From an uncultured Porphyromonadaceae bacterium (lineage in GTDB: Bacteria; Bacteroidota; Bacteroidia; Bacteroidales; Muribaculaceae): 53,382 nt of DNA. The stretch is from contig CAMWNI010000015.1 of the NCBI GenBank assembly GCA_947175545.1, positions 1 to 53,382 on the forward strand, in the 5' to 3' direction. A model generated the notes under the pieces. That model had not been told where the DNA came from. It saw only the letters and a list, made by a program, of their open reading frames with translations, and made no database searches. Shown piece by piece: positions 1 through 53,382 of this stretch (the stretch's first letter is position 1; each line of letters starts with the position of its first letter). A program made the translations under genes and the position numbers.

Positions 1-2
1 TT

Positions 3-149
3 TTTGATCGCAACGACCTTGAAGAATATTTATTCAACAATACCAAATTCGATACTCCCAGTACGACTCGTCATGAATTTGGCGAAGTTTATAAGATAAA
101 GGATAGTTATTTCATTAAACTCAATCTACAAATCCGTTTCATAAAATAA
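3..149 (+). CDS. C-terminal end of a probable HpaII-like type II restriction endonuclease (partial)
   Basis: An open frame enters from the left edge and ends at TAA 147-149, giving the last 48 residues of a protein. The tail has a run of the type NTKFDTPSTTRH-FGE and ends KLNLQIRFIK. I associate that ending with HpaII-family restriction enzymes (RE_HpaII), which cut double-stranded DNA at CCGG; this is from memory, not from a search. A restriction enzyme next to a phosphoesterase/NTPase gene would fit a defence island. A partner methylase would be expected outside the window. The family call is tentative; that a coding frame ends here is more secure. Confidence 0.45.
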   Translation, partial: FDRNDLEEYLFNNTKFDTPSTTRHEFGEVYKIKDSYFIKLNLQIRFIK

Positions 150-157
150 ACTTAGCC

Positions 158-3100
158 ATGAGGATACTTCATATTTCAGACTACCATATTTCAGGAAATG
201 ATGTCGAACAGGATAAAAATATTCTTATCACTGAAAATTTAATTAAGAAGGTTACACAAATTCATAGTGAAAAGAATATCGATTTAATTATCTTCACTGG
301 TGATGCCATACTAAAAGGCGGAAAGGAATTTAAGAATATCCAAGAGGCATTCGATGCCTTTCAGGTATATTTTGTTGAACCTTTGTTATAAGCTCTAAAT
401 TTAGGAAAAAATCGGTTTTTCTTGTGTCCTGGAAATCATGATATTCAACGTGATTTAGATTCCAAAATGACGGAAAAGGGAACCGCAGATTCTTTGACAT
501 CAACGGATGTAATTAATGACTTTCTTGAAGACGAAAGAGAGGCCGTAAGAAGTATGCAACGCATCATTCCGTTTAAAACTTTTGAGAGAGGTTTCATGGA
601 TGGCGTACATACCCCTTCCTTCCATAAATTGACTAATTTACATTCTGTATATAAGACGATTGTCAATGATATTAAAGTTGGTATTTGTTGTCTTAATACA
701 GCATGGAGGTGTTATGATTCCAATAATGATCAAGGAAGAATTGTACTTGGTACAAAGCAAATCATCGATAGTTTGCCGATGCTTCATGATTGCGATGTTA
801 AAATTGCACTTTCTCATCACCACTATAGTTGGATGCGTGGTTTTGAAGTGAATGACATAGCAAAACTTATTGTTTCTAATTTTAATATTTACTTTTGCGG
901 TCATACTCATAGTCCAAGTGAAGAATTGACAATCAAGCCGTTTGGAAGGACATTTACTTTAGTGGCACCAGGGATTCTTTCACATAATATTGTAGCACAA
1001 GATAAATACCAGAATGGATTCTCTATTGTTGATTACGATATAGAATCTCATAAGTTCTGCCATTGTAAATATGTATCTGATTTATCTGGAGATTTCAAAG
1101 ATGGAGGGATATGGGAAGAGGATATTCCTTGTGGTCAAGAAGAGAAAGACCGCATGGAGATGCAAAATATAGTTTTGGACTTGAAGGACGAAGTTGATAT
1201 TTTAAATAAACATCTGTTGACTTATCAAAATCAAACTGATGCTCCTAAAAGTTTATCTGAGATTTTTGTAATGCCAACGATTACTAAAGTCCAAGAGAAT
1301 AATCGCGAAACGGCCGATGCTGATTTTCAATATGTAAAAATTGATTCACTACATTCGCTTATTAATGCTTCTGAAAATTTTGTTATTTTCGGAGAGAAAG
1401 AATCTGGCAAAACCATACTTCTGGACAAGATATTACTGGATATTCTAAATGACTGGGGGAATACTATTATTCCAATCCATTGCAACTTTGATGATATTTC
1501 AGGGGATATCCTAAAAATTGTACGTACATATTGGGGTAAGAGTAAGTCTGAAGCTGAAAGGATGCTAAATAAATGGAGATATATTCTCCTAATTGACAAT
1601 ATATCATTTGACTACGAGAGTTATGAAACTCTAAATACCCTAAAAGAGTTTTTGGATAAACATCCAAACATACGATTTATTGGAACTTCTCGTGATAATC
1701 AGTCGAATGAAATGGTTATAAATACGGATCAGTTATCAATGTTGAATTTCACGCGATTGAGATTGCGTCCTTTTAGGACGAAGCAAATGCGCGAACTAGC
1801 ATTAAAATGGTTCCCTAACAACCAAGCCGTATCTGATAAGGTCGATTTGTTAGTAAAAACCTTCTCTGCATTAAATCTTCCTTGTACTCCATTTGCCGTT
1901 TCGATGTTTCTTTACATCTTTGAAAAACAAGGTGAGACAAAACCTCGTAATAATGCTATGTTAATCGAAACTTATCTCTCGGATTTGTTTAAAACTCTTG
2001 ATCCCAAGGGATCGCCATCGGACATTTTCGATTATAAAAATAGGCTACGACTGATGGCTCATATTGCTAAAGAAATGCTTGAAAGCCAAGAGAGTATGTA
2101 TAGAATAAGTTATTCCTCATTTGTAAGGGTAATCGAGGAGTATCTAAAAGCTATGCGTGTTGATAATATCTTTCCACCAACTAAGATAGCGCAAGAATAC
2201 ATCAACTTAGGAGTTTTCCTAAAAGATCCAGACGACAAGGTTCACTTTAGATTTCTATGTTTCTTTGAGTTTAGCTTGGCATATGCCATGAGCGAATTTC
2301 CAGACTTCAAAGACTTCGTACTCAGTGAAGGCACTTTTCTTCAGTATGTTAATGAGATTATCTATTATACGGGGCTAAATAGAGCTGAAACTGAAATTCT
2401 TGAGAAGATCATTTCAAGAATGGATTCTGCTTTTGAAGAACTGAATGGCATGGTTTATGCCATTGGTAGAAATATTGATGATACGTTTAATACAAATCAA
2501 AGTATCCTGAGTAGAATAAGTTCAGAAGATTTATTGGCATCCTTACCAGCAAAACAAACTGAAGAAGATGAAAACCGACAAGGTGATTTAAAGATTGAGA
2601 GAAGCCATGAACAGCGCCCAGAAGTCATAGAGCGCAAGGAATCCCAAGGACATCTTAACGATTTAGCCGATCTATTACGATTGGCTATGAATGTCCTTAA
2701 AAATTCAGAAGAAGTCCAAAAGCCTGGAGTAAAGTTAAGTTCTTACGTGAAAATATTGCGTAATTCTATTTCCTACGCTCTTTTAGTATTTGCAATCGCC
2801 AATCGGCAGGTTCAAAGAAAAGATATTTCTGAAGAACATCTTCAGGAACTCAACATTATTATTAGATTTCTACCATATCTTCACCAGCAATACCTGTCCA
2901 ATAATCTGGCCTCACTTAAACTCACCGAGATTATAAAGGATAAAATAGATGAAGATATATTATCTATAAAAGATAAACGAATATCGGAATTTGAACAATA
3001 TTTATCTGTGTTTCTATATTCCGACTTTAAAGGCTTAAGACACAAGGATATCCTCAAAGATTTTCTCAATCGTATTAATAGAGCTTATATTACGGATATT

Positions 3101-3289
3101 AGCTTGCTTAATTTAGTGAATTATTATTATAAATCAAAGTCACTGGAAGATGATACTTTCTTCATTGAAAGATTGACTGATATGTACGTGCGTGCAAATC
3201 CCAATTCCAAACGAACGAAAAGCCAGATTCTTCAAGATTTTAAACAAAAAAAGCAAGTGATACTACGAGAACGAACAAAACTATCATAA
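158..3289 (+). pseudogene. Metallophosphoesterase-NTPase (STAND/NACHT-like) defence-type protein, interrupted by an in-frame TAA
   Basis: The frame from ATG 158 to TAA 3287-3289 is continuous except for a TAA at 389-391 (codon 78). Read through, it is a 1043-residue protein. The N-terminal calcineurin-like phosphoesterase domain shows all family motifs: D8-x-H10, GD49, GNHD (92-95), the HHH cluster near 220 and GHTH near 248. A P-loop ATPase follows, with Walker A GEKESGKT at about 412-419 and a Walker B strand ILLIDN near 480, then a long helical C-terminus. Fusions of nuclease-like effectors to STAND/NACHT ATPases are a known architecture in anti-phage immunity. The stop separates phosphoesterase motifs I-II from III-V, so neither fragment could carry that activity. 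The downstream part has no good ATG near the break (only TTG at 422). CAA to TAA is the simplest origin. Expression by read-through or a sequencing error cannot be excluded. Confidence 0.75.
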
Positions 3290-3304
3290 TGTAAACTTAC
3301 GTCA

Positions 3305-3344
3305 CGCTTCCAAATCTAATGTTTTTATACCACATTTGGAAGCG
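3305..3344. repeat. 11-bp perfect inverted repeat
   Basis: CGCTTCCAAAT at 3305-3315 pairs perfectly with ATTTGGAAGCG at 3334-3344 around an 18-nt spacer, just past the stop of the phosphoesterase/NTPase gene. There is no T-run, so a classical terminator is unlikely. A second small pair (CGACAGC 3345-3351 and GCTGTCG 3452-3458) lies in the same gap. Confidence 0.6.
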
Positions 3345-3470
3345 CGACAGCTGCATAAGATACAAAAGTCGCAGATACCCAACGTTGTTGACACCTCGAA
3401 TCGCGGATTACACGAGAGTGTCAAATCGCATATTTTTTACACACATTTGGCGCTGTCGTGGATAATTGTA

Positions 3471-3537
3471 ATCAGCTTGGTTTGGTTCGGGCTATATATA
3501 CGCCCGATGAACTAAACCTAACTATATATGAGCTGAT
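3471..3537. repeat. Nested inverted repeat beside the recombinase 3' end
   Basis: Outer arms ATCAGCT (3471-3477) and AGCTGAT (3531-3537) enclose an imperfect inner inverted repeat (3479-3518) whose core TCGGGC/GCCCGA flanks TATATATA. It sits about 50 bp from the recombinase stop codon. It could be a recombinase attachment or binding site, or the terminator of that gene. The rest of the 3290-3584 gap shows no convincing gene. Confidence 0.5.
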
Positions 3538-3584
3538 GAAAAGAAAATCATAATCTTGGGGGTACAAGTCAGACATCAAGTTCT

Positions 3585-5021
3585 TTAGAATACGTCTTCT
3601 TTTGCGCCGTTGACGATTGCATCTATCTCATCGGCAATTTCATCTGACGAGAGCTTGATGTAGTCCATGAAGGTCTTTTGCGTTTTGTGTCCGCTGACGT
3701 GCATCATCTGGACGATGGTAAATTTGTGGGAGAGGTACATATTGGTAATGCCACTGCGCCGGGCTGTATGGGTGGTGACACAATCATAGCGCGGCATCAT
3801 CACGTCTCCTTTGTCGTTACGTTCTGCTGCCAGTTCTCCGGATTTCTCCCTCTCTTTCTGTTTCATGGTGAGCTTTGTCGGAACCTTGACAGCAAGTGTC
3901 GGCACGCTTTCGGAGAGGTCTTTAAGTATCTCCTTGATATAGCGGTTAAGAATCTGGTCAACCACCGAAGGAAGCCGATAGCTGTATTTCTCACAGATGG
4001 CTTTGAGGTTGGGATTCATTATCGGTATTTTTACCTCGTTGCGGGTCTTCTGCTGAACAAGACGGATAATCGGAGTGCCTTTCGCTGTTGTCGTAAAGTC
4101 CTCCGGCTGGATATTGTTGTAGTCGCTTACGCGCTGACAGGTATAGCAACCAACGAGGAAAATATCTCTCACTTGGTCTTTCAATCCGGTGAGTTCCATT
4201 TCTGCCAATGCCTGCAACTCCGTTTCGGTAAGATAGATTTCAGCAGCCTTGTCACTTTCTTCCACTTTACGCTTGGAGAAGCAGCTTAATGCACGGTCGT
4301 TGTTGTGCAGTCCATCCTCGTATGCGTAGCCGACCATAGCGCGAAATGATACGAGGTACTTGTTGACCGAGCTACCCATATAGTCGAGCTTCTGAAGGTG
4401 GTCGAGAAATTTCGTCACCAACGAGCGGTCAACATCTGCCCACGTCAGTTTGTGGCGCGGGTCGAATACGTTAAACAGTTTTCGGAAACTACTCCATGCC
4501 TTACAGCTACCCGCAGTGTATCGGTTGTTACCATTGAGACGTTTGCCGGATTTTATTTCCTCAACAAAGCGGTCAAGGAAATTCCAGATGTTAGCCCGTT
4601 CGGCTTCCGCGGCAATGCGAGCCTTCTCCGCTTCTTCCCGTAGTTGTCGTTCTTCTTTTTCCTTTGCGATAACTTCCGCCTCTTGTTGACGGCGTACTAT
4701 CTCGGATTTCTCAGGATCCGCGATAGCCATTATTTCCTGTTTAACCTTTTCGCGGTCAAATTCCGGAGCTTCCATTTCTCGTTTGAGCATGACCTCGATG
4801 CGACCGAGTTTGTCATGCAGCTTGGGATACTCCTTGCGATGACGGGCTAATGCGTCCTCGCTCGAAACAGCCACTTTCCATTCCGGCACAGACACACGGA
4901 GCCGCGTTGTGAACTGAACATCAATCTTGCGTATGGGGTCTTGTACCCTCACGAAGAGGGTTGCTTTATCCTTGTTCTCGTCCTTTTTGAGGAAGTAGAA
5001 TCTGGAGAGAGTCTTTGCCAT
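3585..5021 (-). CDS. Tyrosine recombinase / integrase
   Basis: A 478-residue site-specific recombinase for integration or excision of a mobile element. The N-terminus (1-90) resembles the arm-DNA-binding domain of Bacteroidetes integrases. A Glu/Lys/Ala-rich probable coiled coil spans about 95-150, a SAM-like core-binding domain about 150-260, and the catalytic domain follows. Catalytic residues visible are Arg in CYTCQRVSDY, His-x-x-Arg in THTARRSG, His in HVSGHKTQ, and the nucleophilic Tyr in FMDYIKLS near the C-terminus. Length is slightly above the usual 400-420 because of the coiled-coil insert. It faces away from the phosphoesterase gene and may have mobilised the defence genes, the peptide operon, or both. 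I could not identify a matching att pair. Confidence 0.93.
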   Translation of the reverse strand: MAKTLSRFYFLKKDENKDKATLFVRVQDPIRKIDVQFTTRLRVSVPEWKVAVSSEDALARHRKEYPKLHDKLGRIEVMLKREMEAPEFDREKVKQEIMAIADPEKSEIVRRQQEAEVIAKEKEERQLREEAEKARIAAEAERANIWNFLDRFVEEIKSGKRLNGNNRYTAGSCKAWSSFRKLFNVFDPRHKLTWADVDRSLVTKFLDHLQKLDYMGSSVNKYLVSFRAMVGYAYEDGLHNNDRALSCFSKRKVEESDKAAEIYLTETELQALAEMELTGLKDQVRDIFLVGCYTCQRVSDYNNIQPEDFTTTAKGTPIIRLVQQKTRNEVKIPIMNPNLKAICEKYSYRLPSVVDQILNRYIKEILKDLSESVPTLAVKVPTKLTMKQKEREKSGELAAERNDKGDVMMPRYDCVTTHTARRSGITNMYLSHKFTIVQMMHVSGHKTQKTFMDYIKLSSDEIADEIDAIVNGAKEDVF

Positions 5022-5095
5022 AATTCAAATTCGTTTAATTGTCTGATATACAGGATTGGGTTGTGGTTCAAATTCAAACCGAACCAATCCGATTG

Positions 5096-5103
5096 CAAAT
5101 ATA
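5096..5103 (-). promoter_or_regulatory. -7 box for the recombinase gene
   Basis: The minus strand reads TATATTTG, a match to the Bacteroidetes -7 consensus TAnnTTTG, about 75 bp upstream of the recombinase ATG. No good -33 TTTG is seen at the ideal distance, which suggests a weak or activated promoter. Confidence 0.5.
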
Positions 5104-5117
5104 GTAAACTTCTCAAA

Positions 5118-5141
5118 AGTTACCTATAAAGTTACCTATAA
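5118..5141. repeat. Tandem 12-bp direct repeat, possible operator
   Basis: AGTTACCTATAA occurs twice with no gap (5118-5129 and 5130-5141), directly upstream of the recombinase -7 box, covering roughly its -30 to -50 region. That position suits binding by a regulator or by the recombinase itself. Function is inferred from position only. Confidence 0.55.
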
Positions 5142-5271
5142 TTCTTGAATATTAACGCCTGAAAACAAATTCAGTTCAGTTTAATTGCGTTGATACATAA
5201 TATTATAGCATTTAGCGTCATTCACCACGATTCATTATAATTCATTAAAAAATGGTGCTGGTGGCACCACC

Positions 5272-5307
5272 AAAGACCGCCAATTCTAAATGAGTTAGCG
5301 GTCTTTT
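5272..5307 (+). terminator. Rho-independent terminator-like hairpin
   Basis: AAAGACCGC (5272-5280) and GCGGTCTTT (5298-5306) form a perfect 9-bp stem ending in T residues. No plus-strand gene lies just upstream, so it is probably left over from a gene removed by rearrangement. A short palindrome (TGGTG..CACCA) precedes it at 5253-5271. The remaining 5142-5252 stretch is AT-rich with no gene I can support. Confidence 0.55.
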
Positions 5308-5339
5308 ATTCAACTATACCCCTCCGAGTCACCACAAAA

Positions 5340-5850
5340 GGGGTCAGCTGCAAAAGTTGGTTGAAATGTTAAAAACTACCCGAGTGTAGAGTTATTTTTA
5401 GGCGCATAGCTTGGATAGTCTGAAGAGAGAGAAGGGAATGTCGGTAACGCCTCGGAATTGACTACGGAAAGCCTTGACCTTTGCGTTGAATGATTCTGCT
5501 CTGGCCAGCAGTTGTTTACGGGTGTCTCCGTTGTCATACCGGAATGGAACATATGCAGTCCCGGCCTTGCGACAGCGTGCAATCTCTTCGTTTTCCACAT
5601 CCCTGGCCATCCACCTTAGACTTATGCGCAGCTCATCAATGGCGTCGTAGTAGAGTTTATGCACGTGGAAGCGGTCGTTGGTAACAGTCGCTTTTGGAAA
5701 CGAACGCCTGGCAATGAGCATCATTGACGACGACAAGTCGAGCGTTATCTCCCTGACTATTTTGCGCCTGACCGGAGGGATTTTCTCCAGTACGGCAATG
5801 ACAGTCTCTGCTTTGGTCCCCCGTCATGTCGCGACCAGAAATAGGACATC
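5340..5850 (-). mobile_element. Degenerate ISAon1-type insertion sequence, copy 1
   Basis: The transposase remnant runs on the minus strand from about 5850 to the stop at 5398. It covers ..GTKAETVIAVLEKIP.., ..REITLD.., ..ARRSFPKATVTNDRFHV.. and ..NGDTRKQLLARA, then jumps directly to ESFNAKVKAFRSQFRGV, which I recognise as the usual C-terminus of ISAon1-type DDE transposases. The segment between (roughly 100 or more residues) is deleted, and the reading frame has a TGA just before GTKAET. Downstream, 5340-5379 is a 40-bp element end that recurs inverted at 26805-26844 with 38 of 40 bases identical. The copy cannot encode an active transposase. Confidence 0.8.
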
Positions 5851-6060
5851 TATCTCTACCCCGACAATGCCTGAGGGACTGTTGGTATACATATTATTCA
5901 CACACCATGCATACTATACGAGAAGTGGCTACGGTTATCAATCTCTTATAGCACACTAATCTAACTAAGCGACACCACACTCTCATGACCATCTCCCAGA
6001 TAATGGAATTATGTAAAACCCTTTACGTCTATAATGAATTTAGAATTATGATGTAAAACA
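5851..6060. other. Intergenic stretch, nothing recognised
   Basis: AT-rich sequence between the IS remnant and the terminator of the minus-strand surface protein. I see no gene and no repeat longer than background. Confidence 0.5.
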
Positions 6061-6095
6061 ATGCCCTCCCGAACTCGCAAAGTATTTTAGGGCAT
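6061..6095 (-). terminator. Terminator for the MG2/plug-like gene
   Basis: ATGCCCT (6061-6067) and AGGGCAT (6089-6095) form a 7-bp stem. Read on the minus strand it lies just past the stop at 6113 and is followed by TGTTTT. The loop is long (21 nt), so termination may be modest. Confidence 0.45.
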
Positions 6096-6112
6096 ATTTT
6101 AAATTTCAATAT

Positions 6113-8566
6113 TTAATAATTTGCCTCTTGTACACCTAACGGTTTAAAAACCTTAATACCTGTCTTATAATCCGTATTCTTTCCTTCTCCAGATTTTGTT
6201 GTGATGACTAATGCGCCTCCACCATAAGCAGCAGAACGACTTAAAAATAAAGCGGATTGAGGTGGAACATAGTCGATAGACTTTATACTCGCAAAAGGAT
6301 AACTACCCGAAAGTTCACTGATAGTTGATAACGATGATACGTAATGTTGTTTGGCAATATCTGTTGGCAATAGACCACCTGTCATTTTCTTTGAAACTCT
6401 CTCTATAGTAGCTTCTTGCGCATTCATCTGTTTTGGTTTCTTTTCATCAATTATATCTTGAAGACTTATTCCTCCGTTACTATCTATAAATGACGGATGC
6501 CAATGAACTCCATCAATCCATATCTCAACATCCGCATTGCCAGACCCCATAATCGAGTTTCGACCTCGACTACTGAGTATTTTACCATTCTGTATGTAAA
6601 TACCAGGAAACATCCTAATTGCCTCTTCATAAGTCGTTATATGACGTTCTTCCATCACTCGTTCATCTACGCATTTTATTCCCATTGCAGCAAACATAAT
6701 GCTTTTAGAATCATCATAAGGTTTTGCAACTACTTTAACTTCTTGAAGCATTATAGTATTAAAACATGTAGTAGAAATATCAAAGTATTCTGGATTATTT
6801 ATATGTTCCGGATATACAGGCAACGGATCTATTGACTGAAACTCATCATCTAACATTATAATGTTAGGAAGGATTTCACCAGATGGACTTTTTGCCATAC
6901 AAGCGAATGCAGCCTCTTCAGGCCATTCTAAGCCATCAATAATAAAAAAACCATTAGCATCTGTCGTTGCTTCGTAGGCTGACCCAATTGAAGGAGAAAT
7001 AATATTCACAATAGCACCTTTAATTGGCTTGTTACGCCATTCAGTCTTAACGTAACCGGACAACATTCCTCCAATTTCAACTGGATATTCCCAATTTATC
7101 CCATTAATATTGTATCTGTCAGACGTCAAACATAAAGCCACAGCATCCAAAGAATGCCGTTGCTGCGCATTTTTAGAAAACTGGTTAATACTGTCTAATC
7201 GGATTCCAACATCTTGTCCTATTGATTCTGCAGATAATTCTTCTATACGATTAAGGACATATCTTTGGCTCACCACATAGTTATTTTGCGAAATCAGTTT
7301 AAAACAAAGTAATCCATGGGGCAAATTATTTCGTTTAATCTTAAATGACGATGTCAAAACATTCTCAAAGAAAATCCTTTGGCCGTTATTCTCAATTGAT
7401 AAAAAATAATTAGAAGGCAAATCGCCAAGAATCTCAACAATAAGATTTTCTTTTTGAGAAGATGCAATAGCAATTTTCATACCTTCTTTTTTTATTTCTG
7501 GCAATGAAAAAGTATCGTCTCCAAACAAAACCGAATAACTCATGTTAACTTCAGGCATAAACCTAAAGACTCCATAACCCCTATTGTTTGTAGTCACATC
7601 AAGGATTTTATTGCCTTTTGAGTCCACTAAGAAACCATTAATTGAAATTCCACGTCCATGCTTATCAAAAGCTTTTAGACCAATAGAATTTATATGATTA
7701 GGCAATATACATCCACCTTCTGGACAAATACTAACATTTATTTCGTCTTCCATAATAGGTAATGAAATAAATTTTGAAAAATTATCAAATGTCACTTTTA
7801 CGACATCTAAATTCTTATTGTATTTCCACTTAATTTTATTGTTATTATTAGTCGTACTCAAAACCTCGCCATTTCCAAATATCTCAATTTTAGCACAGTT
7901 TTCAGCTTTCTTAGAACTCCGATTGATCAATTGAACACTAAAAACTCCATTTTCAAAAACACGCTCCATATAATATTTATTGGATAAAGGACTTACAATT
8001 TTTACCTGTGTTTTATAAAAAAATTTCGATGGAAAATTTTGCATAAATAAAGTATATGCTGATATTGTGTAAACACCTTCAGCATGAGTAGAAGAAAGAG
8101 GAAGATAACCTTGAAAATAGCCATCTCTGATTATTAACTTTTTCCTGCATTCCACAGTCCCTATAGGACTAATCAACTCTATATATACATAACGACTGTA
8201 ATTTGATAACAAGGATCCTGTTGTGGCGTCTATTAAACACCCTTTGAGTTGAATCGTATCTCCAGCCAAAAAAGTATCTGTATCCAAATCTACAAAAACT
8301 TTTTCGTATATTAGTTTTTCATACCCATCAGCTGATGCACTGAAGGACAAAGATAATAATATTAACACCATGTAAGATATTTTAAAATATGCCAATATTC
8401 CACCAAACAATGCGGAAATTACTTGCCATAAAATAATGATTTTAAGTCGACAATGTGTCATGACATAATCTAAATAAGATTTTATAAGCTCATTATTCAT
8501 AGTTACCCCAATTAATCTATTCTTCATAAGATAATAATTACTATATTTTCGAAAAAGGGAATTCAT
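6113..8566 (-). CDS. Secreted MG2-like / carboxypeptidase-regulatory / plug-domain surface protein
   Basis: Up to 817 residues. The start is uncertain. A convincing signal peptide (ISYMVLILLSLSFSASA) begins near residue 63, and the first ATG lies inside a perfect hairpin, so a start nearer residue 36-66 is likely. After the signal there is a macroglobulin MG2-like stretch (FVDLDTDTFLAGDTIQLKG onwards), later a carboxypeptidase-regulatory beta-sandwich (GGMLSGYVKTEWRNKPIKGA..), then a TonB-receptor plug-like domain (VKVVAKPYDDSK.., IWIDGVHWHP, GGGALVITTKSGEG). There is no barrel, so it is not itself a transporter. Proteins of this build are common, poorly characterised envelope proteins of Bacteroidetes. 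It lies inside the IS-bracketed segment and points away from the peptide operon. A link to that operon is possible but unproven. Confidence 0.75.
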   Translation of the reverse strand: MNSLFRKYSNYYLMKNRLIGVTMNNELIKSYLDYVMTHCRLKIIILWQVISALFGGILAYFKISYMVLILLSLSFSASADGYEKLIYEKVFVDLDTDTFLAGDTIQLKGCLIDATTGSLLSNYSRYVYIELISPIGTVECRKKLIIRDGYFQGYLPLSSTHAEGVYTISAYTLFMQNFPSKFFYKTQVKIVSPLSNKYYMERVFENGVFSVQLINRSSKKAENCAKIEIFGNGEVLSTTNNNNKIKWKYNKNLDVVKVTFDNFSKFISLPIMEDEINVSICPEGGCILPNHINSIGLKAFDKHGRGISINGFLVDSKGNKILDVTTNNRGYGVFRFMPEVNMSYSVLFGDDTFSLPEIKKEGMKIAIASSQKENLIVEILGDLPSNYFLSIENNGQRIFFENVLTSSFKIKRNNLPHGLLCFKLISQNNYVVSQRYVLNRIEELSAESIGQDVGIRLDSINQFSKNAQQRHSLDAVALCLTSDRYNINGINWEYPVEIGGMLSGYVKTEWRNKPIKGAIVNIISPSIGSAYEATTDANGFFIIDGLEWPEEAAFACMAKSPSGEILPNIIMLDDEFQSIDPLPVYPEHINNPEYFDISTTCFNTIMLQEVKVVAKPYDDSKSIMFAAMGIKCVDERVMEERHITTYEEAIRMFPGIYIQNGKILSSRGRNSIMGSGNADVEIWIDGVHWHPSFIDSNGGISLQDIIDEKKPKQMNAQEATIERVSKKMTGGLLPTDIAKQHYVSSLSTISELSGSYPFASIKSIDYVPPQSALFLSRSAAYGGGALVITTKSGEGKNTDYKTGIKVFKPLGVQEANY

Positions 8567-8608
8567 ATCATTTTATTTATTTTAAATACAAAATAAATAA
8601 AATGATAT
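8565..8608. repeat. Perfect 19-bp inverted repeat with 6-nt loop
   Basis: Bases 8565-8583 and 8590-8608 are exact reverse complements, with AAATAC between. The arms are almost only A/T. It overlaps the first possible ATG of the minus-strand gene and would bury any ribosome site there. It could be a regulator-binding palindrome, a thermosensitive 5' hairpin or a bidirectional terminator. Confidence 0.8.
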
Positions 8609-8791
8609 AGAATATCCAAATTTCTGAAAAAAGGCACAAGCCTATAAACTATTAGTCGACTTTCAACTTGGGAGGAAAAGTCATGTAAAGGACTCTTTAG
8701 CATCACTGCTCTCAAATGCGTCTCATTTTGATTCCATTTTTACTGAAATGCAAGCCAATCTTACGCAACAAATCGACCTACAGAATAGTGA

Positions 8792-9214
8792 GATATTGCA
8801 CTTAATCAGCAGATTCAAACCGCACAGAAAGCAACAGAGAATATAAGGACAAGTCTGAAGCAATCAATTGAAAATCAGTCGCAAGTAGTCTATATGCTAA
8901 ACAAACAGATTCTGGCCGGGCGCATTGCCGCGCATGATTTGTTCGTATCAAAGTTCGCCTGGATTGAAGAATTTGGAAATATGTTCATCGATGCTGAATT
9001 AACTCCACAATCTTCAAACCGTGCGCTGAAGGTTATAAAGAAAAAATTAGATAGCGTCAAAACAAAAAAATTCATCTCAGACCTTAAAGAGATTATCAAT
9101 AAATACTATGATAACCTCATTGAACGTTTAGTCCGGGAATGTCCCTCCATTTCTGAATCTGAATTGACTATATTCGCACTGTTGTATGCAAATCTGTCGC
9201 AAAAGAATCATTAG
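8792..9214 (+). pseudogene. C-terminal fragment of a Bacteroidetes TPR/coiled-coil transcriptional regulator
   Basis: The frame is open from a TGA at 8789-8791 to TAG at 9212-9214. It has a Gln-rich coiled coil (..QQIQTAQKATENIRTSLKQ..) followed by AWIEEFGNMFID and LVRECPSISESELTIFALLYANLSQKNH. The last part resembles the region just before the LuxR-type helix-turn-helix of Bacteroidetes TPR regulators, where CPSLTE..ELTLFALLYAGLS is followed by the recognition helices. Here the protein ends before any HTH and lacks its TPR front half, so it is truncated at both ends. It may be the lost regulator of the peptide operon 300 bp downstream. The interval 9215-9506 holds no gene I can support. Confidence 0.55.
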
Positions 9215-9506
9215 TTTCATTCTCAACATTCAACCACAATCAGTCTATAACGCCAAATCGTCAATCAAGCGAAAACTCGAGCATAGCAACCACTCATTAT
9301 TAAAAGAAACCAACTGCATCTATTCGTAATATACTGATTCTATGTAATTTACCTTCCTCCCGCCGCAACATAACGCACTGATTTACAGTTATTTGCATGG
9401 AATAGTGAATTGTTAATTCTTATATTGCTGATTTATTGATTCTTAAACGCTCAAAATAGTAGATTTTATTGAGGCCAGGAAAACGAATGTTTCCGGATTC
9501 TTTTCG

Positions 9507-9514
9507 TAACTTTG
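9507..9514 (+). promoter_or_regulatory. -7 box, probable promoter of the peptide operon
   Basis: TAACTTTG matches TAnnTTTG exactly, about 20 bp upstream of ATG 9535. The -33 position is poor. No equally good promoter with the right context was noticed further down the operon, so this one may serve all genes to 26339. Confidence 0.5.
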
Positions 9515-9534
9515 GACCATAAAATTTGTACATT

Positions 9535-10006
9535 ATGAAATTATCAAACTATTCATCATGTTTGTCTGTGTCTTTACAGCATCCGCATTGGCCGAGTTCC
9601 CAAGTCCTACTACACCACAAGAGTCTAAGTCAAAAGAAGTTCATTTGGTCTTGTGTATCCGGATTTTTATGCGTAACTTCGCACCATATTTCTTTACCTA
9701 TTTCAACCCTGACCTCGCACCTGTAAACAAACGGATTATCAAAACCTATAAGACGGAAGGCGAACAAGCGACCTGGGAGTTGCTAACCGACTGGTATATA
9801 AACAGTCACCCAAAGAGCATCCCTTTGCCAATACTCCCTCGCAGGAGATTACCGCCGAAACCGCCAAGGAGATAGTAGATGAACTTCTCCGCCACGACAG
9901 ATGGACCGCAAAAGCGGGAATATCAGTGACCCCCACAATCCTTATTGACGGCAAGCCTCTCCCCGCCGGCTACACCGTTGAAGACCTTATTTACCTATAC
10001 ACCTGA
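9535..10006 (+). pseudogene. Frameshifted fusion of a signal-peptide ORF to the C-terminus of a VKOR-thioredoxin gene
   Basis: The first part encodes a signal-peptide-like segment (LFIMFVCVFTASALA), out of frame with the nearest ATG at 9535. From about 9690 the sequence is a near copy of the C-terminal quarter of the VKOR-thioredoxin gene at 13515-15083: FFTYFNPDLAPVNKRI.. to ..TPTILIDGKPLPAGYTVEDL. One base is missing at CACCCAAAG (intact copy CACTCCAAAG), which shifts the frame. The last residues are read in a different frame to TGA 10004-10006. The VKOR membrane domain and the CxxC motifs are absent. This marks an ancestral first unit of the peptide operon that lost most of its maturation gene. 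Confidence 0.75.
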
Positions 10007-10014
10007 CCAAAAAC

Positions 10015-10030
10015 GAGGCCCAAAAGCCTC
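10015..10030 (+). promoter_or_regulatory. Conserved GAGGC..GCCTC hairpin ahead of the peptide relic
   Basis: GAGGC (10015-10019) and GCCTC (10026-10030) enclose CCAAAA. The same hairpin lies at 15092-15107 and, with a G-U pair, at 20150-20165, each time about 42-43 nt before a peptide ATG. Conservation across units suggests a role in the mRNA, for example end protection after processing, or translation control. Confidence 0.5.
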
Positions 10031-10072
10031 ACTAATTCACTCAATATTTAACCATTTAAACCCAAAAGAATC

Positions 10073-10173
10073 ATGAGCAAACTTCGGGCCAAGATGCGTG
10101 TACAAAAAAGTGCAACGAAGTTTGCGATTCGATGTCATCATGTGCAAGAGTAACCAAAGCATTATTCTGTTAA
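10073..10173 (+). pseudogene. Relic of a third six-cysteine peptide precursor
   Basis: The 5' leader and ATGAGCAAACT are identical to the start of the intact peptide gene at 15150. After MSKL the rest of the leader and the front of the core are deleted. From 10090, in the wrong frame for the ATG, the sequence reads QDACTKKCNEVCDSMSSC and ends at TAA 10171. The spacing C-x3-C-x3-C-x5-C is the same as in the intact peptide A. The stop of the ATG frame comes after 26 residues with no cysteine ladder. This is a dead member of the peptide family. Confidence 0.7.
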
Positions 10174-10279
10174 GTTCTCGTATCCATGGTGTTGCAAACC
10201 GTAATAACTTGAAATGCCTCAGGTATGGCAGGTCAATGTTGTGGATGGTTAGCAACACTATCAATTACTGTGTTGGAAA

Positions 10280-13072
10280 ATGAATGGATTGATACCATTG
10301 GTTCTGATGTCCATAGCATCTATTGTTTCGCCGATGAGTTATCGGTTACGCGTAGGTGCGGTGGTTCGTGACGGCTACACGGGATTAGACATACCGTATG
10401 CCAAGGTGTCGGTTATGGATTCGTCCGGACTGGTCGTGTGTGATTCGCTTCCACGAATAGAGAATCCATATAGAGATGAGCCTGACCGATACCTGTATAC
10501 TTCAACTTTAACAGTCGATTCTGTCAGAAATAGTTATATTCTCAGGGTTAGTGCGGATGGTTACGGTTCGCGGACTTTAGATGCGACAAGTTATTGGCTT
10601 AACGACTCTACGGCCGGAGTGTATGTTGAAGAGATAGAAATGTTTCTGTCGAAAAGAACTAAAACACTTGAAGAGGTAACAGTTACGGCATCTAAGGTGA
10701 AGATGGTAATGAATGGCGATACTTTGGTTTATGATGCAACGGCCTTTTGCTTGTCGGAAGGTTCAATGCTGGAAGAACTGATACGCGCACTCCCGGGAGC
10801 GAATTTGAGCGAATCAGGACAAATAACTGTCAATGGCAAATTTGTCCGTGAACTGCTGGTTAACGGGCGCAACTTTTTCAAGGGAGATCCAACAGTCGCC
10901 TTGGCGAATTTGCCGGCCTATACTGTGAGTAAAATCAAAGTCTATGACAAAAAAGAGATTCCTGCGGATGTGTTTGAAGAGCATATCGTAATGGACGTAG
11001 CCTTAAAGCGGGAATATGCCCACGGATTGATTTCCAATTATGAATTTGGTGGGGGCTCGGCTCTTCGGGGAGGTTGGAATTCCCGATGGCTCGGGCGCAT
11101 TTTTGCGATGTATTACTCTCCAATCAGTTCTTTGGCGGTGTATGCCAATGCCAACAATCTCAATGCCGAGAATCGCCCCGGATATCAAGGACGGTGGATT
11201 GAAAATATCACGACGTCGGGCCTGAAAACGGCCAAAAGTGCCGGCATAAACCACTCTCGGACTTGGAAAGAACAAAGATCTGAAATCAATAACAGCCTGA
11301 CTGTTACTCGCCGTAACAGTCATAATGAGGTGTCAACCTATCATGAAGCGTATCTTGAAGACAGCAGTATTTACAACAATAGCCATTTAAAGTCAGAAAC
11401 AAGAGAGACTGCCTTAGAGTTTTACAACGACTTCAAGCAAAATTTTGACAAGGGGTACTATAACACCGGCCTTAGTGCATGCTATGAGCATAATACAGCC
11501 GATGATAATATTGAGGTATCCGAATCTGACAATAATACCTCGAAGATATATTTACGCCAAAAAAAATCAACAGTAAAAGGTGACAAATATGGCGCTTATC
11601 TTTGGATGCATACTTATCTAAATTTAGGCCAAAAGATTCCGGCCAGTTTCCGTATTTGGGATCTTAGACTCAATGGCAGTTGCCGTGGTTCTTCTCGGTT
11701 AAATAACATTACGGACTTTATAGTTTATCCGGATAAAGTGTCGGATAATATTTCACGAATTTATCGAGAATCCCTCCCCGTAAATTCTCACAACATTAAA
11801 TTTGAAGCATTTTCCATTCGCACTTCATTCAACATTACAAAGCGCAGCGAATGTTACTACAATATAGGCTACAAGCTGGGATACACCTCTCAATCCGGCA
11901 GACGCGAAATGGACTATATGGCCGAAACGCCTAACTCCAACGACCTTTGGTTAAGGGATTTGGCAAATAGCTACTTCACAACAGAATCCGGGATTTCGAA
12001 TAAAATTGATTTTTTGGGCGGCATAGACGGACCTGTTAAATTACAGTTACATCTGACGGAAAATATCTTGACACGCCAAATTAAAGATAGGCGCGTAACC
12101 ACTTTATTTGTTGATAAAACGAACCTTCTTCTGTCTGGCTACTTAATTGCTTCGTTAGGCGAGGGAGAATGGAGCGAGGGCTCAAACTATAAACTTTCTC
12201 TAAATTATTCAGAAGAGGCGCCCCAAATGCTCCACTTGCTTCCGATTGTTGACACCTCCGATCCGATGTTGCGCTTTTGCGGTAATCCAGACCTCAGAAA
12301 GTCAATACTCTCATCGGCCGAATTTGTGTTCAATAATAATCAATCGCTGCATAACCGCCAAATCGTAGTTTCGTCCAAATATTCGCGTACAGACCGGTCG
12401 ATCACATCGGCCAGATTCTACAACCGACAGAATGGAATAACAATGATTATGCCCTACAATATTGACGGAAACTTTTTTGCCAACATTCATGGCTCATATT
12501 CTCAATATTTAGATAAAAGCGAACGGGTCTACCTTTCAAACTCTCTTAAAGGCGAGTTATTGCGTTCTGCGGACTATTCAACTGATTCGGACGTGCCTAA
12601 TGTTCTGAAGGTAAATAACTGGCAAATTAGTAACAACTTTGAACTTAAATGGACGCCGGGGAACGCAACCATCTCTGGCAAAGTCGACTTTAACTGGAAT
12701 AGACTTGTAAGTCTTGACCGGGTTTTTGCGCCATTTTATTTTATGCACGTAAACTATGGTATATTAGCCTCGATGCCATTGCATTGGGGTGTTGAAATAC
12801 AAACCGAACTGATGGTCTATTGTCGCCGTGGCTACGAAGAGACAACAATGAACACGACCGACTGGGTATGGAACCTCCAACTGAGCAAGACTTTCGGTTC
12901 CGCCAAGCAATGGACCGTCAAAGCCATCGGCTTTGACCTGCTCCACCAACTCCCGACCATTCGCCAGGTGGTCAACGCCCAAGGGCGAACCGAGACCCGC
13001 TATAACTCCCAGCCATCCTACGCACTGCTGACCCTCTCCTACCGCCTTGACATAAAACCCACGCGAAAATAA
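10280..13072 (+). CDS. Outer membrane beta-barrel protein 1 of the peptide operon
   Basis: A 930-residue TonB-receptor-like outer membrane protein. A signal peptide (about 1-19) leads into a carboxypeptidase-regulatory domain (about 25-125). A plug-like segment follows: EEVTVTASKVKMVMNGDT, EGSMLEELIRALPG, VNGKFVRELLVNGRNFF. A large barrel runs from about 250 to the C-terminus. It is paralogous to 15473-18283 and 20534-23443. The last 60 residues are almost identical to those of the third copy (TFGSAKQWTVKAIGFDLL..), which suggests gene conversion. No TonB box was identified. In context it may form the exit channel for the peptide, or serve as its receptor or immunity factor. Its own peptide gene upstream is dead. 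Confidence 0.85.
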   Translation: MNGLIPLVLMSIASIVSPMSYRLRVGAVVRDGYTGLDIPYAKVSVMDSSGLVVCDSLPRIENPYRDEPDRYLYTSTLTVDSVRNSYILRVSADGYGSRTLDATSYWLNDSTAGVYVEEIEMFLSKRTKTLEEVTVTASKVKMVMNGDTLVYDATAFCLSEGSMLEELIRALPGANLSESGQITVNGKFVRELLVNGRNFFKGDPTVALANLPAYTVSKIKVYDKKEIPADVFEEHIVMDVALKREYAHGLISNYEFGGGSALRGGWNSRWLGRIFAMYYSPISSLAVYANANNLNAENRPGYQGRWIENITTSGLKTAKSAGINHSRTWKEQRSEINNSLTVTRRNSHNEVSTYHEAYLEDSSIYNNSHLKSETRETALEFYNDFKQNFDKGYYNTGLSACYEHNTADDNIEVSESDNNTSKIYLRQKKSTVKGDKYGAYLWMHTYLNLGQKIPASFRIWDLRLNGSCRGSSRLNNITDFIVYPDKVSDNISRIYRESLPVNSHNIKFEAFSIRTSFNITKRSECYYNIGYKLGYTSQSGRREMDYMAETPNSNDLWLRDLANSYFTTESGISNKIDFLGGIDGPVKLQLHLTENILTRQIKDRRVTTLFVDKTNLLLSGYLIASLGEGEWSEGSNYKLSLNYSEEAPQMLHLLPIVDTSDPMLRFCGNPDLRKSILSSAEFVFNNNQSLHNRQIVVSSKYSRTDRSITSARFYNRQNGITMIMPYNIDGNFFANIHGSYSQYLDKSERVYLSNSLKGELLRSADYSTDSDVPNVLKVNNWQISNNFELKWTPGNATISGKVDFNWNRLVSLDRVFAPFYFMHVNYGILASMPLHWGVEIQTELMVYCRRGYEETTMNTTDWVWNLQLSKTFGSAKQWTVKAIGFDLLHQLPTIRQVVNAQGRTETRYNSQPSYALLTLSYRLDIKPTRK

Positions 13073-13107
13073 TGCAAAATTTCCCTCATTATTATCAATT
13101 TATCTAA
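13072..13107 (+). pseudogene. Relic of the start of a C39 ABC exporter gene
   Basis: TAATG couples the barrel stop to an 11-codon ORF, MQNFPHYYQFI, then a stop. The live exporter at 23443 begins the same way after its barrel gene (TAATG, MRKFPHYHQLNMMDCG). The relic shows that this barrel gene was once followed by its own exporter, later deleted. Confidence 0.6.
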
Positions 13108-13141
13108 CGTGTGGCATTACTCACGGGCAACCATTCAGTAG

Positions 13142-13354
13142 CAATCGCTCATTACCAATGAGGGCAACTCAGCCATTGTTGAAGTAACTGACTCCGGCAA
13201 AGGAATTGAGCGAAAGAACTTCAAAACCATCTTCAACCCCGGATTCACAACCAAAAAACGCGGCTGGGGACTCGGACTGACCCTCGCCAAGCGCATTATT
13301 GAAATTGAGCTTTCCACTAACAAGGGCATTAATTATGTCTTAGAATTGCTCTAA
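13142..13354 (+). pseudogene. Histidine-kinase ATPase domain fragment
   Basis: The open stretch encodes VEVTDSGKGIERKNFKTIF, NPGFTTKKRGWGLGLTLAKR and IIEIELS.., carrying the G1 (DSGKGI) and G2 (GWGLGLTLAKRIIE) boxes of HATPase_c domains. There is no start codon, dimerisation domain or sensor. After the G2 box the usual last strand is replaced by unrelated residues. It was probably a two-component sensor, perhaps part of the lost control of this locus. The rest of the gap to 13514 has only tiny ORFs. Confidence 0.75.
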
Positions 13355-13514
13355 AAAACGCATAAAAACAGCCTGAAGAAAATTTAATTTTCATCACTAT
13401 TATGAATCAATAAGTTAGGAGCCATTTTGAAGAAAAAAATATTTACCATTTTTTTTGCCTATCTCATTTTTTCTACCTAAATTCGCAGCATCAGTTCAAC
13501 CTCTTTAATATGTT

Positions 13515-15083
13515 ATGCAGCAGCCCATTGTTGAAATAATCCTTTCGGAATTGAAAGTGCCATTCACTCCACTCTACCTCCGGCAAGTAGAGCGGGAGAT
13601 GCCTTACGGCGCCTCGCTATGGGCCATCGGGCAGATCCTGAACCGCTATAATGTTGACCATACGTCGCTGCGCGTTTCTAATAAGGAGCAGATTGGGCGG
13701 ATTCCATGTCCGTTTGTTGCCCAGGCCTCGGGCGACTGCGTGGTAGTCACCTCGGTAACCGACAATGAGGTTAAATATCGGACCACATCCGGTGCATTTT
13801 CGGCGCCGCTCGATACATTTAAGCAGGCCTGGACCGGCGCAGTAATGATAGTTAAGGCATCGGAAGCCTCTTCTGAACCTAACCTGAAAGACCACCGCCG
13901 GGAAGAGCGTAGCAATCGGTTGCAGAGAGTCTTGTCATATCTCGGGGTTATTGTCTTGCTTGTGGGCGCAGCGGTCGCCGGCAGACTCCCGGCATTGAGC
14001 ATATCTCTCGGCCTTGTTTACATTTTAGGAACATGGCTCTCAGTTTTGCTCCTCAAGAAGCAACTGAATATCAACAGCACCGCTGCCGACAAGATTTGCA
14101 GCCTGTTGAACTCAGCCGGTTGCACTGACGCGCACAAATCCGCAGGCCCGGGGCCTCTACTGTTCGGAATATTTGACCTGAGCATTGCCGGCATAGCGTT
14201 TTTCGGCGTAAATTTAGTGGCAACGCTCCTTAGTCCGCAGGGATTGGGAGGAGCGGTAAGTATCGCCGTGGCCCTTGCGCTACCTTTGACGCTCTGGAGC
14301 GTTGCTTACCAAGGGTTTAAGCGTAAGTCGTGGTGTGCGCTTTGCCTCTTGGTCATGGGTTGCGTATGGGTTGCGTTCGCAATCATGATTGTCGGGGGCA
14401 TATATCGGGATGTTACACTGACTCTTCCACTCCTTGGCGCCCTCACGGCAGTAGGCGCGGCTTACTGGCTGATCATGAGCGCGATGCGTTATCTGAGTGA
14501 TTATTACAAGAATGCGGAGCAGGATAAAAAGGAGAATACATCACTGCGCCAAATAAAGTTTGACAGTCATATCTGGGACTCACTGCTGCGTGACTCCGCG
14601 GAGACATATCCCGTTGAGGGAGAGGAGGCTTCAAGCATCTTCTTCGGCAATCCTGACTCGGAATTGCCGCTAATAACCATCGTCGGCAATCCGTTCTGCA
14701 ATCCGTGCGGAAGGATGCACTCGCGGCTTGAGCCGCTGATTGACGCCGGGTTCAGAATTCAATATTTCTTTACCTACTTCAACCCCGACCTCGCGCCCGT
14801 AAACAAACGAATTGTCGAAACCTACAAGACTAAAGGCGAACAAGCGACCTGGGAGTTGCTAACCGACTGGTACACAAACGGTCACTCCAAAGAGCATCCC
14901 TTTGCCAATCCTCCTGAGCAGGAAATCCCCGCGGAAACCGCCAAGGAGATAGTAGATGAACTCATCCGTCACGACAAATGGACCGCCAAAGCGGGAATAT
15001 CAGTGACCCCCACAATCCTTATTGACGGCAAGCCACTCCCCGCCGGCTACACCGTTGAAGACCTTATTTACCTATACACCTGA
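13515..15083 (+). CDS. VKOR-thioredoxin fusion with degenerate C39-like N-domain (disulfide formation)
   Basis: A 522-residue membrane thiol oxidase. Residues 1-115 look like the peptidase-C39-like domain often fused to Bacteroidetes VKOR proteins; no catalytic Cys is present at its start. A vitamin K epoxide reductase domain with several membrane helices spans about 135-330. It has the periplasmic loop pair C195-x7-C203 and the quinone-site CxxC (C274-C277). A thioredoxin/DsbA-like domain (about 375-522) has CNPC at 395-398 and the cis-Pro strand VTPTILIDG. VKOR-Trx fusions oxidise cysteines outside the cytoplasm and pass electrons to quinone. The next gene encodes a six-cysteine peptide, its likely substrate. 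An in-frame stop at 13506 fixes the ATG at 13515. Confidence 0.85.
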   Translation: MQQPIVEIILSELKVPFTPLYLRQVEREMPYGASLWAIGQILNRYNVDHTSLRVSNKEQIGRIPCPFVAQASGDCVVVTSVTDNEVKYRTTSGAFSAPLDTFKQAWTGAVMIVKASEASSEPNLKDHRREERSNRLQRVLSYLGVIVLLVGAAVAGRLPALSISLGLVYILGTWLSVLLLKKQLNINSTAADKICSLLNSAGCTDAHKSAGPGPLLFGIFDLSIAGIAFFGVNLVATLLSPQGLGGAVSIAVALALPLTLWSVAYQGFKRKSWCALCLLVMGCVWVAFAIMIVGGIYRDVTLTLPLLGALTAVGAAYWLIMSAMRYLSDYYKNAEQDKKENTSLRQIKFDSHIWDSLLRDSAETYPVEGEEASSIFFGNPDSELPLITIVGNPFCNPCGRMHSRLEPLIDAGFRIQYFFTYFNPDLAPVNKRIVETYKTKGEQATWELLTDWYTNGHSKEHPFANPPEQEIPAETAKEIVDELIRHDKWTAKAGISVTPTILIDGKPLPAGYTVEDLIYLYT

Positions 15084-15091
15084 CCAAAAAC

Positions 15092-15107
15092 GAGGCCCAA
15101 AAGCCTC
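15092..15107 (+). promoter_or_regulatory. Conserved intercistronic hairpin before peptide A
   Basis: GAGGC/GCCTC stem with loop CCAAAA, 42 nt before ATG 15150 and just after the VKOR-Trx stop. It is identical to the copy at 10015-10030. Confidence 0.5.
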
Positions 15108-15149
15108 ACTAATTCACTCAATATTTAACCATTTAAACCCAAAAGAATC

Positions 15150-15401
15150 ATGAGCAAACTCATCATTCCCGCTGCCGAACTCATCGGCACCCCTCTGACC
15201 CAGGAGGAACTCAAAGGCATCCTCGCCGGTGCAACCACTTACACTTGCCGTTGTAAACTAACTGTCAGAGGCAACCAGACGTCTTATGACATCAACGGCA
15301 TAGTAACCGAAGCTGATTGTCGCAAGGGATGCGCGTCTGACTGCGCTAAAACCGACGGATGCACCAACTCTAGTATAGAGTTCAATGTGAAAGATAATTA
15401 A
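15150..15401 (+). CDS. Peptide A: secreted six-cysteine peptide precursor with double-glycine-type leader
   Basis: An 83-residue precursor. The leader (1-27) MSKLIIPAAELIGTPLTQEE then LKGILAG ends in Ala-Gly with hydrophobic residues at -4 (Ile), -7 (Leu) and -12 (Leu), the pattern cut by C39 peptidases of ABC exporters. The 56-residue core has C33, C35, C57, C61, C65 and C71: CxC, then C-x3-C-x3-C-x5-C, enough for three disulfides. It carries Thr, Ser and Asn residues that could be modified. The gene sits between a disulfide-forming enzyme and an outer membrane barrel, and the C39 exporter is encoded in the same operon. I know no named family for it. A bacteriocin-like or signalling role is inferred. 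Confidence 0.85.
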   Translation: MSKLIIPAAELIGTPLTQEELKGILAGATTYTCRCKLTVRGNQTSYDINGIVTEADCRKGCASDCAKTDGCTNSSIEFNVKDN

Positions 15402-15414
15402 TCTTCCCTGATTG

Positions 15415-15454
15415 AGAGTGTTGCAGTCCCTCTTTTGGTACTCTGCGACACTCT
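15415..15454 (+). terminator. Intercistronic hairpin between peptide A and barrel 2 (partial terminator)
   Basis: Bases 15415-15426 pair with 15443-15454 over 12 bp with one G-U pair, followed by TTATTGCTT. The hairpin lies 13 nt after the peptide stop. A leaky terminator or 3'-end protector here would allow much more peptide mRNA than barrel mRNA, as in many bacteriocin operons. Confidence 0.6.
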
Positions 15455-15472
15455 TATTGCTTAAACTATTTT

Positions 15473-18283
15473 ATGAGCCACTCAAGTCGTTTAATACTAA
15501 AATATTGCTTGATGATAAGCTGCTTGCTTGTATGTTTTACGGCAGCGGCCCAAATTAACTATAAAGTTAATGTTTGCGATTCTATCACCGGGTTACCTAT
15601 TGACCCGGCAAATGTTAGTTTATTTGTCTTTAAAGAAAACACTAATGAAAGCGCAATTATTTCGAAGGGAATAATGTATACGAGCGACGGCTATCAAAGC
15701 ATTGCCTATCGCACTTTTACTCTTCCTCATCGTGATGACGTTTATGATATGACGATTGATGCGGAAGGTTATATTCCGCGCTCAATGAAATTGAGAGCAA
15801 GCACCAAGAACACTGAGGTGGATTTAGGGAAAATCAAGCTTGAACGCCTACCGAAGCAACTTGATGAGATATCAGTGGTCGCAACAAAAATCAAGGTGTT
15901 TTTTGATGGAGATACAGTAATATATAATGCCGACGCATTTATTCTGCCTGAAGGTTCAATGCTTGACGCTTTAGTCAAGCAACTGCCCGGAGTGGAGCTC
16001 AAATCCGACGGTCAGATTCTTCACAATGGTAAAAAGATCGAGAGTCTGCTCTTGAATGGCCGCAAACTCTTTGATAATGACCCCACTATTATGCTCAACA
16101 ATTTGGCGGCATATACCGTCAAGAATATCAAAGTATATGAACAAGACTCGGAGGCGGCATCCCTGCTTGGATATTCCGATGACAAAGAGTATGTGATGGA
16201 CGTAACCCTCAAAAAACAGTACATGGGTGCGACCTCAGTTCTGGCCGAGGGAGGATACGGGACTGAAAAACGTTATCTTGGCCGACTATTCGCAACCACA
16301 TTCACCTCAACCTCAGCCGTGGCGGCATATTTCAACGCAAACAATCTTTCAACTCAGAGCCTGCCCTGGAGCAAGTCAGATATTTGGGATACAAGTAGGA
16401 TTTCTCGAACCGGAGTATCCTCTTACATTGGGGGAGGTATGAATTATTCACTTAGCAGCTCAAAGCGCCAGGAATCATTGCGAGGACACATCGAAGCTAC
16501 GCGCACAACTACGGACTCTCGCAACGGAAGCCAAGGAGTACTTTTCCTGCCGGAGGGCGACAATATTTCAAACTCAGCATCAAAGAATTGGACCCGCGCG
16601 CTGAAATTCAACACCGCACATCACTATATGCGCCAAATCGGCAATTGGCAACTCACTGTCAACGCAAGGTTTGATTACGGCAACGCCAAATCCAAATCTG
16701 ACAGAGAGGCCGAAGTAAGCCGCGCGAATGACAATAGCTTAGTGAACCGTTCGCTTCATACCGCATCCTCTTCATCACATAATATTAAAGGGAATCTTAA
16801 TATGGATGCTCGGGTGCGCCTGCCCGACATTAAAGAAACAAAGCAGAATATGTCGATATGGGTCAGCGGCGACTACACCCGCTCTCATGGCAAATATGAT
16901 TCATTCTATTTGATTGACTATGGCATGAATCCGGACAGGACACAGTCGGAACAAGCCCGCCGGCAGGCATATCCCTCTTATATCGTAAATTACTGCGGTA
17001 GTTTGAAGTACAATCTCCGCTTCCCCCGGAATTACTCACTTTCCATAGGCGTCAACCACGACCATGCCCGGGATCGTAACACCGACTTCCGTTTCTTATT
17101 ACCCGCATATGCACTTGACCCGACCAATAGTTCCAAAACTCTGAGAAATGATGGCTCAACTCTCATTTTTTTGAACTCAGGAGCGCGCTGGGGCTACCCA
17201 TCAATGGCCGAAGGCGGCAAAGGACAACTGGACTTAAAAATAACTCCGTCAATTACATTTTTAAACAGGACTTACGAGTTTATGCGCCCCGAAGCAGACG
17301 CCATTAATCCGACCCGCAACGAAACATTTTGGTCATTGTCAGACTTTTCGCTTGACTACAAACTGACTCCCCGCGGGCGTAACAATCTATTGATATCACT
17401 GAAAGCGTCATCCGTGGTCAGGCCGCTTGATATGGCTTATTTGATTGACGTAGTAACGGATGCCGACCCTCTGAATATCCATCGCGGCAATCCCCATCTT
17501 CGTAATTCCCGCCATAACACTCTCGAACTCAAACCTTCCTTTGAATTGATTACTCCGGCTTATAACATCATGAACTATCTGACAATCAAGTATGTCACGA
17601 TTGACGATGACATAGTAAACGGCTGGATATACAACCCTGAGACCGGAGTGAGACGCCATAGCCCGTATAACGTTAACGGCACGCGCCACTTTTCCGTAGG
17701 CCTTTTCAGCTGGCTATACGGTAACACGTGGAGCATCAGGTGGAAAAACGAATATGCAAACAAACGCAATGCGGATATGGTTGGCTCCACAACTACCGAT
17801 TTCGACAATTATCGTCTCTCTCAGGAGTTTGTTTATAACAACAGTTACGATGGTTCATTACAAGGGACATATAACCCATGGAAATGGCTTGAACTCTCAC
17901 CGGAAGTGACATCGAAGGTGTCTCACTATAAAAGCAAAGCCGAAGACTTCATCCCGTTTACAGCCGTAGATATGACCTACAAGATGAGCCTTCAGTTCAA
18001 AATGCCTCATAACATATCTCTGACAACCGACCTTGCGCTGAACACCCGTCGGGGATATGCCGATTCCCATCTCAACACCGACGAATGGATACTCAATGCC
18101 GGCGCGCAATGGCACTGGCAGCGTCCCGGCCTGCGATTCATATTGGATGGCTACGACCTGCTCCACCAGATTTCACGCATAAGCTATGTAATCAACGCTC
18201 AGGGGCGCACTGAAAGTTGGGACAATACCATTCCCCGCTACGTCATGCTCCGCATCATATATCAATTCAACGCCTCCAAATAA
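15473..18283 (+). CDS. Outer membrane beta-barrel protein 2 of the peptide operon
   Basis: A 936-residue paralogue of the proteins at 10280 and 20534. A signal peptide (to about residue 26, ..CFTAAAQ) is followed by a carboxypeptidase-regulatory-like domain, a plug-like segment (DEISVVATKIKVFFDGDT, PEGSMLDALVKQLPGVEL, NGKKIESLLLNGRKLF, LAAYTVKNIKVYEQD) and a long barrel ending ..NAQGRTESWDN..YVMLRIIYQFNASK. It is the most divergent of the three in its C-terminal end. The gene follows peptide A after a hairpin and may be specific to it. No TolC is encoded in this operon, so a barrel of this type could be the outer membrane step of export; receptor or immunity roles are equally open. Confidence 0.85.
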   Translation: MSHSSRLILKYCLMISCLLVCFTAAAQINYKVNVCDSITGLPIDPANVSLFVFKENTNESAIISKGIMYTSDGYQSIAYRTFTLPHRDDVYDMTIDAEGYIPRSMKLRASTKNTEVDLGKIKLERLPKQLDEISVVATKIKVFFDGDTVIYNADAFILPEGSMLDALVKQLPGVELKSDGQILHNGKKIESLLLNGRKLFDNDPTIMLNNLAAYTVKNIKVYEQDSEAASLLGYSDDKEYVMDVTLKKQYMGATSVLAEGGYGTEKRYLGRLFATTFTSTSAVAAYFNANNLSTQSLPWSKSDIWDTSRISRTGVSSYIGGGMNYSLSSSKRQESLRGHIEATRTTTDSRNGSQGVLFLPEGDNISNSASKNWTRALKFNTAHHYMRQIGNWQLTVNARFDYGNAKSKSDREAEVSRANDNSLVNRSLHTASSSSHNIKGNLNMDARVRLPDIKETKQNMSIWVSGDYTRSHGKYDSFYLIDYGMNPDRTQSEQARRQAYPSYIVNYCGSLKYNLRFPRNYSLSIGVNHDHARDRNTDFRFLLPAYALDPTNSSKTLRNDGSTLIFLNSGARWGYPSMAEGGKGQLDLKITPSITFLNRTYEFMRPEADAINPTRNETFWSLSDFSLDYKLTPRGRNNLLISLKASSVVRPLDMAYLIDVVTDADPLNIHRGNPHLRNSRHNTLELKPSFELITPAYNIMNYLTIKYVTIDDDIVNGWIYNPETGVRRHSPYNVNGTRHFSVGLFSWLYGNTWSIRWKNEYANKRNADMVGSTTTDFDNYRLSQEFVYNNSYDGSLQGTYNPWKWLELSPEVTSKVSHYKSKAEDFIPFTAVDMTYKMSLQFKMPHNISLTTDLALNTRRGYADSHLNTDEWILNAGAQWHWQRPGLRFILDGYDLLHQISRISYVINAQGRTESWDNTIPRYVMLRIIYQFNASK

Positions 18284-18301
18284 CCAATCATCCTGAAAAA
18301 A

Positions 18302-20170
18302 ATGACAGAAAAACTACAAGTATATGCTGTGAACCTTGCGGCTCGGACTGAGCGCAGGGAGTCGATTATCGGCGAGTTTGAGGGGCGCGATGAGTTTGAA
18401 CTGCATATTGTGCCGGCAATCGAGCATCGCAACGGACCATACGGCCTGTGGCAGACTTTCTACGGCATTGTTGAGGAACAGGAGCGTCAGGGTAGTGAAT
18501 TTTTCATCTTCTGCGAGGATGACCATATCTTTACCGAGGCATACAGTAAGGATACGTTATTGCATTATATCCGGCTTGCGCAGAGTCTTGACGCCGACCT
18601 GCTGTCGGGTGGAATGTCCGTTTGTCGCAATCCCGTTGAGGTTGCGCCGGGACTCTTCTGGGTCAACTGGTTTAACGGGATGCAGTTTACGGTGATTTTC
18701 CGCCGCTGCTACCATAAGATTCTTGCCGCAAAGACCACTGAGGGTTATGCCGTTGATATTCAACTTTCCTATTTGGCGAAACGAAAATATGTTATGGCGC
18801 CATATATCAGCATTCAGCGTGAGTTTGGCTATTCCGACGCTACCAGTATCAACGAGGAGGAAGGGCGAGTAACCCGTTTTTTTCAGAAGAATGAAAGCCT
18901 TCTCGCTCAGCTGCATAAGGTTCGCAATCACTACTCAGCCATCTCGCCCGATACCCTGCACGCCATTATGTCGGCCGACGTAAGCCGTGCTTTCATACCC
19001 ACTTACGTCATTAACCTTCCGGAGCGAACAGACCGACTTGAGCATATCCGTAATGAATTTAAGGGTCGTCCGGAATTTGACCTGCATATTATCGAGGCAT
19101 CGCGCCACGAAATCGGCGCCATCGGCCTTTGGGAGAGTATCTGCCGAATCATTACCGAGGCCAAGGAGAACGATGAGGACTTCGTGCTGATATGTGAAGA
19201 CGACCATTTCTTTACGGAAGCATACAATCGCGAACACTTTCTGCGGCAGATAATGCTCGCCGGAGCAATGGGTGCGCAGATGCTTTCGGGCGGTATCGGT
19301 GACTTCTCTAACCTCGTCCCCCTGCCGGGTGGCGTGGCGTGGATTGACCGATTCTGGTGTACACAGTTCATCGTCATATTCCGCAACGCCTACGACCTGA
19401 TACTCAGCACTCCGTTCAGCCTGCGCGACGTGGCCGACGAAAAACTTTCCGCCCTGCTGACGGCCAAGATGGTTACCGTTCCATTCATCTCCGAGCAAAC
19501 CGACTTCGGCTATTCGGACATCACGGAGTCAAACAACCATGACTCCATGATTCGCCGCCACTTTGACAATATCCGCGCCAAGTTGCGCCATTATCCCATG
19601 GCGTTCAAGACTGCCGCGGAGCAACCCAACCCGGTGAGCATTGCCGACTATCTTGCCGCCGACGGTCCGAAAGCGCTACAATTGGGCTGCGGAATGAATC
19701 AGTTGCCCGGATGGCTCAACACCGACGTTGAGCCGGACTATGGAGTGACGTTTCTTGACGTGACCCAACCGATTCCGGCCCCAGACAACTCGTTTGACTT
19801 CATCTTTGCCGAACATCTCATTGAAAATTTCGGACCTAAAAGGCTCAAGAAAGTTTTAAGTGAATGTTTCCGTATCCTTACACCCGGAGGCACACTGCGC
19901 CTGACCTTCTATTGCGCTGACGCTCTGCGAAAAATGCCTGATTCAAAACAAATCAATGCTTTCATCTCCAGACTCAGCAAGGCCTACCTCCACCTCAGTG
20001 GCGAAATCAGCGCGCTTCTCACTGAAATGGGATTCGACCATATAAACCTCACTTCTCCGAACGAAAGCACCCATCAGGAACTGCAAAACGCCAATAAACA
20101 TAATCCCTACCTCCCCAAAGAGCAATACCTCAAAGAATCAACAACAATCGAGGCCCGAAAGCTTCACTAA
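18302..20170 (+). CDS. Tandem GT25-like glycosyltransferase fused to a methyltransferase-like domain
   Basis: A 622-residue cytosolic enzyme with no signal or membrane helix. Two homologous glycosyltransferase-family-25-like units lie in tandem. The first (about 1-225) has YAVNLAARTERRE and the acidic motif CEDDH; the second (about 235-430) has YVINLPERTDRLE and CEDDH again. Both end in a FGYSD segment. A class I SAM-methyltransferase-like domain (about 450-590) follows, with LQLGCGMNQLPGWLN, FDFIFAEHLIE and ILTPGGTLRLT. The gene lies directly before peptide B, in the place the VKOR-Trx gene occupies before peptide A. GT25 enzymes normally act on lipooligosaccharide or collagen-type acceptors. 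Here the most economical acceptor is the peptide, but that is inference. Confidence 0.8.
   Translation: MTEKLQVYAVNLAARTERRESIIGEFEGRDEFELHIVPAIEHRNGPYGLWQTFYGIVEEQERQGSEFFIFCEDDHIFTEAYSKDTLLHYIRLAQSLDADLLSGGMSVCRNPVEVAPGLFWVNWFNGMQFTVIFRRCYHKILAAKTTEGYAVDIQLSYLAKRKYVMAPYISIQREFGYSDATSINEEEGRVTRFFQKNESLLAQLHKVRNHYSAISPDTLHAIMSADVSRAFIPTYVINLPERTDRLEHIRNEFKGRPEFDLHIIEASRHEIGAIGLWESICRIITEAKENDEDFVLICEDDHFFTEAYNREHFLRQIMLAGAMGAQMLSGGIGDFSNLVPLPGGVAWIDRFWCTQFIVIFRNAYDLILSTPFSLRDVADEKLSALLTAKMVTVPFISEQTDFGYSDITESNNHDSMIRRHFDNIRAKLRHYPMAFKTAAEQPNPVSIADYLAADGPKALQLGCGMNQLPGWLNTDVEPDYGVTFLDVTQPIPAPDNSFDFIFAEHLIENFGPKRLKKVLSECFRILTPGGTLRLTFYCADALRKMPDSKQINAFISRLSKAYLHLSGEISALLTEMGFDHINLTSPNESTHQELQNANKHNPYLPKEQYLKESTTIEARKLH
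20150..20165 (+). promoter_or_regulatory. Conserved intercistronic hairpin before peptide B
   Basis: GAGGC (20150-20154) and GCTTC (20161-20165) enclose CCGAAA. Compared with the copies at 10015 and 15092, one base change turns a G-C pair into G-U and leaves the stem intact. The hairpin overlaps the end of the glycosyltransferase gene, 42 nt before the peptide ATG. Confidence 0.5.
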
Positions 20171-20206
20171 TCAACTAAATATTAACCATTTAAACTCAAA
20201 AGGATT

Positions 20207-20467
20207 ATGAGTAAACTCATCATTCCTGCTGCCGAACACATCGGCACCCCTCTGACCCCGGAGGAACTCAAAGGCATCCTCGCCGGACGTGACTATTTCA
20301 AGAGATGTCAGTGTAGCCTAAACTATGGAGGCGATGAGTGGTTTCCATTCCAGCCCGATGCCAAGAACATCAACAGTCTTGAAGAATGTGGCGCATCGTG
20401 CAAAGAGACTTGCATAGACAAAAAATGTGCGAGCGTTACCTACTACTTCACAGAAGGCTATAACTAA
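20207..20467 (+). CDS. Peptide B: secreted six-cysteine peptide precursor with double-glycine-type leader
   Basis: An 86-residue precursor. The 27-residue leader differs from that of peptide A at only two positions (His11 for Leu, Pro18 for Gln) and ends ..EELKGILAG. The core is quite different except for the cysteines C34, C36, C61, C65, C69 and C74: CxC, then C-x3-C-x3-C-x4-C. It is rich in aromatic residues (YF, WFPF, YYF). The conserved leader with a fast-changing core is typical of exported, post-translationally modified peptides. It follows the glycosyltransferase-methyltransferase gene and precedes barrel 3, so it may be glycosylated as well as disulfide-bonded. Confidence 0.85.
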   Translation: MSKLIIPAAEHIGTPLTPEELKGILAGRDYFKRCQCSLNYGGDEWFPFQPDAKNINSLEECGASCKETCIDKKCASVTYYFTEGYN

Positions 20468-20533
20468 TATAGCCGAACTTACTCATCAACCATTAATCAA
20501 TCTTAATATAAACTAATTATCGAAACCTACATA

Positions 20534-23443
20534 ATGGGCAGATTACTCATATTTCTAATTGTGTTTTTTCTTGGACTTTCAGTTGCGGCATATGCTAAGG
20601 AGCAACCTGACTCGCTGATTAATGTCAGCGGAGCCGTCCTTGACGCCGTGACTGAAGTTCCTTTACGTAATGCGAGGGTCATAATCAAGGATTCTTTAGG
20701 TGTTGTTCTGATTGACTCCCTTGGCTATGAAGTTGGTGAAAGTTATCGAACATCTTATGAAATTGTTCGATATACGGGGAGAGTACCCATTCGTGGTAAA
20801 TATTTAGTATCAATCTCTGCAAAGGGTTATCAGCCGGAGGAATTTGATGTGCGGCCAACAAAGGTTATCAGCAACTGGGGGTCGGGAACCTACTTAGACC
20901 TCGGTAAAACCTATATGAGATATCCACAGAAGGAACGACGCCTCAAAGAAGTAACCGTCACGGCCACAAAGGTTAAGATGGTGATGAAAGGCGACACTTT
21001 GGAATATGACGCCACGGCCTTTCAACTTCCGGAGGGTTCGATGCTTGACAATCTGATTCGTGAACTTCCGGGAGCGCAATTAGATGATAACGGGCGGATT
21101 ACGGTCAACGGACAGTTTGTAGATCAACTGTTGGTCAACGGTCGCAAGTTCTTTCAGGGCGACCCACAAGTTGCCTTGCGCAATCTCCCGGCTTTTACGG
21201 TCAAAAACGTGCAGGTCTATCGCCGCGAGCCGGAGGAGTTTCGCGGGAGCAACATTGAGCGCGATAAGAGTAATGACCCCTTGGTCATGGACGTAAACCT
21301 CAAAAAGGAATATCTGGGCGGATGGTTGGCCAATGCTGAAATCGGTGGCGGCACGTCGCTGAAAAACGCGTGGGATACCCGCTGGATGGGCCGACTGTTT
21401 GCAATGCGCTATACCAGACTTAATTATCTTGCGCTTCATGCCTCGGCCAATAATCTCAACGACCCGGAAAAAGCCGGCTCAAAAGGTCAATGGTATAAAC
21501 CGCAGGTTTCCGCCGGCGAGACCACGACCAAACGAGCCGGAATAGAGTTTAACACGGACTGGGCCGACCAAAGCTATAACGGCATAAATACGACATTCAA
21601 TATCGTTCGCCAAACGAGTCTGACCGGTCAAACGGCCATAAGCGAGCAATTTATGGAAGGAGGGAACACGTTTAGCCGTTCAAATAATTCCGCTCGCCGC
21701 AGTTCATGGAGTATTGACTGGGGAGGGGAAATCTCACGCCGCTTTGACAAAATCGGGCGCATTTGGTTCCGCACGGACATCAACTTCGATAAAGGTACAG
21801 GCCGACGCACCTCCTCCTCGGCCGAAAGCAACTCTATGCTCCCGGAGAACTTCACCGCCCCCGGTTCAATAGACTTTGCTCAAGATATGCTCTATTATCG
21901 CAGTCAGCGCCTGCTCAGCCGCGATCAAAAATTTGGCGTCAAGAGCCGCTTGCTCTTCAACTTATACTGCTTGCCCTCCAAATATGGTAGCGCCGGCATT
22001 GAAATCAAAGGTGCTCACAATAATTCGAGAGTGTCTTCCGAAAGTTCAGACCTCATTATTTATCCCAATGCTCTGAATCGCGACATCAACCTCCTGCAAC
22101 ATGATTTGGCCCCGTCAAGAGACTATAATTTCTCCATATCTCCATCATGGGACAGATATAGGATTGCTCTTTCAGAAACGAAATTCCTCAATTTACGATT
22201 GGGCTATAAATATGAGCAAAAATACAATCTCGGCCGACGCTCTCTTGAAGAAATGAATCTCCAAGAGTCGGATTCAGACGCGCCCTCTATGTCAGAATCC
22301 GGAAGTTGGTTTCTTGATGAAGCAAATAGTTATCACACCACCCGCCGGGAATGGAACAACGAAATTAATGCCTATATCGCCTATAGTTTTGGCGGGAAAT
22401 ATGGCCTCTCGTTCTCAGGAGCCTCCACATATTCAATTCGTCGACTAACCGACTTCCGCATGCAAACCATGCGTGAAGTTGCGCGCAATGATTGGAAAAA
22501 CTCCGCCAGAATCAAATTCGACTATGGCGATTACTGGACTCCCGGGCTTGGCTGGGGCTTTGACGGAATTTTCAATCAGGAGTTGCCTGATATGCTGAAG
22601 ATGCTTGATGTCCGCGACTCGTCAAATCCGCTGGTCACCAATCTCGGCAACCCCAACCTCAAGCGCGAGAAGACTTATACAGTATCAGCTTACATCCGTC
22701 ATAAAAAAAACACAGGATTAAAGACTCAGTTTGATTTATCGGCGGAATGGAGTAAGGTTGACGACGCATTGGCAATGGCGCGCACCTATAATCGCGAAAC
22801 CGGCGTTACGACTTGGCAACCCGCCAATATCAACGGAAACTGGACGGCAAACATTAAACTTGAAACGTTCTCTTTCCTGACCCGAAACAATAATCTCGAA
22901 TTTAACAATTCATTTATACCGCGATTTAGACATAACGTTGATTATTCATCAGACTCAGATATTCCTGTGGCCGTAGCCGTCAACAGTTGGACAATCCGTG
23001 ATGATTTCCGCCTGAGTTATAACTTTTCGGCAGATTTCAAATTGAACTCTAAGGTCAACGTCAGCTGGACTCAGATGAAGAGCCTCGACGGACTTTTCCT
23101 GCCATTTGACTATCTGGACATTAATTATGGCATCGGCGGACGCGCAAAAATCCCGGGAGAAGTCTACATTGACACCGACCTGATGGCCTACTGCCGCCGC
23201 GGTTATGGCGACGCGACTATGAACCGCACGGACTGGGTCTGGAACCTTGAAATCAGTAAGTCCTTCGGCAGCGCAAAGCAATGGACCGTCAAGGCCATCG
23301 GCTTCGACCTGCTTCAACAGCTCCCAACCGTACAACGTACCCTCAACGCCCAGGGCCGCTCCGAAATCCGCCTCAATTCCCAGCCCGCCTACGCCCTGCT
23401 GACCCTCGCTTACCGCCTCGACGTCAAACCCAAGCGAAAATAA
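20534..23443 (+). CDS. Outer membrane beta-barrel protein 3 of the peptide operon
   Basis: A 969-residue paralogue of the two upstream barrels. A signal peptide (to about 21, ..GLSVAAYAK) is followed by a carboxypeptidase-regulatory domain (ISGAVLDAVTEV-type repeat at about 29-115), a plug-like part (KEVTVTATKVKMVMKGDTLE, PEGSMLDNLIRELPGAQLDD, VNGQFVDQLLVNGRKFF) and a barrel to the end. It is closest to barrel 1, nearly identical in the last 60 residues. Its stop overlaps the exporter start (TAATG), so translation is coupled, which ties the barrel and the inner membrane exporter functionally. Confidence 0.87.
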   Translation: MGRLLIFLIVFFLGLSVAAYAKEQPDSLINVSGAVLDAVTEVPLRNARVIIKDSLGVVLIDSLGYEVGESYRTSYEIVRYTGRVPIRGKYLVSISAKGYQPEEFDVRPTKVISNWGSGTYLDLGKTYMRYPQKERRLKEVTVTATKVKMVMKGDTLEYDATAFQLPEGSMLDNLIRELPGAQLDDNGRITVNGQFVDQLLVNGRKFFQGDPQVALRNLPAFTVKNVQVYRREPEEFRGSNIERDKSNDPLVMDVNLKKEYLGGWLANAEIGGGTSLKNAWDTRWMGRLFAMRYTRLNYLALHASANNLNDPEKAGSKGQWYKPQVSAGETTTKRAGIEFNTDWADQSYNGINTTFNIVRQTSLTGQTAISEQFMEGGNTFSRSNNSARRSSWSIDWGGEISRRFDKIGRIWFRTDINFDKGTGRRTSSSAESNSMLPENFTAPGSIDFAQDMLYYRSQRLLSRDQKFGVKSRLLFNLYCLPSKYGSAGIEIKGAHNNSRVSSESSDLIIYPNALNRDINLLQHDLAPSRDYNFSISPSWDRYRIALSETKFLNLRLGYKYEQKYNLGRRSLEEMNLQESDSDAPSMSESGSWFLDEANSYHTTRREWNNEINAYIAYSFGGKYGLSFSGASTYSIRRLTDFRMQTMREVARNDWKNSARIKFDYGDYWTPGLGWGFDGIFNQELPDMLKMLDVRDSSNPLVTNLGNPNLKREKTYTVSAYIRHKKNTGLKTQFDLSAEWSKVDDALAMARTYNRETGVTTWQPANINGNWTANIKLETFSFLTRNNNLEFNNSFIPRFRHNVDYSSDSDIPVAVAVNSWTIRDDFRLSYNFSADFKLNSKVNVSWTQMKSLDGLFLPFDYLDINYGIGGRAKIPGEVYIDTDLMAYCRRGYGDATMNRTDWVWNLEISKSFGSAKQWTVKAIGFDLLQQLPTVQRTLNAQGRSEIRLNSQPAYALLTLAYRLDVKPKRK

Positions 23444-25656
23444 TGCGAAAGTTTCCTCATTATCATCAACTTAACATGATGGACTGCGGTCCGGCTTGTC
23501 TGCGGATGGTTGCGCAGTATTACGGGCGGCATTACTCGCTGGAGACCCTGCAAAAGAGGTCGTTCATTACCCGCGAGGGTGTCTCAATGCTCGGATTGAG
23601 CGATGCCGCCGAAAGCATCGGTATGCGCTCAACGGGTATCCGCACATCGGTTGAGCGACTGACCAAAGCGGCGCCGACGCCTTGTATTCTCCATTGGAAT
23701 TCCAAACACTTTGTGGTTCTCTGCAAGGTTTTTAAGCGCCGCGGGAAGACTATTTACCGCATAGCCGACCCGGCTTCGCAGATTGTTGACTATGACGCCA
23801 AGGAGTTTGCAAAATGCTGGGTAAGTTCCGGCAACTCCAATGGCGAAAAATTAGGCACGGTTCTCCTGCTTGAGCCGTCGCCTCAGTTCTACGAATCGCC
23901 CGGCGAAAATCGCGACACTACCTGGCGAGGACTGGCTCACTTCGGCCGCTATCTGCTGCCCTACAAGCGGCAGTTCGTCCAGTTGGGCTTGGCTTTACTC
24001 ATCGGCAGCGTCTTGCAGTTGATTTTCCCGTTCCTGACTCAGGCGCTTGTCGATGTGGGCATCGGCGGCCGCCACGTCGGGTTCGTAACGATGATATTGA
24101 TGGCTCAACTCTTCCTGTTCATCTCGCAGTTGATGGTCGGGTTCCTGCGAAGTTGGATTACTCTACATGTGAACGCCCGAATTGATATTGCGCTGATTTC
24201 CGACTTCCTGATAAAGTTGATGAGGTTGCCGTTGCGCTTCTTCGACTCGAAGATGACCGGAGACCTGATGCAGCGAATCGGCGACCATGCCCGCATCAAG
24301 TCGCTGCTAATGAATAACTCGCTCAACATCATCTTCTCGGCCTTCAACTTCTTGATATTCGCCGCTATCTTGGGCTACTATTATATGCCTATCCTGCTGA
24401 TTTTCCTCGGCGGCAACGCTCTCTATGTCCTATGGATATGGGGCTTTATGAAATACCGTCGCGAACTTGACATCCGACGCTTCAACCTCTCGGCAAGCGA
24501 GCAAAGTTCCGTAATCCAGTTGATTCAGGGCATGCAGGAAATCAAACTCAACAACAGCGAGCGCCAGAAACGCTGGGAGTGGGAGCGGATTCAGGTAAAA
24601 CTCTTCAGAGTCGGGTTGCGCGGCCTTGCAATCGGTCAGATTCAGCAAGTGGGCAGCGCTTTCTTCACGCAAAGCACCAACATACTGATAACCTTCATCG
24701 CCGCCAAGGCCGTAATTGACGGGCAGATGACCCTCGGCATGATGATGTCAATGACCTACATTATCGGTCAACTGTCGGCACCCATCGGCGACCTAATTGG
24801 CCTAACTCAAGCCGTTCAGGACGCGAAAATCAGCCTTGAGCGCCTCAACGAAATCCACAAACAGCCTGACGAGGAGCAAGACATTGACTCAAAGCAGACC
24901 GATGTGCCTACAGACAAACCAATTACCCTTTCAGACGTCAAATTCAGTTATAGTGGGGCCGAGCGGGACTACGCACTCGACGGAGTAAGCCTTACCATTG
25001 AGCCGAACAAAGTGACCGCCATAGTCGGCGCAAGCGGAAGCGGCAAGACCACAATCGTAAAACTTCTCCAAGGCTTCTACGAACCGATGCACGGCTCTAT
25101 CAAAATCGGTCCGACTCCGCTCAATATGCTTAATCCTCATAAGTGGCGTGAGGTCTCCGGCTCGGTCATGCAGGAGGGTTTCATATTCTCTGACACCATT
25201 GCCCGAAATATCGCCGTCTCGACCGACGAAATAGACGCCAAGCGCCTGGCCCACGCCGTCCGGGTGGCCAACATCGAGGACTTTATCCTTTCCCTACCGA
25301 TGGGGTATAACACAAAAATCGGTATGGAAGGCAACGGAATCAGTTCCGGTCAGAAACAGAGAATACTGATTGCTCGCGCAGTCTACAAAAATCCGCAATT
25401 CATCTTCTTTGACGAAGCAACAAACTCACTCGACGCCAACAACGAAAGCATCATCATGCAGAACCTAAAAACCTTCTATAAGGGCAAAACCGTAGTAATC
25501 GTTGCCCATCGCCTCAGTACCGTTGTTGACGCAGACAAAATCATTGTCATGGATCACGGAAAGGTGGTCGAGGAAGGGACGCACTCCGAACTCCTCTCCC
25601 GCCAAGGATCATATTATACACTCGTTAAAAACCAAATTGAACTCGGACTGTCATGA
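23443..25656 (+). CDS. Peptidase-C39-containing ABC transporter (peptide processing and export)
   Basis: A 737-residue PCAT-type exporter that removes double-glycine leaders and pumps the peptide across the inner membrane. The C39 peptidase domain (1-130) shows the triad C15 (MMDCGPACL), H89 (SKHFVVL) and D109 (RIADPAS). A six-helix ABC membrane domain spans about 155-430. The ATPase carries Walker A VGASGSGKTT, signature ISSGQKQR, Walker B FIFFDEATNSLD and the H-loop AHRLST. The start at 23443 is chosen over a longer frame because it begins the C39 domain and overlaps the barrel stop as TAATG. A relic of the same start follows barrel 1. The likely substrates are peptides A and B. Confidence 0.95.
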   Translation: MRKFPHYHQLNMMDCGPACLRMVAQYYGRHYSLETLQKRSFITREGVSMLGLSDAAESIGMRSTGIRTSVERLTKAAPTPCILHWNSKHFVVLCKVFKRRGKTIYRIADPASQIVDYDAKEFAKCWVSSGNSNGEKLGTVLLLEPSPQFYESPGENRDTTWRGLAHFGRYLLPYKRQFVQLGLALLIGSVLQLIFPFLTQALVDVGIGGRHVGFVTMILMAQLFLFISQLMVGFLRSWITLHVNARIDIALISDFLIKLMRLPLRFFDSKMTGDLMQRIGDHARIKSLLMNNSLNIIFSAFNFLIFAAILGYYYMPILLIFLGGNALYVLWIWGFMKYRRELDIRRFNLSASEQSSVIQLIQGMQEIKLNNSERQKRWEWERIQVKLFRVGLRGLAIGQIQQVGSAFFTQSTNILITFIAAKAVIDGQMTLGMMMSMTYIIGQLSAPIGDLIGLTQAVQDAKISLERLNEIHKQPDEEQDIDSKQTDVPTDKPITLSDVKFSYSGAERDYALDGVSLTIEPNKVTAIVGASGSGKTTIVKLLQGFYEPMHGSIKIGPTPLNMLNPHKWREVSGSVMQEGFIFSDTIARNIAVSTDEIDAKRLAHAVRVANIEDFILSLPMGYNTKIGMEGNGISSGQKQRILIARAVYKNPQFIFFDEATNSLDANNESIIMQNLKTFYKGKTVVIVAHRLSTVVDADKIIVMDHGKVVEEGTHSELLSRQGSYYTLVKNQIELGLS

Positions 25657-26339
25657 GCGAACCAAACTTGAAAGGCCTTGACCTGCATAGCGAAGAAGTA
25701 CAGGAACTGATGGGCGCAGTCCCCTCGTGGATTCATCGATGGGGAATAACCCTTATTGCCCTGATACTGATCGGTGCGTTATCCCTGTGTGCGACCATCC
25801 GGCTTCCCGAACGCTATGAAATAGAGCTTACCCCCCTCGCCACAGACGGAAGCACGATAATCTCAATGCCCGATGGAGTGAAAATCAAGCGGATATACGT
25901 CACCAACAACACATCTGTCAAGGCGAACGATACGCTGATTGCTTACACCGACGACACATTCGCGACCACTCCTATAGCCGGAAGCGTTACTTACATAGGT
26001 CCTGTCCACGAAGATACGCCGATTCCAGCTGGTACCGAACTACTCAAAGTGGTCAACGAAAGCCCGGCCGACTCGACAATCTACTACGCATATATCCCGC
26101 AAAACATCGCATCTAAAATAAGCCGCGGCCAACAAATACCCCTCCCCGAAATAGGCACCGGAATCGTCAAGACCATCTCCTACAGCCCCAACTCCCAAGA
26201 AAACTATTACATTGAAATATCATCAAATAACTCTAATCATTTCCATAACCACATCAAAACTGACCTAACTATCTCCTCCCAAACTATCCTGCAAAAACTA
26301 CTTACGACAATCCGCCATAAAACAAAAATAATAAACTAA
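25653..26339 (+). CDS. Short HlyD-like membrane fusion protein
   Basis: A 228-residue adaptor whose ATG overlaps the exporter stop (ATGA). A short cytoplasmic N-terminus precedes one membrane helix (about 30-50, ITLIALILIGALSLCA). The periplasmic part shows lipoyl/biotinyl-like halves (DGVKIKRIYVTNNTSVKAND.., PIAGSVTYIGPVHEDTPIPAGTELLKV). It lacks the long coiled-coil hairpin that normally reaches TolC, and it is about half the usual length. That fits a route to a non-TolC outer membrane partner, perhaps the barrels encoded here. It is the last gene of the operon. Confidence 0.8.
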   Translation: MSEPNLKGLDLHSEEVQELMGAVPSWIHRWGITLIALILIGALSLCATIRLPERYEIELTPLATDGSTIISMPDGVKIKRIYVTNNTSVKANDTLIAYTDDTFATTPIAGSVTYIGPVHEDTPIPAGTELLKVVNESPADSTIYYAYIPQNIASKISRGQQIPLPEIGTGIVKTISYSPNSQENYYIEISSNNSNHFHNHIKTDLTISSQTILQKLLTTIRHKTKIIN

Positions 26340-26530
26340 CATTGGTTATATATTATGAAGTGAATTATAACAGAGTGATAGCGAATGTAAATGTAATTTG
26401 TACATTATTTTCAACTAAAACTATTACTCCAATAAATGGAATCTTGTCACATTTTTTGCTATTATTAAGACATGAGGCAATGTAAATATCCGGTTGTTAA
26501 AATATCTGCAAATATAGTCAACTTTGCGGC
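26340..26530. other. Gap between the peptide operon and the IS remnant
   Basis: AT-rich; no gene or clear terminator for the operon is visible. The IS left end should lie in the right part but I could not define it. Confidence 0.4.
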
Positions 26531-26844
26531 ATGAAACAATGGCAAGTATTAAAAACGATCTTTCCGGAGATTATCACGGAGAATTTTGTGATACGGAGGA
26601 TGGAAGCATTTTCACTTACGACTATGAGCTTGCGGAGGAAGGCAGTCGGCTAACCCCGGAGTTCGTAGCTTTTTTAAAAGAGGAGGATTGAGTCTACGCC
26701 GGAAAGTATCCGTTCGATAGCGGCGCACTATGGCGTTAACGGAGCCAATCTGTCGCGGCCATACGTGGGACCAAAGCAGAGACAGTCATTGCCGTACTGG
26801 AGAGGTAGTTTTTAACATTTCAACCATCTTTTGCAACTGACCCC
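26531..26844 (+). mobile_element. Degenerate ISAon1-type insertion sequence, copy 2
   Basis: The start MKQWQVLKTIFPEIITENF (26531) looks like the beginning of the small N-terminal ORF of ISAon1-type elements. After an internal deletion its end continues in another frame (26539-26691, ..YELAEEGSRLTPEFVAFLKEED). A piece of the DDE ORF follows (ESTPESIRSIAAHYGVNGAN), then a jump to a segment matching copy 1 (GGGACCAAAGCAGAGAC..) and the 40-bp element end at 26805-26844. The end repeats partly afterwards (GCAGCTGACC at 26851-26860). Most of the transposase is missing. Orientation is opposite to copy 1, so the matching ends face outward. Confidence 0.75.
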
Positions 26845-26874
26845 GGTTTTGCAGCTGACCGATTTTTGATTGCA

Positions 26875-26909
26875 TAAAAAAGAGCGAGACAACGTTGCTG
26901 TCTCGCTCT
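26875..26909 (-). terminator. Rho-independent terminator of the tRNA-Arg gene
   Basis: AGAGCGAGAC (26881-26890) and GTCTCGCTCT (26900-26909) form a perfect 10-bp stem. On the minus strand it is followed by a run of T (A at 26876-26880), three bases beyond the tRNA. Confidence 0.85.
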
Positions 26910-26912
26910 TTG

Positions 26913-26986
26913 TGACTCCTACAGGATTCAAACCTGTAACCTTCTGATCCGTAGTCAGATGCTCTATTCAGTTGAGCTAAGGAGCC
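26913..26986 (-). tRNA. tRNA-Arg (anticodon ACG)
   Basis: On the minus strand the acceptor stem GGCTCCT pairs with AGGAGTC. The anticodon loop CTACGGA gives ACG, read as ICG for CGN arginine codons. The T arm is ACAGG-TTTGAATC-CTGT. CCA is not encoded. Its 3' end faces the accessory region, the usual geometry for integration next to a tRNA, though I found no second copy of the 3' end. Confidence 0.95.
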
Positions 26987-27012
26987 ATCGTCCTTGTCGT
27001 TTTTGACACTGC

Positions 27013-27044
27013 AAAGTTACGACGACTTTTTGACATGACCAAAT
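27013..27044 (-). promoter_or_regulatory. Promoter of tRNA-Arg
   Basis: On the minus strand TTTG (27041-27044), exactly 20 bp, then TAACTTTG (27013-27020). This is a textbook Bacteroidetes promoter about 26 bp upstream of the tRNA. Confidence 0.8.
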
Positions 27045-27145
27045 ATTTTTGCATTTTTTTTTGATATTTTTTCACCCGACACAGTTAAGTCGCTATTATT
27101 CAAGATAATATTATTTTCAAAAAAAATCACATGAATTATCCGCCC

Positions 27146-27176
27146 TTGCACATATTAATAAAAGTGCGTATTTTTG
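27146..27176 (+). promoter_or_regulatory. Promoter of the lectin/GEVED-like gene
   Basis: TTG at 27146-27148, 20 bp, then TATTTTTG at 27169-27176, 40 bp before the ATG. It probably also serves the sulfatase downstream. Confidence 0.7.
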
Positions 27177-27216
27177 CACCAAGACAATAATTAATAGTAA
27201 CCTCAAATAATAAACC

Positions 27217-29577
27217 ATGACAGCATCTTTACTCACTAAGCGCTGCCTGATTGCAGGGACAATATTTTGCACCCTCCCGACATTGGCAGAAGACGCTGCC
27301 CCGTCATTGGCGCTGACTTTCAATCGTACCGGAACTGATGCCGCTTCTGTCATTGTCAACACTACTGGCATTGATGGAGTAACCGCAAGTTTGACCTCCG
27401 TATCTCCCACTCCCCTTGCCGCCTTCGGCTCGACGGCATTGTGTCCGCAAGTCAACGGCAACACATCGCCTACAATCGTTTATGAATTCTCAATTGCCGG
27501 CCTCCCCTCTGATTTCACTTTTAATCAGGTCAATCTGAAAACACACGCGTTTAACGCCTCAGGGGCCAACCAGCAATCGTCGGACGGCAAGAAACGCCAC
27601 TACAATCTTTCAATTGATGTGAATTCCGTTGCCGTTGCTTCCATGACCGACATGGACATAGCAGCAAACAATGTAAACGGACTTAAGAACTGGGAAATCA
27701 GCTCAACCTCCTCCGTGACATCAACCGATCCTCTGACGCTCAAAATGACCGTCACCAAAGGAACTGAAAATCTTGGATGCTTCTTCGGCATTGAGGAAAT
27801 CTCGCTTTGCTCAAGGCCCGAGAGCGGCGCGGAACCCATTGACCCTATCGATCCAATTGACCCCTCAGGCGCTAAAGTCTACACAATATCGTGGCAGACC
27901 GGAAACTCTCTTTACATGACACCGACTACCGGAGGTGGAATCCAGGTCAGCTCTTATTCGCCAAACAAAATGCAATTCTGGGAATTAATCCCGACAGAAA
28001 ACGAAAATTGTTTCTATATCCGCAATACAGGTTCGGGGCAGTACATTGGCTCATGCAACATGGAGCCAAATGCAGCAAGTAAAGTGCAGATGAGCAATAC
28101 TCCCATCGAATATTATGTTGGCCAAACATCAGGGACCGACGCGCTTATTGCCGGATGCTACTGGCTTTCGTCAACCGACTGCCCGAATCATTCAAACGAA
28201 AACAACAATGCCCGCGCACTCAACAAGGACGGAGCCTCATCAAACGTAATCACCTGGACAAACGGCACCGGGAAAGTGGGGTCATATTGGACATTGACCG
28301 AAACCGGCAATCTCTACGAACCTCAGCCGTTCGTGCCGTCTGCCGAAGTTGGCAATCCGCAGGGCATCTATCACCTGATTGACGCCGAAGGTCGCAGCTT
28401 CACTGCCGAAGGCACATGGGAAAAAGTAGCAGAAACCGAATCGCACCGCTGGTACTTCGTTGGACGCAACAATGCCTCCGGAGGATATCAGATTGTTGCC
28501 GCAAAGGGTCATTCTCCCATAAACGAAGGCCAATCCTACACGATTGCATCGGCCCCTGGCGGTCAATTATATAAGTTCCTTAACGGCGAAACCACTCTTG
28601 AACTTGACGGGGTGTCTGAATTTGCAATCACTCCAGCACGTTCAGAATTTGCACTGAAGAATCGAATTTACAACATGCCTTGTGGCTCTATGGGCAATCT
28701 GTTCATCACCAAAGTCAGCATTGGCGAAGAGTTCCACTACCCGATGGCGGTTGTTTCCGGATCAAGCGTAACCTATCCCGCCGCATCCAAACCCGGCAAC
28801 AAATACGTAATTCTTTCAAAGGATGCTGCAATGGTCATGAAGAATGCAGAAAATCCGCTGACAATCAACCTGAACTCCACTCCTGCAACCAATGTAACCA
28901 TCACACTCTTCATTGACTGGGATCAAGACGGCGTTTTTGAATATGCCCAACCACTCTCCGCAGCTCAGACCATCACGACAGACATCAACGTTCCTGACGA
29001 TGCCCCGACCGGAATCACTCGCGCACGCATCCGCCTCACTGACAACGGCCTCAATGGCGCCGAAGATGAAGTCCACGGCGAGGTGCTTGACCTGCGTCTC
29101 AACGTAACGTCGTATCTTTCGGAACTTTGCGTACCCACGGTCAGCGTCAATGACCCGACTCGCGGCGAAGCCTCATGGTCCGATGACATTGCAACCGCCA
29201 GTCCTAAAGGCAACGCCCTTTTCCTCTACTGGAAAGATGGTGTCCGCGTGGCCTCAACCTCAGCAGCATATGAAGTCAGACCCTCATCCACTGACCGTCA
29301 CCTGACAGCGATTTTCTCTCCGAACACCAAACTCGACGAGGAGGAATCAGCGCTTGCCGCAATCGAACTGAAAACAGGCAGAATCATTGTAAACGGCTCG
29401 ACTCTGAACGTCGCGGTTGACTCTGAAGTAAAGCGAATTCTGGTGTATGCACTCAATGGCAACCTCGTTGCCTCAAACGCAGGTGTCAACTCCCTGACCG
29501 TCAACCTCCCTTCAGGAATCTATATCGCCAAAGCAATCACCGCTGCCGGCACAATCACTTCGAAAATTCAACTTTAA
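27217..29577 (+). CDS. Large secreted protein with lectin-like and GEVED-like regions
   Basis: A 786-residue exported protein. Signal peptide 1-24 (..IFCTLPTLAED). A beta-rich N-terminal part (about 28-195) is followed by a linker DPIDPIDP, then a ricin/beta-trefoil-like region (about 215-370: MQFWELIP, CFYIRNTGSGQYIG, GSYWTLTETGNLYEP). A GEVED-like domain follows (FIDWDQDGVFEYAQPL.., RARIRLTDNGLNG, GEVLDLRLNV). The last 70 residues resemble a type IX secretion sorting tail (VYALNGNLVAS.., LPSGIYIAKA). It lies 10 bp before the sulfatase, so a role in host-glycan binding is plausible. No catalytic motif was recognised. Confidence 0.65.
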   Translation: MTASLLTKRCLIAGTIFCTLPTLAEDAAPSLALTFNRTGTDAASVIVNTTGIDGVTASLTSVSPTPLAAFGSTALCPQVNGNTSPTIVYEFSIAGLPSDFTFNQVNLKTHAFNASGANQQSSDGKKRHYNLSIDVNSVAVASMTDMDIAANNVNGLKNWEISSTSSVTSTDPLTLKMTVTKGTENLGCFFGIEEISLCSRPESGAEPIDPIDPIDPSGAKVYTISWQTGNSLYMTPTTGGGIQVSSYSPNKMQFWELIPTENENCFYIRNTGSGQYIGSCNMEPNAASKVQMSNTPIEYYVGQTSGTDALIAGCYWLSSTDCPNHSNENNNARALNKDGASSNVITWTNGTGKVGSYWTLTETGNLYEPQPFVPSAEVGNPQGIYHLIDAEGRSFTAEGTWEKVAETESHRWYFVGRNNASGGYQIVAAKGHSPINEGQSYTIASAPGGQLYKFLNGETTLELDGVSEFAITPARSEFALKNRIYNMPCGSMGNLFITKVSIGEEFHYPMAVVSGSSVTYPAASKPGNKYVILSKDAAMVMKNAENPLTINLNSTPATNVTITLFIDWDQDGVFEYAQPLSAAQTITTDINVPDDAPTGITRARIRLTDNGLNGAEDEVHGEVLDLRLNVTSYLSELCVPTVSVNDPTRGEASWSDDIATASPKGNALFLYWKDGVRVASTSAAYEVRPSSTDRHLTAIFSPNTKLDEEESALAAIELKTGRIIVNGSTLNVAVDSEVKRILVYALNGNLVASNAGVNSLTVNLPSGIYIAKAITAAGTITSKIQL

Positions 29578-29587
29578 GCACATCCAT

Positions 29588-31126
29588 ATGACACAAAAGA
29601 TATTTTTCAGCACTCTCGCTGCGCTGACCGCCGCAGCCTCAGCTCAGGCGCAGGAATCTCAGCCTCAGCAGCGTCCGAATATTATTTACGTAATGTGTGA
29701 CGACATGGGCTATGGAGACCTTGCGTGCTACGGACAGCAATTCATCGCAACCCCTAACATTGACAAACTTGCCCAACAGGGCATGATGTTCACCCAGGCC
29801 TATTGTGGCTCGCCGGTATCAGCTCCCTCGCGCGCAACTTTCATGACCGGCCAGCACTCCGGCCATACTCATGTCCGCGGCAACAAGGAATATTGGAATG
29901 CCGGCAACCTCAAACAAAATGCTTACGGCTCCAACCCGGACTATACCGTAGTCGGCCAGGAACCATATGACAAAGACCACGTGATTATCCCTGAAATTTT
30001 CAAGGACAACGGCTATACAACCGGCATGTTCGGCAAATGGGCCGGTGGCTACGAAGGTTCCCACTCAACCCCCGAGAAGCGTGGTATTGATGAGTATTAC
30101 GGCTATCTCTGCCAATTCCAGGCCCACCTCTATTATCCGAACTTCCTCCATGAGTACAGTTCATCAGCCGGTGACACGGAAACCCACCGCGTCACCCTTG
30201 AACAAAACATCCAGCATCCATATTATGGTGACGGCTATGAAAACCGCGCCCAATATTCAGCCGACCTCATCCACGAAAAGGCAATGGCCTGGATTGACAA
30301 ACAGACTGCCGACCAACCCTTCCTTGGAATATTCACCTATACCCTCCCCCACGCCGAACTGATTCAACCGAATGATGAAATTCTCCAGGCATATCGCGAC
30401 AAATTCTGCGAATGTGAAGAAAAAGTATTCGGTGGACAGCAGGGCAACCGCTATAACGCCACTGAAATTGCCCACGCCCAGTTTGCAGCCATGATTACCC
30501 GCCTGGATTACATGGTCGGCGACATAATGAACAAACTCGAAGAAAAAGGCATGGCTGATAACACGGTCCTGATCTTCACCTCCGATAACGGTCCTCACGA
30601 AGAGGGCGGCGCCGACCAGTCATTCTTCAACCGCGACGGCCTGCTGAAAGGGCTGAAACGTTCAACTCATGAAGGTGGCATCCGTGTTCCTTTCATTGTT
30701 CGTTGGCCGGCGAAAATCAAGGCCGGACAGAAATCGGACCAAATGTTTGCATTCTACGACCTAATGGCAACATTCTGCGACATCGCAGGCATTGAAAACT
30801 ACGTTGAACGCTATCAGAAAAACGACAAGGACTACTTCGACGGGATTTCAATTTACCCGACTCTTACCGGCGAGGGCGAACAACAGCAGCATGACGCCCT
30901 CTACTGGGAATTCCACGAAACGAACATGCTCGGCGTCCGCAAAGATAACTGGAAGCTCGTCGTTCAGAACGGTAATTGTCGCCTTTACGACCTGGCAACC
31001 GATATTCATGAGGATAATGACATCGCATCCCAATACCCTGAAGTTGTCAAGGAACTCAAGCAGATTATCAAGCGTGAACATGTCAACCATCCCAACGGAT
31101 ATTTTAACGTAACCATTCCAAACTGA
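29588..31126 (+). CDS. Ser-type sulfatase, secreted
   Basis: A 512-residue sulfatase that hydrolyses sulfate esters, probably on host or dietary glycans. Signal peptide 1-22 (..ASAQAQ). Metal-binding Asp38-Asp39 are in VMCDDMGYGD. The modification motif is S78-A-P-S-R: the residue converted to formylglycine is Ser, so activation needs an anaerobic sulfatase-maturating radical SAM enzyme, which is not in this window. Further family features are FTSDNGPHEEGG and the region RRSTHEGGIRVPFIVRWP-like near 360-375. It is cotranscribed with the lectin-like gene. Specificity cannot be told from sequence alone. Confidence 0.92.
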   Translation: MTQKIFFSTLAALTAAASAQAQESQPQQRPNIIYVMCDDMGYGDLACYGQQFIATPNIDKLAQQGMMFTQAYCGSPVSAPSRATFMTGQHSGHTHVRGNKEYWNAGNLKQNAYGSNPDYTVVGQEPYDKDHVIIPEIFKDNGYTTGMFGKWAGGYEGSHSTPEKRGIDEYYGYLCQFQAHLYYPNFLHEYSSSAGDTETHRVTLEQNIQHPYYGDGYENRAQYSADLIHEKAMAWIDKQTADQPFLGIFTYTLPHAELIQPNDEILQAYRDKFCECEEKVFGGQQGNRYNATEIAHAQFAAMITRLDYMVGDIMNKLEEKGMADNTVLIFTSDNGPHEEGGADQSFFNRDGLLKGLKRSTHEGGIRVPFIVRWPAKIKAGQKSDQMFAFYDLMATFCDIAGIENYVERYQKNDKDYFDGISIYPTLTGEGEQQQHDALYWEFHETNMLGVRKDNWKLVVQNGNCRLYDLATDIHEDNDIASQYPEVVKELKQIIKREHVNHPNGYFNVTIPN

Positions 31127-31132
31127 TTATTC

Positions 31133-31756
31133 ATGGAGCAATTGCTCTCCCTATTCCCCAAACTGACTGAGGAGCAGCGCCAGCAATTTGAGGCGCTGCT
31201 CCCTCTCTACACAGAAAAGAACGCTGCCGTCAATGTAGTTTCCCGCAAAGACATTGACAATCTTTACACGAACCATGTTCTCCACTCTCTCGCGATTGCC
31301 CGGTTTATCACGCCCAAACCTTCAACCCGGTTCATTGACCTTGGTTGTGGCGGCGGATTCCCCGGCATTCCGCTTGCAATCCTTTGGAAGGACTGTCAGT
31401 TCCATCTAATTGACCGTATTGGAAAGAAAGTGCGAGTTGCCTCAGAAATTGCAGAAGCAATCGGACTGAAGAACTGCACCTTCCAGCACGGCGATTCAGG
31501 CGAATGCCGACGGAAATTCGACTTTGTCATTTCGCGTGCCGTGATGTCGCTGCCGGACCTTGTAAAGGCATCAGCCCATCTCATTGACCGCAAAAGTTCG
31601 AATCGATTACCCAACGGCCTTATATGTCTCAAAGGAGGCGACCTGACCGATGAAATCCGCGCTACACGTCGCGACGTTCTTGACGTCCCCTTATCGGATT
31701 ACTATCCCGATATGGATTACTATTCAACGAAGTATCTTCTCTACTGTCCACTATGA
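31133..31756 (+). CDS. rsmG: 16S rRNA (guanine-527-N7)-methyltransferase RsmG
   Basis: 207 residues, normal for RsmG (GidB). The class I methyltransferase motif FIDLGCGGGFPGIPLAIL binds SAM. HLIDRIGKKVRVASEIAEAI and FDFVISRAVMSLPDLV are further family signatures. It methylates G527 in the decoding centre of 16S rRNA. Its stop overlaps the start of the next gene (ATGA). Confidence 0.95.
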   Translation: MEQLLSLFPKLTEEQRQQFEALLPLYTEKNAAVNVVSRKDIDNLYTNHVLHSLAIARFITPKPSTRFIDLGCGGGFPGIPLAILWKDCQFHLIDRIGKKVRVASEIAEAIGLKNCTFQHGDSGECRRKFDFVISRAVMSLPDLVKASAHLIDRKSSNRLPNGLICLKGGDLTDEIRATRRDVLDVPLSDYYPDMDYYSTKYLLYCPL

Positions 31757-32124
31757 AATCTGTCCTGCTGACGATTTTGCTCCTGGTTGCCGCCAATATC
31801 TTCATGACATTCGCCTGGTATGGGCATCTGAGACTTCAGTCAACCGGAGTCAGTTCAAACTGGCCCTTGATACTGATAATCCTTCTTTCATGGGGCATCG
31901 CATTCATTGAATATTGTCTTCAGATACCAGCCAACCGCATTGGTTTCGATGGCAACGGCGGTCCGTTTTCACTAATTCAACTAAAGGTTATGCAAGAGGT
32001 GATTACTCTTGTGATTTTCATATTTTTCACTCTGGTTTTCTTCAAGGACACGAACTTTCGCTGGAATCATCTTGTTTCATTTCTGCTCCTTGTTGGAGCT
32101 GTCTATTTTGCGTTCAAAAAATAA
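31753..32124 (+). CDS. DUF486 / DMT-like small membrane protein
   Basis: 123 residues with four predicted membrane helices (about 4-22, 32-52, 71-91, 103-121) and the motif FAWYGHL.., WGIAFIEYCLQIPANRIG that I associate with the DUF486 family. Function unknown; distant relation to drug/metabolite transporters is usual for the family. It overlaps rsmG by four bases. Confidence 0.8.
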   Translation: MKSVLLTILLLVAANIFMTFAWYGHLRLQSTGVSSNWPLILIILLSWGIAFIEYCLQIPANRIGFDGNGGPFSLIQLKVMQEVITLVIFIFFTLVFFKDTNFRWNHLVSFLLLVGAVYFAFKK

Positions 32125-32143
32125 ACTTGCAGAGAAAATAACC

Positions 32144-32785
32144 ATGTTGAAAATAAAACGTATCGAATTCAATCCTTTTCAAGTCAACACTTACGTTGTC
32201 TACGACCCTGTTTCACATGAAGCGATGATTGTTGATCCGGGAATGTTGCTTCCGGAAGAGACATCGCTCCTTGCATCTTTTATTGACTCCAATGGGCTGA
32301 ACGTAACCCGTATTGTCAACACTCACCTCCATCTCGACCATATTTTCGGGAATCAGGCGGCCGCCGACCTGTTCAATACCGTACCTTATGCCAACGTAGC
32401 GGACTTTCCGCTCGGACATGACCTTGAATCTCAAGCCCGCAGCTTCGGGATTCCAACATCGCTAATCAGACAGCCTGAAAAATTCCAACAGTTGACCGAA
32501 GGCGAAACATTTCACATCGGCTCCGATGAGATACACGCTATTTCCATTCCCGGACATTCACCCGGCGGGTTAGCACTATATTGTCCCGCAGGCGAATGGG
32601 TAATCACCGGTGACTCTCTGTTCCGGTCATCAATCGGCCGCACAGACCTGCCCGGAGGCAATCATCAGCAACTCGTCACTGCAGTACGTTCAAAACTGCT
32701 CAGCCTACCGCCGCAAACCATAGTTTATCCGGGCCATGGCCCGTCAACAACGATTGCGGCAGAGCAGACCAATCCTTATCTCTAA
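32144..32785 (+). CDS. Metallo-beta-lactamase fold hydrolase (glyoxalase II-like)
   Basis: 213 residues with the metal motif THLHLDH, a later GHSPGGLALY, the bridging Asp in VITGDSLF and the last His in YPGHGPST. This is the hydroxyacylglutathione-hydrolase-like branch, often thiol-ester hydrolases. The start at 32144 is preferred to an upstream ATG at 32072 because the latter overlaps the previous gene and adds unrelated residues. Confidence 0.9.
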   Translation: MLKIKRIEFNPFQVNTYVVYDPVSHEAMIVDPGMLLPEETSLLASFIDSNGLNVTRIVNTHLHLDHIFGNQAAADLFNTVPYANVADFPLGHDLESQARSFGIPTSLIRQPEKFQQLTEGETFHIGSDEIHAISIPGHSPGGLALYCPAGEWVITGDSLFRSSIGRTDLPGGNHQQLVTAVRSKLLSLPPQTIVYPGHGPSTTIAAEQTNPYL

Positions 32786-32787
32786 AA

Positions 32788-32819
32788 TTTGCAAAACTGA
32801 TACATAATGGTTAACTTTG
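32788..32819 (+). promoter_or_regulatory. Promoter of the GH20 gene
   Basis: TTTG (32788-32791), 20 bp, TAACTTTG (32812-32819). Transcription should start near 32823-32826, inside the left arm of the terminator hairpin that follows. Confidence 0.75.
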
Positions 32820-32820
32820 T

Positions 32821-32850
32821 GGGTGAATTTCGGTTCACCCGCTTTTTTTT
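32821..32850 (+). terminator. Rho-independent terminator after the MBL gene
   Basis: GGGTGAA (32821-32827) and TTCACCC (32834-32840) with loop TTTCGG, then GC and nine T. It ends the rsmG-side transcript and sits downstream of the GH20 promoter. Confidence 0.85.
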
Positions 32851-32890
32851 TCCTTATTTCATCCATTCTTTTTCTACAAGTATCAAATTT

Positions 32891-34870
32891 ATGACCTTCA
32901 AGAAATCAATGCTTAAAGCCGCGGTGCTGTTTGCCGGTACCTCCCTTTGCGCAATTCCGGCTTTGGCCGACGTAAATACCAAGCCGTTTACCGTTCCGGA
33001 AATTTCATCATGGAAAGGCGGCGAAGGCCATTTTATACCAACGCCATCAACCCGCATTGTAACAAACGGCAAAGATCAGCAGGCTAACCGCATTGCCCTC
33101 ATGCTTGGCCAGGATTATACAACTCTGACCGGCACAAGTATTCCTGTCGAATTAGGAACGAAATCAAAAAAAGGAGACATCACACTCCAGATTAAAAAGG
33201 ACGCGAAGGCCAATGCTGAATCATATAGCATCGCGGTTACACCCAACGGAGTAACCGTTACCGCTCCGACCGAACAAGGCCTCTATTGGGCAACACGCAC
33301 TCTGCTCCAGATGAGCGAGCTTTCCGAAGACCTCTCGCTCCCCGTTGGCCGGATTGCAGACCAGCCTGAATTTGCCATACGCGGCTTCATGATTGACTGC
33401 GGACGTAAGTATATTCCAATGGAATATCTCTATGCACTTGTTGACGCTATGGCATATTACAAGATGAATACCCTCCATGTTCATCTCAACGACAACGGAT
33501 TCAAATATTATTTCGATGACGATTGGGACAAGACCCAGGCCGCATTCCGCATGGAAAGCAACAACTTCCCGGAGTTGACCGCACGCGACGGATCTTACAC
33601 CAAAGACGAATTCCGCAAATTTATTGAGGATGCGTCACAGAAAGGCGTTGAAATCATCCCGGAAATCGACTTTCCCGCCCACTCACTCTCCTTTACCCGC
33701 CTGAAACCGGAAATTGCAAGCACCGGACGCAACGGCCGTGACCACCTCGACATCAACAAGCCTGAAACTCATGAATTCCTTGAGACCCTGCTCGAAGAAT
33801 ACATTGGCGGCGAGAATCCGGTTTTTGCAGGCCCCCGTTTCCATATCGGTACGGATGAATACCAGGGTGACTCGTTAACCATGGAACAGTTCCGTGGCTT
33901 CACTGACCGCTACATCAAATTCACCGAGAAGCATGGCAAGAAACCCGCCATCTGGGGTTCGCTCACTCACGCCAAGGGTCAGACTCCAGTTAAGTCCGAA
34001 GGAGTTCTCATGTACGGGTGGAGCAATGGCTACGCCAACCCGCGCGACATGATTAAGCAGGGCTACCGTATGGTTTCTATCCCTGACGGCTATGTCTACA
34101 TCGTGCCTAACGCAGGTTACTATTACGACTATCTCAACAATCCGTTCCTATACGAAAAATGGACGCCGGCCAACATCGGCGGCACCGTATTCACCGGCGA
34201 CACCATCAAACAAATCGAGGGCGGCATGTTTGCCGTATGGAATGACCATCCTAATAACGGAATCACGGTCAAGGACATACATCACCGTGTCATGCACTCT
34301 CTCCCAACAATGGCAGCCAAAACCTGGAGCGCTGACAAAGTAACCGTGCCTTTCGCTGAATTCGACTCACTGAGCCACAAGTTATCTGAAGCTCCCGGTC
34401 TGAACTATCTTGCGCGCTACGGTCAGGAACCGACAGTAGTTTTTGAACAGGCGGTTGTTACCCCCGGTTCATCCATGCCAATTGCCGAAATCGGTTACCC
34501 TTACACGATTGAATTCGACATTGAAGGCGCCGAGGAAGCCAAGGGAACCAAGCTTTTCGAGAGTCCCTATGCCATTTTCTGGCTTTCCGACCCAATCAGC
34601 GGAAACTTGGCTTTCAGCCGTGAGGATCACCTCAACACCTTCCGCCAGGACGTGCGCCCGGGCGAGAAACTGCATGTAAAGATTACCGGCACCAACAAGA
34701 ACACCACACTCTATGTTAACGACAAACTTGTTGACGACATGAACGTACGCTGGGTCTCTTATAACGGCGGCAAAAACAAAATGGCGCAGGTTCGCACCCT
34801 TTTCTTCCCTCTGCAGAATGCCGGAAACTTCAACTCGAAAATAACCAATCTGAAAGTTTCAAATTTCTGA
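32891..34870 (+). CDS. Beta-N-acetylhexosaminidase (GH20), secreted
   Basis: 659 residues from ATG 32891, chosen because the signal peptide (KKSMLKAAVLFAGTSLCAIP, cut near ALA-D) starts there; upstream in-frame codons overlap the terminator. A GH20b-like N-domain (about 30-150) is followed by the TIM barrel with GFMIDCGRKYIPMEYL, LHVHLNDNGF and the catalytic pair D322-E323 in FHIGTDEYQG. The C-terminal part is a beta-sandwich. It removes terminal GlcNAc or GalNAc from host or dietary glycans in the periplasm or at the surface. With the sulfatase nearby it suggests mucin or glycosaminoglycan use. Confidence 0.92.
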   Translation: MTFKKSMLKAAVLFAGTSLCAIPALADVNTKPFTVPEISSWKGGEGHFIPTPSTRIVTNGKDQQANRIALMLGQDYTTLTGTSIPVELGTKSKKGDITLQIKKDAKANAESYSIAVTPNGVTVTAPTEQGLYWATRTLLQMSELSEDLSLPVGRIADQPEFAIRGFMIDCGRKYIPMEYLYALVDAMAYYKMNTLHVHLNDNGFKYYFDDDWDKTQAAFRMESNNFPELTARDGSYTKDEFRKFIEDASQKGVEIIPEIDFPAHSLSFTRLKPEIASTGRNGRDHLDINKPETHEFLETLLEEYIGGENPVFAGPRFHIGTDEYQGDSLTMEQFRGFTDRYIKFTEKHGKKPAIWGSLTHAKGQTPVKSEGVLMYGWSNGYANPRDMIKQGYRMVSIPDGYVYIVPNAGYYYDYLNNPFLYEKWTPANIGGTVFTGDTIKQIEGGMFAVWNDHPNNGITVKDIHHRVMHSLPTMAAKTWSADKVTVPFAEFDSLSHKLSEAPGLNYLARYGQEPTVVFEQAVVTPGSSMPIAEIGYPYTIEFDIEGAEEAKGTKLFESPYAIFWLSDPISGNLAFSREDHLNTFRQDVRPGEKLHVKITGTNKNTTLYVNDKLVDDMNVRWVSYNGGKNKMAQVRTLFFPLQNAGNFNSKITNLKVSNF

Positions 34871-34871
34871 A

Positions 34872-36161
34872 TTGAATAAAAAAGCTCTATACGCCACTCT
34901 TGGCTGTAAACTTAATTTCGCAGAAACCGGAAGCATTGCGCAACTGATGGCAGATAAAGGCATCAAGCGCATTGTTCCGGGCGAAAAGCCTGACTTCTGT
35001 GTGGTCAACACATGCTCGGTAACCGCCGAAGCTGACCGCAAGTGCCGACGGCTGATTCGCTCGCTCCACACTCGGTTTCCTGAGGCAAAAATCATCGTAA
35101 CGGGCTGCTACTCTCAGTTGCAGCCCGTTGAAGTTGCCTCCATTCCCGGAGTCACAATGGTTGCCGGAATCAATGACAAGATGCGTATTGCCGACTATTG
35201 CGCCGGTATTGCTGACATTGACCCCGTTGTACCCTCAAACACTCTGCGGGAGTTCATGCCGTCATGCTCGCGCGGCGACCGTACACGCTACTTTCTAAAA
35301 GTTCAGGACGGATGCAACTACTTCTGCTCCTACTGCACCATTCCCGCGGCGCGCGGACGCTCCCGTTCAGGCACCATTGACCAACTTGTCGCACAAGCCG
35401 AGCAGGTTGCAGCCGAAGGAGGCAAGGAAATTGTTCTGACCGGAGTCAACATCGGCGATTTCGGTCATGGAACAGACCGTAGTTTTTCTGATTTGGTCGA
35501 AGCCCTCAACCGCGTTGAAGGCATTGAGCGCTTCCGAATCAGTTCAATTGAGCCGAACCTGCTGACAGACCGCATCATTGACATTGTGGCTGCCGGGCCG
35601 CGCTTCATGCCTCATTTCCACATCCCGCTCCAAGCCGGTTCTGACTCAGTACTGAAACTGATGCGTCGACGCTACGATACGCATCTGTTTGCCGAAAAAA
35701 TAGCCCGCGTGCGCCAGGCCATACCTCATGCATTCATCGGAGTGGATCTGATTGTCGGTTCACGCGGTGAAACACCCGAATTATTCGCAGAAAGTCTTGA
35801 ATTTGTGCATTCTCTGCCAATTTCGCGACTTCACGTTTTCCCTTACTCTGAACGCCCCGGCACTCGCGCACTGACCGACATAAACATGGCAGTTACGCCA
35901 GAAGAGAAGCATCGCCGCCTTGAACTGATGCTCGCCGAGAGCCAGCGCCATCAGACGGAATTCAGCCGCCCTTTTGAAGGCACAATACGTCCGGTTCTGA
36001 TTGAACACGTCAGCCACGGCAAAACCGCCGGATTTACGGATAACTATCTGCGAGTCGAACTTCCCGAACCCCGACCGGACCTCGCAAACCTGGTTGTCAA
36101 TGTCCGCCTTGACAAGTTAACGCCCGAGGGCGATAAATTTACAGGAACAATCATCGAATGA
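34872..36161 (+). CDS. mtaB: tRNA t6A37 methylthiotransferase MtaB
   Basis: 429 residues, a radical SAM methylthiotransferase making ms2t6A at tRNA position 37. The N-terminal UPF0004 domain shows TLGCKLNFAE and VVNTCSVTAEADRK. The radical SAM cluster motif is C148-x3-C152-x2-C155. SAM-contact segments TGVNIGDFG and HIPLQAGSDSVLKLMRRRYD follow, then a TRAM-like end. The start codon is TTG at 34872; no ATG exists before the first conserved motif. The stop overlaps the next gene (ATGA). Confidence 0.93.
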   Translation: MNKKALYATLGCKLNFAETGSIAQLMADKGIKRIVPGEKPDFCVVNTCSVTAEADRKCRRLIRSLHTRFPEAKIIVTGCYSQLQPVEVASIPGVTMVAGINDKMRIADYCAGIADIDPVVPSNTLREFMPSCSRGDRTRYFLKVQDGCNYFCSYCTIPAARGRSRSGTIDQLVAQAEQVAAEGGKEIVLTGVNIGDFGHGTDRSFSDLVEALNRVEGIERFRISSIEPNLLTDRIIDIVAAGPRFMPHFHIPLQAGSDSVLKLMRRRYDTHLFAEKIARVRQAIPHAFIGVDLIVGSRGETPELFAESLEFVHSLPISRLHVFPYSERPGTRALTDINMAVTPEEKHRRLELMLAESQRHQTEFSRPFEGTIRPVLIEHVSHGKTAGFTDNYLRVELPEPRPDLANLVVNVRLDKLTPEGDKFTGTIIE

Positions 36162-37147
36162 AACCGATTTCTGTCGTAATCCTAAACTGGAACGGAATTA
36201 ATCTGTTAAAGGAATTTCTTCCGCGTGTACTCGAAGCCACAGACCTTGAAATCAGCGAAGTGATCGTTGCCGACAACGGTTCGACCGATGATTCGGCTGA
36301 CTATGTGCATTGGCTTGGTCTCCCGCTGATTCGCCTCGAAAAAAACTTCGGCTTTGCCGAGGGCTATAATCTGGCGCTTGAGCAAGTGCAGTCACCCTAT
36401 ACGGTTTTATTAAACTCAGACGTGGCTCCGCGCAAGGGTTGGGACTCCGCGCTGCTTCGCTTCATGGAATCACATCCGGAGTGCGGTGCCTGCCAACCGA
36501 AAATACTGAGCTGGCACAACCCGTCGAAATTTGAATATGCCGGGGCTTGCGGCGGATTTCTTGACCGCAATGGCTATCCATATTGCCGCGGACGCATTTT
36601 CGGCACTGTGGAGACTGATTCAGGACAATATCAGGACCCAATTGAAATAGACTGGGCCACGGGCGCGGCCCTGATGGTCAGGACAGACCTTTACCGTAAA
36701 GTCGGCGGTCTTGACTCATCATTTTTCGCCCACATGGAGGAAATTGATCTATGCTGGCGTATCCGCCTGGACGGCCACTCGGTCTGTGTATGTCCTCAAG
36801 CCGAGGTCATGCATCTCGGTGGCGGTTCGCTCCCAATGGGTAACCCGCGCAAAACCTACCTTAATTTCCGCAATAATCTTCTTCTCCTCCACAAGAATCT
36901 GCCGGAAGCCGAACGGAGTAAAATCCTTTTCCGGCGAAGACTGCTTGACACAATCGCATGGTTGAAATCAGTCGTCACCTTAAACTTTGCTGATGCCAAA
37001 GCAATACTGAAGGCCCATAACGACTATCGTGCCATGGCACCGGACGTCATTCCGTCCGGTGCATCCGAAAATCTTATCGCCAAACGTCCGAACATCCTCA
37101 CGTCATACTACCTCCGACGTCAAACCCGATTCTCTCACCTGAAATGA
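36158..37147 (+). CDS. Glycosyltransferase family 2
   Basis: 329 residues, rhamnosyltransferase-like GT2. It starts VVILNWNGINLLKEFLP, has VIVADNGSTDDSA for the nucleotide-sugar site, LLNSDV as the DxD-like motif and, in the second half, FFAHMEEIDLCWRIRLDG, the EEID catalytic region. No membrane helices. It probably adds sugars to cell-envelope polysaccharide. Translationally coupled to mtaB. It ends eight bases from the convergent cytochrome maturation gene. Confidence 0.9.
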   Translation: MKPISVVILNWNGINLLKEFLPRVLEATDLEISEVIVADNGSTDDSADYVHWLGLPLIRLEKNFGFAEGYNLALEQVQSPYTVLLNSDVAPRKGWDSALLRFMESHPECGACQPKILSWHNPSKFEYAGACGGFLDRNGYPYCRGRIFGTVETDSGQYQDPIEIDWATGAALMVRTDLYRKVGGLDSSFFAHMEEIDLCWRIRLDGHSVCVCPQAEVMHLGGGSLPMGNPRKTYLNFRNNLLLLHKNLPEAERSKILFRRRLLDTIAWLKSVVTLNFADAKAILKAHNDYRAMAPDVIPSGASENLIAKRPNILTSYYLRRQTRFSHLK

Positions 37148-37155
37148 AGTTGTGT

Positions 37156-38916
37156 TTACGTTCGGTAAGCATGTAGCGAGGGAAGACAGTTGACGCCGGC
37201 ATACGTCATCACGATTGAGCAAAATGCGAAGATGAGATAAAGACACAGAAGACGCGAATGGCGCTGCAATCCAAGCGACGGATGAAGCGGAATGGCGTAG
37301 AGCAACATGGTCACCAACGCCCAGGTCTCCTTCGGGTCCCAAGCCCAATAACGCCCCCAGGAAACGTTTGCCCACATTGCGCCGACAATGATTCCGAGAC
37401 CAAGCAGATACACCCCGACGGGGAGTAATTGCATAACCGTCTGCAAATAACGTTGGCGAAATAGACCTGCAATTGCCAACGGCAATGTCATTCCAAGCAG
37501 GGCATATGAAACCATAACTAATGAAACATGGATTGAAAGCCACGGCGAGTCAAGTACCGGCATCAAAGGTGTCATCACCGGATTCTTGACGGCAAGCCAT
37601 GAGAGCAAGCCCGCAAATCCAGCCATCATAAGACCGAGCGCGCCCGTAAATGAATTGCGACGAGCAAGCACCCATGCACAACCGCATAGACAGACGGATG
37701 TGAAAAACATTATTTCTCCCGTTCCGGCAACCGGAAAATAACCGGCAATCCACCATCTCCAGCAGAAAATCACGGTCCCGACAACAAACAATAAGGCAGA
37801 AAACAATTGCGAACGGCGCATAAAAATCGCAAGAACAGCCAAGGTCAGCGCAAGCATGAAAAAACACCTGACCGGCTGAATCCTGACGTACAAGACTTCG
37901 GAGCGCACCGACGCTTCGGAGCGAAGCGCATCCTGCGGAGCCGGCGAAAACAACTCGCCTCGCCACAATTCAGACAGCAAGGCTACTTTCTCGTCAAGTT
38001 GCAGCAATTCGGCATCATGCTCGCCCTCGCCTCCTTCATATCTGAGCTGAGGCAGATAAGCCCCGTTCTCGTCATAAAGCGACGCAACGGAAACATAACC
38101 GTCTTTCGTTTTTATAAACTCCGCCGAGGCCCACTGCTGAGGATGCTCCATGAGCGAGATTACGAAATCTGTAGGCCCCATTCCGGCTACGCTCTGCTGG
38201 CCCGTCAGCTTAAAAGTCAACTCAGAAGCGACCGTTGCAAACGGAACAATCCTTCCACGGAACTCGACCTGACGTTCAGCCGGCTCCGCTGCCGACGCAC
38301 TCAGCGAAAAAGCAAGCAATGCAAACGGAATCATCAGCCTGCGACGCCTAACCATCGATAGTCCGCTCAATGCAAACAACAGAAATCCAAGATAACACAC
38401 TCCGGTCCCCCAGGGGTCATACGCAATGGTCAAAATCGAGCCTCCGGAGCCATCAAACGACTGCTGATAGATTCTCCACCCTTCGTGGCGCCCAATGCGG
38501 TTCATTGAAATATCAACCTCGCGATCATCAACCTTCACCCTCGAGCAAAAATCGCGCGGAAAGCTCATTCCCGGATAATAGTCCGTTTTAAACTCCAGCA
38601 GGGTCAGAGAAAACGGCAACTTCCGCATCTGACCATCAGAATCAATAAAATCACTTACGGCAACCTCCGGACGAAGATGAACCGAGCCTCGAACCGATGT
38701 AAGCGCAGTCAACAAACCGCCGCAAATCATCAGCAATAGAGACAGATGAAGAAGCTTACGCGCACGCACTCGTACAATACAATACAGGAGCATCACGGCT
38801 GCGACACCCCAAAACACGAACCACCACCATTTACTATAAATCTCGGAAGGGAAAAAAGAAGTGGCGCCGACAAAAAGCGACGCCACTACAGCAAAAATCA
38901 ACTTAATATTCGGCAT
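37156..38916 (-). CDS. ccsA: Cytochrome c biogenesis protein, ResB/CcsA fusion (System II)
   Basis: 586 residues from the ATG at 38916, which begins MPNIKLIFAVVASLFVG; a longer frame reads into the preceding gene. A ResB-like N-terminal half (four helices and a periplasmic loop with VRGSVHLRPEVAVSDF) is followed by a CcsA half with several helices and the heme-handling motif WGRYWAWDPKETWAL. It brings heme out and ligates it to CxxCH. Its start overlaps the previous gene by 14 bases. Two CxxCH proteins sit upstream in the same operon, likely substrates. Confidence 0.85.
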   Translation of the reverse strand: MPNIKLIFAVVASLFVGATSFFPSEIYSKWWWFVFWGVAAVMLLYCIVRVRARKLLHLSLLLMICGGLLTALTSVRGSVHLRPEVAVSDFIDSDGQMRKLPFSLTLLEFKTDYYPGMSFPRDFCSRVKVDDREVDISMNRIGRHEGWRIYQQSFDGSGGSILTIAYDPWGTGVCYLGFLLFALSGLSMVRRRRLMIPFALLAFSLSASAAEPAERQVEFRGRIVPFATVASELTFKLTGQQSVAGMGPTDFVISLMEHPQQWASAEFIKTKDGYVSVASLYDENGAYLPQLRYEGGEGEHDAELLQLDEKVALLSELWRGELFSPAPQDALRSEASVRSEVLYVRIQPVRCFFMLALTLAVLAIFMRRSQLFSALLFVVGTVIFCWRWWIAGYFPVAGTGEIMFFTSVCLCGCAWVLARRNSFTGALGLMMAGFAGLLSWLAVKNPVMTPLMPVLDSPWLSIHVSLVMVSYALLGMTLPLAIAGLFRQRYLQTVMQLLPVGVYLLGLGIIVGAMWANVSWGRYWAWDPKETWALVTMLLYAIPLHPSLGLQRHSRLLCLYLIFAFCSIVMTYAGVNCLPSLHAYRT

Positions 38917-40015
38917 ATTCGGGGTTCGAAGCACGACGGACTGCAATACATTCAGTTTCAATAAGCCATGCAGGACGGCAAACCGGCGCCAACACAATGA
39001 CGCGCGGAATCCCGGGTAATAACTCATTGAACATTTCATTGACAATATCATAGTCAGCTATATCGCGAAGATAAACCAACAGGTGCATTATGTCACCCTT
39101 GTCACATCCGGCTTCGGCCAACAGCACCTCAATATTTTCAATCATGCGTGCCGTCTGGCGTGCAACATCTCCGGGCCATACAACTTGCCCCTTATTGTCA
39201 ATGCTTGCCGTACCGGAGACATAGACATGTCGGCGGTCATAATAATCAACAGCTGTTGCGCGCTCGAAAGCTACACCATATTCAATTGTCGGGTTCAAAT
39301 GTGATGCACCCTTTATGTAGGTCATCTGTCCCGGTCGAAGCGTCATGTCTGCAATTGCATTAAATGCGACCACAGACCCGTCAACAGGCGAACCGCCAAT
39401 GCCGGTTGAAGCAATGAAATGTTCGTTCAGACCCTCGCGCGCAAAAACTTCATTACGTCCGCGAACGACCCCGGCATAATTCCGGTCAACGTCATGAACC
39501 ATAAACCAAGTGCGCATACAGTTTTCGGCAAGGGACCCGCCACGCGATGCCATTGCTCCGGCCAGACGCTCAAGACAACCGACTGTTTCCTCGCGTGAGT
39601 TCTCTCCCTCACAGTCCAAATCGCCCAAAATGATACGCCCGCGCGAGTCTTCCCAAACGCCGTCGTCAGCGCGCTGGAAGTCAGCATCCTGCTCCATCAC
39701 GACCCACAAAGCAACCTTCGAGCCATTAAGCGGAGGCTGTTGAATCCGTGAAACGGGACATTTCTCCTCAGACGGAAGCAATGACGCCTGATTTGCCGCA
39801 TCGCTCAGGAAATAGCGTTTGAAAACTGTTGTCATCCCGAAGTACTTCTCCAAATGACGCTCGGCCGTCAGGACTGCGTCAAGCTGGTCGGCAAACATCA
39901 GTCCCTGATTAGGAGAAATGATGCAATGCACTTCCTTCCGACCATATTCAAAAAGGGCCGTCTGAGCCTCCGCTCCGCTATATGTGAATGTTTTATACTT
40001 GACTTGATGTTCCAT
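38903..40015 (-). CDS. Rid (YjgF/YER057c)-like protein
   Basis: 370 residues from ATG 40015; codons upstream to 40063 run into the preceding gene and look non-coding. The C-terminal third resembles a RidA domain (VYVSGTASIDNKGQVVWPGD, TARMIENIEVLL, VYLRDIADYDIVNEMF). The N-terminal part resembles FkbO/Hyg5-type chorismatase relatives built on the same fold, with QLDAVLTAERHLEKYFG. Function not known: imine deamination or an aromatic hydrolase are both possible. It lies between two heme-related genes. Confidence 0.65.
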   Translation of the reverse strand: MEHQVKYKTFTYSGAEAQTALFEYGRKEVHCIISPNQGLMFADQLDAVLTAERHLEKYFGMTTVFKRYFLSDAANQASLLPSEEKCPVSRIQQPPLNGSKVALWVVMEQDADFQRADDGVWEDSRGRIILGDLDCEGENSREETVGCLERLAGAMASRGGSLAENCMRTWFMVHDVDRNYAGVVRGRNEVFAREGLNEHFIASTGIGGSPVDGSVVAFNAIADMTLRPGQMTYIKGASHLNPTIEYGVAFERATAVDYYDRRHVYVSGTASIDNKGQVVWPGDVARQTARMIENIEVLLAEAGCDKGDIMHLLVYLRDIADYDIVNEMFNELLPGIPRVIVLAPVCRPAWLIETECIAVRRASNPEYAEY

Positions 40016-40044
40016 CACTTTAAAAAACGATTTACTAAGGACCA

Positions 40045-40731
40045 TTATTGCGCTTTTATCCAATTTTTGATTAAATCGAGCTTTTCGGAAGCCGTAATCT
40101 CGACTGAATGGTCATAACTCCACGCGGCAGAGCCGTTTCCGGAGAGAATCTGATATAGTACACTCTCCTCCGGCACCCCTTGTGCCACCCTCAGACGGCC
40201 AGGCTCTTTAACCGACGGCTGACCGACGAGTTCCTGAAATGCACGACCTTCCGTCAGATTCAAATTACCGGCAGCAAAGTTAGCTCCGCCGTGACAGTTT
40301 ATGCAGGTTGTGTTAAAAATCTCGCTCTGAATGGCGGCCTCAGGCGACAAATCAGCTCCACGACAGATCAAACTCAACTCGTCAGAACCAACTCTGACCG
40401 ATTGAAAAACCGCAACTCGACGACGCAGGCGATCAACCACACATAACTCTATCGTCTGCGCTTCCGGTGGAATGCCGGAGAGCGTCACATCACAACAGCC
40501 TGCGTCGTCAAGTTCGAGATTTTTACTTATCAAGGCATACTCACTGCCGGGAATGAAACCGGCAACGGCAAGCGAATAACCCGAAAACCAGCGGTCAACC
40601 CCAAGCGCATTGACAATCTCAACGTGTGCGGACAATCCGGAACGGTCATCAGGAAGGTAGTCGCCATAGATGCGGCCTTCGTCACATCCGGTCAGCGCCA
40701 ATGCAGCAATCAAAATCCACTTTTTCATCAC
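40045..40731 (-). CDS. c-type cytochrome lipoprotein
   Basis: 228 residues. A lipoprotein signal ends LALTGC. A beta-rich middle (about 30-130) is followed by a cytochrome-c-like end with the heme motif CINCHGGANF and the line ..GNLNLTEGRAFQELVGQPS.. typical of planctomycete-type cytochrome C domains. A distal Met or His ligand is not certain. Probably attached to the periplasmic face of the outer or inner membrane as an electron carrier for the di-heme enzyme. Confidence 0.8.
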   Translation of the reverse strand: MMKKWILIAALALTGCDEGRIYGDYLPDDRSGLSAHVEIVNALGVDRWFSGYSLAVAGFIPGSEYALISKNLELDDAGCCDVTLSGIPPEAQTIELCVVDRLRRRVAVFQSVRVGSDELSLICRGADLSPEAAIQSEIFNTTCINCHGGANFAAGNLNLTEGRAFQELVGQPSVKEPGRLRVAQGVPEESVLYQILSGNGSAAWSYDHSVEITASEKLDLIKNWIKAQ

Positions 40732-40732
40732 T

Positions 40733-41935
40733 TCAGAATGAGTATTGGGCCATCACGACGGCATTCCAGGTTGCCAGACCGAGATTATCCTCGTCGCGGT
40801 CCATCTGGCGCGAATGGCCTGTACGACCGGTGAACTGCGCCATACCCTGAAGCTTCAGATTAATTTTCGGAAAGAACCAGTTGGCACCGACAGCGGGCAT
40901 ATTAAGCAATCCGCCTTTGGAAGTTGAATTACGCTCGAAAAGGTCATAACGGGCAACAACCTGAACCGTCGGCGACACGAAATATCCGGCCTGGGCATAT
41001 CCTCCAAAGTAATTGAACGTGCGGTCAATCTTCTGTCGGCGAGTGAATCCGACATGCATCCAGTATGCCTCAGCTCCGAAATACCATCGTTTATGCACCC
41101 AGCTCCATTCAAGACCGACACGCAAGTCATTGGTACTTTCATTTTCGCTCTCGACATTAAGCGAGCCTGACAGGCCAAGAAGCATCCGGTTGAGATTCAG
41201 CCTGCGCGGATCGCCTTGAGTCGCAGGCATCGCGCCGTAAGGCTGCCATGTCAGGCGTCCGGCGTAAAGCAGCGAAGGGATGTGCCAGTCATCGCTGAAT
41301 GTCTTATTGGCAAGATTGACTGAAGCACCGGTTCCGTTAAAAATGCCGGCCTGATAGCCGAACTGTCCACCAACAAGGCCATGAAGTTCAACACCGAGGT
41401 CAAACCCGGTTCCGATGTGAGGCGTCACTGCGTTCAGCGAATAAGGCATGATAACCTGGGCCGTCAGCGACGTAGGCAGCGTAGGGAACAAGGTCTCTCC
41501 CAGTGTGGTCAGATAGGCATGAGAGAAAGGCGTCTTGAACTTACCGATTTTAACGCCTATCTCCTGGCGCGGACAAATGTCAGCCCATGCCTGTTGGAGA
41601 ATGGCCCCTCCGGAAGCAGCGGCGTTGATTGACAGATTGAAGTTCACAATGCCGAATGCCTTGCCCGTGAAACCGAGTACGGCATACGGAATAGCAAAAC
41701 CGCTGTTGGCTACGTTGTCCTGATTATAAGCAGGATCAAGTCCGGCATCGTCATACCAGTTGAAATTCGCCGAAGTCTGCACGAGCATATAAGGTTTGAA
41801 AACAAAGTCTCCATTTTTCGACGAAAAGATAAAACCGCGCTCATCGGCGATGGAAACAACTCCGTTTTCTGAATCATACTGCGCCGATGCAGCGAGCGTG
41901 CATCCGAGCGCCAAAGCAAGTAGTATTTTTTTCAT
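40733..41935 (-). CDS. Outer membrane porin (OprO/OprP-like)
   Basis: 400 residues. Signal peptide to about 18 (..TLAASAQYDS). Repeated amphipathic strands and segments such as VVNFNLSINAAA.., RQEIGVKIGKFKTPFSHAYL and FFPKINLKLQGMAQF resemble phosphate-selective-porin-like proteins of Bacteroidetes. It ends in Phe (AQYSF), a normal barrel C-terminus. Its start overlaps the di-heme gene stop. Substrate is inferred only from neighbours (metal or heme). Confidence 0.75.
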   Translation of the reverse strand: MKKILLALALGCTLAASAQYDSENGVVSIADERGFIFSSKNGDFVFKPYMLVQTSANFNWYDDAGLDPAYNQDNVANSGFAIPYAVLGFTGKAFGIVNFNLSINAAASGGAILQQAWADICPRQEIGVKIGKFKTPFSHAYLTTLGETLFPTLPTSLTAQVIMPYSLNAVTPHIGTGFDLGVELHGLVGGQFGYQAGIFNGTGASVNLANKTFSDDWHIPSLLYAGRLTWQPYGAMPATQGDPRRLNLNRMLLGLSGSLNVESENESTNDLRVGLEWSWVHKRWYFGAEAYWMHVGFTRRQKIDRTFNYFGGYAQAGYFVSPTVQVVARYDLFERNSTSKGGLLNMPAVGANWFFPKINLKLQGMAQFTGRTGHSRQMDRDEDNLGLATWNAVVMAQYSF

Positions 41936-43344
41936 AATGATTGGAGAAAGCGGACAAGAGCCTGACGCTTGTCCGATGTCATATTCTTAAATTTGTTTTT
42001 CGAGGCTTCGCCTTCGCCTCCATGCCACATGATTGCCTCGACAAAGTTACGTGCGCGTCCGTCATGAAGGAAATAAGTGTGTCCGTTGACCCTTTCTTGC
42101 AGACCAATGCCCCAGAGGGGAGTGGTTCGCCATTCATTTCCGGCGGCAAGGCCTGACGGATAATTATCATTCAGACCTTCGCCCATGTCATGAAGAAGGA
42201 AATCGCTGTAAGGATGGATTGTCTGATTGCCGAGCCAGGGAAGCTGAGTGCCAGCAAGAAGAACAGACCCGCGGGGACGGGTGTGAAGGGTCGTGACGTG
42301 ACAGAGATGACATCCGGCTTCATAAAAAGCGGCCTCGCCCTTTCTAACCTGAGGATCATTGATATCGCGCCGCGCCGGAACACTTAGACTCTGCATATAA
42401 AGATCCACATTTTCCATATCCTCGGTTGAAATATCGAGCTGATCGTACGTCAGGCCCATCATCGAACCTTGCGACATCTGAATCTGCCCCTCGCAGATTT
42501 CTTCCGGATAACGGCTGTTTGTCACGCCCATATCGCTTGAAAAACCGAGTTCGACCGTCAGATCGGCATGCTGCGCTTTATTACCCGACAGCCCGAGCTG
42601 GCGCACTCCGCGCTCGGTAATATAGTTGCATCGGCCTGAGATTCCCCACTCGGGATAGTTGCTCTGAGCCGCCAACTGCTCAATTTCATTCGGGTCAAGA
42701 GCCATCATCTGCCCCATACCGACATGGCGCAACGGCACCCTGACTGTACAGAAAAGATCTTCCGGAGCAATTTCGTCAGCATACCAGTCCGTAATCGTAT
42801 ATTCCGGACGCGCAAGTTCATAAGGCTCGCCGTCTGGAAACGAGAACTGCTCAAAGTGCCAGTCAACTTTTAGTTTACCCTCAGCCTGCACTCCGTAGAT
42901 TGACTGGTCATGAAGCACACGGCCGTAATCGCGGAACTGTGCGCCGTTCTTACGGGTAATATAGACCAACATGGCTGAGAAGCCATAGTCGCCGGAGCCT
43001 TCCCAGGTTCCGGGACGCGTGCGGCCGGCATTGCGGTGACAACTGCCGCAGGAATAGCCTGCATATACCGGGCCAAGACCGCCGCCATCAGAGTTTGCCG
43101 AGGTTCTGACATCGTCATAAAGTCTGTCACCGCGAACAAATCTGGTCAGGTATTCTCCACTGACCCACGAAGCCTCAGCATCGTAAGCGACGGAGGAATT
43201 CAGGAAATTAGTCGAAGTTCCCGCTGACAGGGCGTAACCCTCGGGAATCTCGACTGAAAGAGCATCCAGGCCGTCGTCATTACAGCCTGCCAGCAGTAAT
43301 GACGACGACAAAAGGATGAGAATTGCGATTGACTTTACGTTCAT
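41932..43344 (-). CDS. Di-heme oxidoreductase (DUF1111, thiol-oxidoreductase-like) lipoprotein
   Basis: 470 residues. Lipobox LLLAGC. Two c-type heme motifs, CGSCH (about residue 97) and CHLCH (about residue 345), match the DUF1111 di-heme family related to cytochrome c peroxidases. Family members lie next to imelysins in Pseudomonas iron-regulated loci, as here. It likely changes the redox state of a metal or thiol in the periplasm. It needs the CcsA/ResB system encoded in the same operon. Confidence 0.88.
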   Translation of the reverse strand: MNVKSIAILILLSSSLLLAGCNDDGLDALSVEIPEGYALSAGTSTNFLNSSVAYDAEASWVSGEYLTRFVRGDRLYDDVRTSANSDGGGLGPVYAGYSCGSCHRNAGRTRPGTWEGSGDYGFSAMLVYITRKNGAQFRDYGRVLHDQSIYGVQAEGKLKVDWHFEQFSFPDGEPYELARPEYTITDWYADEIAPEDLFCTVRVPLRHVGMGQMMALDPNEIEQLAAQSNYPEWGISGRCNYITERGVRQLGLSGNKAQHADLTVELGFSSDMGVTNSRYPEEICEGQIQMSQGSMMGLTYDQLDISTEDMENVDLYMQSLSVPARRDINDPQVRKGEAAFYEAGCHLCHVTTLHTRPRGSVLLAGTQLPWLGNQTIHPYSDFLLHDMGEGLNDNYPSGLAAGNEWRTTPLWGIGLQERVNGHTYFLHDGRARNFVEAIMWHGGEGEASKNKFKNMTSDKRQALVRFLQSL

Positions 43345-43347
43345 TTT

Positions 43348-44430
43348 TTATTTAATGGTTCTGGCTTTACCGTCCTTGAAAAGGAGGAACTCAAGAGTGT
43401 GGAATCCACGTACGCTCTGAACGGCCTCGATTCGGTCGTCATCATCACCGTCGGTCCAGTTAAGGTCATCATAGTTGCCTGAGGTCAGAATCTGAACAAT
43501 AGCATCCTGGTCCAGAGGCCAACTATCCATGTTCGGATCAAGACCGAGCGCATCGACAGGACCAAAGAGGAATGCTTCGGATTTTTCCCATGGTTCGCGA
43601 GCTTCGAGCCACGCTGTGCAAGCATCGGCGAAAGCCTTGTCGGAAGGAGTGTTCTTGAAGTCAACAACAGACTGATGGAGAGCCGCATTGCGGGTTTTCA
43701 GTTCGGAGTAGGTCGGCAGTACAACCTCGTCAACGAAGTTGCGGGCAACAGCTCGCAGTTCGCTCTCGGTCAGCTTACGGGCTGCGCTCTTGAGTTCTCC
43801 GGAAAGGATTTCTTCGAGGTCAGCACATGCGGTCATGGCTGCGCGGGTTTCTGACGAATTGATATTCGATCTGAAAGGCTGGGGAATTGCAAGAATTGCA
43901 TGCTCGGCGGCCTTGATTGCGGCAAGCACGTCAGCATTGACCTCGGGATCTACAAGAGCAGAAAGAGACGCAGGAGCGACCGAACCGTCAAGCGATCCGC
44001 AGTACGAATTGCGGATTGAGAGGATATTGTTGGCATAGTCCTCGCGTGAGTGCCAGGAATACCATGACTCAACGGCATAAAGAGCGCGCTTTGTGTCCCC
44101 ACTCATGTAAAGGTTAAAAGGGTCACCGATTTTCGCCGTTCCGACTTCATTGGCAATATCGGCGCAACCATCAATCATCTGCTCGACGCAATCCATCGGC
44201 GCCAGTGACATGAACTGCTCCGAGTAGCCATCGGCAGTCCATGCGTCATAGAGGGTAGCTGCGTCGTTTCGAAGCAGAGCGCTCACCTGAGACATATAGT
44301 TGCCCCACGCGGCCGCATTGTCCGCAGTATAGTCAATGTCAGCGCTGTTGCCTGCTTTCTTTTCGGGTTCTGACTCGTTGCAGGCACTCAGCATTACGGC
44401 ACCGGCAAGAAGGATGTGATGAATTTTCAT
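43348..44430 (-). CDS. Imelysin family lipoprotein (M75)
   Basis: 360 residues. Lipobox VMLSAC. Helical imelysin fold with the GxHxxE motif (RGFHTLEFLLF) near the C-terminus and a segment FLFGPVDALGLDPNMDSWPLD typical of family members. Imelysins (IrpA, EfeO-like) bind iron; peptidase activity is doubtful for most. Four bases separate it from the di-heme gene. Confidence 0.88.
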   Translation of the reverse strand: MKIHHILLAGAVMLSACNESEPEKKAGNSADIDYTADNAAAWGNYMSQVSALLRNDAATLYDAWTADGYSEQFMSLAPMDCVEQMIDGCADIANEVGTAKIGDPFNLYMSGDTKRALYAVESWYSWHSREDYANNILSIRNSYCGSLDGSVAPASLSALVDPEVNADVLAAIKAAEHAILAIPQPFRSNINSSETRAAMTACADLEEILSGELKSAARKLTESELRAVARNFVDEVVLPTYSELKTRNAALHQSVVDFKNTPSDKAFADACTAWLEAREPWEKSEAFLFGPVDALGLDPNMDSWPLDQDAIVQILTSGNYDDLNWTDGDDDDRIEAVQSVRGFHTLEFLLFKDGKARTIK

Positions 44431-44471
44431 TGCTTTGTTTTGCGATTCGTTAATTTATTTATTAATTCAAT

Positions 44472-45716
44472 TTATTTCTTTACAAACCAGCCGACGTAAG
44501 CAACTCCAAGTTGGAATTCATTCTCGCTGTTGTACTTTCCGCCTCCAATCTGACGCGAAACCCAGGCCCCCTTGACAACCAGATTAGGTAAAGCGAACCA
44601 GTTCAGACCAACCTGCCATTGGTTGACTTCCAGACGAGCGTCCATTATCTGTTTGCCCTCGCCACGGAACTGCGGGTTATAATATTCATAGCGGGCATAG
44701 GGAGTGAACTTCTTCAGATTGACACCGGCTTCTATGCCGGCGCCGAAGGCATTTTTCGCAACTGGAGCCAATCGGCTGTAAGGTGACTTATTGGAGAGCA
44801 TGCGGTTTGCATCGCTCAGTCCGGCAGAGTTGCCGACATATCCATAAGTGATGTTGGCACGCGCCGTTACCCATTTGCATCGATATTGTGCATCCCAGGT
44901 CCCGATTGCAACCGGAATACGACCGACTGCCGAATAGAAATGATCCTTGTCGGAGTTGCGTCCGGTGTCATGGCAATAGTATGCGGAAACGCCTGTGCGG
45001 AAGCCCTTGACTCCACTATAGTCCAATCGGGCAACATAGCCCGGCGACGTAAAGTTGTCCGTTTCGAAATATCCGGCTTTGCCGCCGATAATCCATTCAT
45101 TACGGTCGAATCCGTTCGCATTAAGTCCGGCAACAATCATTGCGCGATAGTCGAACCCCTTGCCGAACGAACCAAAAAATTCAATGCCGGTTTCGTGCCA
45201 TGTTGATGGCATCAGCGCTGTTTCGGCCTGCGGGCGTGTCGGTCCGAAGAAATTAATCGGTTCATGATGGGCGTTTGTCAGACCGACAGGAACAATCAGA
45301 TGGCCGGCACGAACATTGAAGCCGCGATGGATCAGGCGGGTTATGTGAAATTGTTCCAGAGCAACCTCCCCACCCTTTTCTATTTCGGTTTCGTATTCTC
45401 CGTTTTCGCTATTTTCAAGCTCAACGGCTGAACCAACGCCTCCGGCTTCGAATTCAATTTCCGCTCCAAGAACCCACTTTGAGTTAAATTTATAGTCAAA
45501 AGCGACAACAAAACGCGGAATAGAAACCGCAGCGCGATAGCCGCGCGCCGAACCGTCAGACGTCCCGGCAAAACGATTAGTGCCATAGTCCATGAACTGT
45601 GCAAGCATTTCGCCATAACCGCCAAAGCGGAATTTGCGGTAGCCGGCCGTATCGGCCTGCGCAATAGCCGCCATAGCAGTTGCGGCTAACATTAATGTGA
45701 TAATCTGTCTTTTCAT
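44472..45716 (-). CDS. Outer membrane porin-like protein, first gene of the metal operon
   Basis: 414 residues. Signal peptide to about 20 (..AAIAQADT). FGGYGEMLAQFMDYG, GAEIEFEAGG and the segment GHLIVPVGLTNAHHEPINFFGPTRP are typical of Bacteroidetes OprO-like porins next to imelysin genes. Ends ..VAYVGWFVKK. It heads the minus-strand operon and is preceded by a promoter with a very short leader. Confidence 0.75.
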   Translation of the reverse strand: MKRQIITLMLAATAMAAIAQADTAGYRKFRFGGYGEMLAQFMDYGTNRFAGTSDGSARGYRAAVSIPRFVVAFDYKFNSKWVLGAEIEFEAGGVGSAVELENSENGEYETEIEKGGEVALEQFHITRLIHRGFNVRAGHLIVPVGLTNAHHEPINFFGPTRPQAETALMPSTWHETGIEFFGSFGKGFDYRAMIVAGLNANGFDRNEWIIGGKAGYFETDNFTSPGYVARLDYSGVKGFRTGVSAYYCHDTGRNSDKDHFYSAVGRIPVAIGTWDAQYRCKWVTARANITYGYVGNSAGLSDANRMLSNKSPYSRLAPVAKNAFGAGIEAGVNLKKFTPYARYEYYNPQFRGEGKQIMDARLEVNQWQVGLNWFALPNLVVKGAWVSRQIGGGKYNSENEFQLGVAYVGWFVKK

Positions 45717-45735
45717 TTTCTTGGTTTTGACAGTG

Positions 45736-45743
45736 CAAAGTTA
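45736..45743 (-). promoter_or_regulatory. -7 box of the metal-handling operon
   Basis: Minus strand TAACTTTG, 20 bp before the ATG at 45716. The -33 position is weak. A regulator could act in the 100 bp between this and the divergent promoter at 45848. Confidence 0.6.
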
Positions 45744-45847
45744 GCGCGACTTCGAAAAATGGGAAATACTCGATTTTGAGTAATTGTCTGCGGTATTAAG
45801 AGGCCCACCTAATTAAAAAAGAGTATTCGCATTTCAGAAAAAAATTG

Positions 45848-45855
45848 TAACTTTG
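45848..45855 (+). promoter_or_regulatory. -7 box of the efflux operon
   Basis: TAACTTTG on the plus strand, about 30 bp before a 29-codon ORF and 180 bp before the TolC-like gene. The -33 element is weak, which suggests activation or tight control. Confidence 0.6.
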
Positions 45856-45885
45856 CAGTGCGATTCAGAAAGAGTCGCCTTTATT

Positions 45886-45975
45886 ATGCACAATAGAATC
45901 AACGTTCGGCCCCGCGTCAGAAACTGGGGCTTCCTTGAGAACTGGAAGAGTACCGCGCCGGTTAAAAGTATGTAG
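45886..45975 (+). CDS. Possible 29-residue leader peptide upstream of the efflux genes
   Basis: ATG 45886 to TAG 45973-45975 encodes MHNRINVRPRVRNWGFLENW followed by KSTAPVKSM. It is the first ORF after the promoter and is separated by 62 nt from the TolC-like gene. It is Arg-rich at its start. Leader ORFs that stall ribosomes control some efflux operons. Chance cannot be excluded. Confidence 0.3.
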   Translation: MHNRINVRPRVRNWGFLENWKSTAPVKSM

Positions 45976-46037
45976 AGAAAACATAGCTTTTAACACGATT
46001 CTTATCCCCTTTTTTTACATTTTACACCCTTAAACAG

Positions 46038-47351
46038 ATGAACAATCTTCGATTGCTCACAGGGCTATTCGCATTTGCCCTGCTGAGTACCGGAGTGTGG
46101 GCTGACGCTCAGACGGTTATTTCCCTTGAGGATATTTTCAAAACCGCCGAGAGCCAAAGCGCACAACTCCGTCCCGCACTTACAGCCATCGAGGAAGCCC
46201 GGCGCGAGGTTTCTGTTTCACGCAGCAAACGCCTTCCAGACATAAGCGCATCGCTTTCTGTCAGCTATATCTCCGATGGCTTTACAACAAAACGTGATTT
46301 CTCCGACTATCAGGCAGCCCCGATTCCGCACCTTGGGACTGGGTTTGGAGTTAACATAAACCAGCCGCTCTACACCGGCGGCGCTATTACAAGCAGCATT
46401 AAGCTTGCCGAGCTGAAAACCTCAGCCGCCCGCTTCGCGGCCGACTTTCAGCGCGACAATATCCGATTTCAACTTACCGGATTCTATCTTGACCTCTACA
46501 AGTATTCCAATCTCCGGACTGTCATTGACGGAAATCTCATAACGGCAAGGAAGCTCTTGTCGGAAATGAACGCACGTTATGCTCAGGGTACGGCTCTACG
46601 CAACGACATCACGCGCTATGAGCTGCTAATTGCAAATCTCGAACTGGAGCAAACGCGGATTGCAAACATGCTTGAGATTCTGAACAATAACCTCATCAGC
46701 ATTGCCGGACTGCCGGATGGCACAACCGTTATTCCGGAGTCTACAATACTTGCAAAAGCGCTTCCTCTCGAAAACGAGCAATGGTGGCTGCAAGAGGCCG
46801 AATCGAATTCTCCTCGTCTGAAGTTAGCTCGTTCGGTGGTCAACATCAGCCGCCAAGCCGAGAAACTGACCAAGGCTGAGCGTCTGCCTTCCTTCGGTCT
46901 TCATGCCGGATGGACAATGGACGGACCTATTCTGGTCGAGATACCTCCGATTGACAGGAATCTGAGCTACTGGTATGTCGGTCTTGGAGTCAGTTATAAT
47001 ATCTCATCACTATTCAAAACGAACAAGGCTCTTGCCCGCAACCGGGCAACCACACAGCGTGCAATTGAAGAACTTGACGCCAAGGCTCAGGAACTCTCAC
47101 TCGCAGTCCGTGCTGACAATCTTCACTATCTTGAGGCATACGAGGAACTGCGAACACAGGAAAAGTCAGTTGAACTGGCCAACCGCAACTATCGGACAAC
47201 CTCGACACGCTACTTGGCTGACATGGCGCTCATAACCGATATGCTCGACGCGGCAAACTCCAAACTTGACGCCGAACAGCAACTTGTCAACGCTCGCATC
47301 AACATTATCTATTACTATTATAAACTCCTTTTTACTTCCGGAAAAATATGA
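46038..47351 (+). CDS. TolC family outer membrane efflux protein
   Basis: 437 residues. Signal peptide to about 24 (..GVWADAQ). Two TolC-type repeats of long helices and short strands (..LRPALTAIEEARREVSVSRS.., ..FGVNINQPLYTGGAITSSI.., ..LGVSYNISSLFKTNKALARN..). It supplies the outer membrane channel for the efflux pump encoded by the next two genes. Stop overlaps the next start (ATGA). Confidence 0.9.
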   Translation: MNNLRLLTGLFAFALLSTGVWADAQTVISLEDIFKTAESQSAQLRPALTAIEEARREVSVSRSKRLPDISASLSVSYISDGFTTKRDFSDYQAAPIPHLGTGFGVNINQPLYTGGAITSSIKLAELKTSAARFAADFQRDNIRFQLTGFYLDLYKYSNLRTVIDGNLITARKLLSEMNARYAQGTALRNDITRYELLIANLELEQTRIANMLEILNNNLISIAGLPDGTTVIPESTILAKALPLENEQWWLQEAESNSPRLKLARSVVNISRQAEKLTKAERLPSFGLHAGWTMDGPILVEIPPIDRNLSYWYVGLGVSYNISSLFKTNKALARNRATTQRAIEELDAKAQELSLAVRADNLHYLEAYEELRTQEKSVELANRNYRTTSTRYLADMALITDMLDAANSKLDAEQQLVNARINIIYYYYKLLFTSGKI

Positions 47352-48397
47352 ACCACCGTAATAAAAAAATACTATCTTACATTCTTTCGTTTGTCATTAT
47401 CATAGTAGCCGCCTTATGGGTAGCATCCAGTTTTATCCACTTGGGGAACGTCGAATTCACCGATAATGCTCAGGTAAAAATGCAGATTGTGCCTATTAAT
47501 AGCCGCGTTCAAGGTTATATCAAGGAAATTCGTTTCAACGAGTATCAACCGGTCAAAAAAGGTGACACTCTTGTCATAATAGACGATTCTGACCTTAGAC
47601 TGAATCTTGCGCAAGCTCGCGCCGATTTTCAGAACGCGCTTGCCGGACGCTCCGTCGCAGACCGGGCTGTTGTCTCAGCGTCGGCCAACGTTGATGTAAG
47701 CGCCGCCTCCGTCACCGAAGCGAAGGTGCTGATGGAAATGGCTGCAACCGACCTTGCCCGCTATGAGAAACTGCTTGCACAGGACGCTGTTACCCGTCAA
47801 CAATATGAAAGCATAAAGACTGACTATGAAGCGAAAAAGGCACGCTATCAGATGCTTGCGCGGCAGCAGTCTGCGGCATCAACGGTTGTCGATATTAACC
47901 GCAGAAGGCTGTCACAGTCTGAGGCCGGGCTTGAGTTGGCACGCGCACTTGTCGAAACTGCGGAGTTGAACCTGAGCTATTGTGTCATCACGGCACCATG
48001 CTGCGGATACGCTTCGCGAAAGCAGATTCAGACAGGGCAACTTGTGCAACCCGGACAGACCCTGCTTGATGTCGTTGACGCGACCGACGTTTGGGTTGCC
48101 GCCAATTATAAGGAGACCCAACTGCAAAATATTGAGCCGGGCAACGCTGTTGAAATTGAGGTTGACGCGATTCCCGGTGTGACGTTCTGCGGCGAAGTGG
48201 AGTCAATCTCCTCTGCCACGGGCGCGTCTCTCTCTATCATGCCACAGGACAATTCGGCGGGAAACTTTGTCAAGGTTCGCCAACGAGTGCCGGTGCGCAT
48301 ACGCTTCACAACCGACAATCAGCCCGATCAGATGGCAAAACTACGTGCTGGAATGAATGTTGAATGTTGCGTGAAGTACACTGACAATGGCCGATAA
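47348..48397 (+). CDS. HlyD/EmrA-type membrane fusion protein
   Basis: 349 residues. One N-terminal membrane helix (about 8-28), the lipoyl half FTDNAQVKMQIVPINSRVQG, a coiled-coil hairpin (about 80-190), the second lipoyl half (APCCGYASRKQIQTGQLVQP) and a beta-barrel domain. It bridges the MFS pump and the TolC-like channel. Overlaps the MFS gene by 11 bases. Confidence 0.9.
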   Translation: MNHRNKKILSYILSFVIIIVAALWVASSFIHLGNVEFTDNAQVKMQIVPINSRVQGYIKEIRFNEYQPVKKGDTLVIIDDSDLRLNLAQARADFQNALAGRSVADRAVVSASANVDVSAASVTEAKVLMEMAATDLARYEKLLAQDAVTRQQYESIKTDYEAKKARYQMLARQQSAASTVVDINRRRLSQSEAGLELARALVETAELNLSYCVITAPCCGYASRKQIQTGQLVQPGQTLLDVVDATDVWVAANYKETQLQNIEPGNAVEIEVDAIPGVTFCGEVESISSATGASLSIMPQDNSAGNFVKVRQRVPVRIRFTTDNQPDQMAKLRAGMNVECCVKYTDNGR

Positions 48398-49946
48398 CCA
48401 TCATTTGCCGCAAGGTCCGTTCAACATTCCGGATGTACCAGACTTTATTCCTCGTCGGCTAAAGCCATGGATTTTCATCTTTTTTGTTCTGATAATCCAG
48501 TTCTCAGGCGGAATCTACCTCGCGGCAGCGTCCGACATGGTCGGAACAACCGGACTGATGCAGGAAGACATTCTGATGGCCGGCTATGCCTCTCTGATTG
48601 GCCTTGCAATCAATTTTGCGGTCATGTTCCGCATAAAGTTTCGCTTCTCGAACCGCACTCAACTGCTCATTTGCGGCTCCGTCCTGATTGCGGCGAATAT
48701 TATTTGCGCGCATACAACATCCGTTCCCCTGCTTGTCGGGACGTGCTTCATTGCCGGATGGTTCAGAATGCAGGCGACTTTTGCTTGCAATTCAACGATT
48801 CAATTATGGCTGACCCCGGTTCGAGACATGGCCGTTTTCTTCTGCTATGTCTATCTGGTTGTTGACAGCGTCATCCAGCTCAGCGGAATCGTAACGATTT
48901 ATTCCGCGTTTAATCTTGAATGGGAAAGCATGCACTGGATAATGACCGGATTACTGGCAGTGATGATGCTGATTATTTTGGTCCTTGTCCGACCGGTACG
49001 CGGTCCAATGTTCATTCCGCTGCTCGGAATTGACTGGCTTGGCGCTCTGCTTTGGGCCGGCGTCATGATGTGCTTCACGTTCGTCTGTGTGTATGGAAAT
49101 TTCTACGACTGGTGGGATGCGGTCGAGATTCGCAGCGCTGTGCTGCTGGGGCTGGCCTGCCTTGGGCTGAACCTTTGGCGAGCAACTTTTCTTCACCATC
49201 CTTACATTTCGTTTCAGGCACTCAAAAACCGTAATGTCATCCGTGCAACATCTGTTTATCTCGTGTTTTTCACTTTGTTAGGCACAGAGCATGTTTTTGA
49301 ACACTCGTATGCTTCTACAATTCTCGGATTCGACGAAACAAACCTGATTGATCTGAATTGGTACGTGTTTGTCGGCATAATAAGCGGATGTGCGTTCACT
49401 TATCTGACGTTTGCATTGCGAAAATGGCGCTACAAGACAATGACTCTTATAGGATTCACTTTTGCTGCGGGATATCTTGCATGGTTTTACTTCATGATTG
49501 ACTATGGTGTGGAGAAGGACGCGCTCTTTGTCCCTCTGTTCATGCGTGGATTCGGATCGGTAATTATCTCAATTGTGTTTCTAACCTCGATTGTGCAGAG
49601 CGGACTGCCATTTACGGTATTCCCGCAGGCATTGGTTATCAATGGATTCACGGGGGCGGTCATGGGAGCAACTCTCGGGCCGGCGGTTATCGGCGAGTTC
49701 TTGCGTCGCATTATGGCTAAAAACGTCAGCCTGCTCTCCACTGAAGTATATGATCCGGGATTAATCGGCCAAATACAAATGCACGCCCTTGTCGTTTCAA
49801 TGAAAGAAATTTACGGCTGGCTGCTTATTACAGCAATCGTTTCACTGCTGATAATCGGACTCAGTTACGCCCCGGTGCGTCCATGGGCTATTTTCCCGAA
49901 ATGGCGCACAATTCGTAAAATTGTACGCACCGAAGCACGGAATTGA
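48387..49946 (+). CDS. MFS transporter, DHA2/EmrB-like
   Basis: 519 residues with 12-14 membrane helices starting near residue 28. Long hydrophobic segments alternate with short loops; family-specific segments are modest, so the EmrB assignment rests on the gene order TolC-HlyD-MFS. It probably exports a drug, bile compound or other lipophilic toxin using the proton gradient. Confidence 0.85.
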   Translation: MADNHHLPQGPFNIPDVPDFIPRRLKPWIFIFFVLIIQFSGGIYLAAASDMVGTTGLMQEDILMAGYASLIGLAINFAVMFRIKFRFSNRTQLLICGSVLIAANIICAHTTSVPLLVGTCFIAGWFRMQATFACNSTIQLWLTPVRDMAVFFCYVYLVVDSVIQLSGIVTIYSAFNLEWESMHWIMTGLLAVMMLIILVLVRPVRGPMFIPLLGIDWLGALLWAGVMMCFTFVCVYGNFYDWWDAVEIRSAVLLGLACLGLNLWRATFLHHPYISFQALKNRNVIRATSVYLVFFTLLGTEHVFEHSYASTILGFDETNLIDLNWYVFVGIISGCAFTYLTFALRKWRYKTMTLIGFTFAAGYLAWFYFMIDYGVEKDALFVPLFMRGFGSVIISIVFLTSIVQSGLPFTVFPQALVINGFTGAVMGATLGPAVIGEFLRRIMAKNVSLLSTEVYDPGLIGQIQMHALVVSMKEIYGWLLITAIVSLLIIGLSYAPVRPWAIFPKWRTIRKIVRTEARN

Positions 49947-49995
49947 GAAAATATCCGTAAATTTGTATCCGAAACACAATCTAAACTTCAAACCA

Positions 49996-50271
49996 ATGTT
50001 AAGACTAAACTGCTTTATCCAGACCTCGGCGGAGAATCGCGCCGAAGTCCTTGAGGCCGCCAAACGTCTCACTGCCGAATCGCTTAAACAAGATGGATGT
50101 ATCGCATACGATATCTTCGAAAGTGCGACCCGTCCGGACGTGTTAATGATTTGCGAGACATGGTCCGGCCAGGCCGCGTTGAACGCTCATAGTGCCTCGC
50201 AGGTTTTCGTTGACGAGGTTGGCAAAATGCAAAGCCTCGGTTCTCTGAAACTCGAAACATTCGAGTTCTAA
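49996..50271 (+). CDS. Antibiotic biosynthesis monooxygenase (ABM/YgiN-like) domain protein
   Basis: 91 residues from ATG 49996; a longer frame begins inside the MFS gene. Ferredoxin-like fold with LNCFIQTSAENRAEVLEAAK, GCIAYDIFESATRPDVLMIC and HSASQVFVDEV, matching small ABM proteins that act on quinones or are of unknown role. A TAAATTTG box lies upstream at about 49957, so it may have its own promoter. Confidence 0.85.
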   Translation: MLRLNCFIQTSAENRAEVLEAAKRLTAESLKQDGCIAYDIFESATRPDVLMICETWSGQAALNAHSASQVFVDEVGKMQSLGSLKLETFEF

Positions 50272-50277
50272 ACTTCA

Positions 50278-50327
50278 CCGGTCTGAGTCCAAACAAACGC
50301 AATTAGGAATCAGACCGGCTCTTTTTT
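50278..50327 (+). terminator. Rho-independent terminator after the ABM gene
   Basis: CCGGTCTGA (50278-50286) and TCAGACCGG (50310-50318) form a perfect 9-bp stem with a long loop, then CTCTTTTTT. Confidence 0.8.
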
Positions 50328-50345
50328 CAATATTTTGCATGTAAA

Positions 50346-50377
50346 TTTGCTTGCATAACGGATTTATTCTATATTTG
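50346..50377 (+). promoter_or_regulatory. Promoter of the unknown gene pair
   Basis: TTTG (50346-50349), 20 bp, TATATTTG (50370-50377), 38 bp before the ATG. Together with the terminator upstream it makes the following two genes an independent unit. Confidence 0.8.
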
Positions 50378-50414
50378 TGCCAGTCTTATTGTTTTTCCTT
50401 AATCTTTACAAATA

Positions 50415-51434
50415 ATGAAACTTAGACCAAAATTAGAATTTATCCGATTTACGTTGAATTGTGGTGACGGGGTGTTTAAAACCTTTCGCGATTTCGCTAT
50501 TGAAGTTCTGAATGTCAAGAAAACAACTACTGACGCTCAAATAATGAATCGTCTGCTTGATTATTTTACCGGAACACTGGCAACTGAAAAGGCAAAAGAC
50601 AACAGCATTAAAAAACAACTCAAGCTTATTCGCTCGAAAACTAACAAGTATCACGCGCATATTCCGAAAGCAAGCGTGAAGGATAACGTAATTTCAGGGG
50701 TAATCAGCGGCGGTCGCTTCGGACGTCACGGACTTATGAGCGATTCAAAAGTCGACGTTGAAGACGCAAAGACAATTGACAAGAACAACACAATCTTGAG
50801 ATACTACTATTTTTTTCTATACGTCCCGCTTGACCATAACGAAGGTTTTCTTTGTATCCACTCCAACAGTAAGGAAGAAACTGTCACGGAACTGATGAGA
50901 ACGTTTGTCAGCAAGCTATTCAGCGGCCTGAATGGCTATCGGCGCCCTCTGACCCATCCCTTCTGTCCGAAATCGGTCCGCGAGGAGTTCAAGCAGGAAG
51001 CAATTCTTAGCGAACTGGTATTTCGAGACACCATATTAGACAACATTTTCCACTCTGACGGCCTGCAGGGCAAAGATGAACCTTTTGAAATTGAAATTAA
51101 GATTCGACCAAAAGGAGAATCACGCGCCGGCGTAACCAAAGTCATGCTGCAAAGAGTCTTGACGCGCCTGCGCATCACAAGACCGAATGGCTCCGACAGT
51201 CTATCAGACTTTAAAACGAAAAAAGCGACTGTAAAAAATCTGAATTCGTCGTCAAATCGCTCGTTTGACATTAATAAAGAATCAATTGACAGCATCGTAC
51301 CGGTCGTATATCTCGATGACAAGATTCAACATTTCAACGATGATGACACTCCTGACTTCACAGAACTGGACACATTTTGTTACAAACTGTTCAGAGAGCA
51401 AATCATACCTGAACTCCGACCCGATTTAGTCTAA
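50415..51434 (+). CDS. Unrecognised soluble protein, first gene of a two-gene cassette
   Basis: 339 residues with no signal peptide or membrane helix. Lys- and Asp-rich. A central stretch (LRYYYFFLYVPLDHNEGFLCIHSNSK, read in two parts) and RRPLTHPFCPKSVREEFKQEAIL look like ordered mixed alpha/beta structure. I do not recognise a family. It has its own promoter and precedes a four-helix membrane protein by 25 bp. The pairing of a soluble protein with a membrane protein is common in abortive-infection systems, but nothing here proves that role. Confidence 0.75.
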   Translation: MKLRPKLEFIRFTLNCGDGVFKTFRDFAIEVLNVKKTTTDAQIMNRLLDYFTGTLATEKAKDNSIKKQLKLIRSKTNKYHAHIPKASVKDNVISGVISGGRFGRHGLMSDSKVDVEDAKTIDKNNTILRYYYFFLYVPLDHNEGFLCIHSNSKEETVTELMRTFVSKLFSGLNGYRRPLTHPFCPKSVREEFKQEAILSELVFRDTILDNIFHSDGLQGKDEPFEIEIKIRPKGESRAGVTKVMLQRVLTRLRITRPNGSDSLSDFKTKKATVKNLNSSSNRSFDINKESIDSIVPVVYLDDKIQHFNDDDTPDFTELDTFCYKLFREQIIPELRPDLV

Positions 51435-51459
51435 AATTAACAAATTTACGTCATACACC

Positions 51460-52167
51460 ATGCAACAGGCTAACAAAAGCAAGAAGAATCCCCGTTTCAT
51501 CTCATTTGTGTTCCGATGCGCACGACAGGCCGAAACTCAAGACATAAACAACAACCGCAAAGGATTCTTTGGAAGAAATATGCGACCCATCCTCGGCGTA
51601 ATAAGTTCACTTATAGTCGTCACTACCCTTCGAACCGGATTTCAGCCCGTATTTCTTGAACTTGCAGCAACTGTGCTTTCCATCTTCATCGGCCTATTCA
51701 TAACTGCGCTGGTCTTCGCAATAGATAAGTTTAGCAACGACAGTCAAACAACGGTTTCTGAAGACTACCGTATGGACATAAGCGAACAAGAACGCTCCCG
51801 AAATTTTGAAATTTCGATTGAAGAAGTGCATTCTCGCAACTCAATTGACAAAATATTCACAAATCAGAGCATAAACTATATGCGTCAGTTCAACACTCTC
51901 GTTGGAAAAAACGTACTTCTATGCGTGTTCACTCTCGCTCTTGTCTGCCTCAATCTATTATATCTTGACATCTTCTCCACAAACCCGTTTAACTACCACC
52001 TCATTAAACCCTCCTCTGTCGAGGCAATTATAACATTCCTCGGCCTCACCCTCCTGATAATACTGCGAGCCTCCATCACCTACATGTTCGTTTCCTTCTT
52101 TTACGACACCGTGCGCATTGTCAGTTCCTTAGTCAACTACATGTCCGCAGATATCGATCGCCGCTAA
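51460..52167 (+). CDS. Unrecognised four-helix membrane protein, second gene of the cassette
   Basis: 235 residues. Predicted membrane helices at about 46-63, 68-92, 150-173 and 188-215, with a charged cytosolic loop (about 93-148, DKFSNDSQTTVSEDYRMDIS..) between the second and third. Basic N-terminus (QANKSKKNPRF). No enzyme motif. Shares the promoter at 50346 with its neighbour. It could be a pore-forming or anchoring partner of that protein. Confidence 0.75.
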   Translation: MQQANKSKKNPRFISFVFRCARQAETQDINNNRKGFFGRNMRPILGVISSLIVVTTLRTGFQPVFLELAATVLSIFIGLFITALVFAIDKFSNDSQTTVSEDYRMDISEQERSRNFEISIEEVHSRNSIDKIFTNQSINYMRQFNTLVGKNVLLCVFTLALVCLNLLYLDIFSTNPFNYHLIKPSSVEAIITFLGLTLLIILRASITYMFVSFFYDTVRIVSSLVNYMSADIDRR

Positions 52168-52273
52168 CGAAAGCAGTCCCACGCGAAGAAAAAATCTTGA
52201 CATCTCCTCCTGCCCTCCGAAAAATCCAATGACCCAAGAAAAAGACAGCAAAGGTGAAGTCAATATGTAAAAT

Positions 52274-52308
52274 GGGCGATATCATACCGCGAAAGTATGG
52301 TATCGCCC
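52274..52308 (-). terminator. Strong hairpin after the orphan plug gene
   Basis: GGGCGATATCATAC (52274-52287) and GTATGGTATCGCCC (52295-52308) pair over 14 bp with one G-U. On the minus strand it is followed by ATTTTACAT; on the plus strand there is no T-run. Most likely the terminator of the gene at 52392, also limiting read-through from the convergent cassette. Confidence 0.65.
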
Positions 52309-52391
52309 CTATGTCGAAAAAGCGGAGATTTATTAAATTTTAATTCTGTCTGAATGTAATAGGAAGTAACTGACCTTCCTTGTCTCCCCGT

Positions 52392-52853
52392 TCAATGTGC
52401 GTTATATGTAGCACTGATTGAGTCACCTCTAATTAAGAGTTGACCCGGGATGCGGTTTTGCTCTTTCTCTTTCATCATACGATTATAATTCTCCAAAACG
52501 GGAATTAAGAATCGTTTGGATTTGGTGGTAATGAGAATTACACCACCCAATCGTGGACTGAAAATTTTCCTTAATGCATCGTCTTTAACGACTTCCATTT
52601 TCTCTATGTCTTCTGGCGGAAGCTCGTTAAGTGTTTGTGCATCTACTTCCATTCCGTCAACTATGATTACCGGCATATTGATTGAATCGCAAACATTAAT
52701 ACTGCAGCATCTTTCGACATTACAAGAATCCAATTTAGCCTCCTTGGCATTGGCGCCGATAGCTTCTTCACAAGACGCAAAGACGCTAATGGAAACTAAC
52801 GAAAAACAAGCAACCATAATGGCGCGTGCTAGAGTATTCAGTTTATGTTTCAT
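52392..52853 (-). CDS. Small secreted orphan TonB-plug-like protein
   Basis: 153 residues. Signal peptide to about 26 (..SISVFAS). A Cys-rich stretch (SCNVERCCSINVCDS) precedes a lone plug-domain segment, PVIIVDGMEVDAQTLNELP then IEKMEVVKDDALRKIF and GGVILITTKS, of the SusC type. No barrel follows. Such lone plugs occur in Bacteroidetes sensor or envelope proteins; the function here is unknown. Confidence 0.7.
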   Translation of the reverse strand: MKHKLNTLARAIMVACFSLVSISVFASCEEAIGANAKEAKLDSCNVERCCSINVCDSINMPVIIVDGMEVDAQTLNELPPEDIEKMEVVKDDALRKIFSPRLGGVILITTKSKRFLIPVLENYNRMMKEKEQNRIPGQLLIRGDSISATYNAH

Positions 52854-52877
52854 ACCAATTTATACTTATTGTGTACG

Positions 52878-52909
52878 CAAAGCTACAAAAAAAATCCGAA
52901 CCGACCAAA
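52878..52909 (-). promoter_or_regulatory. Promoter of the orphan plug gene
   Basis: Minus strand TTTG (52906-52909), 20 bp, TAGCTTTG (52878-52885), about 25 bp before the ATG. Confidence 0.75.
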
Positions 52910-53011
52910 ACATTGGCTCACAGTCCACAATCACAGGCCAAACAATAAATCTCTGACTGCCTGTCACATTTCCGATGCGCCCACCCCAGGGGGCCAACGC
53001 GACGCAGGAAT

Positions 53012-53055
53012 AAAAAAAGAAGGCTCGAGACCCTGTGTCAGGTCTCAAGCCTTCT
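53012..53055 (-). terminator. Terminator of the rRNA operon
   Basis: A 15-bp stem (53018-53032 with 53041-53055, one mismatch or G-U) followed on the minus strand by a run of seven T (53012-53018), just past the 5S gene. Confidence 0.9.
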
Positions 53056-53062
53056 GTCGAAG

Positions 53063-53169
53063 GGGCGGTTACCTACTCTCCCGCTTTCGCAGTACCATCG
53101 GCGTGGCAAGGTTTAACTTCTCTGTTCGGAATGGGTAGAGGTGGATCCCTTGCGCTATCACCACCTTAA
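53063..53169 (-). rRNA. rrf: 5S ribosomal RNA
   Basis: The minus strand reads AGGTGGTGATAGCGCAAGGG, then CCACCTCTACCCATTCCGAAC, and ends GGGAGAGTAGGTAACCGCC, the standard 5S pattern of Bacteroidetes. About 107 nt. Ends are approximate to a few bases. Confidence 0.93.
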
Positions 53170-53231
53170 TAAGGTGAGAGAACACTTCCGGAACGCTTTT
53201 TCTCGTTTCTTTCGAGGCTTTAGTTTGTTTT

Positions 53232-53382
53232 TTCAAGAAAGGGTTCGGGCGATTAGTATCGCTCGGCTGGGGACCTTGCAGCCCATGCACCTGCGACCTA
53301 TCTACGTCATCGTCTCTGACGACCCTATGTGGAGATCTTATCTTGAGGGAGGCTTCGTGCTTAGATGCTTTCAGCACTTATC
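53232..53382 (-). rRNA. rrl: 23S ribosomal RNA, 3' end (partial)
   Basis: The minus strand from the right edge reads GATAAGTGCTGAAAGCATCT and ends ..GCGATACTAATCGCCCGAAC CCTTTCTTG, which is the conserved 3' end of 23S rRNA. The gene continues beyond the window. Confidence 0.93.

Follow-up and report, generated by a model that had tools for sequence, protein, structure and literature searches.

Among the closest described peptides in the Bacteroidetes are the bacteroidetocins, for which the available part of Coyne et al. (2019, PMC6671954) gives a leader of 15-16 aa ending in GG, mature peptides of 35-50 aa and a separate 5-TM gene, and in which Bacteroides is said to be without a general disulfide-forming machinery. 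Outside this group there are the glycocins, Gram-positive peptides with nested disulfides, a third loop and S-GlcNAc (PMC12457901, as far as that source was available). The window analysed here, the whole stretch of 53,382 nucleotides from an uncultured Muribaculaceae bacterium (contig CAMWNI010000015.1), comes from a gut bacterium and contains a set of clustered genes whose apparent task is the production, oxidation and export of small peptides with six cysteines. A dedicated oxidase guided by the leader would explain how disulfide-rich peptides are made in bacteria of this sort.

Two peptide genes on the forward strand, A (15150-15401, 83 aa) and B (20207-20467, 86 aa), are present as open reading frames exactly where a preliminary description had placed them. 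Each encodes a leader of 27 aa (15150-15230 in A and 20207-20287 in B) and a core, of 56 aa in A (15231-15398) and 59 aa in B (20288-20464). That description had also claimed a shared leader of the C39 type ending in Ala-Gly, and this is borne out: the leaders, LTQEELKGILAG and LTPEELKGILAG, are identical at 25 of 27 residues and both end in LKGILAG, with the small residues at -2/-1 being AG where GG is usual and, read from the sequence, Ile at -4, Leu at -7, Glu at -8 and Leu at -12. The cores do differ, as had been stated, on a common cysteine ladder; 13 of 54 aligned residues are identical, six of them cysteines, and the gaps between cysteines are 1, 21, 3, 3 and 5 in A and 1, 24, 3, 3 and 4 in B. 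When each core was shuffled 20,000 times and a ladder was counted with a final gap of 4-6, the frequency expected by chance was 1e-4 for A and 5e-5 for B. A final gap of four or five residues holds for A and B, but relatives range from 4 to 7. The border between leader and core is the point at which DNA identity between the two genes drops, the repeat 15088-15229/20146-20286 stopping one base short of the leader end. Since leader and 5' DNA repeat agree at 90% and a second genome has homologues, the possibility that A and B are chance open reading frames was rejected.

Neither peptide matches TIGR01847, TIGR04149 or bacteriocin_sig (NCBIfam, up to E 1), and the family is unnamed in the Pfam, NCBIfam, PHROGs and PADLOC libraries. 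The sole library row for either, a Pfam match of A that falls short of the cut-off, is irrelevant. The PCAT1 substrate CtA ranked third in a profile search of the PDB, at a non-significant E of 0.89; the alignment covers the leader and puts the Gly-Gly of CtA in the same place. A phage origin was rejected, as PHROGs gave no match and viral contigs no relative, and in the part of the literature searched no paper was recognised as describing the family. The exact leader occurs in 2 of 397 genomes of the bacterial family, 2 of 11 of the genus and 1 of 393 of the order, the last being the window's own; rows at E 0.006-0.08 in 15 further genomes of the 397 were taken as chance. On the sequence data A and B are probably a secreted, C39-processed, disulfide-type family with a constant leader and a variable core. 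The claim of a new secreted family survives in a reduced form, for the oxidase, the leader shape and the exporter belong to a wider Bacteroidota kind: this is a new family, narrow because only those two of the 397 genomes carry it, inside the known double-glycine-type, PCAT-exported peptides of Bacteroidota.

The operon, all of it on the forward strand, is larger than had first been described. Its exporter, the VKOR-thioredoxin oxidase and the glycosyltransferase are all there, but the last is part of a fusion, and three barrel genes, a short HlyD-like gene and a broken third peptide gene had been overlooked, as had the exchange between slots, the degenerate C39-like domain of the oxidase and the surroundings of the oxidase's relatives, all treated below. 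Furthest upstream lies a degraded duplicate of the VKOR-thioredoxin 3' end (9686-10003), in which 9686-10083 has 93% DNA identity to 14762-15160 and 9809-10003 matches query residues 458-522 at the protein level. The broken peptide gene follows at about 10073-10192, where three-frame translation has the first leader codons running, with a shift of frame, into the second half of a core; its profile match (10051-10164) contains a stop, and 10083-10192 matches the peptide d region of a second genome of the same genus, G061, at 89% DNA identity. Next come OMP1 (10280-13072, 930 aa), a barrel gene with an intact frame though its peptide is broken, the probable peptide oxidase (13515-15083), which joins a degenerate C39-like domain to VKOR and thioredoxin, peptide A, OMP2 (15473-18283, 936 aa; PF14905 over cut-off) and a 622-aa fusion (GT-MT; 18302-20170) of Glyco_transf_25 and methyltransferase domains by Pfam, 94% identical in G061. 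By eye, this protein has two GT25-like repeats. Peptide B is followed by OMP3 (20534-23443, 969 aa), homologous to OMP1 and OMP2, by the PCAT, a C39 peptidase and ABC exporter by Pfam and NCBIfam (23443-25656), whose ATG overlaps the OMP3 stop, and by the short membrane-fusion-type protein (25653-26339, 228 aa; HlyD_3 at E 0.024, below cut-off), 86% identical in G061. The C39 site of the PCAT is intact (Peptidase_C39, 101.6 bits, with the catalytic DCGPAC). Ten proteins of the operon and its flanks gave no radical SAM match (Pfam, NCBIfam), and a radical-SAM product was rejected on this ground. A defence system was likewise rejected; six proteins scanned with PADLOC gave one weak match, to the methyltransferase domain only. 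A search for a tRNA att repeat gave none, and what it turned up instead was some 100 bases copied in inverted and split form.

The related locus in G061 carries four further intact peptides. Long DNA blocks are 91-96% identical between the two loci, whereas the flanks of the two species are 66-82% identical, and transfer of the locus between species is shown at the level of DNA identity. When the six intact peptides are compared two by two (15 pairs), the leaders are identical at 24-26 of 27 residues and the non-cysteine core positions at 10-38%. The ladder is kept in five of the six, peptide c having only five cysteines and peptide g a final gap of 7. The preliminary description had named loss of the cysteines among close relatives, or homologues always lying apart from C39 exporters, as evidence against it; the cysteines are largely conserved and both genomes with the family have a PCAT in the same cluster.

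Every intact peptide gene has an outer-membrane barrel gene (930-1112 aa) directly 3' of it, and it is in this pairing that the novelty of the locus lies, namely an exchangeable peptide/barrel cassette. Barrels in the same slot of the two loci are only 29-36% identical, whereas the flanking VKOR, GT-MT and PCAT proteins are 94-98% identical, and to judge by these comparisons the export machine seems to stay the same while peptide/barrel pairs come and go, probably in the service of competition between related bacteria. Could the association merely reflect the tandem duplication of a single ancestral block, with no functional pairing? VKOR fragments upstream of several cassettes indicate that block duplication did happen, and the two most alike cores, A and f (25 of 56 residues), have barrels only 29% identical, so that core and barrel similarity are not always coupled. 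However, in four G061 clusters barrels of the same family lie directly behind Gly-Gly precursors that are unrelated and adjoin radical SAM genes, and at locus L064 behind a different Cys-rich peptide. The association therefore predates these duplications, which makes a mere side effect quite improbable.

Of the ten barrels at the two loci, six lie directly behind an intact peptide, three behind a broken peptide or leader remnant and one behind a VKOR fragment only, so that four stay intact with a broken or missing peptide. Such persistence weighs against a second explanation, that each barrel is a dedicated exit pore to which the PCAT and the short HlyD-like protein pass the mature peptide across the outer membrane. 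The absence of a TolC-type gene between 8.5 and 27 kb speaks for a pore, but elsewhere in the window, at 46038-47348 and so beyond the operon, there is an OEP gene. Also in its favour are the Bacteroidales RiPP clusters with PCAT and outer-membrane protein, in four of which no fusion protein was detected according to the available part of PMC10352776, and the G061 clusters with radical SAM gene, precursor and barrel, one with a PCAT too, which suggest a part needed for every product. The fold evidence may point elsewhere: 44 of 46 Foldseek rows at E<=0.001 for a low-confidence OMP3 model (pLDDT 50.6) are TonB transporters by title, mostly importers rather than exporters, although a second aligner on the same poor model gave an unspecific mixture of porins and transporters. 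On balance a dedicated exit pore is possible but rather doubtful. By sequence, OMP1-3 have no match to Plug, the domain that TonB-dependent transporters carry within a 22-strand barrel, and OMP1 has no Pfam match at all, and OMP3 has no PDB relative up to E 1.

The same transporter-like matches, which include RagA and B12 transporters, bear on a third explanation, in which the secreted peptides act as pheromone-like signals or metallophore-like scavengers, for which the barrels are TonB-type uptake receptors. The one-to-one pairing would suit it, and orphan barrels could take up, or listen to, the peptides of others. Regulator genes are, however, absent beside the peptide genes and a dedicated thiol oxidase fits metal binding poorly, and we consider the idea unlikely as a whole, although a signalling role fits the data as well as the bacteriocin role that we infer. 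Selection on an orphan barrel was estimated from OMP1 and its G061 counterpart OMPd, which are 94% identical. With no close outgroup in the computation, the dN/dS of this pair is 0.36, against 0.20 for VKOR, 0.10 for GT-MT, 0.03 for PCAT and 0.16 for HlyD, and because it exceeds all of these the orphan may be under relaxed selection; for OMP3/OMPe the value is 0.26, and 0.15 past codon 180.

The oxidase has an N-terminal C39-like domain that, in the alignment, is without the catalytic Cys and His and is plausibly a leader binder; Peptidase_C39 and VKOR are over the Pfam cut-off and Thioredoxin_4 is below it. Full-length relatives lie beside Cys-rich peptides at 13 of 16 loci inside the bacterial family (L065, L068 and L077 have no visible peptide) and at 8 of 8 outside it. 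Among the best 30 loci, with L043 set aside for its internal stops, a peptide was found at 9 of 14 full-length (7 of 12 once the window and its G061 counterpart are left out) versus 1 of 15 short-form loci, the one short-form positive looking, on inspection by eye, like an acetyltransferase ORF. Close to the oxidase, barrel matches are clear at 6 of 16 loci, weak at L076 and absent from four short controls, and 20 wider family loci gave no PCAT match. None of ten peptides from loci inside the bacterial family reaches an NCBIfam curated cut-off. A leader motif, written after the peptides had been seen, fits 16 of 17 of them, whereas shuffling predicts 0.28 and background ORFs give 4 of 216; it was over-fitted, since in a later hold-out no more than 8 of the 25 candidates, spread over 6 of the 8 loci, matched. 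The feature that does generalise is a Gly-Gly at the leader end (24 of the 25, the other having Gly-Ala). The full-length oxidase gene can serve to flag Cys-rich peptides that escape current models.

The explanation that we favour, at a probability of roughly 0.5, is leader-guided oxidation and export of disulfide mini-proteins encoded as core-and-barrel cassettes, likely bacteriocins with cognate barrels. The product would be a secreted mini-protein, probably with three disulfides, in which an unchanging handle is joined to a functional end that varies. Oxidation of the six cysteines would fall to the VKOR-thioredoxin protein, whose inactive C39-like domain would hold the shared leader; the peptide may also be modified by the GT-MT fusion prior to export, and one PCAT would export all precursors and cut after Ala-Gly. 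With the leader gone after export, only the core would be readable at the outer membrane, where each core would have its own barrel; core and barrel would then be inherited and swapped as one cassette, the leader-reading machinery staying fixed. Most likely the peptides serve as narrow-range bacteriocins aimed at relatives, and each barrel as the cognate partner in the outer membrane, as immunity or as receptor variant. This view draws on the constant leader with its DNA border at the predicted cleavage site, the cysteine ladder, the adjacency of peptide and barrel, the exchange between slots, the barrels kept without peptides, the transfer between species, the degenerate C39-like domain and the Cys-rich neighbours of the oxidase's relatives, with the bacteroidetocins and the BSAP genes as precedents. 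Against it count the five cysteines of peptide c, the unlike barrels of the similar cores A and f, the dN/dS of OMP1/OMPd, the equally fitting signalling role and the lack of a PCAT match in the 20 wider family loci. More tentatively, the locus may be a polymorphic-cassette system for small disulfide peptides, in which the fixed machine (inactive-C39 oxidase, GT-MT, PCAT) serves exchangeable cores and barrels whose DNA border coincides with the point of leader cleavage, the barrel acting as an immunity or receptor determinant that strains can keep or acquire without its peptide, as orphan immunity. The pairing, together with the orphan barrels, makes crossing, sparing or hitting of the outer membrane directly testable.

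Compared with described systems, and with each source taken for the part available, the locus resembles the bacteroidetocins in combining a Bacteroidetes peptide, a C39-type leader, several cysteines and a co-encoded C39 ABC exporter and thiol oxidoreductase, but by description it is set apart by the 27-aa leader ending in AG, the cores of 56-59 aa and the six cysteines, as well as by a barrel per peptide (none being mentioned there), a GT-MT gene and several peptides per locus (PMC6671954). With the glycocins, as exemplified by thermoglycocin, it shares a single cluster that combines the precursor with a PCAT, one or more thioredoxin-like proteins and a glycosyltransferase, and three disulfides are possible, whereas here a GT25-like glycosyltransferase is joined to a methyltransferase domain and glycosylation is putative (PMC12457901). 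The TIGR04149/GG-Bacteroidales precursors have the same leader shape, with PCAT and outer-membrane protein in the cluster, and in G061 the same barrel family adjoins radical SAM precursors; of nine Bacteroidales PCAT clusters, however, eight have a radical SAM enzyme and one LanM, where the A/B locus has an oxidase instead (PMC10352776). The pairs BSAP-1/OmpR and BSAP-2/O-antigen offer a further likeness, in that a toxin gene adjoins the gene or genes for a non-targeted surface molecule, an outer-membrane barrel in the case of BSAP-1; the BSAPs are MACPF proteins with one target replaced, whereas here several barrels coexist and are kept even without their peptide (PMC4999547).

Peptides A (15150-15401) and B (20207-20467) correspond to genuine open reading frames, and their preliminary description as two six-cysteine peptides with one leader and different cores was confirmed: the leaders are identical at 25 of 27 residues, and of 54 aligned core positions 13 agree, the six cysteines among them. 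The leader carries Leu at -12, Glu at -8, Leu at -7, Ile at -4, Ala at -2 and Gly at -1, and the cysteine gaps are 1-21-3-3-5 in A and 1-24-3-3-4 in B. A 142-base repeat comprising the 5' untranslated region and leader (15088-15229 and 20146-20286, 90% identity) ends one base short of the leader end. Comparison of seven leader copies in 27-base bins (21 pairs) gave identities of 0.85-1.00 per bin within the leader; in the first bin of the core, 20 pairs fell to 0.07-0.48. The sole exception was A and peptide f of the same-genus genome G061, with 0.78 in that bin and 0.33 in the next. Query A found matches in 2 of 149 family genomes, the window's own and G061, and a six-peptide profile matched these two strongly among 397 family genomes, 2 of 11 genomes in the genus and 1 of 393 in the order. 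G061 encodes four intact peptides and one leader-only remnant; the gaps are 1-24-3-3-5 in d, 1-22-3-3-5 in f and 1-23-3-3-7 in g, which starts with TTG, and c, with five cysteines, falls outside the ladder.

The earlier interpretation, a secreted peptide family encoded with a C39 exporter, an oxidase and a glycosyltransferase, was right in outline but incomplete in its most important part. In window order the locus comprises a decayed VKOR 3' end (9686-10003), a broken peptide (about 10073-10192), the outer-membrane protein (barrel) gene OMP1, a C39-like-VKOR-thioredoxin protein (the probable oxidase), peptide A, OMP2, a GT25-like/methyltransferase fusion, peptide B, OMP3, a C39 peptidase and ABC exporter (PCAT) whose ATG sits on the OMP3 stop, and a short HlyD-like protein. 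The N-terminal part of the oxidase matches Peptidase_C39 without the cysteine of DCGPAC and without the histidine, both retained in PCAT, and we infer that this part would bind the shared leader and bring the precursor to the oxidase. Adjoining the locus at 6113-8566 (minus strand) is an 817-aa protein with carboxypeptidase-regulatory, MG2 and TonB plug matches, all sub-threshold.

The window and G061 loci hold ten barrels (three and seven), all open and of 930-1112 aa, and an intact peptide lies directly upstream of six (OMP2, OMP3, OMPc, OMPd, OMPf and OMPg). An internal deletion disrupts the peptide preceding OMP1; upstream of OMPb is a leader that runs into a stop 12 codons on, upstream of OMPe a stub with just the initial leader codons, and upstream of OMPa only a VKOR 5' fragment. 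The machinery is 94% (VKOR), 94% (fusion), 98% (PCAT) and 86% (HlyD) identical between the genomes, and barrels in the same slot 29% (after VKOR) and 36% (after the fusion). Near-identical pairs, OMP1/OMPd (94%) and OMP3/OMPe (91%, lower over the first ~180 residues), occupy different positions, with the peptide intact in only one genome per pair, so that each species has a barrel corresponding to a peptide intact only in the other. The remnant of the window's broken peptide matches d at 21 of 28 residues, which indicates that core and barrel travelled together in this case. Against strict core-barrel matching, A and f have the most similar cores (25/56), yet their barrels are 29% identical.

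Over its five long blocks, the locus shares 90.8-95.7% identity with G061; in the flank at 26400-40000 the five longest matches are 66-82% identical and located elsewhere in G061, and window 1-9600 gave one short match. The disparity between locus and flanks indicates a transfer between species, either of the whole locus or of large parts. Values of dS run from 0.08 (OMP1/OMPd) through 0.15 (VKOR), 0.23 (OMP3/OMPe), 0.31 (fusion) and 0.36 (PCAT) to 0.47 (HlyD), a spread that looks as if the exchange of some barrels had come after that of the machinery. The locus lies between an integrase-type protein (Phage_int_SAM_5; 3588-5021, minus strand) and a tRNA-Arg (26912-26986, minus strand). A piece of ~100 bases (26752-26851) has a second copy, inverted and split (5335-5380 and 5784-5835).

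OMP2 matches OMP_b-brl_3; OMP1 and OMP3 have no domain match above cut-off. A poor AlphaFold model of OMP3 (seven-sequence alignment, pLDDT 50.6, pTM 0.43) has a beta domain at the N-terminus, a long barrel and a plug-like stretch, before which an EVTVTA sequence may resemble a TonB box. Foldseek gave 46 rows at E<=0.001: judged by their titles, 44 are TonB-dependent transporters and the other two LptD, and the query TM-scores lie at 0.11-0.22. A second aligner placed porins, AlgE, LptD and TonB transporters at near-tied Z. For these proteins a barrel is well supported and a TonB transporter only likely.

The oxidase has matches in 167 of 397 family genomes; some are full-length, at about 520 aa, and others are a short form of about 340 aa that lacks the thioredoxin. 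Among the best 30 loci, one with internal stops being set aside, small ORFs with at least four cysteines lay within 1.1-1.5 kb flanks at 9 of 14 full-length versus 1 of 15 short loci, and in larger stretches such peptides occurred at 13 of 16 other full-length loci, six of the 16 with same-family barrels. PCAT matched in 0 of 20 larger stretches, many of them ending at contig ends. In the examples checked, GT4-type and LanC-like genes recur as neighbours; at L063-L078, full-length loci, GT4 and short LanC-like genes lie beside cysteine-rich peptides, and ten precursors scanned gave no NCBIfam match. Outside the family, eight full-length loci (six genomes), fetched after the pattern had been seen, all had cysteine-rich small ORFs, with PCAT matches in five of the eight stretches; we counted 25 candidates, 24 Gly-Gly and one Gly-Ala, and of ten scanned one passes TIGR04149 and bacteriocin_sig and another falls 0.1 bit short of TIGR04149. 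One such locus (L129) has eleven candidate cysteine-rich leader peptides in 8 kb around one oxidase gene. Four further G061 clusters (C45, C8, C39 and C2; loci L096, L098, L105 and L106) have a radical SAM gene (recognised by eye in C39 and C2), a cysteine-rich Gly-Gly precursor and then a barrel directly; one of the four additionally carries PCAT and, downstream, a short ORF. Contig 32 of the genome to which the window belongs (G000) has, at 795-3700 (L095), a further 920-aa barrel, with no peptide seen, then a broken PCAT start, apparently a decayed cluster.

The simplest account would be that steps before the cut read the leader and steps after it the core; this predicts constant leader and machinery and variable core and barrel, and the observed pattern agrees. 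That barrels outlast their peptides speaks for a possible role in immunity or as receptor rather than as an exit pore. A precedent is given by the BSAP genes, which, according to PMC4999547, adjoin genes for non-targeted surface molecules. The likeliest product would be a bacteriocin, by analogy with the bacteroidetocins, the activity of which is described in PMC6671954 as attenuated without the thiol oxidoreductase gene.
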